Source: Utricularia gibba (lineage: Eukaryota; Streptophyta; Magnoliopsida; Lamiales; Lentibulariaceae). From it: a stretch of DNA of 64,000 bases. This document shows positions 1 to 64,000 of this stretch, in pieces. The stretch's first letter is position 1, and each line of letters opens with the position of its first letter. Below the pieces are notes generated by a model that saw only the letters and a list, made by a program, of their open reading frames with translations, was not told the origin of the DNA and searched no databases. The stretch is taken from the NCBI GenBank assembly GCA_002189035.1, contig NEEC01000012.1, positions 124,001 to 188,000 of the forward strand, in the 5' to 3' direction. Made by a program: the position numbers and the translations under genes.

Positions 1-1388
1 GGATCAAAGTTGTCATTATAGTTGATATCTCTATTTGTGTTTTGATTCTCGAAATATGGAGTATTCAAATTATATTCATCACCTGAAATTTTGAAATTGT
101 AAATGTTGACAAATTATATGTAAAAAAAAAAAATTGAAATAATTAAATAATTACCATGCTAATTAGAAGAAGAAGGAAAACCCGAACTTTCCGTATCAAT
201 ATAAAGTTCAATACTCGAATCCTTGTTATGTGACATTAATATCTAGCACAACAAATCCGTATTTGTAAGCGAAACATAGCTAATATTACTTGTATTTGCG
301 TCGAAGAATTTGGCGGTGATTCGAATTGAATATAAATTAGGATTTATATTCAATTCTCTATAAATATTCCTGAGAAATTCTCTACAATAATAATGCTTAT
401 CGGATTTCAATCATATTGCATGTACACGGTATGAAGATCATTGATAAAAGAACCTCCAAAGAACAACTTCAGAGTAACTTAGCCATTAATTGAGCAACTA
501 AAATAATGAATGATTTATCAATGAACGCCTTCAAGACTTTTGTAGACAAAATATAGAATAACTTTGAAAATAGGAAATGTATTTTCATGATACCAAACAA
601 AGTAAAGAATATTTGTATTGAAAGGTTATGTTTATTTTTTGGAAAAATGTCATACAAGCCGTTAAACATGAGAATTGTTTTCATTTTTGCCATCAAATTT
701 GTTTTGTTTCACTAATATCATTAAATATATAAAAACTTCATTATTAATTGTAATAAAAAATGGTTTATTTGATTTGTCCAAACGGTTTGTAACTAAGTCT
801 TATTTTTTACCATTTATTATTTAATAACTAAGTTGCTATTCAAATATTAAATTTTTTTATTGTTATTTAAAAACTTTGACATTAAATTTATATACAAATT
901 ACTTGAAAAACGTTATAGTAATAAATCTTTATAAATAAGACTTTTATTGATTATGTAAAATGTTAATAATTATTTTTTTTAAAACACATTAAAAAAATAT
1001 AAATGAAAACAGGTGGCCTGCACCAAATACTTTTCCAAGTATTGCTATGTGATAAAGAGAAAGAGGTGTGAGGTGCCTAATCCCAAATTCAGCCAGCCCT
1101 GCCCTGCCCTGCCCTGCCGTCGCCTAGCCTTCCTTCACAAATCTCTTCTTCCGCTACAGACTACAGCCTGGCTGGCTGGCTGGCTGGATGAGTCCGCCCG
1201 GCCCAACCGCTTTGCCCTGCGCTGCGCTTCAGTGACTTCATTGACCCGCCAAGGATGATCTGGGGATAACAACAAAGAAATTCATGGAATTAACCTTCCC
1301 GAGTTGCCTTAAAACGACCCAACCCAACTCAGTCACTCACCCACTTCCGATTACAAATACATAAAAAAATATCATGGAAAAGGAGGCG
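1..1388. other. AT-rich upstream region, no gene seen
   Basis: This stretch is mostly low-complexity AT-rich DNA with no ORF that resembles a protein family. Near the MYB gene it becomes GC-richer and holds two short simple repeats: a CCCTG run at about 1097-1118 and a GGCT run at about 1168-1187. The 81-codon ORF over them is a by-product of these repeats. Confidence 0.6.
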
Positions 1389-1409
1389 CCCCCCCCCCCC
1401 CCCCCCCCC
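1389..1409. repeat. Uninterrupted poly-C run (21 C)
   Basis: A homopolymer of 21 C lies about 135 bases upstream of the MYB TATA box, next to CT-rich promoter DNA. Its true length cannot be trusted, because such runs are often mis-sized by sequencing. Confidence 0.9.
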
Positions 1410-1542
1410 GCATTTCCTTTCCTTTCGTTTTATGTCACTCCTTTGCCAGCTTGCCGTCCACTCCACCAGGTTACTGCTTCTTTTTCACTGGTTTGAACCG
1501 GTCATCCCCGTCTTCCCCTCCCCTCCCCTCCCTCCCTCCTCT

Positions 1543-1549
1543 TATAAAA
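1543..1549 (+). promoter_or_regulatory. Putative TATA box of the MYB gene
   Basis: TATAAAA lies about 95 bases before the MYB start codon and directly after a CT-rich tract (about 1511-1540), a common plant core-promoter layout. Position and sequence are the only evidence. Confidence 0.55.
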
Positions 1550-1641
1550 TGTCCTCCAAAAGAGAAACCAGTCTCCCCAAATTCTTGCCACACCCTGCTT
1601 CCATTTCAATGTCTTAGGCTTCCTTGTTTCTTCTTCTCCTT

Positions 1642-2445
1642 ATGCTGTCACCCAACCAACACGACCGTATAAGGGGGCCGTGGAGCCCTGAAGAAGACCA
1701 CTTATTGCAGAAACTGGTTGATACGCATGGGCCCAGGAACTGGTCCCTCATTAGCAAATCCATACCCGCCCGATCCGGTAAATCCTGCCGTCTAAGGTGG
1801 TGGAACCAGCTTTCTCCGCAGGTGGAGCACCGCGCCTTCACGCCGGAGGAGGACGAGGCAATCCTACGTGCGCACGCCGAGTTTGGGAACAAATGGGCAA
1901 CCATCGCGCGGCTTCTCTCCGGTCGTACGGATAACGCGATTAAGAACCACTGGAACTCGACCCTGAAGCGCAAGTGTGTGTCGATGTCGGCGGAGGAGTT
2001 CAAGAGCTTGGAACCGGAGGCGCTGCTGCCGCCGCCGCAGAAGAGATCGGCGAGTGTCGGTCCCGGTACCTTCGTTTCCCCGCCTTTAAACGCAGCTAGT
2101 CCAAGCGGCTCCGACATCAGCGAATCTAACCATTGGGGTGACCCGGTTTACAGACGACCCCTCCCTCTTTGCGTAGCCCCTCTGCAACCAGACCCGGTTA
2201 CATCACTTACCCTTTCGTTACCCGGTTCCGAAATCAAACCACCGGGACCCATCCCGAAATCGCTACCAAAACCCCACCCTCCCCCTCCGCCACAGCAGGC
2301 GGTCGCGGCGGCTTCACATCTGTTCCTTCCGCCCCCAGATACCAAGTTCTTCAGCCAGGAGTTTCTATCAGCGATGCAGGAAATAGTGAGGACAGAGGTG
2401 AGGAACTACATGGCGGGGATGGAGCAAAACGGTTTCTGTCTTTAG
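1642..2445 (+). CDS. R2R3-MYB transcription factor, subgroup 22 (MYB44/70/73/77-like)
   Basis: A single-exon gene for a 267-residue nuclear DNA-binding protein. The first ATG of the frame is at 1642; a longer reading would need a TTG start. R2 spans residues about 9-59 and R3 about 62-111, with the usual spaced tryptophans. R3 reads [20 protein letters not shown] and then [12 protein letters not shown]. Outside the DNA-binding region I see three subgroup-22 signatures: [18 protein letters not shown], then [12 protein letters not shown], and a C-terminal [18 protein letters not shown] block. Members of this subgroup act in ABA, auxin and abiotic-stress responses. The lack of introns also fits the subgroup. 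One oddity: the second conserved R2 cysteine (RLRWCNQLSP in relatives) is tryptophan here (residue 54, codon TGG). No other defect is visible. The family call is firm; which paralogue it is cannot be told. Confidence 0.95.
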
Positions 2446-3421
2446 GCGGATACTCTCGGAAATGGGGTGATCAAGCGAATGGGTGATTGAGTCTGGTTGG
2501 GAATTCCAAGCGACAATGATGTTGTGAAACTCATCCTCTTCCCCACAGCCCGGACCAAAAGCACCAGCGGATTTTCATTCGGATTGTGGAAAAAATCAAG
2601 AGTCAAACTGCCCCTGTTACTGAACAGCGAGGAGCCAGGTGAGAGTTGAAAGGCTGGTTCTCTCCCCTAATTCCAGACAAAGCCAACTTTGCCGATCATG
2701 GATGGATAGATGGAGAATATATTTATTCATAAGCATCCCCAATTGCAGCAGCGTCTTTTTCTCGGGCGAGTTGGTAAAATAGCATTCTGCGTAAAAACTA
2801 TTTGCTGAATACCACACATTTGAAATATATTTGTAAAATAGTAATTTCATGAATTTTTTAATTGCATATTTCAACAAATGTGTTTACACATATAATTGCA
2901 TATTTTTATTTTAAATTGGTATTAGCTGTCGATCATTAGTTATTATTTGAATCGAGTGTATATTTTTTATATTTGAATTTTTATTATCACTTGATACGTA
3001 AATATTATTTTAATCGAGTATATATTTTTTATTTTAAATTTATATCTATGCTCGATATTTAGGTGTTATTTAAATTAAGTAAATATTTTTTATTTTAAAT
3101 TTGTATTAACATTTGATCTTTAGATATTAATTGAATCTAATGAGTATTTATTATTTTTAATTTATATTAATGCTTAATCTTTAAATATTATTTAGATCAA
3201 ATATATTTTTTTTATTTTAAATTTATATTAACGCTTGACTTTTAAGCATTATTTGAATCAAGTGAGTCTCCTACATGGATGTAGGTTAAAATGTAACTCA
3301 TGACTTCATTTAGTTTTTGATTGAGGAAAATAAAATTGCATTCGAGTATGGTTAAAGTATAACAAATAATATTTTCATTTATGTAATTAATAATATTGGT
3401 TATAGGAACAAAATCATCATA
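2446..3421. other. MYB 3' flank and AT-rich intergenic DNA
   Basis: After the MYB stop there is about 200 bases of mixed composition, probably 3' UTR. Then comes AT-rich DNA with loosely repeated phrases of the type TTTTTTATTTTAAATTT spaced roughly 60 bases apart (about 2900-3260), suggesting a degenerate tandem array. No gene is seen. Confidence 0.5.
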
Positions 3422-3426
3422 CATTT

Positions 3427-3966
3427 TGATGGGGGATAAATCGGGTGATGATAATCGGCTTCTAAAAGGCTTCCAAAAAGAGCTATGACGGGATGGATAA
3501 CGTCAGTCAATAGACCGATATGTGTCAGAAATCTGACAGCGGTGTTTGTATGGCACAGTCTGAAAAGCAACCGAATTACGGCAGAGCAGGCGGTCGATAT
3601 CTAAAAAGCAAGATCGGGTAGCAAGCGCAGAAAGCAACCGACATCTGCTGAACTCATGAGTCGATCAGATCAATCTCTCCCATAAATAGGAGAAGCTTTG
3701 AGGAGCAAGGGTTAGACCCCAAGCCTCCCAACATGTATCTTATTCAACCATCTCCGTCTAGTAAAAGACTTTTTCCGACGAGCTCCGACATCTCCGTGGT
3801 TTTTTTCGTCTTCCGGCGGTTTCCACGTAAAAATCTTCGCCTACCCCCGTTTCGGTTGATCAAACCGAACGTAATCGTGAAAAACATAATAAAGTGTGGA
3901 ATTTCCCGACTGCACCTTTCACCCAAAAGTCGCTCCCACCACAAACAACGATTTTCACCCTTAACA
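3427..3966 (+). mobile_element. Solo LTR with 5-bp target duplication CATTT
   Basis: A 540-base segment starts with TG (TGATGGGGGATAAATC), ends with CA (CCCTTAACA), and is flanked on both sides by CATTT (3422-3426 and 3967-3971). Inside are a TATA-like CCCATAAATAGG at about 3679-3690 and, downstream, the phrase GTTTCCACGTAAAAATC typical of the end region of plant retrotransposon LTRs. No internal retrotransposon domain adjoins it, so it is a solo LTR left by recombination between two LTRs. The short ORFs inside are not genes. Confidence 0.88.
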
Positions 3967-4369
3967 CATTTTAACTACGATCATGCATAATGTTTTTTTA
4001 AAAATCTCTGAATTTTTGACTTTGATTGTCTATAAGGCTGTGAAGTAGTGGATGATGCCATTGGCCATCTGGTTTTTGTGTCGTGCATGTGATTAACAGC
4101 TGTGAATTGACTCAGATGTAGATATCACATTGTAAAATGAATGTCTCGCCGCTTGACTAGTTCCACATCGTTCAGCTTGTGTGTTTAAGTCATGTGGATA
4201 GTAAGAGGAATGATGCAATGATTAAGTTGACTTTCTTTCTCCCATTCTTCCTAATCTTGTGAGTCTTAGTTCTTGTTCTTCTATAGATGATCTTCTTCAT
4301 GATCCAAGAGTTTCAAAGTCCATTACCCCATGCATTCGAGTTGTTTTTTTCACGACCGACATGTCGTCA

Positions 4370-7276
4370 TTCACCTTGTCTATTAGGGTTTGGAGCTAAA
4401 ATGAATAGGGCATCATCCCACATTAACTGGTTTTGAAGGGGGTGGAATTCATTGGAGTAAGTAGCAACTAAAGCCTTGACAAAATAAAATTTATCAATGA
4501 ATTTTCTAGTATTTATGGAGAAACTGTGGCATGCCTACATAAGAAAAGAATAATTAATCATATTTTTTAAAAAATAAACATAATGGTAAGTGTTACCTAT
4601 TGAGTGTGGGAGCATGGAAATCTTACACTCTGCCAGAACCCACAAGTGCATGTTTGATGCGAGATGTTGACAAGGTGGACCTTGTTTTGATGTGGGCCTA
4701 TTTCAATGACAGATGTTGTCATCGTCTCTCTACTATATTCCTCAACCATAAAACCGGGAAGATTTTTTGATCCCAATTGAAATGGCTCTTCACATTTCTC
4801 TATGCATTGTTGCCTTTTATTTGCAAGAGTTTCAACTATTTTGCGACGATCCTCGAAATATTCTTTTCACTTCATGAATATTATCTACATAAGAAATACG
4901 AGATAGTCAACTTTTAAACTATTTAAAAAACAGTGAGAGTAAAGTATGAACCTTCACAATTGTAGTTGGAGGAAGGTGCCGAGTTTCACAAAACACTCCA
5001 TTTATTGATCAACATGGTTAGTTGTCATGATCTCATACCTGTTCATTAGGACATAAATGATCTTTGCAATTTGGTGCAATAAGAATGATGATTATCTTAT
5101 ACCATCATTGTGTAATAACGTCCATATATCCAAAGGAATATTCATCATGTATTTGTAGGCGCCAGGATTCGTTCGGTAGATCACACCCATCAAACATTCA
5201 AATTCCTTGACACGTGGTGTCATACCTGCACCCTAAACCAAACCATTCAAATGTTTGCTTCTGCTATGTGCGAGATAGTTGGATCTGACATTTCGAAGAC
5301 AAAATCGATGGTATCCATATAGTGGCCGGAAACCAGAAACCACATCTAAGCTGGTCTATAATCCAGAACCTCTATCACTAATTAAACATATGGGATGATG
5401 ACCACGTATAATATGAACTTGTAATTGTTCTAAAAACCAGATCCATGCAGGACTTAACTCTTCATCCACTAAAGCATAGGCTAATGGGAGAGCATGTCTA
5501 CCAGCATCCATGATGACGAAAATTAGTAGTTTGTATTTGTATTGGCTGTATAAATGCATCTCATTTACTCGTATGATTGGACAATAATGTTTCTATGCAG
5601 CAATACATGACGCAAATGCCCCTGAAAACATAATGTAGAATTGGCCCTCCCATACTATCACTGGTGTTTTTTTAAATTACCACAAATTTAGGATTTTTTC
5701 TGTCCACTTCTTGTAAATACTTTGGTAATTCTTTTGAAGAATCCTGCCAAGTGCCGTACACAACTCATAACCTTGTATCAAGACGTACCAAGCCTTCCAG
5801 TAAGAGATTTTGAATTTAAATTGTTTTACAACTTTCCATTGAATTGTGGAAACCTTGATTCTTGGTTGGTCTTTGATCAAGTCAATTATTTCTTAAGCAA
5901 GGAATTCCTTTCGTAGATTTACATGTTCCTTTGCCAAAGAACTCCGAGCATCGCATGTGTGAGGTTCTTGGAAATCTGTAATCTTCCATAATTTTGTCCT
6001 ATTTTGGAAGTGCGTTCAAGTGAATTGGACATCCGGACTTTTTTTTTCATGATTTTGACGACAAATGAAATGATAGATTGAACTACTACTTCTAGACACA
6101 TGAAACTCTATTCTCACCACAAAAATATAGTACTTTGTGATTGCATCTTTCAACTCATCCTTGCTGTCAAAGGTAAATCTGAGAGAAAGAAGCATTGTGC
6201 TGGCATTATAAAATGAATCAATTTCTGGGAGATCAGTTGAGTCCTGCAACATTGGCAGGTTGCCCCCAATAGGAAGAGGTTCATTGTTGGGCTCATTATC
6301 AGATTTAACCATTTATAAATCATCATCCTCACTCCAAAGGGTGTCTGAAACAATCTCGCTCTCAGAATCTGTAAAAATGATATCATCTTACAGAATTGCA
6401 GGGTCTGGATTTTGATCATGGATAGCAACTCCATGATATTCATTTTCATCTGTAACTAGAAGATTGTCACGTCGTGCAACATGCTCAAAATCCTCTTGGT
6501 TGCATCTAATATTTTGAGGATATGAGTTGTCAGGAAAAAACAAATAATCTGATAAAAAGTTAAAACTTATTTTTTAAAAAATGTGATATAAAACTTAAAA
6601 AGCTTTAATAATAAATATTTAATAAAATTTCAATATTGAAAATGGAGATAGAATGAAAAATGAGAAGTCAATATTCCATAAATATAAAAAAATTTGAAGT
6701 ATTCTAAAATACAAATTCTATGAAAATTTGATACTTATAAAATAAATAAGTGAAATAAATATGTTAAATGAATTCTCTAAAAACTACAAAATGCATGAAG
6801 AGACTAACCATGTAGACTTTCATGTTGTTTACTTGGAGGCCTATGTCTTAAGTACACACAAAAATCAGATAAATTATCTATGATTATATATATAAATATA
6901 TAAATATAACATACCTCTGTTTCTTGAAGATGATGCTTGATGCTGTGTAATTATAGCTTCAGTTTCAACAAATGTCTATTCCCGAGCCTGTGTGATTTGG
7001 GTGAAACAAATACCGTAGTGTGCCAACATCTATAATATGAAGGCAATTGGCAATGCCTGATTCAACTTCAAAGAACTGTGCAAAGCATGTAAGAGAGTAT
7101 TGCGTGGGTTCAACATCTATAATCGTATAAATCCGACGAATAAGTAATTCATAAGAAATATTTCTTTTCAAACGAAAAGATGCTATTGGAGAAATAGAAT
7201 ACACCATATGCCCACATATATCATTTGTGATATTACCACCATACAAAACTCGCACAGTTATAAGAGTTTCAGACAT
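4370..7276 (-). pseudogene. Decayed Mutator-like (MuDR) transposase
   Basis: Fragments in several frames line up in the order of a plant MULE transposase. It starts at the ATG at 7276 (MSETLITVRVLYGGNI, a PB1-like N-terminal part). Next, about 6300-6016, comes a DNA-binding part (FDSKDELKDAITKYYI then FHVSRSSS). About 5990-5920 reads WKITDFQEPHTCDARSS, and 5880-5680 holds the linker helices. The transposase core lies at 5530-5356 (MDAGRHALPLAYALVDEE, AWIWFLEQL, ICLISDRG), followed at 5320-5000 by YCLRNVRSNYL. A SWIM zinc finger TCTCGFWQSVRFPCSHTQ is at about 4680-4610, and the tail (WDDALFILAPNPNRQG) ends near 4370. Stops and frame shifts interrupt it repeatedly, so it cannot make transposase. 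I could not identify its terminal inverted repeats by eye. Confidence 0.85.
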
Positions 7277-7710
7277 CAGAACCTCCAAAAAGATGTAAAA
7301 TTCAAGATAATAAAAGAGAATTTTTAGGGTCGGATCGTAGAGCTGCAAGAACCAAATTCTAGAAAGAGTGTCGATGCTAATTGAGACAAATGGCGGCGGT
7401 TGACATAGAAAGTCTAGATTGTGTCTCTTCAATGGATGGGATTGAGGATCAACAAACTTGGGATCTATCCTGTAGAAAGTGAAGGGGGAACCCAACTTCA
7501 ATACCAAGGTTGGTTACATTCCTTATAAATTTAAGGAGGAGTAACCCGGAGGATGACCATTGATGAAAAGAGAAAATCACTATTTCAACTTATGACTCAA
7601 GATGGCTTGTGATAGAAAATGAGTAGAATGTGTACCCTTTTATAAACTTAGATCAAGGTGTATAGCTAAATTAGCATTGATTAAAAGGAACAATGATTTG
7701 ACACAAAGCA

Positions 7711-7880
7711 TGAATTGATTAAAAAAAACAACAATAATTTGATTTAAAGTTGAATGAATTGATTAAAAAAAACAACAATAATTTGATTTAAAGTTGAATG
7801 AATTGATTAAAAAAAACAACAATAATTTGATTTAAAGTTGAATGAATTGATTAAAAGCAACAATAATTTGATACAAAGTA
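7711..7880. repeat. 44-bp tandem repeat, about 3.8 copies
   Basis: Three near-identical 44-base units start at 7711, 7755 and 7799, followed by a shortened, diverged fourth (7843 to about 7880). Each unit begins TGAATTGATTAAAAAAAACA. A weaker copy precedes the array at about 7672-7710. It lies just upstream of the 5' end of the decayed MULE, where subterminal repeats would be expected. Confidence 0.9.
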
Positions 7881-8133
7881 ATATTTGTTTGACTTTTAGT
7901 CATATTGTTAAATAATGTAACACGTGATAAAAGTTGCATTGTTTTAGTTTTTGTATATCAATAAATTATAACTTTAGTTTTTTCTTAAAAATTGAAATTA
8001 AATGAAATGTTTCTATCTCTATTTTTTTGGATGTTTTATATTATTTATTACTTATAGCATACAATGAATGACTGAATTTAGAAGATTCCCTATTTATAGT
8101 TATTCATATATTAGTATAAATAATTATATATAT

Positions 8134-8545
8134 GATTTTAATGAGTATCATATATATTTTTTATATAAAAAACTAAAATATAATGCATTAAATTTTATTT
8201 GTATATGTTTGTTTAAAAAATATGAAAATATAATATAAATTTATATTTTTTTGTATTAAAATAGAGTAAAATATGATATATATATATATATATATTAATA
8301 TAGATGATTTTAATAAGAATCATATATATTTTTTATGTAAAAAACTTAAGTATAATGCATTAAATTTTATTTGTAAATGTTTTTTTAAAAAAATATGAAA
8401 ATATATTATACATTTGTATTTTTTTTGTTTTACAATAAAGTAAAATACTATATATATATATATTAATAGAGATGATTTTAATAAGTATCATATACATTTT
8501 TTATATAAAGAACTAAAATATAATGCATTGGATTTTATTTTAAAA
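8134..8545. repeat. Diverged tandem repeat, period about 170 bp
   Basis: Three related blocks begin at 8134, 8306 and 8474 with GATTTTAATRAG. The first two share the order ATCATATA, TAATGCATTAAATTTTATTTG and a TA dinucleotide run; the third is cut short at about 8545. The spacing is 172 and 168 bases. The DNA is almost pure AT. No gene is present between the MULE and 9134. Confidence 0.75.
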
Positions 8546-9133
8546 TAATACTCTTCTCTCCAATCTCCTGCCTCCAAAAGGGGACTCTACTCCTCCCACC
8601 GATGAATTATCGATTATTCGTAACAGAACAGGTAAAAAGGTAAACTATACCTCCAATGAACTCATTATTGTGTCCACCTACTTCAACACATTAGCTTAAA
8701 GGATGACGAATCAAGGAACTCGTGTCTATGTAGGAAATTCCTTAGCATCGTGCTTCTCAATTGAGCTTCATCATAAATTTCGATCAAATTGCAGTACAGA
8801 TAGTGTGAACTTTGTATCTCAATTTATGCAGCTTCCAACCACCTAGCGTTAAATATTAGCGACTTGTATATTGAAATGCATGAAGGGAGACTTTACATCT
8901 CACTTTCTCGTATCAAAAGAAAACACTACCTCATCTAGAAGCCTTTCATATGCTAATTGGGAAGTTTTCTTCTCACTCCATGTTATGCTATTAGATGCTG
9001 TGTCTTTCTAAGTTAAAATTCAATCTCCTGGAACTCAAGGAAATTGAAAATAATATCAAGATCAAGCACCAAGACAGAGACGGTGCAGAAGACACGTGGA
9101 AACGAGAGCGCGTGAATGGAGGAGTTTCAGTGT

Positions 9134-12690
<3,557 letters not shown>

Positions 12691-12698
12691 GATACATT

Positions 12699-12759
12699 TG
12701 GGCCAGGTTATCGGCCTTTGCCGGTGAGTGACCCACTGGAAAAGCCCTATTACGGCCCA
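12699..12759 (+). promoter_or_regulatory. Site II-like elements upstream of the SERF-like gene
   Basis: TGGGCC at 12699-12704 and GGCCCA at 12754-12759 match the TGGGCY site II motif, bound by TCP factors in many plant housekeeping promoters. They lie 205-265 bases before the start codon. This is motif evidence only. Confidence 0.45.
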
Positions 12760-12963
12760 ATATGTTTTGTTAGTTGCGGGCTACATGGATCGGGTCCACC
12801 CGTGCCGTGTCGTGTCTACGAATTTTTCCATTTTAATTCTCAATTTGGAAGGTCTCTGGAAGCTTCGGTTCCCTGCGCCATCAGGAGGGGGGAGTTCTCG
12901 ATAAGTAGGAAGGCGCTCTTGCGTCAGGGGTAAATTGAGGGAAGATAGAGAGGGCGGCCTAAC

Positions 12964-13818
12964 ATGGGTGGAGGTAATGGGCAGAAATCAAAGATGGCCC
13001 GTGAAAAGAACCTGGAAAAGAACAAATCTGCAAAAGGTGATTCTTCCTTTTTTGAAAATTTTATCGTGTACTTTGTGAAATCATCATCTGGGAGTTTCTG
13101 GGCTGTGATGGAAGTAGACTGAGTCCAGGTTTTTTTTTTGTTGGATTTCCTCAGGGAGCCAGCTGGAGACCAACAAGAAAGCTATGAACATCCAGGTTTT
13201 ATTTTTGTCTTGCTTTTACGATCAATGTAATTATTCTGAAGTTTGTTGCAGTCATCTGGAGTTGGTTTTTGTGTACTACCTCGTTTTTAACTGGTTTAAT
13301 TTCTGCTTGTTATGTGCTATTTTAAGTCTCCTCCAGTGGGACATCCCGTTTCTGATCTCATTCATCAGATCTGAGATCTTTCACCCACAGATACCAACTT
13401 TATTTTTTTACTAAAGTTCTTACCTTTTGAGCGTCTTAAGCTGTTTATCGGGATGGATTTCCTGCGGTTTTTCTGATTATGTAGAAGAAAATGAGATGGG
13501 CAAGGACATTAGAAGGTCATACTGCTTGTTGAAAGTGTCTTCGAGGTCTTCATTTGCAGAGATGCTCTCCGTCTTAATTTTCGAAATAAAACAAAGAGAA
13601 ACCTGTGTCTCATGATGTGACTCTTCCACCGATGACTGAATTCTATCTTTACCAGTCATGCTTATCAATGCTGAAGTTTCTCTGTTTGTACACTGCAGTG
13701 CAAGGTGTGTATGCAGACCTTTATATGCACTACATCGGAGGTTAAATGCAAGGAGCATGCAGAAGCTAAGCATCCCAAATCTGATCTCTTCACCTGCTTT
13801 CCGCATCTGAAGAAATGA
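12964..13818 (+). CDS. Small SERF/4F5-like zinc-binding protein (At2g23090-like)
   Basis: Three exons, 12964-13036, 13155-13195 and 13699-13818, with GT-AG introns in phases 1 and 0, encode 77 residues. The N-terminal part (MGGGNGQKSKMAREKNLEKN) is the basic SERF/4F5 segment. The C-terminal half is a zf-met2 type zinc finger: CKVC (C39, C42), then H58 and H63, ending TCFPHLKK. Length and all landmarks agree with the conserved plant family typified by Arabidopsis At2g23090. The function of this family is poorly known; the fold suggests a small nucleic-acid- or protein-binding factor. The gene is easily missed because each exon is very short. The site II motifs upstream suggest a broadly expressed gene. 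Confidence 0.93.
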
Positions 13819-16020
13819 TCAATCAATCATATACCAGCCGAAGAATTGATTCAGTGGTGTTCTCTTCTATGTGACTGTGCTTTGTTTGCTGCTCTTTGAC
13901 ACATCCATATTTGGGGTTGATTGTGCCCGGTGCGCGGTGCTCGGGCTGTGGCTTCAAGAACTAGCGAACATATTGTGGTCTTCTGCTGTTTGTAATGTTG
14001 CGTGTCGTCGTTGTAAACGAATAATAACATAATGATTGGGTTGTATGAATCATATTTTTAATTTGTAATCAGCAGCACAAATCTGGGAAGGTACTTGGGA
14101 TGGTTTAGAAGTTGCAGGCTGAAATGTTGCATGAGGCAATGCAAGCCCCTTGTAGAGTGATGCATATATCTTCTTCTCCCAACTCTCCATGTCCATCGCA
14201 TCCTCCAGTCTTTGTATCGTCGTCCTCAGAACGACAGCCCAAAAAAGCTTCAGTAAGCACGTAAAAATTCCCGTAACCAGCAAGTGGCGGAGCAGGGAAA
14301 CTTTTCCTTTCAGATGACCATCATGGGGGCATTGCCCAGAGTAAAGTTTAGAAATGTACCTTCATCAATACTATATTTTTAAAAAATCAACTACCATTCT
14401 TTTATTTTTAAATAAAATTTTAACATTATTATAACATTTCTCTTTTTTATTTTTATATAAATAATCATTTATATATCATATCAAAACTCTAATACATTTT
14501 TAAAGTATTACAGAATTTATTGTAATTCTATAATTTATTTTGAATTATAAGTTACAAAAAATAAAACTAAAATAAAAATGAAGTTATTATGGTTACTAGT
14601 TTAAGATTTTTTTTTTAAAAAAAGGCTACTGAAATGCGAATAAATACAAATGTGTATGTATATTATATAATTTTATTAAAAAATCAAGTAGTCATAGTTT
14701 TCTAAATGTATTCTAAATCCTAAACCCCTAAACCATTATGCCACCTGAGATTTGGGCGAGCATCTTTCTTCAAGCACACTCGGATGGTGTTAAAGTGATT
14801 ATATAAGAAGATTCATGTACAAGTTTTAGATATGTAAAAGATGAAAAAAGTTGATGTAAAAGTTTTCACAATTGAACAGTATGAGATTTTGGTAGATTTC
14901 TTTTTTTTTTGGTTGTGCTTGTTTCAATGTATAGTTAACAGGGATCAAAGGTAGGAATTGTTGAAATGAAATAATTCGAGAGTCAAAATTACTTAAAATC
15001 ATAAAAAATTAAAGAGATAATTATAATTTATAATATATATTATTCATTAATAATAAATATAATTTTACATCATCTTTTTGTATTTAACTTTTTCATCTAT
15101 ATTCATAACAATACCATAGTATATTTTTATTTTTTTATATTTCACAAAATGCTATATTTAATCATTATATTTATATATTATTTATTAGCAATATTAGTAA
15201 ATTGAAATTTGAATACACCATAAAGGAAACATTTAAGAAAATTAACAATATTTTCATTTCTTTAATTATTTGTTTAATTTATATATATATATATATATAT
15301 ATTATTTTATTAATTTAAATTTTATAAAAATATATAATTTGCATTGAATGGATGTAAAATTCTTAACCAACAAGATAAAAAATAAAACATAACCAATTAA
15401 ATTATATGTATAAATTATTTATAAGCATTTTTTCAAATTATATTTTTTTTATTAATTTAGGATTAAGGAAATTTAAAATATAATTGAAATTATTGTTTTA
15501 ATTTAAATTGTAAAACATATCTATGATAATATTTGAAATTGCAATTGAAATTAATCAATTCTTTATTTTCTCTTTAAATATAAGTTAAGTTGATTGAAAA
15601 TGATTTTGATCTAATATGATCTTTAGTAGTTATCTTTTTGTTGGATTGTATATAAGACCAAATGGAAGCATATCCCATCCACTATTCGAAATTGATGTAT
15701 TAAATTGTTTTTTGTATATTTTCATAAAGGTTGTTATAATATTTTGAAATGAAACTTTGCACTATCATGAAAATTCCTTGTATATATAGGTCAAGAACAA
15801 AATTAACAACTTACTGTGCTATTGTAAGTAATATTATATATTATAAAATAATTCTAATCTAAATAGCATGCAAACATAAAATAGATTTTTGATGTCGCTA
15901 TCCACAAATGCATGTCAAATATGTCAAATTGACAATATAGTAATACTAGTTTTTTATATACTTTTTTGCTACAAAACATCATAGTAATACTCATTTTTTT
16001 GTATTATATTTTTTAATTCT
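13819..16020. other. 3' flank and AT-rich intergenic DNA
   Basis: The first 230 bases are probably the 3' UTR of the SERF-like gene. The rest is AT-rich, with an (AT)n tract at about 15280-15302. A 77-codon minus-strand ORF at 14050-14283 matches no family I recognise. Confidence 0.5.
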
Positions 16021-16029
16021 ATAATTAGC

Positions 16030-17090
16030 TGATTTGTTGTTGCACGTCGTTTCCTCAACAAATTCTAAATATTTATAAAACGTAAAACACAAAAAATGTA
16101 GTACGAGTATCGATCTCAAGGAGTTGTTTCTCGTAAAAAGTGTTTGTGAGAAACTTTCACAAAATGTCACGGTTTTGCAAAAGGGGGTTTTTAAGATGCA
16201 AAAATAAAAGTTACAACCTAAGTGATGGACCTTGACTACGGTACGCAGTTCCTGGGAATGAGATTTCATCTCCTTACTTTGTCTATCATTGCCTCGGTTT
16301 TCATTGATTTCTTTCGAATAGCTGGTTATATAAGACAAGAGGATTGTTTTCGATTGCCTTCAAAACCGAATTGCGCGCGTGTGCCTAGCCTTTGCCAATG
16401 GCCAATGGCAGGTCCGAGGTCACAACCTGTCCACTGTCGTGGTACTTAGGTCACAAACAATCCGCTACTTCCCTCGAACTGGTAGGGTTGGAGTTGAGGC
16501 TTTTCACCAAAATCCGCGAGGAGTGGCCTACTACTCATGGACCTTGACTAGGAGTCGTTACAAAAAGACTGCAACAAAGTGCGTGGAAGTATGCGGAATC
16601 CGAATTGAATTCAACGAAGAACCGAGTGTATTACTCAAGACTTGGAAGGAAACTTCATCTTCTCCAAGAAACTAAAAGTGTTTTAGCCACAAAGGGTCAT
16701 GAAAACAGAAACGAAATTGGAAACTAAGTGTTCTTTCTCTTTAAGGGGAGGAAGAACTCAAAATTCTGAGTACAAAGCTAAAGTGCGAAAAGTTCTAAAC
16801 TAAGTGCTCCAAGTGACTTTTATATTACTCCCCACGTGCATTAACTATTTTGGGTCCTCTTCCCTCATTCCTTCTGTCTTGCGTGTGCCAACAACTTTCC
16901 TTTGCATGCAAGTTAGCGCCCAATCATTTCTACAAACTCTGACATGCCATAAGTCAGGGGCCTTGTCAGTGTCAGTCTTGCACCCACAATTGTTCCAAGT
17001 CGTGTACAAGGCACGAAAAATCAGACTCTGATCACCGGCAATACTCCTGCAACACTCTACGACAGTCTCCTGACATATCTCTGTCAAAGT
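16030..17090 (-). mobile_element. LTR-like fragment of a Ty3/gypsy-type element
   Basis: This island is GC-richer than its flanks and has no long ORF. Read on the minus strand it has a TATA-like CTTATATAACC (about 16325-16335) and, near its end, the phrase CCTTGAGATCGATACTCG. This resembles the CCTGTGGATTCGACC phrase found near the LTR end in many plant gypsy elements and in the insertion at 46341-47525. The ends and a target duplication were not found, so the limits are approximate. Confidence 0.5.
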
Positions 17091-17639
17091 GTGAGAAAAA
17101 AGACATAAAATATATACAAATTAGTAAAATATGATTTTTCTAAGGAAATATAATATTTACTAATATAAATCCTAAATTGGGCAAGTTAGTATTAGATTAA
17201 TACATAATAATACTTAATAAATAATTAGAAAATAACATTTAACATTTGTCATCATATATTTTATAAACAAACAGTAAATATGAAGTAAATAGTTAAGTCT
17301 TTTCAATGACTAAATCCACCTTCACTCTATTATTGATGAAAATTTTAATATATCGTTTGAAGTTGCCCTCAACAAGAGTTTTTGGCAATAATCTTTCTCT
17401 TCCATGCAAAAAACTGTTTAATGATTCAAAGATACTTGTGATCTATATACTAGATATATAAAATAAGAATTATAAGATTAATATAATAATAATATGATTA
17501 ATATAACAATAATATGATTAAAATAATTCCATCTTATGTTACGTGACATTTATCATATGATGATGTTCATCATTATGGATCGATATTATGAAGATATTTA
17601 AATGTTGTTGCATTCTTATAAATGATTCTTTTTATAGTT

Positions 17640-18060
17640 ATCTGAAATTTTTTGTTTTGTAATTCAATGCAGCCTCACAAAATAAAACGACTAAGTGTTT
17701 CGATTTGAAATTGACAAACAAATGTTGCAAACAAAATCTATAATCTTCCACAAGATTATTGAAAGCAATTATGTCTTTCATTGCATATATCAATCCTGCA
17801 TAATGATCAATTACTAAATAAATATAACACCTTCTCACGACATACTTCAATTAAAATTTAAAAAACCAATAGCATGATTTGAATGATTCTTCTTTAACAA
17901 TAGCTACTACACGTGAAATTATAGTATTATTACCATCAAGTGAATCAGTTATAAGAAGATGATATATGTATCTCATGGATAGTCGTTTTCCATCAACAGT
18001 AATAACAGGTTAACAATATTCAAAAGCACAAATGCATAACTCAAAAGCCCAATGGTATTC
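17640..18060 (-). pseudogene. Mutator-like transposase core fragment
   Basis: The minus strand reads, with in-frame stops, AFEYC-stop-PVITVDGKRLSMRY, then LLITDSLDGNNTIISR and VVAIVKEESFKSCYWFF, then after a further stop LVEDYRFCLQHLFVNFKSK. This is the order of a MULE transposase catalytic domain, including the DG motif that holds the first catalytic aspartate and the RFCxxHL block. It is broken by stops and lacks recognisable N- and C-terminal parts. Confidence 0.75.
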
Positions 18061-18779
18061 AAATATGGTATTCATAATAAAGTAAATATAGTAATCAACA
18101 TATATCAATAATTATAATATAATACTAATGAATTATTTGAATATATTTCTTTAATGGATAATATTTTCATTTCTAACAATCTTAAAATTGTTAGAAAGTA
18201 AATATGATGCCTTTCATATTGTATCACAATCTAAAATTGAGTAACATTGCTATTTTATATACTTACATGCTATTCAAATGAAGGCGCTGCATTTTGGTTG
18301 ATACAATTTATTTCATATTATTTGTTGGTGTTCTTTTTATTATAGAAATTTCTTTTCATTTTCATATATAATAATAATGCAAGGTTTTCTTTTTTGAAGT
18401 TTTATCTTAAAAAAAACCCCTTGTATGGATCGCTATTTGTATCATCAAAGAAGTTAATCATTTTCTCAAATTATATCACTATGAGAATTTTTTATCGTAA
18501 CATCGTTTTTATTAAATCTATATTCTATTTGTTTATCTTCATTATCATTTGAACAAGGTAGAGATGAGATAGCTTCTTGCACAATTTAGTATTCAGCTTG
18601 TTGAGTAACCTCATTTTCAAATAAATAATTTAAATCGCACAATATGTCTTCATCAATTGGTAATTCAGGTAATAAAAGATGGCATATGTTAGTGAAATAT
18701 ATCATTTATTACGATTGATTGATGCATTACTAATATTAACTAGAAATTAAAAGTACAATATATGATTAATATATATTAA

Positions 18780-20050
18780 TCGTAGGGAGGTGAATACTCT
18801 ATGAATGCCAGGTCTAAGCTAAAAACTGAGCAATTGTATTTTGCTTCTTGTTTTTTCAAGCAAAGGTTACCAATCCTAGGTTGAATAGATGACCAAAAGT
18901 TGAATTACAATTTTTTTCATCCCCTGCAAAATCAGAGTCTACAAATACTTACGATAAAATGTTAGCTCTAGTTTTCAAATACATATCAATAGTAAAGGTA
19001 GACTTCAAATATTAGAGAATTTTCCTAACTACTTCTATGTGTATGTTATAGGGTTTGTGCATAAATCTCAATGTGTATGATAGTAAAATCGTGATATTTG
19101 ATCTTGTAGCAGTGAAATGTAGAAAATCTCTAATGAGGCATTGAAATTCTTGTGATTAGAATATGCACCTTTTACGTGTTTAAATTTCAACTTGAATTCT
19201 AGTTAAAATAGGACATCTTTGGCTTCTAGTTCATATTTGACAAGAAGTCTTTAATATATTTTTTCTAATTCATGAATACGTATTCTTTTTCTTATAAGAT
19301 TTTCATACTAAGGAAATTTCTAGTCAAATCAAGATCCATAATATGCAGTAAGAATTCAATAAGTTTTATTGTTCTTCAATGAGGTCAAAATCACTATTTG
19401 TTATTAAGATGTTGTCGACATATAGACATATAATAACTTTACTTAGTGTTGTATCATTTTTTCTTCTTTTGCATGCAAGTTTGATAAAATAAGAGTCAAT
19501 GGTAGAATACCACTCTTTAGGGACTTGTTTTAGTCCATAAATTGTTTTAATTCTTTGTTCTTTTCATTTTTAATTTCGTAACCGAGAGGGGGGGGGGGAG
19601 GGTAGACATATATATTCTCATGCAACTCTCCATTTAAAAATGGCAAATTTAATGTATAGGTGATGAAACTTCCAATTGTTACAAGTAGCTAGAGTAAAAA
19701 TCAATTTAATAGTTTCAAGTCAAGCAACTAGCGCAAATATCTCAAAGTAATTGATGCCTATCTATTGAAGGTAACCTTTAGCCACTATTCGAGATTTAAA
19801 CATGTTATAAGTTCTATCAACATTCATTTATTTTTTATAAAGCTATTTCAAGCTCATAATTTTGGTACTTTCAAGTTTGTCTGATACTTCCCATATGTCA
19901 CTATCTTGGATAGAATTAAGTTCATTATTCATACATTTCTTCCATTTTAGGAATTTCATAATTTCTGAAGTATTTTGACTTTCAAGCTTCAAATGATTGC
20001 AACTAATAATATCTTGAAATATCAATATTTCCTTAACAGTTATATGTCTG
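18780..20050 (-). pseudogene. Ty1/copia reverse transcriptase relic
   Basis: From high to low coordinate the minus strand shows KWKKCMNNELNSIQDSDIWEV (start of the RT domain), FKSRIVAKGY followed by GINYFEIFA and LETIKLIFTLAT, then an FHHLYIKFA-type block, and the active-site box YVDNIL near 19420 (YVDDIL in live elements). Many stops interrupt it. No LTRs could be paired with it. Confidence 0.75.
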
Positions 20051-20299
20051 ACTCACTAAAATAATCCTCATTATCACTAGAATTGTTGGTATGGAAATGA
20101 TACTCGTGAGTTTTATTTTCCGTGTACTATTCAATGACTTTTGTAAGTAGTGTAGGAATAAATCCAGAAAGCAATATTGTGTATTTCCATCATTTCTTAT
20201 GAATGCGGTGTCTTTTGAGAATTATTTTGTGATGAGTCCCAAGAGGATAATGAAGTGTATTTGAAGAATGATAAAGAGTTTGTCCAAATGAACACATTA

Positions 20300-20760
20300 G
20301 AGACAAAGATCATTCCACCAGGACCAATGACTAGGAGCAAGCGCAAGATACTTGAAGATACACTTAAGTCTCTCATTAATACTATTGGAATCAAACATGG
20401 GCTTGAAGACATCCCATCAAAAGACCTCAACTACTTGAAAGTGGATTTATCTTATATCATTGGGTTTGTTAGACTTTTCTATTTCATTAAGTTTGGGCCA
20501 AGTAATGTTAGAGTCCAATCCTAGAGTATAAATACTCTAGAGTTGTACTCTTTCAGGAACTTTAGTCATTTTGATGTATGTTGTGAGGATTCTTCTCTTA
20601 TTTGAGTGCTTGAACACTCTTAACTTATCAAGCTTTGAGCTTGTGGTGTCCTAGGATTATCACTTCCAATACCTCTCTCTTTTCTGAAGTGTGGCTCCTA
20701 ATTTTCTTTGTTTCGAAGTTTGGTTGCAAGAGATTCATTCTCTTGAGGGTAGACTTGGGT
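20300..20760 (+). mobile_element. Ty3/gypsy pol tail with adjoining LTR-like sequence
   Basis: The plus strand reads PPGPMTRSKRKILEDTLKSL, the GPMTRSKxK signature found at the C-terminus of many plant gypsy polyproteins, with a stop near 20522. Directly after it comes LTR-like DNA with a TATA-like GAGTATAAATACTC at 20525-20538. The other end of the element was not found. An in-phase reading of the 5' part of pol is absent, so this is the right-hand end of a truncated element. Confidence 0.55.
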
Positions 20761-21079
20761 GGGTTCTCTTCTAAGCTTCAAAATCACCTCTTGTTCGTGG
20801 GTTGCTAATCTCTATAGATTAGAGGGTCACATCATTTTGGTTCACAATTATGAGGTATTTTGTAATCTAGATATAGAACAAATCTCATTGCTTGAAGATG
20901 AACTGATTGAGGAAGAGAATATTCATGATAGCTTATTTACCATTGAAGTCTGAAGTTCGGTTTTTTGAATTCGGATCATGTTTTAATTTGTATAAACATT
21001 TTTCTTAGTGTTTGTCGGCTTTCTGTTCCTTTTAATGCATTATTCTTGTATTGTTTGAAAGCTTTTAAATTCAATGTTT

Positions 21080-21245
21080 TTAGGAAAGAGCGGAACCGGT
21101 AAGGACCTAGAATCGACGCAGAACCGATAAAGAACCGTGGTTCTGGGTCTATCAATTCTTAATCGGGTCTGGGTCTGTTCAAGTTCTTTGTCTTTATAGT
21201 TGGGTCGATTCTGGGTTGGCATAGATCCGACCCATGAACATTACT
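21080..21245. mobile_element. Possible hAT-type transposon end
   Basis: About 160 bases are packed with short GAACCG / GGGTC words in both orientations (GCGGAACCGGTAAGG, AGAACCGATAAAGAACCG, TCGGGTCTGGGTCTG) and close with GACCCATGAACATTACTA. Such word-rich subterminal DNA is typical of plant hAT elements. There is no transposase nearby and no second end was located. Confidence 0.35.
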
Positions 21246-21249
21246 AAGT

Positions 21250-23220
21250 AGGTTTATGAATTTATGAAATACAAATACATTTATATTTGAAAAAAAATAT
21301 ATATTGAAAATACATTTAATATCTATTAAAATAACCCATTATAATTAAGTGATGCAAATTGAAAAATAAAAACTAATTTTTGAAAACAAAAAATAAAGTT
21401 AAATAACTACATGTATTTTAATAACAAACAATTTCAGTAAAAAAAAAGAAAAAACTTGGGTATTTTTAGAAAAAAAGTATAAGTAAAAACAGATAGGTTT
21501 ATAATAATAATAATAATAAAATAATAGGTTTTTAGTAAAAAAAATTTCTGACATAGACATTTAATTAAATTGGCCCAATACACACACATCCTTGTCCTTT
21601 AAATGATATGCATTTTTTATCAACTATATTGAATGTATTCGTTCTATAAAAATGAGAATATTGATAATAGAATGAAATCATTGATCAAGTGATGACTACA
21701 GTTGCTATTCACCAGCTAGACTCCTTGTTTTCTCAAATCAGTGAAATTATGTAAGTAACGTACTTCAATACACAGAATAAAGTTCCACAATATTTTTATA
21801 GAAGTTTTGGAGATATTTATATTTTTTAATTTTCTAATGATCTTTTTAACACTTTTTGGAGATTTTCCACTTATTAGATGATACTTCTTCAATGAGCATA
21901 CTTTCTATATATGTCCTAACAACTTACAATAGGCATAGATGTTTTCAAAATGCCATCAACATGCAGTAGGGCGATGATTTTTCTATTAATATAAAGGACA
22001 TTGATTCGGTTTGTTAGACTTTTATGTATTGATAAAAGTGATCTTGGCTTGCTGCTGATCAACATTTCGCAAAATATGAGAGTTTGATGATTCTTGAGCT
22101 TTGAATGCAAATTCAAGAGTGTTTTTTTTCTCGTAGTTTAGCTGCCTCATCTCCACACTTTAGAGACCCTATATCACTTGCTTGAGGGGTTATGGTATGT
22201 CTACTGTCATTGAAAATGGATGCATTGATGATAAAAGCATATTGAGGTGGAACTATGTCAATGATCTTCATATGAATCCAATTATCAACAATGATTTCAC
22301 CTAACTATTTTAGGTCATTGACTACTTTGGTTTGGTAGACATAAAAGTTAGAAATACTTTGATCAAGTAGCATTTTGATGTTCTATGCGACTTCATAGCT
22401 TTTCTAGGATTAGAGCTTACTGATTTTTTTCATAAGCTTCAGCTAGAGTGTTTCATACTTTCAATGATGAGGTGTAGTCGTTGATTAGATCATAGGCACC
22501 CTACACCATGACTTGATCAAATAGAGACTGAGCTTTGTTGAGCTTGTTGTTCTAGGTTTCTTTTTCTTCATTCATCGTAGCAGTTCTTGTAGATTAAGGT
22601 CAAAGACATTCGAGAGTTTGCATATGCAAAGTAGTTTGCCATTTTCATTGACTAGTTGACATATCTTATAGAACTTCCATCAAGGTTAGGGGTGGTTGAA
22701 ATAATATGCTTTTTATGAAACTTGAGACAAAATAGATTATGGAAGGTTTTTATATATACATTGAGATTCATGTTGAGTTCACCATAAAATACTTTGAAGG
22801 GGAAAGAATTGATATATTGAGTAATTGGGGAACAAAAATTGAAAGTTACGTTACTTGTTAGCTTGATATAAGATATATTTATATTTATTAATTTTGAAAA
22901 ATGAGCCATTGATTTGTCTTTATATGCTTGTTTTTCTTTCGATATTGAGCTTGTATTGATGTACTCAAACTAGAATCCAATGATTGAAAGCATTGCATTT
23001 GGCTTAGCTCTAAAACAATTAAGCATAGTCTTACGACAGTCTTGCAATTCTCATTGTTTTACGATAGAGTAGTTATTAGAAACTTGAGAGTATACTTGAT
23101 TGGGTCATCATTTCCTAAAAAATATACATGAAAAAAAATAAATATAAAAATTTGATATAAAATTATACTTATCACTAATAAATTGTAATTTCATAAATAA
23201 TTGTTAATGAGAGAATTAAT
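21250..23220. other. AT-rich intergenic DNA with probable copia gag debris
   Basis: On the minus strand at about 22640-22300 a stop-riddled reading (QSLFDQVMV, YDLINDYTSSLKV, NTLAEAYEK) resembles the gag part of Ty1/copia elements. It may belong to the relic at 18780-20050. Nothing else is recognisable. Confidence 0.4.
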
Positions 23221-23228
23221 TTTCTCCA

Positions 23229-24030
23229 GCTCCAGAATCAGTGGTTTCAGACGCCGGGGAAGAGAAGAAGGGGAGGCGAAATTCTACTAGTGAGCAGAAA
23301 AGGACAGCGGCTTCCGCAGTAGGCGCTAATGGTAAGCGGAAAATGAGCGAAGCACTGCTGCAAAAAGCAGAGGAAATGGACGTGAGGGCGATGTAAGTGC
23401 TTTAGGATCTGGAGTGAATTCACCTTCTGAAGTGGAGATGAACATGGCGGAAAGAAGGGAAATGCTGCGAACGTTCCAGTCGAAAACTGAGAATAGGGGA
23501 CTAGAGATGTTAATTTAGAGGCTAAAAAAGCGGATAGGAAGCGGGGATGAAGTTGTTGCGGTCTGCGATGCAGTATACTCCTTGATTTCAAGCGATGATA
23601 ATGGAATCTGAGAGCCAAGAGAGCTGAAGGAAACAATGTTGGTTGGTATTAAGTGTTTGGCTGGTGAAAAGGTGGCCTTGGAAAAGGATAGGGTTGTTAA
23701 AATTGAGAGTCTATCAAGGCGTGATGAGAAGGAGGTAGATGGAAGTGGAAAGTTTTTAACTTTCACGGATGAGAATGAGGGAGGACAAGCACCCAGAACA
23801 TGAAACTATCATGAGAAGGTTAGAGTTAGACATGATGCAACGATACCGGAATCCAGAGGGTAATATGAGATCAAGCTCGAGTGCACTTACGAACTTGGGA
23901 AGCTTTGAGCAATAAATAAGCCGACAAGAGGGAAGTTGCCATATGGTGTGGATGAAGACGGGGTGAATTCGAGTAACGATTCTGCTGAACAGGCATCCTC
24001 TGGTATCAGTGTTGTCAGTTGTTTCTCTTT
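23229..24030 (+). pseudogene. Decayed protein-coding segment, family not recognised
   Basis: The plus strand has unusually gene-like, GC-richer DNA. A first stretch reads APESVVSDAGEEKKGRRNST and then KRKMSEALLQKAEEMD. A second reads AERREMLRTFQSKTENRGLE, then GSGDEVVAVCDAVYSLISSD and then LVGIKCLAGEKVALEKDRVV. Stops (for example at about 23516 and 23608) and frame changes break it. The mix of charged and amphipathic residues suggests a former nuclear coiled-coil protein, but I do not recognise the family. The intronless look would fit a retrocopy or an exon of a dead gene. Confidence 0.4.
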
Positions 24031-24039
24031 TAACTTTCT

Positions 24040-25378
24040 TATCCTGTGATTATTAAATTCAAAATGACCTTTTTAGTTTGCTAGATAAACTGAAAGCTTG
24101 GATTTGGATGTAAATTCGACTATTTGACAGAGGTGCTTCAGAGGAGTTAGGAAAAGCTGGTGGCTTTCTGAATGCCTAAGTTGCCTTTTACAAATGGACA
24201 CTTTCTTTAAGTTTAAGGAAAGATCCTACAAATAGATGTTTAACAGTGCGTAGTGTGAAATCGAAGTTTTCACTGTGCTGGGAAGTTCTTAGGTTGAAAT
24301 GCCACTCCTGGAACTGGCCATAGTTATCCCTTCTTCTTGTCCTTTTATACATGTTTGCCCACCTGTGCCCCACATCCAGCTTAGCTTCTTGACATCTCGT
24401 AAGAATGATTCCCCCCATAGTAACTGAGATTACAGCTTTTTACCGGGCAGTTTTTTATCAAGTCTGTTGCATGAGTTTGTCTGAGTCTTATTTGACATTT
24501 TCAAACATGTCATTAACGAGCATTTGTCCATTAAACATCATTTATTTCAGGGATGTTTGCAGATCAGGATTGAACACAACTTGTAGAAAGCAATATGGGA
24601 TGGACCATAAGTGGAGCTGGACACAGGCACTGGAAATGCACATGAAATAGTGACTGCCTGGCTCTGGAAACACCAATTCCTTCTTTCAACACAGAAATAG
24701 TGCCCTGTTAATGCAGTACATGACAGCATGCTTGGATGAAGTGCCATGACTGAGGCTAATTGTTGGCTAATGCTTACCCTCATGCGCAAATGATTTCATA
24801 TGCTTGTGCTATGCAAAAGATACGTGAATCTTTACAGCAAGGTTTTGTTGGAAAATGTACTATTTGCTGTTTGTACTGATAATTGAATGCGCGTCTTAAT
24901 TGGGCAAGGCATTCAACAGGTTTCTTGACCTTTTCTTTACTTTGGATACACTTCCGCCTTTCAGCGTTTTGCATTCCAGACCCTTTTTCATGTTGAACAC
25001 AAGAATGATGAATGAGTATGCATCAATCTTATTGCAGGGTGAATATTTTTTTCAGCATGAGTCTATACTTGGCTCTGTATATGGCAGCCACACTATTCCA
25101 AGTTCAAGGCAGTGGTTTTGTGTTAATTGAGGAGCTGTTTTACCATTTTATCATGTGTCTATGTATCTAGGTTGTTTTCATGGACCTCTTCCTCTCTCTC
25201 CTTCTGTCTCTCCCGCCAACGCAGACCCATCAAATCAAGCAGGACAACTGGCAGGTTATTCTCCTCAGGAAACAGATGCATAAATAGAATGCAAAAGTGC
25301 AGAGAGCCATTGAGGAGGAGTTTGTTATGCATTGAAAGTGCTGCTGCTTTGGTTTAGTTCCTGGTCTCTTCTTGTGGA
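24040..25378. other. Upstream region of the SOFL gene, no gene seen
   Basis: Composition is closer to genic DNA than the transposon-rich interval to the left, so part of it is probably the promoter and 5' UTR of the SOFL gene. Several 60-80 codon ORFs on both strands match no family. Confidence 0.45.
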
Positions 25379-26080
25379 ATGGACTTATCGCCTTCCGAGT
25401 GCAGCAGCGGATGCGAATCAGGATGGACGGTGTACTTGGACCGGATCTCCAATTCGAATGACACATGCTTCTTTGCAGGGAGAGGTGTTGGGGATAAACA
25501 GGATGATGAAGATTTGTCATTGATCTCAGATGCATCCTCCAGGCCTCCTATTCTTCATGGCGAGTCTCAGTATGATTCAATGGAAGATTGGAAGAAGAGG
25601 AGGCGCAATGGCACAAGCAAAGGCAAGAACAAGGCGAGTCGCCATGACCATTGCCTCGATGACACGGCAACTTCACCCATCCTTGACTCATCAGACAAGG
25701 CAAGTTCAGAGAAATGGATATCAAGTATTTCGTGTACCTACTTTTCTGATCAGGATTACTGAATTGCAGGGCAATGCAGGTCCCCAGAGGAGCCGTGATC
25801 TCTCTAAGGTAACTTAGCATGCACTAATCCTTCACCCCATTACACATTTCCCCGATTTCATTTGTTAGGCAGTAGAATCTGCATAAATTTCAAGAAAAAA
25901 AAAAAACCGAGTTGCATATTGTGTTCAGTACTTGTACACCACCACCGCTTGATGATTTCTTCTCAGGGAGAAGCTGTGTCCAAAAGGCATGCAGTTTCCT
26001 TCAATGCTTCTTCCACCAAAGGGAAGTCAGGTGAACCATGGAAAAGCTACATCATCTTCCCTTCGGAGCATTTCCAGTGA
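25379..26080 (+). CDS. SOB FIVE-LIKE (SOFL) protein
   Basis: Exon 1 (25379-25699) starts MDLSPSECSSGCESGWTVYL and carries the two SOFL hallmarks: the CSSGCESGWTxYLD box near the N-terminus and DEDLSLISDASSRPP. Further on come KKRRRNGTSKGKNK and LDDTATSPILDSSDK. SOFL proteins are small plant-specific factors tied to cytokinin levels and development. Exon 2 is 25770-25808 and exon 3 starts at 25967, all joined in phase 0. Intron 1 begins GCAAGT, so it is a GC-AG intron. In the plain reading exon 3 ends at 26080. One base off from 26031, however, lies an open frame with GKATSSSLRSISSDRK that runs to a stop at about 26130. The true C-terminus is therefore uncertain: an extra G at 26030/26031 or another splice would explain it. 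Confidence 0.8.
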
Positions 26081-26530
26081 CAGAAAAGTTTGTTTGACAG
26101 GGAGTTTGTTGGGAAAGAAGCAATAGGGGGAAGTGGCGCATGAAGGCTTCTTTCTGTGTGCCCCTGTAAGCGAAGCCCTTAACTGGAAGGCTGGCTTTTT
26201 TTACCAGATTATCGCCGTGTGGGCTCTTCTGAGGTTCCTCTGTTATGCTGTGTGCAGATGTTGAACTTGGTGGGGATTGATTGGAAGTGGAACTACGACT
26301 CTCCTCTAGGCATTCAAATGACAAGACAATTGAGGGTTTTGTGTGTCAGAATCAGTAATCAAAATCATCTTTCGTTTTCAGTCAATCGATTTGGTAAAAT
26401 CAAGGTACTAATAATCCATGTGGACTTGGACACTATTTTTTTCTAAATCCTAGTAATCTTGTGAACATCCACCTCACCGCCAAAAACGTAATGAGCCTCA
26501 CCACGTACATATCACAGGCCTAAATATAAA

Positions 26531-26659
26531 GGCCCATACTGTACGGACTACTTTCTGAGCCAAGAAACGACGAATCCCATAGAGGCCCCACTAACATAAT
26601 TTCAGAGGCCCGAATAGCAATTTGGGCCTGCATCGGATACGGGCTGCACGTTTTGGGCC
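26531..26659 (+). promoter_or_regulatory. Site II-like elements upstream of the UNE2-like gene
   Basis: GGCCCA at 26531-26536 and TGGGCC at 26623-26628 and 26654-26659 match the TGGGCY motif in both orientations, 260-390 bases before the start codon. This is motif evidence only. Confidence 0.45.
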
Positions 26660-26920
26660 GGCAATTAACCGCAGGAAGAGTACAGTGTACGGCTCCAATT
26701 CACACTGTCAAACTAATATTCGGAAATATTCCTCCCCGTGGATCCATGTAATTACGGAAATGCCCCAATTTCTCTTTGTGGGTCTTCTCTGGTCATACAA
26801 ATACTACCCGTTGCGAATCCGTCTGCGGCGGCGGTTGACGAATGTTAGCTCACATAGAACACGGGGCTTCATCTTCGAGGTCAAGTAAAGCTCAGTAGTT
26901 GCCCAGAATTTTGACCGAAA

Positions 26921-28794
26921 ATGAAGCCAGAAATCCTGACGCTGGTGCTGGTAAATGTGGCCGGGATAATGGAGAGAGCAGACGAGTCGTTACTACCGGC
27001 GGTGTACAAAGAGGTGGGCGAGGCGCTGCACTCTGATCCAACGGGCTTGGGCTCGTTAACTCTTTTCCGATCGATTGTGCAGGCTATGTGCTACCCGTTA
27101 GCTGCATACTTAGCGTCCCGGCATGACCGCGCTCTCGTCATTGCTTATGGTGCTTTTCTGTGGTCTTCTGCGACTTTTCTTGTCGCCGTTTCTTCCACAT
27201 TCTCCCAGGTTAGCAGTTACCTTATTGTCTGAATCTGTTGTGTGATAACAAGAATACTACCAGATTTGATCAAGTGGCCTACTCCATATATAGATGTATG
27301 ACACACGCTTTTCCCGATTAATTGGAGTAGAAATCGTATCATAATTGCCAAGTTTTGAGTACCAGATTGTTTCAGTTTTAGGTTATTTTGGAGAACTCAG
27401 GTGACCTCTCTCTGGGGCGTTGTAGGTAGCTATATCAAGAGCTTTGAATGGAATAGGCCTTGCCATTGTTACACCTGCAATTCAGTCTCTAGTTGCGGAT
27501 TCAACAGATGACAGCAGCCGTGGCATGGCTTTTGGATGGCTACAGCTTACAAGCAATCTTGGCTCAGTTTTGGGTGGACTCTTATCCTTGTCATTAGCTC
27601 CACATACTTTTAATGGGATCCCTGGCTGGAGAGTTTCCTTTTATCTAGTCGGCATTGTGAGTGTTGCTGTTGGTGTCCTTGTTCGCCTATTTGCGAATGA
27701 CCCCCGGTTTCCTCAAGGGGCTGCGGCGGATAGTAATGAAGCAGCCTGCAGTGGATCGTTCCACTCCCAAGTGGAAGAGCTCATCGAGGAAGCAAAGTCA
27801 GTGATGAGCATCCCTTCTTTTCAAATAATCGTTGCTCAAGGTGTTACCGGCTCATTTCCCTGGTCAGCTTTGTCCTTTGCTCCAATGTGGTTGGAGTTGA
27901 CAGGTTTCTCTCATAGTCAGACTGCCTTCCTCATAGTCATGTTTGTGGTTGCTAATTCGCTCGGAGGTCTATTTGGAGGTAAGATGGGTGATTTCCTATC
28001 AGAGAGACTTCCAAATACTGGTCGGATTATCCTGTCACAAATAAGTTCGGTGTCTGCGATTCCTCTTGCTGCTATTTTGCTGCTAGTAGTGCCAAACAAT
28101 CCTTACACTCCATTCCTGCACGGCTCGGTTCTTTTTGTAACAGGTTTTTTCATATCTTGGAATGCTTCAGCCACTAACAAGTAAGAATTTTCCTGAATTT
28201 GATTCATCTATCTTTCCCATTTACTTACATTTGAGAATCCTTAACTAATCTAGTGTGCATAAAAGTCCTATTTTTGCAGAGATAGTTGCTGAGAAATCTC
28301 GAACAAGTGTATATGCATTAGACCGATCATTCGAGTCAGTTTTATCATCGTTTGCTCCTCCAACTGTCGGACTGCTGGCTCAATATGTCTTCGGATATAA
28401 GCCAGCTGATGGGGATGTCTCAGAGAAGATTTCTATAGACAGAGTCAACTCTGCTGCACTGGCCAAGGCTCTGTTTGTAGCAATAGCAATCCCAATGGTG
28501 TTGTGTGTCATCATGTATTCCTTCCTTTATTTCACGTATCCCAGAGACCGAGACCGGGCTCGTAGAGAAGTCGTCGTTGAGTCAGAGATGCAGCACGCAG
28601 GAGGGTCCCCTTCCGAGACAACGGGATCTGAAGAGCAATATGCTGAAACAAAAGAAGTTGTTGCAGATGAAAGATCTGTCATTGAGATGCCTTTTGAGGG
28701 TGATGAATCTGATTCCGACGAAACAGATGAAAGGACTTTAATCCATCGCCAGGTATCATTTCCCTCCCCCAACTACAAGAACAAAAGATCTTAG
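26921..28794 (+). CDS. UNE2: Major facilitator superfamily transporter, UNE2-like (At1g78130 type)
   Basis: Three exons (26921-27208, 27426-28180, 28266-28794) with GT-AG introns give 523 residues. It begins MKPEILTLVLVNVAGIMERA followed by DESLLPAVYKEVG, closely matching the plant UNE2 family. Further landmarks: GSLTLFRSIVQ; LNGIGLAIVTPAIQSLVADS; RGMAFGWLQL; GIPGWRVSFYL; FAPMWLELTGFSHSQTA; and, across the second splice, TNNPIFAEIV then KSRTSVYALDRSFESVLSSF. The many hydrophobic stretches fit twelve membrane helices. The C-terminal tail is acidic and cytosolic in character. Arabidopsis UNE2 was named from an unfertilised embryo-sac phenotype; the transported substrate is unknown. All three exons are open and splice in phase, so the gene looks functional. 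Confidence 0.93.
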
Positions 28795-29284
28795 TCCAAG
28801 TAGATGTCCCAATAGGTTTATTCTGCTCTTTGGGGATTGTTCCGTAACAGAATTTTTCGAGGTCTGTATGTAGATTTTATCATGTATACCGCTAATAGAA
28901 AATTCTTTACACTGGGGAGAACCTTTTTTCCACGAGTAATGGGGTGTATCCTTTCTAGTCACCGCACCTGTGTTCTTATGGAGCAGCATTGTGTGTGCGC
29001 TTCCGACTGCTGTTTGCGATTTCCCAGTGAATGAATGAAGAATATTCGTTCACGGTTTGGTGGTTAACATAGGGGAGAGGAGAGGAGGGGAGGGTGATGC
29101 TAGATTGCAGGATTAGTAGATAACAGACAAGAAGATTGAAGAATAGTTGTGTGTGTTCACTACTGTACTAATCATCTGAAATGCATCTGAAATGCTCAGT
29201 AATTGTTTGAAAACCAATTGGTCATTTACTGAGCAGCAAGTGTGCAGCTGCTGCATCAGAAAAGGGACGCCAAAACTTTTGATC
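28795..29284. other. Convergent 3' ends, no gene seen
   Basis: The UNE2-like gene (+) and the FAM91 gene (-) end towards each other here. The DNA is probably 3' UTR of both, with a purine-rich GGAGAGGAGAGGAGGGGAGG tract at about 29073-29092. Confidence 0.6.
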
Positions 29285-32200
29285 CTAAACTTTCAGTTTG
29301 GCTGCTAGAGAAGCGGACGCAGACGAAGCCTCCGCTATTAAGGAGACGGGTTGACGAGCCTGGAGGCATGCACCGATTTCGAAAGGTCGAAGCTCGGAAC
29401 CATCAAACAGAAGATTAACTCCTGGGAGAATCACTTCCTTGCTCTCACCATCCTCCGGCTCACCTTTGGCCGCACCAGCCGTCTCTCTTGCTGCTGCTTC
29501 ATAGTCCGGTGTCAAAGAATATGATCTGCAAATCCCACAACGAATTACGAAGAAAAATAAGCAGACAGCATGGAACGTAGCGAGAGATCAATGAAAGTAA
29601 TCTGCAAGTACAACACAATAGTGGATATAGATCGTGAAGGCATACCTCAGGATGTTTCCATCAAAGCTCAGAATTTCAGTCCGATACCGTTGTCTGTTGG
29701 CAAGTTTTAGCCTTTGGTTGTCGCTGGAGGCCCCCGATATGGGAGACGAAGGATCAGTTAGAGGGTTCCATTTGCCGCTTGCGTATGTCATTAGTCTTCG
29801 AGACGAATCCTTCTCCCTTTGCAGTTCTTTCTGGTAGAGAAGCCTCGCGGTGGGACCTGTGGCTTGATACTCTGCACAAACATCACGTAACCTGCTTCTC
29901 AAGTCTTGCATGGCTTCATGATACTCATTAACAAAATCTGTTTGCAGTAGCTGCGATGAAACCACTCTTTCGCATATGCTTTTGCATAACCTGGGACTGA
30001 AAAGCGGAACCCCAAACTCCACACTTAGAGGAACCCATTCGTAGTCCTCGTCATCGACAAAAAAGTTCGCTGGTTCTCTCTCTTTGTACAACCTTAATAC
30101 ACGAATATAGCCAACATTGCATAGATTTAGTTTGCTTGAAATGGCCTGCAAAAGCATGTTTAACTTAGAGGTTTCAACATCACATAGTCCAAGTTCTGTT
30201 CCAACAGAAACTACTGATCCATCACTGCTCTTCAGGGGCAATGCGAAATCCAGAGTCACAATTTTCCCATTATCAAGGTCATGCTTGCTTAGAGGCTGAA
30301 CCAGCACTGCGGAGTACCTGAGAAGAGAATTCAAGCAGTGCAATAGAATGCTTCCTTTAACTAAATTCCCTTCAAACTTTCCTCCTAAGCCCCCGACATG
30401 AGATCCATCCCATGACCATATTAGGGCTTTTTCACAACCAGCTAAAGGTGCAGGAAGCATTCTTAAGCACTGACCTTTCATTAGAACAACAGAAAGGGGT
30501 CCGCTGGACAAAACAGAGTATAAAACGAGCTTCATCCATGGAGTCATAGACGAATTTGATGGAGGACCAAAGTGAATCGGGCCCTTTGATCCAGGAAAAA
30601 CAGAAGGTGGAAGTGGAACCATGGACACGAGTATGTCATAGTCACGGTGAAATAAACGATCCAAGGTTGCTGGTGCAAGAGAAGCCAAGCTTTCACAGCG
30701 AAGAATATCCACCCTGTACTTTCTTGCTTTCCGTATTTCTTTTCCAGCATCAGAGATTTGGACCAAATTGGGTAGTTCATCATTCTCTGATTTAAGACTA
30801 GGATCCAGTGAGTGCCCATCTTGTGTTTGGTTTGAGTCCTGAATAGCAGTTGGCAGGTTTCCATCAAGAGTAGGAGGACCAGTCGAGTCAACTTCAGAAT
30901 TTAGTTGCTCTAGATCCTCGCGGACAAGGCTGCCTTTACCCCCAGAGTGGAGAGGCTTGTCCCCATGACAATCATTAGACTCCATGGAATAAACATCCTT
31001 GTTCATTGGTGTTAACACAAAATTTTCAACTTCGTTACTGGCAATACCTCCAGAGCTTAGGCACTCAAGGATGCATCGAAGACTGAAAGCATGGTTAGCG
31101 AACTCCTGTAACTCCCCTTCAAATTTGGCCCCCTCAAGAGAAGCAAGATCTCTGCAAAGATCCGCAATGCTTGCATTGCCTAATTTTCCAGCTTCATAAA
31201 GTGTAATAGCATGGGATTTCAGACCTGAATAAAAAATAAAAATAAAATCATACCACAAAAAACATGTTTCACGAAGGGGTACTAGAAAGGCAATTCATGA
31301 TGGAAGAGTTCAGGCTATGGTGAATGAATCATCCACCGGACGCAAGTTAGGTGTACATAGCTAAAACAACAACGATAAAAACAGTGAAATTTCCCTTCAA
31401 TACTTGGAATCCTATGGCTTCTTCAAATTGACAATATCAAAAATTGGGGTGGATTGAAACTTCTATAGAAGAGACAGTCGAGATTTCAGGGGCATCAAAC
31501 AATGGACGAGAGCATGGGACGTACCTGGTGAAACAGATCCCATCATAAGATATGACGTAATATTAGCATCAACAATGAATGCTACACGCGAATAATCAAA
31601 GGCAGCAGGACTAGGATTATCAGTCCATAGTGCATCTCCCACAGCAGCTTCTTCATCACCAATCACGTTTTTAGAAAACCCAGGAACATTTGACTCTTGA
31701 AGTACAGATGCAGGATCAATAAGCTTTACAGCCCATCCCAGTCGGCAAGCAAAAGATGCAGCAGCCTGTAGTTGTGACAGATCAGATTGTAGGGTAGATG
31801 CTAATTCTGCAACTGTTGAGGTTTCGCTTGACACCACAAATACGGCATACAGCAACCTATTTTGTGATCAAAGTACTCGAATCATAAATGATCAGCTTGT
31901 AATCCAGAAGATGCAACGGTTAAGTTCCTTACTCCTCTATAGGGTCTTCATATTGCTGCTCCCTATTCGACACAAATCCTTCTAGCCTTGAAACTGGAAA
32001 TTACAAATCACAATAAGATTGTATGTTATCTGCAACCTAAGCAAAACAAAAACAAAATCGAGATTTTGTGTCAAACTTAGTAGTAAGAGCTTATGAAGCT
32101 CTACATATATCTTCACAGAGAGTTCTACGACCATTAATGTAAGCATGCTATGTGCATTTTTATATACAAAATTTTTTTCAACCATCTTTTAGTGGATTAA

Positions 32201-34392
32201 TGACAATCAATCGAAATCAAGCATCATGCAGCAATAGAGAGTAATGACAAGAAAAAAATGTAAAGGGTAAACGAAGTCTAGACACCTTATAACTACTTGT
32301 AGTGAATGAGGTATCACTTTTATGAAAACCTAGGTTCAAACCATGTACAGAACCAAGACAAGATGATTAGTACTCGAAGATTGGGGATATGCAAATAACA
32401 AGATGATCGCAGTTTCTCCGGATTGGTACTCCAAATTAAGGTTGAAAAAATGAAAGATGAAGAGACACTTTGAAAAATGAATGATGTAGAGATACTTTGA
32501 ACTAGATATCTTTTACCACTCTTTTTGGAGAAGAAAAGTGAGAACTTCGGTGGGTTATTTCAGATTTAAAGAAACATTAATTACCTTTAAAACGATCATC
32601 AGGGTAAACAGGAACATCGAAGTACACAAGTCCTCGGTTGTATAGGCCTTTAATGATCTCAGGGTCAAAAAGAAAGAATGAATTCGCCTCTTCTTTACAC
32701 ATTTTGTCAATGGTTGCCATTTCCTCTTCTGTGAGTTTCTATTCAAATGATAGCAGTGATTACTCCACGAAGAATTTCCACAGGAATAGCTGAAAGCATC
32801 ACTGACCTTGAATTCTTCTAAAGTGAAGTTGACAAGACAAACTCCCCACCAGGGCTCAATCACAAATTCCACAGGTTCCAGCGGAAGGAGCTCTTTTGCT
32901 ATAGATTTGTTCAGCTTCCACATTATTTTCTTTAGGCTCCAATGAACTCAAGATTAGCAAGCTTGCATAGGGGTAAATTCACGGCACATCGTCATAAGGA
33001 AAACGTAAACCATATAAGGCCTTACCTTAGATCTGCATTTGATCATGAGGTCAATAAACTCATTTCTCCCTATCCCTGTGAGCCGAAGAGCATCTGCTGC
33101 ACTGAAATTAGGGATGCTGTCATACGGTTGCTCTACAAAACACATTGCTCATGTCATCATCTTTATCAAGAATGCTGAATAACAAGAGAAGTATTCAGTA
33201 GATAAGTTTGCACAAGAAACTGCTTAATAATAGATATATATATATAGATAAAATCAAGTGCAAGTTTATTCATACTGCATCTGAGCCTGAGTGCAATAGA
33301 GCTAAACCTAAGAATAGCTAATTTCCGTTTTAGACTGGGAAGATCATTCAATAATCTTCATACCATTCTTCATAACTTCAAAAATAATGTCGCAGTAATA
33401 CTTGAAGGGAGAAATCCTCATAACACGGCAAATATATTCTGCAAGGTGATACGGGAACAGCTGCAGGTATAATGCAGGTTAATCATAATATAGGAGCATA
33501 AAACCCAAAGTGCTTATGAAAAGCTAACATTTTCATGCATTCGGAGTGCAAGTAAAGGAGATGTGGCTCAGCACATTCTCCCACCAGTAAATGTAGCACC
33601 ATGACTCTTTACTTAATCCCATCTCTTAACTAATAGTTAAAGCATGGTCGTCTTAGCATGATCTAGACATCTAACGCTGACTAGATTTCAACTACAGTGA
33701 TTTTTCCTCCATATTATACCAGCCCAGTTGTTTGAGCTAATACTAATCAATTTCAGTCTGCTTAAAATGAGAAAAGTTATCTGCTCTGTATCCCCCATTG
33801 ACTCCGCAAGTATGAACTTCAACATTATGCTCCTTAATTTACACTTCTTCCCACTGTTCACATTCAATATCTCAGAAGCGATACTCCAAAATCTATGTGA
33901 GTCAATAGCTTACCGTTGGCACTATCAAGATTACTCAGAACTATTTTAAATATGCACAATGCCGTTAAAACAAACACACACACAATAGGATAAAGTATTC
34001 GGCGCACCGCTAAATTCTTCCGCAGATACCGCATCATTTCCTCATAGTATTCGCCTTCTTTGCACACTTTATGAGCAAAACTAGCCCTCCACATCAGCCT
34101 TTTCTTTATACAATGCTCAACTATCCTACACGGACAAATAAAACCGAGATAAAATATCCAAGGTCATTTAACACTTTAATCTAATGACCCCTAGTTTAGA
34201 ACAACACACAATAACTAAAAACATCCACCGACACGGAAAATAAAGGGGACTAGGAGAACTCAACCTTCGATGCCATTCTTCCTTGGAACTCAAGAAAGAC
34301 TGAAGGCGCTTCGGAAGGTTTTCCCACGCACATTCTTCCCCAATCGCTTTAATTATCAACTGCTCCTCAATCGTTGCCGGTGTACGCTGCAT
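29285..34392 (-). CDS. FAM91 family protein (FAM91A1-like, vesicle trafficking)
   Basis: Ten exons on the minus strand: 34265-34392, 34008-34125, 33364-33460, 33026-33132, 32807-32929, 32585-32738, 31933-31993, 31525-31856, 29646-31224 and 29285-29525. All junctions are GT-AG and keep phase, giving 979 residues. The N-terminal FAM91 domain shows [75 protein letters not shown] and [20 protein letters not shown]. The large ninth exon holds the C-terminal domain ([55 protein letters not shown]). In animals FAM91A1 binds TBC1D23 and WDR11 in golgin-mediated endosome-to-Golgi transport; a similar role in plants is inference. Nothing looks broken. The 5' end has a single clear ATG ([20 protein letters not shown]). 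Confidence 0.95.
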
Positions 34393-36199
34393 TTTTTTTT
34401 TATTTTCCCCGCGCGAAAGGACGACGCGATTGGAGTCAACGAACCAACTAGAGCATGATCCGAGTGAAAACGAGGAGCATCTAGGAGTCAGATCACCAAA
34501 CACCGGTGGTGAATGATTTCGGAAGCCGGATCAGGCCGGCGATGGGGATTCGGTAACGGCACAATCCTCCGGATCGCGAATTGAGCATCTGAGCCAACTG
34601 GCGGAGTGCTTAAATGAATTAAATGGCTGCGTTCTACCCATTTCGTTCTCCAACGTTCAGAATTCAGCTCCACGTATTGTAGTATTTATACTAGTCAACA
34701 ACCTTAGAATTTAGTATTATTTTATGTTACAGGGTTTTTATATTATTCGTAACATTCAATGATAAACTGTATGAAAAAAAACATTAAACCTGGTAATATG
34801 ATTTAGGTTGAAATCATCGTTGACCTAAATAAATTAAGTAAAATAATATGGCATCGTTTGGAAAAATTACTTCAAAATTGATTTTAACAAAATTAAAAAT
34901 TTTGATAAAATGAAAATTAATATACATCTAAAATTATTTTTTAAAAATAATAATTATAAAATTGATTAATTTTTAAAATGAAAAATAATAATTTTTTATT
35001 GTTATAATTAAATAACATATTTATTAATACTCATATTTTATCAATTCATTTAAATAAAATATATTATATAATATTAATATTTATCCAATTCTTAATTAAT
35101 CATTGCTATCAACTCAAAAAATCATTGTATTTGTTCGAAAAATGACCCATTGAGGAGAAAGAAAAAAAATTCTTACTTTAATCATTAATATTAATGCTTA
35201 TTGTGTTACTGATGAAAATTTGTACTCTACGCCATATAAGTACAATGAAATTTGATTTAAAAAAATATAAATTAGTATTTACTTTAAAATGATATTAATT
35301 ATAATTTTATATTAATAAATATGTATAAAAATAAATTCATTTTTTAAAATCAATTATTAATAAGAAATTATGTATGAAAAGCTACTTCTTAAAGAATTGA
35401 AATGATTCCCAAAAATCAGTTTTCATAAAAGAGAATCAAATGTATATTTGAAAGTTAGAATCATTTGTATGTGAATAAAATTGATTTTAGTAAAATAGAA
35501 TTAAATTCCAGACTTAGGTTACGAGGGTACCAATATCGGTGGAGAATTCAATGATGAAGAAAGGCTTCCTAGTTGTAGCCGATAAACGCTGAGGTGTAGT
35601 TTTTGTTTAATAAAAAAATATGAATACAGTGATAAGGTTTTGAAATAATACAAAATGAATTCGAATATTGATTGCGCTTCTCTCCCACACAAAAACACGT
35701 ACAGCCCACAGTAACTACATCTCCAAGGATGCTTGCTCCAATGTTACTCTACAAAATATCTTTTATTTTTATGGAAAAAAAATAATATCCGATTAATGGA
35801 ATTACATTTTTATTTATGAATTTCAATATTTTCAGACGAATGATTAATATTTTATTATAAAAAAGGACACGCAATCTACTGAAATTGAATAAAATGAATA
35901 AAAAATTTAACAATTGATCTTTTTGAAGGCGGGCCGGGCCAGAACCAAGGTAAAAAGCAAGGCGTTGGGATAACGTAGCTTGACTTTCCTCAATAGGTAG
36001 CTAATGGAGCGAGTATGAAAACTTTGACTTCAATCAAACTACGGCGCCGCCGCTGCCCTCGCCATCTGAATTTTCTTCCCTCCAGTATATTAGAATAAGG
36101 TACGCTGTTCTCGCCTCCATTGAATCCGATCATCATTACGACGGCGAAGCTGGTTGTGAAGAGTCGAGGTTTTCGTTTCGTCTGGAAATTCTTCTGCCT
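34393..36199. other. FAM91 promoter and AT-rich intergenic DNA
   Basis: About 280 bases next to the FAM91 start are GC-richer and probably form its 5' UTR and core promoter. From about 34690 to 35900 the DNA is AT-rich with no recognisable content. The last 250 bases before 36200 are probably the promoter and 5' UTR of the RING gene. Confidence 0.5.
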
Positions 36200-36619
36200 A
36201 TGGATTGTAAGATGGATGAAATTGGGGAACTTAGGATGAGGAAGCAGCCTCCGCATCTGTGTTGCAGTGGATATGACAACGGAAATGGTGATGATGCAGG
36301 AGACTTTGAGTGTAACATCTGCTTGGATTTGGCTCACGATCCCGTCGTCACACTCTGCGGCCATCTGTTTTGCTGGCCATGCCTTTACGAATGGCTTCAT
36401 TTCTACTCTCCATGCCTCCAATGCCCTGTTTGCAAGTCTGCTGTCGACGAGGAGAGGCTGGTTCCGCTGTACGGCCGTGGGAAGAAATCTGCCGACCCTC
36501 GCTCGAAATTGGTTCCTCATCGGCCGGTCGGGCACCGGCAAGAGACGGCCAACCTGTTACGTTATGGGAATGCCGGCAGTTACCAGCAGCCGGGACAGGG
36601 TATGGAATTTGAGATTTGA
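36200..36619 (+). CDS. RMA-type RING E3 ubiquitin ligase, short form without membrane anchor
   Basis: A single-exon ORF of 139 residues. The RING is C3HC4 with C38, C41, C53, H55, C58, C61, C75 and C78 ([20 protein letters not shown], then CPVCK). After it comes [18 protein letters not shown] and PHRPVGHR, the segment that marks the RMA group of ER-anchored E3 ligases (RMA1-3, RMA1H1). RMA proteins normally continue to a C-terminal transmembrane helix. This one stops at GMEFEI, and no hydrophobic stretch follows in any frame for the next 100 bases. It may be a soluble variant or a truncated copy. A second ATG four codons downstream is possible. The RING itself looks intact, so ligase activity is plausible; loss of ER targeting is inferred. 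Confidence 0.85.
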
Positions 36620-38108
<1,489 letters not shown>

Positions 38109-38219
38109 GGTTATCAGGTACAAATATCCGGCGCGGCTGCTAACAATGGACAAACGGCGAGTGAGGAAGCCCTAGTGTTGCTGAGAATGAAGAAGATAAT
38201 TATTTCCTAGGCGGAATAA

Positions 38220-38293
38220 TGGGCTCCCGAGGAAAAGGGTGAGCTAGGTGAGGAAATGCAATAATGGGCTTATAAGTGTATCAGCCCAGCCCA
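38220..38293 (-). promoter_or_regulatory. Cluster of four site II (TGGGCY) elements in the RPS11 promoter
   Basis: TGGGCT at 38220-38225 and 38265-38270, and AGCCCA at 38283-38288 and 38288-38293 (the last two overlap by one base), lie 112-185 bases upstream of the RPS11 ATG. Site II clusters bound by TCP factors are a known feature of plant ribosomal protein promoters, and the number and spacing here fit. Confidence 0.7.
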
Positions 38294-38299
38294 TACTCT

Positions 38300-40330
38300 C
38301 TTTTAAAACAGGCCTAACATGGACTTTGGAATATTGAAATTGATTTATCTGTTTGTAAATTTGTAGTACAAATTTCAGATTGCAACTATTGTTGGCCTAG
38401 ATAATATAATTGATATATGATATCATTTCATTAGACATATTTTCATATATGATATAGTATAAATTTGGAATATCAAAACTTCATATGTTTTTTTTCTACA
38501 AAGCCTATAGTATATATGATTTAGGCCAACAAAAGAGTAAAATGAGATAAAAACATCATGACAACATAAAATGATGAAGATGGATGAAAGGTAGAAAATG
38601 AGTTTAGAGGAAATTATTATCAAACAATTGAATTCATTTTTTTAAAACTCAGATCCGGATTTGATATATAAGCATAACTTTATGTTATTTCAAAGGTTCA
38701 CAATTAAAAAAAGAAGAATATTATTACTTATTAGACTTTTTATTTGAATGTAATATGAGGTTCATCAATGTAAATAATATATTAGATATTAATGAGGAGT
38801 TATGAAACAAATTAAAATACATTAGTATTTTTGTCAATCAAATTCACTTGTGATGCAATGATGTTTATGTTTTAACATTCTTCAAAAATTCATGATTTGA
38901 GACGCAAAATATAGCCCTATTACTATAATTAGATATAAATCTTTTGAAAGCATAAAATCATAGAAAGTCTTCAATAACTTATATGAATAATGTAGAAAAG
39001 AAAAGAAATTGAGGGTGATAGGAGTTGGAAAAAAAATGGTATTAGAGAAGCGATGATCTCATATTATTAATTAAAATGGTTTTTAACTTGTTGATATAGT
39101 ATACTAACTCATTAACCTTGATAATCTTGAAAATGAGTTGGACCTCATGTGTATGTAAAATCTAATTTATTAGATCGATTTAAGTTTTTGAAGGACTCTC
39201 AAAAACCATGTTATGTACTTGAGGTTTTGACTATTTCTTGTTCTTGGTGTTCGATTCACAACAATACATAAGTTGTACTTTGTGATTGTGTTTTGGATGA
39301 TATGATGACTTTCTCGAATATCCCTTGTTTGATGTTCACACCAATAAGCATTTTTTGTTGACTTATAATAACATATTAATGAAAAGTATGATTACTACAA
39401 GTATCATGTTTCATTTCAAATACAAGATTGACTTCATCATATTTCCTTCACTCTTTAAATATTGCAATTACCCATTTAATTTCTTGACAACTCTCCATCA
39501 TAGTGAAATAACTCCAAATGGTCAATTGTAATATTTGGGCCTCAATTTTACATGGATCTCATGTGTAAGGTGCAAGCACCGTAAGGTATCAATTATGCTG
39601 CAAATTCCAAAATTTTTACCCACAAACTTTCAATTGTATGTGGCTATACTCTATTAGTTACAAATATCACAAATACTCAATTTTGATACTTGCAAATTAC
39701 TTTATGAGGTTATAATCCATTATCAACAAGCATAACAAATGTTCAATTATATTACTTACAATTATATTCATGAGATTATAATACATTATCCATAAGTACA
39801 AATATCTTAATTGTTACTTTATATAATTTATTTGATAATTTGGAAAATTATTTCAATGATTTTCAAAATTAACACAATTATCTTAATTGTAATGATTATA
39901 ATAGTGATTCACAGTGTGCTTAGAGTATTTACAAATCTAACAGATTACACTTATGCATCAACCTCTTTTCCCTATGCTTAGAATTCTTCTTTATAAGAAT
40001 AATTAGATGGTTGATCTTGATCATAATTAAACTCAAATTTTATGAGTTCTGTTGAAGTAAATTAAATGATTGAGAATAATTTTCATAATTGAAATTTCCA
40101 CTTCAATTATCTTGAGAATAATTTCCATATTGTGGTCTATAATTTAATTAAATCACCATGATCATTACAATTAAAACAACCTATTGATGGCCCATAATCA
40201 ACAAGAAAACCTATAGTTAAAACTGAATTTTCTTGTTTAAATTATTTTTGGAATTCATAACATTGCTTGATTGCCAAAAATATATGCAAAAGGCTTCGAA
40301 AAATGGTAGGGGCTATTGAAACGTGATTAG
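38300..40330. other. AT-rich intergenic DNA
   Basis: No gene family is recognised. A 68-codon plus-strand ORF at 39325-39531 has no recognisable match. The right part may hold the lost N-terminal region of the MULE that follows. Confidence 0.45.
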
Positions 40331-40333
40331 CAT

Positions 40334-43300
40334 GTGGAGTTGTCTACTCATAAGGTGAGGAGAACAAAAGAAAATGCAAGGAAGATGGCGGTGGGAAGTA
40401 TGAAGAATGATTTTGAGCACCTACGAAATTATTATGAACAATATTGTGTATCGAATGAAGGTACTACCATGACAATGTTGAAGGTAGACGGTGGTGAAAA
40501 TAGGAAAAGTAAAATATGCGAAGAAGTTTATTTTTGTCCTAAGGTATGCATTTTTTAAGCATTTTTTTATATACTTGTGAATTTGTTTTTAATTTTGTAG
40601 TGTTTTTGTCCTAAGGTATACAATGTTTATTGTTGAACATTGTACGTTAGAGGTATATTTTCTTTATTATGTAATGACAAGTTAGTATTTAAGTATAGTT
40701 AGTTTATTGGATTATGTGATAATATTTGATTCTTTTTTTAGTATTTTCGTGATTTATATGTTAATTATAGGCTTGTAAAGATGGATTCCGTATATATGGC
40801 CATAATGTGATTAGAGTTTATGGCATGCATACGTGGAGTAAATTGAATGAGAAAGTGTTAGTGGCGACGGCCTCAAATTCGAATAATGGAGTTTTCTCTC
40901 TTGCATGGGGTGCTGTTGGCGATGAAACTTTGATGGCTTGGACTTGTTTCATGAAATTGCTTGCCAAAGACTATGGTATTTCGGAAGAGATGCAAGAATC
41001 GTTTACCATAGTTTCAGATAGAATTCCTGCAATATTATCCGTTTTAAGAGACTTACTTTTGAAAATCAAAGTAATGCATTGAGCCATGTATGTTAAAAAT
41101 TATAAACTAACGATGTTTATTTGACACTTGGCTATTGTACTTTGCAGATCCACCATTGTGACTTGCATTTACTCAAGAATCTTGATAGAAGTATTTTAGC
41201 AAAGTTGATGGCTGTTTTGAAGGGCCATGTGTGAGCTACCACTCAAGCTACAACGCCTAGTTAATTTAGGCATGTTATGGATATACTTAAGGAATGCAAT
41301 CCCGAAGCATACGAGTATATGTACGTCATCCCACTATCCCAATGGTGTTGAACATTTTTTGATCAAGGCAACAAGTGTGCCATTTTGATAAACAACAACT
41401 CAAAGTTCCTTAATTCAGCTCTCAAGGATGCTAGGAGGCTGGACCTAATCGAGCTTTTGGAACGGATTAATGGCAAGGTTTGTGATTGATTTGTTAAGCA
41501 TTGTTAATATGCATCAATATGGCATGGAGATTTATGTACAAGAATTGAGAATATTCTAAGTCAAGCATTGGAAATGGAAGAAATGGGCATATGGACGGAC
41601 GTTGGCGATCGAGGTAATTACCGATGGTCGGAGGGAACAAAAAAATACACCATTCAGTTGATCAATCATTTATGTGATTGTAGAGCATGGGAAATTACAG
41701 GTATGTATTTTATTGTATTTTTCCTATTTTATTATAAGAATTGATGTTATATGTGTAGTATTTTTTAGTATAAATATTTTGTTAGGTTTATTATCACAAT
41801 TGATGTTATATGTGTAATATTCTTTAGTATGAATATTTTGTTAGGTTTATTATCAGAATTGATGTTATATGTGTAATATTCTTTAGTATGAATATTTTGT
41901 ATTCTATTGTTAGATTTATTAGAAGAATTGATATTATATTTGTTGTATTTTTAGTATGAATATTTTGTATTCTATTGTTAGTTTTATTAGAAGAATTGAT
42001 ATTATATTTGTTGTATTTTTTAGTATGAATATTTTGTATTCTATTGTTAGTTTTATTAGAAGAATTGATATTATATTTGTTGTATTTTTTAGTATGAATA
42101 TTTTATATTCTATTTTTAGTTTTATTATAATATTGATATTATATTTATTGTATTTTTTCATATGAATAATTTGTATTTTATTGTTAGTTTTATTATCATA
42201 TTTGATATTATATTTGTTGTATTTTTTAGTATAAATATTTTGTATTTTAATATGTGTTTTGCATTTTTGTATATTGTTTATTTAAGTATACCTTGCAAAA
42301 CATGCAACCGTTGCTATTATTTTGAAGGGCCATACTTTGGTCGAATACACGGATTCTAGATATACACGTATGGCCTATCAAATAATGTATGATGATGATG
42401 TGTTCAAACTTCCAAAAACTGAAGAATGACCTTGTATAGTCGACTTACTACTACTTCCAACTAAGAGGAAGTATAGGAAACTTGGTTGTCCATCTACTTC
42501 ACGAAAATGTAGATTCTTTAGGTTTTGTTCATCACACTCTTTTTTGTATAGATTGGTTTTGGATTTATGGTCGATTGAATGTAACTTGTAGGCTGATATC
42601 ATGTTCCACATGTGATAAGAAAGGCTACAAGAAAAAAGATTGCAAAGAGGGTGAATTAAATAAAGATAGGACTCAACGAATGGAGGAGGATGAAACACTC
42701 ATGTCATTGAAGCCATGTACAGCTAACATGGAAGTTGCTGATTATTGTAGTTTGATGGATAATGAGGAAGTTGATGAGATTTCTCACCAAAGCCCTATGA
42801 AAGTGAAGAAATAAAATGCTAAACCGCATTAAGAAATACCTCTGAAGACGGTCCCAACAAGTGTGGTGTATATCATACTACATAGTCAAACTAACAACAA
42901 CGGAGTGATCTTCAATAGTTGCATGAATATGCGGGTGGAAGTCCGCAGCAACTCGGATGCTTTTGAATTTCAATTGGTTCCAAGAAATAAACGAAGGTGT
43001 AAGGCTCTCCATTTACGGGTGTATGGCGAGTTGATGGACGATATACTAGACGACATCATTGAGTAAGTCAATAGATATGAATCCAAAAGAGTATAAATTA
43101 TGTTTTTTTTTGGAATTTTTATTCATGATTATTTTTTTTATCTGTAGAAAAATCGTGGCATTGCAGCCACCGGATTGTCTAACGTATGTTGCATTCATTC
43201 ACAACCTATGGATGCAACATGCCATGGAGAAAAAGTTTGACTTGGAAATGATTGAAAAGTGGTGTGTGAGGTATCATCTATGCAACACTCATCACATCTT

Positions 43301-43850
43301 CTTGCCAATTAACATGAAGTAAGTTTTTCTATATATATATATATATATTCCTCATTTGTCATTAGAATATGTGTCACTTTGAATTGTTTCTATGTCTCGT
43401 AGTGGTCACTACATCCTTGCCATATTGTGCAATCTTGAAGAGAAATTCTTGTCTTGGATTCAATGCATAGCATATCGACTCATATAACAAGTAACCTTCG
43501 AAAATAAATAATATGTTTTAATACCTTGTGTTATATTGTATTTTATTATTAATCTCTATTAATCTTTTTGTTATGTATGATCTATAGATTAGTGGACTCC
43601 ATTTTTAAAATGAATGGTTGAAATGATGATTGTGTGAAGGAACTTGAGTTGTCTATTTTTTTGCCAGAGTTTAGTATGACTTTGTTAATATTTTTTTTTA
43701 TTACGTTGATCAACATATAGGTCCCTAAATAAAAAGATGCAACTAAGTGCGGGATTTATGTGTTATAATATGTGCATCTCTTCCTCCAACAAACTCCCAA
43801 TCTTCACACTATCGAAACATATCCCTTGTTTGTAAGTAATTTTCAAATTT
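40334..43850 (+). pseudogene. Mutator-like element carrying a ULP1-like protease module (Kaonashi-type MULE)
   Basis: In order on the plus strand: MAVGSMKNDFEHLRNYYEQY (40386 on); the transposase core, joined over an intron, with ACKDGFRIYGHNVI, AWGAVGDETLMAWTCFMKLL and FTIVSDR (40770-41080); IHHCDLHLLKNLD and an RHVMDILKECNPEAYEYM block (41150-41330); GIWTDVGDRGNYRWSEGTKK and CDCRAWEIT (41590-41700), which is the first half of a SWIM zinc finger. After an intron full of tandem repeats the finger resumes at about 42285-42430, then a zinc knuckle CSTCDKKGYKKKDCKEG (42605-42655). Downstream is a C48/ULP1-like part: WCVRYHLCNTHHIFLPINM joined over an intron to NGHYILAILCNLEE (His box, 43402 on), and KCGIYVL followed by a stop (Cys box, about 43748). 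The first DDE aspartate is absent (VIRVYGMHTW where DG is expected) and stops occur, so it is a relic. Confidence 0.75.
41707..42250 (+). repeat. Minisatellite inside the MULE intron, unit 57-69 bp
   Basis: About eight direct copies of a unit containing TTTAGTATGAATATTTTG. The first copies are about 57 bases; the later ones gain an internal TATTCTATTG-type segment and are 69-70 bases long. Because 69 is divisible by three, the array creates a false repeated ORF (MNILYSIVSFIRRIDIIFVV). It sits between the two halves of the SWIM zinc-finger code. Confidence 0.85.
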
Positions 43851-45064
43851 TATCAGTTATTTTATTAGTCAGTACTAAGTACTATTATGTTTCTATAAAT
43901 GGTATGAGATTGGTTCGTTGAAGAAGATGTTTGTGAATTTGCAGAATTGACAGAGATTCCTCATCAATCTATGAGCGACTGGGTAAGCAAACCTTTCAAA
44001 AAAATGTAGACATTGAACTTGTTTATTGGTATAAGCTTGTAAACTTTGTTATTTGTTTTTAATACTATTTATACACTATATTTGTTTTTTTAAATTTTTA
44101 AACAAACATTATATGAACAATCATAATATGCTTATGATTTCTGTATTTTTTGAAAATTAATTTATTTGAATACTTATTATATCATTCTAATTACATCTAA
44201 TAAAAAAATAAATACAAGTATGTAGAAGGGTATAAAAAATAATACACAGAACCCACTCCTCAATAGAGGGTGACACGGGCGTGGAGGGTGGCATACAGGC
44301 ATGAGTTATGGCAACCCACGTATGTGTGTCATGCCGTGTGGAGTAGCACACGTGCATGGGTTATAGCATATTTTTTTAAGGTGTGATTGATATGTTTGGG
44401 GTATTCAAACTTATAATGTAATAAAAGAATATATATCTTATAAAATACATAAGTATCGAATGCATTATTTCTTTATACCTTTCACGGATAAAGTATAATT
44501 TTTTGTTATATTATTTTTTATTCATAAAATAATACATTCAATACTTATGTGTTCTAAATAAATAAAATAATGCACTCAATCCTTATTTATTCTAAGAAAG
44601 GAATGCATGATTTTATTTATTATGTTTTACTCATAAAATAATGCATGCGATTTTTATATGTGTTAAGTAAAAAGTGTATTATTTTATTTATTAAAAATAT
44701 AATGATCGAATGAGTCACATATGTTGAATTGATATCGATTCAGGTCAAATATATAGAACCTCATTTTACAATGGATAAAAAATGTCAAAAATTCAAAATT
44801 TTGGATAAAAAATGCCATCACCCCCATTTTCTTGGATTCTCCATCAACCGTTCGACTTCAATCGATTTAACATCTGTAGTTGCATTCACCATAAGACATC
44901 TACATCTAAAATTTCTAATATCAGAAAATCTTTCTTGTCCTCGTCTGAATGGTGGGCCCCTTCAGTTTTCACTACAGGTTTTCTTTTCTCAAAATAAATT
45001 GTGTAAGCATTTGGATGATTTGTTGTTCTAGTGGGTGAACAAGGGGAAAGTGGATCGATATGAA
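43851..45064. other. AT-rich DNA between the MULE relic and the copia element
   Basis: A GC-richer block at about 44240-44380 repeats the words GGCATACAGGCATGAGTTATGG and CACACGTGCATGGGTTATAG-like phrases in short form. Beyond it are loose repeats around ATAAAATAATGCA. No gene or element ends were identified. The 100-codon ORF at 44729-45031 matches no family I know. Confidence 0.4.
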
Positions 45065-45069
45065 AAGGC

Positions 45070-45265
45070 TGAACAATTATGCTACTAACGTTGTTGGGTT
45101 GGCAAGATGAAGGAAAAAGAAGGTAGTTCCGTAAACTGAAAATGGCAAAAGGCAAGAAAACAAAACAGTGTTCACACGCATTTATGCGTGTGATAAATTG
45201 TGTAGTACAACCAGCAGTGCGTAAGGTACAAGCTGGTGTTTTTATTCTCAAAGGCAATAATAACA
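45070..45265 (-). repeat. 3' LTR of the copia element
   Basis: 196 bases, TG...CA, closely matching the outer parts of 50630-51516 with scattered substitutions (for example TACTAACGTTGTTGG against TACCGGTGTTGCCGG). The number of differences shows the insertion is not recent. Confidence 0.92.
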
Positions 45266-45439
45266 TTCATCCCTAAGTTCCAAGCGGAGGGCATAATCCA
45301 AGTTTTCCAATAATGTTCTAACATGGTAGAATACTAATAGACTTTGTGAATACATTCGCCAATTGCTTGTTGAATGGGATAAATCGAGGAATAAGAAAAC
45401 CTGATTTGTATTTCTCTCGTACAATATGACAATCTATTT

Positions 45440-48400
45440 CAATATGTTTGGTTCATTCATAAAATACCGGATTAGCAGTGATGTGAATAGCAGATTTGTT
45501 GTCATACCAAAGAGGAATGGGTTTTGGCACTGGTTGATGAAGGTCTTCTAGAATGTAGGAAATCCAAAGAAGTTCATTTGTGGTTGTGGCCAGGCTACGG
45601 TATTCTGCCTCTACTAAAGACTTGGACATTGTGCCTTGCTTTTTTGTTCTATAGGAAATCAAACATCCTCCTAGCATGTAAAACTTGTTTCAATTCATCG
45701 ATTGCAGGGAGAGAAGGACCAACTAAGAGAATATTATCAACATAGACTGATGAAGCAAGAAGTGTGGTTGCAGTTTTCTTCACAAAGAGACATGAATCTG
45801 ATAAGGATTGTTTAAAACCCAATTAGCCGGGGAAACGAGTAAGTTCCAAGTTCCATTGTCTACCTGCTTGCTTGAGAGCATAAAGTGACCGTTTGAGCTT
45901 GCATACCTTATCGGGGTTGACATGATATCCCGGAGGTGGTTCCATGTAGATGTCTTCATCAATATGACCGTGGAGAAAAGCTTTGTTGACATCTATTTGG
46001 TGTAGATGCTAGTTCAGCTTTGCTGTAAGAGCCAGCAAGATTCGTATGGTAGTAATTTTGGCCACAGGCACAAAGCGCTCAGTGAAGTTCACGCCTTCCA
46101 CCTGAGTATACTCTTTAGCCACAAGGCACGCCTTGTATCTAGCAATGGTATCGTTAGGATGTTTTTTGATTATGAAGACCCATTTGCAGCCAATAGTCTT
46201 TTTTCCAAAGGGTAGTGTCGCCACTATCCAAGTGTAGTTATCCACCAATGCTTGAATCTCAAGAGCCATGGCATCTTGCCACACCTGTATCCCTTTAGCA
46301 TGTTCATAAGTAGGGGGTTTGATGAACGTTGGAATGGGTTGCTAAATGTCGCGGTTTAGCACATTCAACGCATTAAAGAAATTTATAAATCGAGCTATTC
46401 TACTACACAAATCACAAGAATTAATGTAGTGTGGCAAACAAGGGTCGAATCCACAGGGAATGGTTGCAATTTTCTGAAGTTCAACACAATTACTTGAAAC
46501 AGGGGGTTTTCTGGGATTTAAGTCTAATGCGGGTAAGACGTAAAATAACAGTTACTGGAATAAACGAGTTGCAGGGATGAAAAGGGACTGAAATTAATGT
46601 GAAGGTGCATAAAACATAAAATAAAAGTAATTTGGTTGGGTTTTACACTAGGGTCTAGCTCTTGTGTCACTCAAGAGAGCCCTTAGGTTTAAACCCAGCT
46701 CGGAACGCTTGAAAACAGAGTAATAGTTTGCAGAAACAAAGCATGGTTCGCATGAACAGTAAAAGCGCGTTAAACTTAAAGGCAAACATGGAAAGCTTAA
46801 ATAGAAACATGTTTATAAACTAAGGCAAGGTCTAAAACGAGTTTCGAGTTCACACCAAGGTACCGAAAAGCATTAGAAAGCATAAAAATGACGGCAATAA
46901 CAGTAGCTAGTTCACGTAGAAGAGGGAGTGCAGAAATCTATAAATAAAAGTTGCAGGATGCTTCTGTGGGCTGGAAATCGAAGTTCTGGCCGGAACGGTG
47001 GTGTAGACACACAGATCTGGAGGTCGCCGGAGACTTGCGTCAGAGAAACGGAGTTCTCCTTGCTCCCGCTCGCTCCTGTTTGCTGCCTGTGTACTCTAAG
47101 TGCACAGTGTTCTCCTCTCTTCTCTCCCTTCCTTTTCCCTTTTGCCGCTCAAAAGTAAGGGTAGCTTCGTCTTTTCCTCAGGCTTCTAGAAGGGAGATAT
47201 CTGCTCCATATCTTATCTCTTCAGAAGGGCGGCTACTTTCGGCGGAAAGTGGCTTTTGTACAGCTTTTCTATCCCTTCTGACTTGTCAACGCGGAAAGTG
47301 CGCTGCTACAGTACTAGCTCTTACCCCGGTAAGACTTAAAACATAGACTGGACAAAATATTAGAGTTTTCGGCTCAATTGTTGCCAATTGAGCCTGTTTT
47401 CACAATAAACACATTCTAGCAGACTAAATACGCAAAAGAAGATAATTTAGCACACTAAATAACATTTATCCCTACAAAATATGCTTAAAAACATATATAA
47501 AAACATAATAAAAATGGTGTTATCAGGGTTCCTCCAATATGAAGACAGGCTCATGGTCCTTGACCTCTAAGGATGCAGTTTGTAGGGCGACATAATCTGG
47601 TTTCCAATATGGAGCTCGTCGTATTCTGGAACTCCTTCGGATGGGATCATTTGTCAAGCTAGGATGTTCTCTTAGAGATTGCTGGCTTGCGTCATTACTT
47701 ATAGGATGCTCATTGGAAAAATGGTGACTTGCAGTGGGCACACAAATGTCTGCTTGTTGAGATCTCATAGTGAGTGTGCCATCAAGACGCTCACCACTAG
47801 TCTCATGACCTGCATAAGTAATGTTGTCAGGGCTGGCAGTAGCTTGAGGACCTGCAGCAATAGTGGAGGGATGCAAAGGATCAGCATCATAATAGTCACC
47901 TAGACCATTGACATTGCCATCAAGATCAACATTGTCATTATCAATTAGGAATGCCAAACAACATCAAAATCTGGAGCATAGTCATTAGCGCCCTTCAAAG
48001 GAAAAATATGTTCATAAAACTTGACATCCCTACTAATGAAGTAGTTAAATCATAGCACTTATAGCCTTTATGACCAACGGGATAGCCCACGAAAATGTAT
48101 TTTCTGGCACATGATGCCAATTTATCTGCTCGTGGGTTAGAGACACCTGAGTAGCACAAGCAACCAAAAACAAGTAAGTGGTCTAGCTTGGGCACTTGCC
48201 CCAAAAGCTGTTCATACAGAGATTTCCAATGCAACACACTAGCGGGCAATCGATTGATCAGGTGCGTTGCTGTCAATAATGCTTCGCCCCAAAACTGTTT
48301 GGGGAGACCAGATTGGAAGAGCAATGCTCTGGTAACTTCAAGGAGATGTTTGTGCTTGTGTTCCACATGTCCATTTTGTTGCGCACGGTTAGTGCACGAA

Positions 48401-50559
48401 AATTGATGCAGAATCCCCATAGAGTTACATAATGAACGCATATGATCAATGAGAAACTCATCCTCTTTATCGCTGCGTATGTTTCTCATGGTTCCAGCAT
48501 ACTACGTCTCAAAGAATCGTAACAGGTTTTGCATATGATCACAAACAAGAGACTTAGTATTCAACAAGAAAGTCCATGTGCACCTTGATAAGTCATCAAC
48601 CACTGTTAGAAAATATTTGGACCCTTGTAGTGTGGCAACATTATATGGGCCCCATAAATCACAATGTATAAGATGAAAAGGGGATGGTGAAATTGAAAGA
48701 CTTGGAAAGAAGGCTAATCTCTGAAACTTGGCGAATACACAAATATCACATGGTTGTCCACGAAGGCTACAATCAACTGTCAAATGTTTCGCCTTATTTT
48801 TAGATGTGTGTCCCAAACAACAATGCCATAAAAGCGCAGCATTTAAACTAGTCATAGAGCCACAAATGAAAGATAATTTCGACCATATGTGATCTACCAA
48901 ACTACCCAACGCCAAGGGATTGGAATGATGTAGAGCCTTTTCTGCAGCAGCAAGGAAATGGGGCAATCAAAATCGACTATCCAATATGTATAAGCCATCA
49001 TGCACTCGTCCACAGCGAGTAACTTATGGGGGACCCGGTCCTGCATCACCCAATGATTACTATATAGACTAAAAAAGACATTCATATCCTTCGCCATACG
49101 CCTCACGGATAGCAGATTAAATCTAAAGTTGGGAACAAATAGAACATTGGATAAATGCATATCATTCTTCAGTGAGACATTCCCAAGACTCTTTACCTAT
49201 ATAGATAAACCATTTGGTAAAGAGACAATGACATGGTCAACAGCACATACAACTTGAAAGTTGTGCATGGAGCATGTGATACGAGTAGTGGATCCAGAGT
49301 CAATAACCCATTCCCAAGGTTTACAGCTAAAAGATGGATCAATCTTGCTAGCCATTAACAATTCTGAATGTAACATACCTGCAAAGTGGTGTGTCATATT
49401 GGCCATATGACCTTGAGAGTCATAACTAGTGGATGAAGATGGCAAGGGTGGCTGTCATGATCCTTGATTTGCAAAAAGCCATCGCAACTCTTGTTGTATG
49501 ATGTGGAGGGAAGTTTCAAAGCCATTGGATGGCATATATCCATCCTCAAATAGTGTGTCCACACAGTGTGCCATTGGCTGAGAAGTCGCTCTATGATGGT
49601 AGTGAGCCCCCATGTTCTTGTTTGTAGGACAAGGTTGAGAGTAACCATCATTATGGGTGTACCATGGAGAGCAACCATTAGTAGGATTAGAGGTTTGTTG
49701 ATGGAAAGGGACACCAGCAGATGTATTAGTTTTCTTTTTGTTCCACCATGGCGGGTAATTCCCAATGAGGAGATAATAGTTCTCGCGCAAGTGTCCCTGC
49801 TTCTTACAATAGTCACAGTAAATGAGTTATTCATAGAAACATGAAACACAAATTCATCATGTGATTTAGCACTCATGGCAGCATTGGAAAATGTGTCTAG
49901 TGGTTTCGACGTCTTGGCCCTTTCCTGTTCAACATTGAGTAAAATGCTATATGCCTTCTCAACGGTAAGGCCATCCATAACAATAATTTCATTTTTCGTC
50001 AACTCAAACCACGTCAGAATTGAGTCAATTTAGTAGAAGCAATGATTTTATCAGAATGAATAACTTTCTTGTAAGAATCACATTTAATCTTAGGAGTAAT
50101 AGTATCAAGATCCTTCCATAAACCACTCAATCTAGTGTAATATTCAGCAATGCTCATATCACCCTACTTCAAATGATAAATGTCATGTTGTAGCTGATAA
50201 AACGGGCTATTATTAAGCTGTCCATAATGATTTTGCAAGGTAATCCACAATTCTTGTGCGCTAGTAGCACCACAAAAGCTCGTAACCAATGATTTTGAAA
50301 TAGAATTGAGTATCCAAGATAAATGCATAAATTGAGTATTTGAGGAATGTCACCATAGATAAAACCTAACTTATTCTTTGCCCCTAAAGCCAATCGGACA
50401 CTTCTTCTCCACTCAAAATAATACATAACACTGAGGAGGAGAACTCATGAGTGCAATGTTAGGATGTTCATAACCACTCAGAGCCAAGGGATCTAATTGA
50501 TCTAAAATAATAGGAAAATCTGATTCTGGTCCTCGCGAGGCTTCATCGCCCGATGCCAT
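45440..50559 (-). pseudogene. Degenerate copia gag-pol
   Basis: Gag starts at the ATG at 50559 (MASGDEASRGPESDFPIILD), is broken, and resumes with YFEWRRSVRLALGAKNKLGF; its zinc knuckle reads YCKKQGHLRENYYL with a lost cysteine (about 49760-49800). Protease: WVIDSGST near 49300. The integrase region holds LLWHCCLGHTSKNKAKHL, FHLIHCDLWGPY, VVDDLSR and, after a stop, FSCTNRAQQNGHVEHKHKHL. RT: WQDAMALEIQALVDNYTWIV, ARYKACLVAKEY, and a YVDNILL active-site box (about 45735). RNase H: SKSLVEAEYRSLATTTNELL and YDNKSAIHITANPVF. RT and RNase H abut, so the stretch between them is deleted. Frame shifts and stops make it non-autonomous. Confidence 0.85.
46341..47525 (-). mobile_element. Solo LTR (Ty3/gypsy-like) nested in the copia RT region
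   Basis: An 1185-base block separates two adjoining parts of the copia polyprotein and is flanked by GGGTT on both sides (46336-46340 and 47526-47530). On the minus strand it begins TGATAACACC and ends CGCGACATTTAGC. Near its end it carries CCCTGTGGATTCGACC, a phrase common in plant gypsy LTRs. It has no retroviral domain. If the end is taken as ...GCA instead, the direct repeat shortens to four bases; the exact end is therefore uncertain by one base. ORFs inside (46928-47346) are not genes. Confidence 0.8.
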
Positions 50560-50629
50560 TTTTGTGCGTAGCAATTGCTCACCGATAAGTCGGTTCTTCC
50601 TTGTGAAACGTCCCACAATCACCGCACCA

Positions 50630-51516
50630 TGAACAATTATGCTACCGGTGTTGCCGGATTGGCAAGATGAAGGAAACAGAAGGTAGTTCTGTAAATTGAA
50701 AATGGCAAAAGGCAAGAAAACAAAACAACGTTCACATGCATTTATGCATGTGATAAATTGTGCAGTACAACCAACAGTGCGAGGTACAAGCTGAGGGTCA
50801 ATTTTAAAAATACCCACTGTCATAAAAGTACTTTAGAAAATTACCCACTGTGTGTATTGTGTGTATTTAGTGTGTATAAGTTTACGAAATTGCCCTTTAT
50901 TGATGTATATGTAAATATTGTGTTATAAATATTATGATTTATATTTTTACAATACTAAATAATGATTTTCAGTAAAATGTTTTTATTGAAAATCATCATC
51001 TAAAATCAAATTATTTTTATAATAAACAATACTTTTTAAATAATGTTAACATTAATAATATATATTTCATAATCTCAAAATAATTGTTGACTTAAAATCA
51101 ACTCGTTTTTATAATAAACAATACTTTTAAATAATTTTAATACTAATAATATACATTTCATAATATCAAAATAATTTTTAATCTAAAATCAACTTGTTTT
51201 TATAATAAACAATACTTTTTAAATAACTTTAATACTAATAATATACATTTCATAAGATCAAAATAATTTCTGAAAAAATATAAAATATTATTTACATAAA
51301 ACATTTTACTGAAAATCATCATCAAGTATTATAAAAATGCAAGTTATAATATTTATTATACAATATTAATATACATATTTTAAAAAGGACAATTTCGTAA
51401 ATGTACATATACACAATCCCACAATGGGTACTTTTGTAAACAGATTTTATGGCAGTGGGTATTTTTATAATTGACACTAGTAGCTAGTGTTTTTATTCTC
51501 AAAGACAGTAATAACA
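50630..51516 (-). repeat. 5' LTR of the copia element, interrupted
   Basis: The LTR matches 45070-45265 from 50630 to about 50793 and from about 51483 to 51516; the middle is a foreign insertion. Removing the insertion gives about 200 bases, the same size as the other LTR. Confidence 0.9.
50794..51478. mobile_element. Non-autonomous TIR element (MULE-like MITE) nested in the copia LTR
   Basis: The ends are long imperfect inverted repeats of about 100 bases: the left end reads GGGTCAATTTTAAAAATACC and the reverse complement of the right end reads GTGTCAATTATAAAAATACC. The similarity runs on to TTTACGAAATTGYCC. Flanking bases TACAAGCTG and TAGTAGCTA could be a worn 9-bp duplication. It has no ORF. 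The middle holds three to four copies of an 85-base AT-rich unit (containing TTTTTATAATAAACAATACT). Long TIRs and a 9-bp duplication point to the Mutator superfamily, but this is inference. Confidence 0.75.
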
Positions 51517-51626
51517 AAGGCATGTTCATTGTGGTTCAACCAAACGTTTAGGTCTTGTGTTGATACATTGATTCCACTCTCAACATGTGTGTGTTTTTCT
51601 TCTGACATTCAGACGACCTCTTGAGT

Positions 51627-52474
51627 TCAGGTTGTCGGAGACACATTTTCCAATGGAGATTGCAACAGCATGGAAGAAGTGGATGACTGTTTTTGCCTGG
51701 AGGAGATGCAGTTGAAGCTACTTGTCAGCCTCCGCCTCTCGGATTTCTCGATTTCGGGGTTGTGTTCGGCTTCCGTGATCTTGAATGCTTCCGGGAGGAC
51801 GCAATTGAAAACTGAACCTGAGCGTGGAGCAAGAAAAAAAAAAAAGGGGATGTTCTGAAGTCTTCCTTTGGTAGTTGTTTATGAGAGAGAAAGTGGAATT
51901 GGTTACCCAGGTTGGCGAGACGATTGACCCATTTGGGGACATGTTTCCCTGTCAATTTATGGCAGACGTCGTCGGAGAAATGGTTACAGTTCTTGAAGAT
52001 TAAGTGATAGGTGTTGCCATTGTAGTCATCCGCCAGGTGTTCGATGAAATGCCTGACCTGAGAGGCATTTAACGTGGTGGTGCCGATGAAGATGGATTTA
52101 CGAAACATGAACTCAGGGCATTGCCGTGGCTCCACTTCGAAAACTCCGCTCGATGGGTAATCGTGTGCCCGAAGGCGTATTCCACGCCGTCGACTGCAAA
52201 GAAGAAACAAAGCAACACATTTTCGAGTTTGAAAATGGTATCTCAGAGCCAGTTTACCTTCCACACCGGAGTGAAAGATCCCGAAGCCAGCCCAGTAGAA
52301 GTAACCGTTTGCCATGGTCAAATCGTAGACGTTGAGGTATACATTTGTAGCTTTTGCATTGTGATTATGATCGTGGATATGAGCTTTTGAAAACAAGCAG
52401 AAACAACGAGCTGATTTCTCTGTTAGATGCAGAGGGACGATAGATTTCCATCTCTTCTTCAACCTCAAGCTCAT
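51627..52474 (-). CDS. DeSI-like / PPPDE-domain protein (deSUMOylating isopeptidase-like), with a frame break
   Basis: Exons 52258-52474, 51907-52193 and 51627-51817 (GT-AG) rebuild a PPPDE protein of about 231 residues. It starts MSLRLKKRWKSIVPLHL, then VYLNVYDLTMANGYFYW and GFGIFHSGVE with the catalytic His (68). Exon 2 gives VEYAFG, then HDYPSSGVFEVEPRQCPEF, TYHLIFKNCNHFSDDVC with the catalytic Cys, and VPKWVNRLANLG; exon 3 gives VFNCVLPEAFK. PPPDE proteins are papain-like cysteine isopeptidases that act on SUMO or ubiquitin. Between YAFG and AHDY the frame slips: at 52168-52170 there are three G (minus strand) where one more base is needed. Everything else is intact, so this is either a fresh null allele or a sequence error. 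The start codon is the least certain part. Confidence 0.85.
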
Positions 52475-54113
52475 TCTGCTCCAAGGGTGTCTATCACACA
52501 GCCTCAACTGGGGAAACCAAAGACACAACTATAAGTTAGCCTCCGCATTTCAAAATAGTTTGGTTTCAGCGCTAGTGTAAATGAGACAGAAGCTACTGAT
52601 CAGAAAAAGAGAGAGACAGACGTATTTTGAAGAGCCCAGATGGAGAGATCTGGTCAAATGTTGGAAGCAGGGGAAGCTAGTGGAAACAAGGGACTAGATG
52701 GAGACAATAATGAAGATGTTTGCAGTTTCAGTGGCAGACACCATCGTGAAGACGTTTGGTCAAAACGGTGACTTTTCTTGTTCTTCTTCTTCTTCCGGTG
52801 AGGAAGAGAGAGAAGCAAAAAAACCAGCAACCAGATAAGTAGCTCTAACAGGGATCTTGTGGGGGTAGGCCAATTCTGGGCTTTTAGGAGGGGGATGAGT
52901 AGATTTTTGGAAGGAAGTGCATTGAATGAAAAGGGGGAGGGAGGCAACAAAAACCGGAAAAGGTAAAGAGATAGAGATATGAAAACACGGTTGAATGTGA
53001 CAACATTCACACACACCTCTACCTTTCTCTCTTCTCTTCTCCTCTCCTCTCCTCTTAAGAGAAAATAACATTTAAAACACTGCCTCGAGATGGATTTTTT
53101 CATGTTTTTTTTCTGTTAAATAGAGAAAATTATATAGTTAAAATTATGTTTCTTTTGGTTGAAATTGCTTGAATGTTATATTAATTGTATTCTGCATAAG
53201 TTGAAATTATATCTATAATATTCATAAAAAATATAAAAGAAACACAACAGCCCACAGTAAATACAAATTATATAAAAAATACAAAAGCTGTGTAAGATGA
53301 GGGCGCTTTTGGCTCACCTGTCGTGCCCTGTTACACAAATATCCATGATAATAAAAAAAACTCATTTTTTATTATTACAAAAATAAGAATGTAATAAGGT
53401 GATTGGTTTATGAGAATAAAGCCAAATATTCCGTAAATTTAGCATAACTTTTGGGAATAAATTATTAAAAAACGAGAAATGTTATATGATTTTAGAAACA
53501 GACATAAGAATGGAAAAAAATATTTATAATAATGCATAAGTTACGGTTTTAATATTGTACATTCCAAAATCCCAAAGTATTTGTATGAGCTGGGCATAAA
53601 AGAATAATTCAACAATATAATAAATGAAAAAAATTTGTGCATTTCAAAAACAGAAATAATTTTCCAAAATAATACAAAATATGTAGAAATAGATTATGTT
53701 TTTTTAGTTTCTACTTTGGAAAAATAAGAAATAGAACTTGAAGTTAATTAAATTGTGTTTTTGTAGACACCAAGCCCCTAAGGCAAAGGGAATAAACAGT
53801 AGCTGTCCTTGTCATATCTTCTAATAAAAAAACAAATACAATATAAATGGAGTTTGGAAAAAAGCTTTAACCAAGAGAAAATATTGCATTTACAAACATC
53901 AAATAATTCATCTTATTTTCCATTTGAAATCAAATACGATTCAAATGTCAGGATGTTATGAACATGAACAATAAAAATATTTATTTTTGTACCAGGAATA
54001 GGATGCATTCGCATTTGCATTTGCATGCCAATCTAGTGAGCTGATCATGGACTTTTTCAGTGTATTTAGGGGTTCGTCGAGGTTTGCGTCTCCCGAACAA
54101 GCTTCTGATCAGC
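52475..54113. other. DeSI upstream region and intergenic DNA
   Basis: 52475-53060 is CT/GA-rich, probably the promoter and 5' UTR of the DeSI-like gene, with a CTCTTCTCTTCTCCTCTCCT tract at about 53030-53050. ORFs there are low-complexity. 53100-53960 is AT-rich with nothing recognisable, and the last part is probably the 3' UTR of the JAC1-like gene. Confidence 0.5.
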
Positions 54114-56546
54114 TCATACATGAGCAACGGTGCTGAAATGGTCCCATGCTTCCTGCATTCACAAAACCACATTTTCCAGAGCACGCCGAGGGATGCGATG
54201 CGGGGATGGGCTTGTTATCAATACCTGTAAGATTTCGAAAACCTTTTCGGCGAGGTATTTCTGATGAAATGCAGCACTCCTCTGCTGCAGCTTATCAGGG
54301 TGTAACTGAAGCATGGCTTTCTGGTATGCTCTTCTTATGGAGTTCGCTTCTAAGAGATCCACCAGAGGCACCGGTTTCCAGCCGCTGCCGGGCCAAAGAA
54401 CCTGAAAGAACCACTGAGTGTTGTGAGCGTTTGAGGATCATGCAGAGTAGACGAAGATCAGAATCACAGTGAGTAGGAAGGACTGTCGTCTTCGTGATTG
54501 GCCGTACAAATTGCAAAGTTGATAGCAGCGACTGAATATTCCCTTTCTTCCCGGCTGACCAGTTCCGAATCTTAGCATCGATTTCCTGCACGGAGTCAGA
54601 GATGCAACTGTGTATCTGAAAATGTGGTTCGAAGGGGATGTAAATAAGCCCTTTCTTCCTACTGCTCGAGTTCATAGCCAAATATGATTCTAAATGAAGC
54701 TTACTTTTGTACTCTCGATCTTTGTGGGGGTGCAACAGTCTCAGGATCTTCAGAGAGTACCTCAACCTGAGTGCAAGAAAAAGAAGAAGAAGGTGGATGT
54801 AGTTGACAGTTGAGGGCAAGAAAAAGCTTGCTGTAAACAGATAAGCACACATACCATGAAATTCACTTCAAAAGGATCAATGTCACTTTCTGGTGAACAC
54901 ACCGTATCCGGATGGAGCATCTCTGTACAAAAACAAATATATATAGCGCTCATATGTCACTTCAGGATTTCTTATTAAAATGACAAGCGAATAGTATACT
55001 AAACCTCGTGAAGATGCCGCAGAGCGTTTCTCTTCTTTCTCGCACTTGAGATTTTCACTCGCCTGAAAATATTCATGTTTATGAAGCTGACTGATAGAAA
55101 AAGTCAAAACTTCCTGGTGATGGAGGCATCACCTTTGATGAATCATCGGGTTTATGATCAGCATCACGTTGCCATTCAGCATCCCATCTTTCTTTCGGTG
55201 TGTTCGCTGCTGCAGCTGCGCTCCTCGAATGGCTGGAGTTAACAACTTCCGTTCTCTCGTCTTGGCTTTCTCTCAAAACATCAGCAAGATCTCTTGTATC
55301 AGCAAACTGACTGAAAGCCTCAGCAAGCTCTGTCTCCCCCTTGGCTCCTTCCATGTCCTCGGCGTTTGTAATCACACTTTCATCGTCAACTCCCGACACC
55401 TTCAAATCATAAACTCCATCAAGTGTTTCTCGGAAAAAATCCTCAAGGTTTTTTCTTGCTCCTCGTTGGGTCCTCGCATCTTTTTTCTCGGGTCCTGTTC
55501 TCGAAAACTGGGGAGCACCAACTACCACGTCACCCTTCTTGGATTTCATACAATTCCCATCCAGAATGTGCATCAGTTTCAGCACTGGAATTCCATTACT
55601 AGCCCACTTGTAAAAGGAGAAGTGGCAATCCGTATCATCATCTACAATTCCTTCATCATTTCTCATCCGCCGCCCAGGATTTCCTTTCTGATCCGGGGTT
55701 ACGGAGTAAGGCAACGATCTGCTGTATCTCAATGAAGATTCCTGAGGTAAATGCCCCTGATGGAAAATCGATTTATCATCTTCATGGCCCTGAAAGATTC
55801 TGTTTTGGGATCTCGATGAGCTACTTGGACTACCACGAATCCCACTTGTGCCTCCATTCCCCCGTCTGTTACCAACTCCTGGAAGTTCGTTGCCTTCATC
55901 CAACCTCGCAGACACACTATACAAATAATTCAGCACAGCATATCAACAGTCTAATCATATCAACGGAAAAAAAAAACAGAAAGGAAAAGCGGTTGAAAGT
56001 GATTCAACTGCATTCCAGAGCTGGAGCTGAATTGCTTCTTCAGGATAAATCACTTTCAGATAAGCAGGAAAGTCTTATATTGACATCCTAAGAACAATTG
56101 ATCCAAATTATCAACGTGGGCATCAGATAATGATGTGTGAATTATATCAAGAACCTGAACTTATGAGGAAATGAAGAGCTTAAATTCTCCGGTTTGGGAG
56201 TTGAATTCCTAGCAGGAGGGCTCGTGAACCTCCAACTTCCATCGTCGCCATCAAGGTATGTCCTTGGAGAGCTAGGCGACTCATCGCCTCCATATATATC
56301 ATTGAAGAAATCTTCGCTGAGACTATGTCTTTTGGAGTTGCTCACTTCGCCAAAGACGGATTTTTCCTTCAAACATCTGGTGGATATGGAGGATCTCTCC
56401 TCAGAATCCTCAACCTCGTCAACATTCCTCCTCGCTCTAACTTCTCGAGGCGAGAATCGCCTCGGCGGTCCCCCAAAAACGTCATTGAAATCAATACTAT
56501 CAGCACTTCTACGGGAAGCTCCAAAATGGAAACTCTGACTCTTCAT
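54114..56546 (-). CDS. JAC1: JAC1-like auxilin-related J-domain protein
   Basis: Eight exons (56155-56546, 55133-55916, 55005-55062, 54855-54922, 54705-54766, 54508-54607, 54225-54401, 54114-54152) add up in phase to 559 residues. The N-terminal part has SIDFNDVFGGPPRRFSPREV, a JAC1/auxilin-like signature. The C-terminus is the auxilin-type J domain: KIRNWSAGKKGNIQSLLSTL, WPGSGWKPVPLVDLLEANSI, YQKAMLQLHPDKLQQ (HPD at 522-524) and KVFEILQEAWDHFSTV. JAC1 is needed for the chloroplast accumulation response to blue light; auxilins stimulate Hsc70 to uncoat clathrin. The spacer between is poorly conserved and rich in charged residues. The acceptor of the sixth exon was chosen to keep phase and is the weakest junction. 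An in-frame stop lies just upstream of the chosen ATG, but a further 5' exon is possible. Arabidopsis JAC1 is longer (about 650). Confidence 0.88.
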
Positions 56547-57210
56547 GAACTTACGTTACAACTTCAGAAGCCATCGAAAGAGAAAACAAACATTAAAATA
56601 GCAGAGAATCCGTGCCCAGAAAAAGGACCCTTCTTTGGCAGATGAAGAATAGTTGCCAAGTTATGAGATTCATGAACATAGACATGCCTTGAGGTGATGG
56701 AGACAAAACTGGAAGGCCGCGGCAATGTGGGGCATTTGGTCGGAGGGTTGTAAGAATTTGTGGCCACAAACAAGTGTCCAGTGTAACTGTCAAGTGACAG
56801 ACTGCTATACAGGATAACGAACGCAACAATGGTGCTCCAACCCCCCCTTTTATATTCATAAGATGTACGATTCATTTTTTGTCTTCCCTTCCAAACCATC
56901 CATCAACTGGGTTCCTGTGTTTGAAACCGCCTGTGAAAACCATGGAAAAGAGATTATGCAATCCATATCAATGCACAAGAACTTCCTGTGAATTATAAGG
57001 GCAGAGAAAACGTAAAATCATGGATCCATGGACTCGGAGGGGGACAATGCTAAATCGGAGTGCTTTTTCAGTACCCTTGAAAGCAACCAGAGGTCTAGCC
57101 AGATACAAGTTCGATGAAGAACACAAAGAATGTTTTTTTTTTTTTTCCCCTATTCGGCGCTCCAAAGTCCGTAGTGGGAACTGGGAAGTGTAAATAGTGT
57201 AAGGTAACTT
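56547..57210. other. JAC1-like upstream region / EXS gene 3' flank
   Basis: No protein family is recognised. A T run of about 17 bases lies at 57130-57146. ORFs on the minus strand (56564-56899, 56968-57165) match nothing I know; the DNA is probably the promoter of the JAC1-like gene. Confidence 0.5.
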
Positions 57211-60200
57211 CTATACATTGTGGGCGTTGGAGCCCAGCAGCTTCTCCTCCTCGGCAGGATTGTCAACCATGGACATCTGAACACTTGCCTTTGAATTCAT
57301 CTTATTCCACTCGTTCTCAACGCGGAAGAAGACCCACTGGAACCGGCGAAAAATCTCCAGGGCGGTGATAGTGAACACAGTGATGTAGTTGTGGCGAAGA
57401 TGGGCAGAGAGCTTGTATGTCCACGTGCAGCGCAGGATGAGATTGCTTCCGATGGCCCAGAAGTAGACCTGAAAGATACCGAAAGCTAGGATCATCACAC
57501 CCTCAAGATAAGGACCGCTGTCAATCATGCACAGGGAAGAAACACGACTATATTACCCACGTCCTTCCGTAAAGTAAGTAGGATAAGGTATGCGGTTTGC
57601 TGAATTTGAAAATCCTTGTGAAGCAGCTGAGGTGAAACCAAGAGATTGGATGTGAGCAGCATATGAAATAGATTCATAGAAAACAGAGATCAACTTCATT
57701 CATATATTGAAAGTACCTCAAGTCCCAGTCCCTTGTGATATCCCAGTAGAAGGAATAAAGCGAATTCAGTACGCTTGAAATCAGCCAGAGTGGACGGTAA
57801 AAAGTGATCCAATTATCAGGTATAACATGGTACTTCAGTGCAGAAAGAAATATAACCGGAATGGCCGTCGAATACTTCAAAGCTGAAACAATAAATAAAA
57901 CGGTTAATACTTGATGCGTACTAACTTAAATGCCATCCCACAACTTTAGCCAACACATACAACCTTACAAAAAGAGCATTTCAAATAGGATGTACATTTG
58001 CAAAAAATCATTCAAGCATAGAAAATATCCAGAAAAGATGTCTAACTAACCGTTTAAGAGTGAAGACTTTTCTCCAGTATCTTTGTACTGTCGAAGGCAT
58101 TGAAAGAATCGGAAAATGTAAGGCAAAACAAGAACTATGGGTATTGCGACAGCATGGCTCCCACAAACAGAATCAGCTTCAAACCATGCGATGGTAGCAA
58201 CCTTCAAATTTATGAGGTGTCATACAAAATTGAAAAGTCCATGCTTTTTTGACTAATAATTTCTGGGCATCAAACCTGACGATGAACCATTCGGCAAACT
58301 GAGCGCTCCAAGTCTGAGAAAACCTGCACCATACAGAAGTTTATAATTGCTGAAGAGATAAATCATGTAATCAACAAACAGCAAAAAAGCCTGCACGCAA
58401 CAGACAAAAAATATAGATAATCCACCTAGAGGATATGATTCGCATTACTGCGATCCCAAGGACTACTTTCGTTAAACCAAACACAAGTAAATGAATACCC
58501 ATACCTTTGACATGGAGGTAAATATATCAGCCAAAAAGAAGTCCGGAAATGAAATTGCCTGTTTTATAAAAACATAACATGATAAGAATACTACATTAAG
58601 GGGAAGAAAGAAATAAATTTGCACATTACAGAATTAAAATACTACTTAAACTTGCCTGCAGAGGTAACACTATCCGCCAAACAGTTCTCAATAGGAAGAA
58701 ACGAGATGAAAGATAGAAAATATCAAAGGGAAATATGAGGGTCATTGTCAAAGCAGCATACAGTAGCACCTGCAATTTCCAGTAAGGGTGTTATTAAGTT
58801 ATCAAACTAAGGAATTGTTTCTGTATAGAAATAAAAAAATCGAGGATCCAAAGACACTTGATATCCTATATTTGGTTTCTCATGCTGAAGATAATCCCTT
58901 TTTAATTCAGAAGTGGGTTGGTGACCGTGGTGAGAAAATCAAGCCCATTTTTGGGGGAAACGTCTGCAATTATTTTCCTAGAGAGGTTTCCCTGATTGTT
59001 TACCGCTGTAGATCTAGCAGAGTGGAAAACAAGATGAGTATTTGGGCTAGGAAGTTTCTAAGTGCACAGTCAAGTACTAATTACTTCGGGATGGCACCTT
59101 GAAGTAGTCTTTTTAGTCAAAGACTGATGGATGTTGAATGGGACTCAAAATAAAAAAAACTGATAGTTTTACAAGAAGAAACATCTATTACACTGGTTGA
59201 GAGGCAGCCAATGAGACTTCTCCATGAGAATAGAGGTAAAGGTATGCAGTCATGCTGGTTGGTACAATGATCGTCAACCAAGTAGCACACTGAAAATTTA
59301 AGACAGTGCATAAACCCCGTAAGAAAAGAAAGCATAAGGATGATATCTAGTTTCAAATTTGATTATGAAATGTAATCTTTCATTTACATATCCAAATATA
59401 CGGCAAAAAGAAAATTAAAGGCATGGGTTGATCAAGAAAATTTCTGGCACACAATAAAGATAAAACAGGAAAATCCAATGCCTCATATGGATCATGGCAA
59501 TGTCACAATTAAGAATTCAAAAGGCATTTTTTTCCAAAGCTGCCTTTTCAACACTTATAAGACACCATCTATCTATTCAAAATAAACTTTTTTTTACAGA
59601 AACATGGAGGGCTTGAAGATTTAACATGACTGTGTACCTTCCATATCTCTCGATGTGTGAGGCAATTTTGATCTAGATCAAAAATTTTGACGTAACCAAT
59701 ATTAGATTGGGAAAATACCCATAAATTTATTCCCCACAGCCATACCATCATTGTCTGTGCTGACAACAAATAACATATGAGAAAATGAAAGTTTAGAAAA
59801 TATAGTTCGTAGATATAGAGGCTCACTGACCACAAGGAGAAGAGGATTGTAATACAAGAAGGCTTCATACAAAAATAAATCCCGCAGGTCGGCGCCCATT
59901 CTCATGACAGAGTCCCATCCTACCTGTAAAATGCAGCAAATAAAAATATTAGGAAACAATTTTCCACAATGTAATAACCTACGTCTAGAAAGAAATGATA
60001 CTTAACCTTCTCTAGGTTTACTATTAAAAAATAGACGACAAAACACACCTTGCAACAGCTGAACCCCCAAACAAAGAACAGTAGCACCTGCATGTTGAGT
60101 TTTCTTTTAAAATCAAAATTCATTCAGGATATGAAACCATGTGAAAAATAAAGATACACCAACAAGTAGATATCCCTTTAGAAGGGATAAATTGCATCCA

Positions 60201-60586
60201 TACTCAATATCAACGCTGTTTAGGAGCAAATATCACCATCATATGGGCATGGCCCAGAAGAATTGCACATAAAAAATTCCCAGCATCACTTAAAAAAATA
60301 CCGGACCTTGAATCTCCACAGAAGGATAGGAGATGGCATAATTGCCGCGCTGCTTAATGGCGTTCCCCCAGCCTTCATCTCACTAGTCTCAGATTGAAGT
60401 AGATAATCTGAGTCCTCACCTGGAAGGCAAGGACGATATCACATTCACAAGAACAAGCCCAAGACTCATTGACAACAGAAAGAACGGAACCAAAATAGTC
60501 TTACTGAGATCAAACACAACGGGACGGCTTCCAGACTTGCGTAAATGAGGGCTATAGCTAGAGATTGACCCGGCACCTCCAAGCAT
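57211..60586 (-). CDS. EXS-domain membrane protein (ERD1/XPR1/SYG1 family, no SPX domain)
   Basis: Twelve exons: 60505-60586, 60307-60419, 60049-60087, 59831-59923, 59638-59754, 59194-59289, 58656-58769, 58505-58558, 58276-58323, 58051-58201, 57717-57882 and 57211-57517. Phases agree throughout and give 459 residues. It starts MLGGAGSISSYSPHLRKSGS. Landmarks are FFVWGFSCCKVGWDSVMRMG, LFLYEAFLYYNPLLLV, VWLWGINLWVFSQSNIGYVK, DFFLADIFTSMSKVFSDLER, YRPLWLISSVLNSLYSFYWD, WTYKLSAHLRHNYITVFTIT and EIFRRFQWVFFRVENEWNK. These match the short plant EXS proteins (At5g35730 type), which lack the N-terminal SPX domain of PHO1/XPR1 phosphate exporters. EXS domains act in membrane export or Golgi/ER sorting; the substrate here is unknown. 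The seventh intron starts GCAAGT, a GC-AG intron. The gene looks intact. Confidence 0.95.
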
Positions 60587-62347
60587 AGATGGAGGTGATG
60601 GTCTCGCCGATCAAGCGTGTATCACACAGACATAGCTGCCATCACACAGGCACTAACAATAATCGAAATCAAACCCAGCCCACTCAAAAGATGACATAAT
60701 TGAGGATCAACTTCCACAGTCAATGCTCCAGAAATCAAAAACCATTGAAACCCAAATACAAATAAATCGAAATCAAACCCAACCCACTCAAAAGATCATA
60801 TACTTGGGATCAAATTCCAAAGTCAATGCTCGAGAAATCAAAAAACATTGAAACTCAAATACCAAAAGACAATGTACTCACCGAAAACCAATGAAATTCC
60901 GAAGCATCTTTCCCTCAAAGCGCAGTTCAATCTCTACTCGACCCGAAATGAATCAGACAGCCTACAGGCTTGGGCTTTTCTGCATATCGATCGAGACACA
61001 ACAGAATTTGGACAGCGACAGTTTGAGAATCGCAAGGATTGAAGATCCAGATGCCCGCAATCTGTTCCCAGTTTCTGTCAAACAGTGTGGATGTGTTCAA
61101 TGTACATTTGCATTAGAAGGGAAGGAAATTACTTATAACGTCCAAGTAGAGGTTATTAATTAAACAACTTTTCAAACCCATTCAATTCAAATCACTTTTA
61201 CATAAAAAATTAATTTTTGTGAATTAATTAATTAAATTCAACACATTAAAAGATAACTTTTTTATGAGAGTTAATTTTTAAAATTGATTTTGAATTTGAA
61301 TAAATTATAATCAACATGATTTTGTAAATAACTTCTTTATCATAATCACTAACATTTTTTATTCGAATAAATTTATTTTAATTTTTAAATGATCATTTTA
61401 ATAAAAATATCTTTAAACTATCATAATAATAATATAAAACATAGTACATAGATTTATATCACATTTTAATAATATACATAATTTATTAATTTATAAAATA
61501 TAATAATTAACGAATATAATTAAATATGTTATGTATTACAGAAATTTATAAAATGTAAATTTTATAACAATTATTTTAAAACATATATATTTATTTTATT
61601 TATTTTATTAGAATTTTAAATGGGCTCAAATTTTCAAGTTAATGAGCCCAATAAATGAGAAAAAGTATAAAGATATAACTCGGTAATGATACTTGTTTTC
61701 TAGTTTATATTAATTATTCTCTCTTTATTTCATATTTTTGCATACCTTTTTAAAATTATGTATTAAACACATGAATATATCCAATTCAATCCAAATACAT
61801 GAATAGATAGGATAATTGATTCCATTCATTCCAATAATAATTCTTATTTTTTTTAGATATTTTAAAATATTATCAAATTGTTTTCAATTCATCAGAGAAA
61901 TGATTTCATACTAATTTTACAATTAAACATTAAAATGGATTCAATTTTTTAAAAAAATTCATGTGTTTCAGATTAAATCTAGACTTTTTTATTCAAAATG
62001 TTATCCTCAACAAAATACACCTTCCATAATCCAAACTAGAGCAAAGGCAGATGATTCCATTCATCTGTTAGTAGGTTAATCCATTTTGGATTAATAATAT
62101 AATCCACATAAATTCTTAACTCATTTTTTTGGGAATTCACACTCCAAAGAGAAGTACACCACAGAGCACACGTATAACAGGAAGGTGAAGTTCTGCAGAC
62201 CACTCAACTCCAAGTAGAAAGACAGATACATAGATAGATAGATGGATGGGTGGGGTATTCATTCATTCACTGGTGCGGATCATGGAGCCAAGCACGCTGC
62301 ACCCAAGCTCACATCCTGGGCAACAAGAGCAGTATGAGAGTGGAGTT
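60587..62347. other. EXS promoter side and AT-rich intergenic DNA
   Basis: About 60640-60860 contains an imperfect direct repeat (AATCGAAATCAAACCCAGCC at about 60659-60678 and a close copy at about 60766), each followed by CACTCAAAAGAT. From 61160 to 62100 the DNA is AT-rich with nothing recognisable. A (GATA)-type run lies at about 62230-62246, just beyond the lectin gene stop. Confidence 0.5.
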
Positions 62348-63492
62348 TCATGTATTCAACAACGCGCACGAGGAGAAACTGGGCTTACAGTAAGGGACGA
62401 TCTTCCATCGTTGATTATCTCCCTTGGTCCATCCCCAAAGAACGATGATCGAGCCGTCGTGAACTCCCCCGTGGTCCTTGTCGCCATGAAAAGCATCGAA
62501 ATTCAGACGGATGTTGTTCACCATTCTTATAGCAAGATAACCGTCTCCCAGTGGTTTGCTCTCGGACCATAAAATGGATTCATCCAGGAAGTGGGGATTG
62601 TAAGGGATCAGCTGCACCTGTCATGACACAATAGAGAGGGAGAGTGTTGTAAGCCCCAATCGGTCCTTGTGCTGAGTTGCTTTTGATGTGGGAGAGAAAT
62701 TACGGGGTGGGTTGAACCGATGGAGTGCTTGATGGCCTGTCTGGTTGCTTTGTTGATCAGAGCAAAGCCAGGGTGCCCCTCATCATCCTTCACTGTTGAG
62801 CCGAACCTCTCATCCCTTATCCAGTGCTGATGTCAAAAAGAAAAAATAAGCATAGCGTCACAGAGCAACAAGATCGAATCCAGTTAAAGTACTTTTTTTT
62901 TTGGTATCGATTCCGAAATTTCACAAAGGAAAAATAGTGACTCAAGCGCTGAAGTCAATCATCTTAAGCTTCAAAGTATAAGACGGTTCGTGCAATTAAC
63001 GAAACCAAAGACGCCCAAACAAGCCATGCTGTCTCCGATTTCTAGGGTCGGAACAGGGGATGTAAGAGATCGGATATCAGAAAGGAAAGCGTCAATCGAA
63101 GCTAACCTGAAAAGGGTCTAAAGGATCAGCGCGAGCAAGGATCACTTTACCATCGCGGATAGAGAGGCAGTGGTGATTCTCAGCTTTGCAGTACATCTTC
63201 ACAGTGGGCCTGTGAAACACTTCATCATCCACCTGGTGGGCATCATGGTGATGGCGCGGATGATGATGAGGGGGAGGGGCAAACGCGTTCACCCCTGGTG
63301 GCGGCGGAGGTGGGTACACTTCCAGGCCTGGGCCGTGGTGGGAAACGTGATACACTTGAGGAAGCGGTGGTGGAGGATGGTGGACATTGAACACCGGCGG
63401 CGGCGGAGGGGGGTAGACTTCCGGGGAGGGCCTCCATGGGAGACATGATAGACTTGAGGCGGAGGACCACCATGATGATGTTGGTGATCCAT
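62348..63492 (-). CDS. EULS3: EULS3-like lectin (Euonymus-lectin / ricin B-like domain), with a frame break
   Basis: Exons 63107-63492, 62704-62826 and 62348-62617 (GT-AG, phase 0) encode about 259 residues. The N-terminus is MDHQHHHGGPPPQVYHVSHG followed by His/Pro-rich repeats (QVYHVSHHGPGLEVYPPPPP), as in EULS3 proteins. The EUL domain starts at TVKMYCKAENHHCLSIRDGK and continues DPFQHWIRDERFGSTVKDDE, HPGFALINKATRQAIKHSIG, MVNNIRLNFDAFHGDKDHGG and NQRWKIVP. EULS3 lectins bind glycans, sit in cytosol and nucleus, and in Arabidopsis are linked to stomatal closure and stress. Between 63423 and 63435 the N-terminal reading frame slips by one base, in a CCC/CCCC-rich stretch; the MDHQ frame otherwise runs out. 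As the rest is intact, one lost C is the simplest reading. A short upstream ORF (63524-63718) may lie in the 5' UTR. Confidence 0.88.
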
Positions 63493-64000
63493 GGAGTAGT
63501 TGAATTTCCTTCCACTCTTCCGATCAAGCAGTAGGGGTTGTATAGGAGAGGATGATGGATTGCTTCGCAACTAAGATACGCGTGTGGACGTGTAGGCCTT
63601 TCGAGTCGACCCAATAAATAACTCTGTCGTAAAAGAGATTCCGTTCCAAGCAAGGCCTTGTTCCTTCACCACTAGATTGTGCTCCAGAATGGTCGGCGTT
63701 AGCAGAATACCCATCCATATAGCCTGTAAATTTTCAAGGCAGATTAGTCAACTTGTATAAAAAATAATTAGTTTCATTAATTCATGTATAAAAACTGTGT
63801 TTCATAAATATAATTAAAATTTATTTTATGAAATATATTTAATAAAAGATGTTATAAGTAATAGTTAAAATTTTACTATAACAAACAATGATTTCGAAAT
63901 TAAAATTAAAATAATTTATAATTTTTTTAATAGTAAGTAGACAAATTAATTAATTATATTTAATTATTAATATTATATAAATTAAAAATCAATATATTGT
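63493..64000. other. EULS3 5' flank
   Basis: 63493-63724 is GC-richer and probably 5' UTR; a TTTACAG at 63725-63731 (minus strand) could be the acceptor of a 5' UTR intron. It contains a 64-codon upstream ORF starting at 63718. Beyond 63735 the DNA is AT-rich to the window end. Confidence 0.45.

Follow-up and report, generated by a model that had tools for sequence, protein, structure and literature searches.

The window, by which we mean the whole stretch of 64,000 nucleotides analysed here (G000:C244:124001-188000), holds a dead copy of a Mutator-like element (MULE) at 40319-44824 (+). The copy is truncated at its 5' side. Its parts follow one another on one strand in the order transposase, SWIM finger, zinc knuckle and ULP1/Peptidase_C48. 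A sequence-only reading of this DNA had proposed a MULE with a ULP1-like protease module, and the motifs it named are all present in the order and orientation it gave. The features are listed below, where L025, L026 and L032 are related loci and an asterisk inside a motif is a stop.

40319..44824 (+): 5'-truncated dead MULE with a fused transposase-C48 gene; limits from homology edges
40319..40543 (+): remnant, cut on its 5' side, of the transposase exon between the DNA-binding and DDE domains (KRD..HVELSTHK...VYFCPK); 78% identity to the L026 exon, E 5.6e-33
40771..41070 (+): DDE exon, MULE (PF10551), first Asp changed to Tyr (VYGMH); the exon by itself scores 21.0 bits to PF10551
41148..41700 (+): transposase exon; SWIM finger, first half (CDC); L026 identity 76% and 75%
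41701..42285 (+): intron within the SWIM coding region; degenerate tandem repeats of ~69 bp
42286..42521 (+): exon with the rest of the SWIM finger (CKH), put out of frame by a 1-nt insertion; 67% identity to the L026 exon, E 1e-26
42592..43062 (+): exon with the CCHC knuckle and a linker ending LHLRVYGELMDDILDDIIE; 78% identity over 158 codons, E 3e-81
43148..43318 (+): C48 exon a (KIVALQPP...HHIFLPINM); 84% identity, E 4e-32, within the PF02902 match
43403..43503 (+): C48 exon b, with the catalytic His (NGHYILAIL) and, after a frameshift, the Asp (LDS); placed by the SENP7 alignment of L032
43588..43669 (+): C48 exon c (LVDSIFKMNG*NDDCVKELEL...); donor GTTAGT changed to TTTAGT
43721..43831 (+): C48 exon d, Cys box PK*KDATKCGIYVL*; 78% identity, E 1e-16
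43899..44009 (+): last exon (MVRDWFVEEDVCEFAELTEIP...KKM*); from the sequences of the window, L025, L026 and L032 and the in-frame last exon of L026
44711..44824 (+): element 3' terminus with sub-terminal GGGTCAAATATG-type repeats, ending in ATGCCATCACCCC; 78% identity to the L026 3' terminus, E 1e-19

The right edge at 44824 is the same 3' end that target site duplications (TSDs) define in L026 and L035. The left homology edge at 40319 lies within an exon, and it was found against 7 of the 9 main copies, which extend further upstream. The N-terminal and DNA-binding exons are absent from the window copy, and the missing 5' half has no match elsewhere in the window and none upstream of 40319. 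No TSD pair could be made for this copy because its 5' end is absent and nothing like a 5' end lies upstream. The DNA before 40319 is single-copy in the genome searched (100 Mb in 516 contigs), which makes a deletion likelier than the insertion of a repeat at this point. The sequence-only reading began the element at 40334, near the true break, but it stopped too early on the 3' side, where the last exon runs to 44009 and the terminus to 44824.

Decay of the two halves

The transposase of the window copy is recognisable but badly damaged. Its DDE exon (40771-41070) is 82% identical to its counterpart in L026. The first Asp of the DDE triad is lost (VDGTH to VYGMH), while the other copies keep it. 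The transposase part has 6 or more stops, and several lie in frame in exon 41148..41700. Read through its lesions the SWIM finger (41700 / 42286 onward) gives 28.4 bits to PF04434. The zinc knuckle, CSTCDKKGYKKKDC at about 42605-42646, has a Tyr in place of the His found in its relatives (CSTCGKKGHKKKDC). The GT donor of exon 40319..40543 is conserved. Exon 42592..43062 joins the transposase to the protease with a phase-2 junction to the C48 exons, and its equivalent is free of stops in L025 and L026. BLAST self-offsets of the intron within the SWIM finger step by ~69 bp. These repeats are present in other copies too and their number differs among elements, so it is possible that repeat number is what changes the length of this intron.

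The protease part has to be spliced before it can be seen. When the C48 exons of the window (43148-43831) are joined, with X at the stops, they match PF02902 at 34.3 bits (E 2.7e-8; cut-off 20.7 bits). This bears out the C48 match that the sequence-only reading had placed in 43100-43850. For the transposase, PF10551 reaches 27.0 bits when lesions are read through (cut-off 27.6). A raw six-frame translation of the genome searched with PF02902 recovered no copy of the window's MULE family. The C48 part is decayed and split over at least 4 short exons, so only the spliced reading detects it. Apart from the MULE exon, short exons searched singly matched Pfam no better than by chance. The proposed join of HHIFLPINM to NGHYILAIL turned out to be a phase-2 GT-AG intron that is conserved in most copies.

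The protease of the window is as dead as the transposase. A stop replaces the Gln expected at the oxyanion hole (PK*K) and another follows KCGIYVL, and there is a frameshift directly before LDS. Two donors and one acceptor are lost: the GT donors of exons b and c, and the acceptor of the last exon (TATAG to TATAA). The earlier view that both parts are dead, made from the missing Asp and the stop after the Cys box, stands, and the further stops, frameshifts and splice losses add to it. Judging by these lesions, the window copy is incapable of transposition or deSUMOylation.

Relatives and the structure of the gene

Genome protein searches used the MULE exon and the first C48 exon as queries and returned largely overlapping loci, about 13 in the 100 Mb searched. 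The transposase exon was found at 57% identity or more at 10 loci, the window included. In 9 of these 10 the C48 module lies downstream on the same strand; it was not seen in the tenth, L039. L036 retains other transposase exons and C48. Three loci (L035, L037 and L038) have C48 and at least one element end but have lost the DDE exon. Every locus recovered by a genome search with the knuckle-linker exon as query has a C48 exon too. Wherever a copy holds both modules they point the same way, and the same-strand arrangement recurs in 4 further diverged element lineages of the genome. In L040 and in the two L041 elements C48 follows the element's own SWIM finger. PF02902 scores in relatives are 35.1 (L032), 27.3, 36.5 and 28.0 bits. 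L026 is the best relative, with 52.8 bits for MULE, 36.8 for SWIM and 31.6 for DBD_Tnp_Mut. The modules do occur together elsewhere in the genome, as the sequence-only reading had supposed, and some of these relatives have TSDs. It must be noted that L041 (G000:C409:451001-461000) holds 2 distinct MULE-C48 elements that stand tail to tail in opposite orientation.

These are transposons by their ends. L026 is flanked by an exact 9-bp TSD, GAATTTTCA (element 1018-7868, 6851 bp), and so is L035, with CACCAACTA (element 1430-7709, 6280 bp). The two elements are 80% similar over 91 bp at the 5' end and also match at the 3' end. The terminal inverted repeat (TIR) of L026 is an imperfect match of ~22 bp that was equalled in 4 of 1000 shuffles, and no TIR signal is detectable in L035. 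This implies a non-TIR or degenerate-TIR MULE. Non-TIR MULEs are known. The sequence-only reading had suggested a search for full-length copies with TIRs; L026 and L035 are TSD-bounded copies with C48, and their TIRs are not clear. One can imagine a scenario where a host gene domesticated from a MULE-ULP fusion has been duplicated in the genome, and several copies do retain long open exons. Against it are the TSDs, the many decayed copies across contigs, the internal deletions that keep the element ends (L035 and L037) and the lack of an intact copy. We consider domestication extremely improbable.

The protease is not a separate gene of the element. In L026, 11 predicted GT-AG exons join without a change of frame into 2925 nt that begin with ATG and end with TAG. 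The spliced product has about 974 residues, with 3 internal stops and no frameshifts. It runs from an acidic N-terminus through the MuDR DNA-binding domain, MULE, SWIM, CCHC, a linker that ends in APHLRVYGELMDDVLDDIIE and C48 to a short conserved C-terminal tail. The copies share conserved splice sites with compatible phases. Because the L026 exons splice in one frame, we read the protease as part of the transposase protein and not as a separate cargo gene. No other gene was recognised in the ORF list of the TSD-bounded element. The predicted splicing shows the gene of this MULE family to be an 11-exon transposase-C48 fusion. Since no intact copy turned up, stops have to be read through to obtain the fusion protein: among the related loci in the 100 Mb searched the fewest defects are 3 in-frame stops. 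The expectation of active relatives fares poorly here, as every copy seen is broken.

The fused gene also decides against the Kaonashi label that the sequence-only reading gave to the element. In the KI-MULEs of Arabidopsis (Hoen et al. 2006, cited through PMC2528002) the ULP gene runs opposite to mudrA (PMC2528002) and is one of three genes (PMC13317346). The likeness is that both are MULEs with a ULP protease-like domain and with TIRs that are absent or unclear. It is also reported that ULP-carrying VANDALs hypomethylate their relatives (PMC13317346), which would suit a true Kaonashi (KI-MULE / VANDAL-VANC) relic whose ULP protein is a separate anti-silencing gene. However, here the protease is on the same strand, in frame and part of the one gene recognised within the TSD-bounded element, so we find a Kaonashi relic very unlikely.

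A better comparison is with the ULP-MULEs of melon, rice and grapevine, which come in direct and reversed forms (PMC2528002; review PMC13317346). In some of the grapevine families the ULP region lies downstream of the transposase and points the same way. For melon and rice the source is van Leeuwen et al. 2007, cited through PMC2528002. As far as these sources describe them, they share with ours a transposase followed by ULP/C48, in direct orientation in some, 9-bp TSDs, and TIR and non-TIR forms. The window's element belongs to a different family, a comparison made by published descriptions. It adds a member to the known direct-orientation ULP-MULEs. What we have worked out for its family from predicted exons is the in-frame fusion, the 11-exon structure and the parallel conservation of C48 and transposase described below. 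ULP domains are also found in CACTA elements (Cactavine-2, -3, -4, -5 and -13; PMC2528002). Those are likewise DNA transposons with a ULP domain, but their transposase is of another superfamily, and the window element is a MULE with a SWIM finger and 9-bp TSDs.

Constraint on the protease and its possible role

It is worth considering whether the protease was ever a working part of the protein. The closest solved structure to the C48 part is SENP7. The C48 part of L032 matches it with E 2.7e-8, and His, Asp, Gln and Cys are all present and aligned. In this it resembles the SENP6/SENP7-type (ULP2-like) SUMO proteases. It differs in being a putative protease that is part of a transposon protein. 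Between the main family and its sister L031, the one further lineage in which the comparison could be made, pS is 0.74 and pN 0.40 for C48, and pS is 0.72 and pN 0.39 for the transposase. The proteins are still 43% (C48) and 45% (transposase) identical, although synonymous sites are saturated. This like conservation implies that both parts have been kept under similar constraint since the split.

The rival reading is that C48 is passive cargo, a host ULP fragment transduplicated by the MULE in a Pack-MULE-like or Kaonashi-like capture. Gene-fragment capture is frequent in MULEs, and ULP capture is thought to have been repeated (PMC2528002). The evidence from within the family is also weak. Most changes there postdate insertion, and a codon model gives omega 0.80 for C48 (shifted-frame controls 0.84 and 1.54) and 0.73 for the transposase (controls 1.03 and 1.08). 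Recent selection on C48 is not demonstrated, because 0.80 is close to one of its controls. Simple counting gave a within-family dN/dS of 0.44 for C48; we dropped this as proof of constraint once the value rose to 0.80 under a codon model that allows for transition bias.

However, passive cargo would have to be spliced in frame with the transposase, follow the linker in every knuckle-linker copy, keep its catalytic motifs in the further lineages L034, L040 and L041, and be conserved equally with the transposase at saturated synonymous divergence. We regard passive cargo as unlikely. The sequence-only reading called the module captured. The module is present, but a recent passenger is unlikely because C48 and transposase diverged in step across deep lineages. 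The comparison with L031 argues for a predicted protease that was a long-kept working part of the transposon protein and not accidental cargo.

We argue that the window very probably holds one copy of a decayed multi-copy plant MULE with 9-bp TSDs, whose transposase-C48 fusion gene encoded a presumed local deSUMOylase. In the intact ancestors the DDE part would have cut and pasted the element. The zinc fingers and the DNA-binding domain would have tethered the protein at the element ends. The fused protease, brought there with them, may then have stripped SUMO from proteins at the ends. The substrate might have been the transposase, or else chromatin factors through which the host silences the element. 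We hold with moderate to low confidence that C48 removed SUMO locally from the transposase or from silencing factors. More tentatively, this genome could hold a deep MULE clade in which a SUMO protease is a permanent C-terminal domain of the transposase, with deSUMOylation at the ends during transposition countering host silencing or activating the enzyme itself; this broader idea is speculative and rather unlikely. ULP domains recur in plant transposons with no known role. The fused C48 offers a concrete protein for testing deSUMOylation as an escape from silencing or as control of the element's own enzyme.

Neighbourhood in the window

The window holds a second, different MULE transposase fragment (IIRVNEMHLYSQYKYK...) at 5422-5577 (-), with a PF10551 match at C244:129284-129571. 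No C48 module was found near it. A decayed Ty1-copia type retroelement with integrase, reverse transcriptase and RNase H motifs adjoins the MULE downstream (45450-50030, -). Four likely host genes were recognised by eye: an R2R3 MYB at 1618-2445 (+), a progesterone 5-beta-reductase/iridoid-synthase-like gene at 9134-10381 (-), a FAM91-like gene at 29588-31294 (-) and a RING finger E3 (RMA-like) at 36005-36619 (+). The ORF at 51725-52528 (-) looks by eye like a PPPDE / DeSI-type peptidase. We take it to be a coincidence that a SUMO-pathway-like protease of this kind lies close to the ULP relic.
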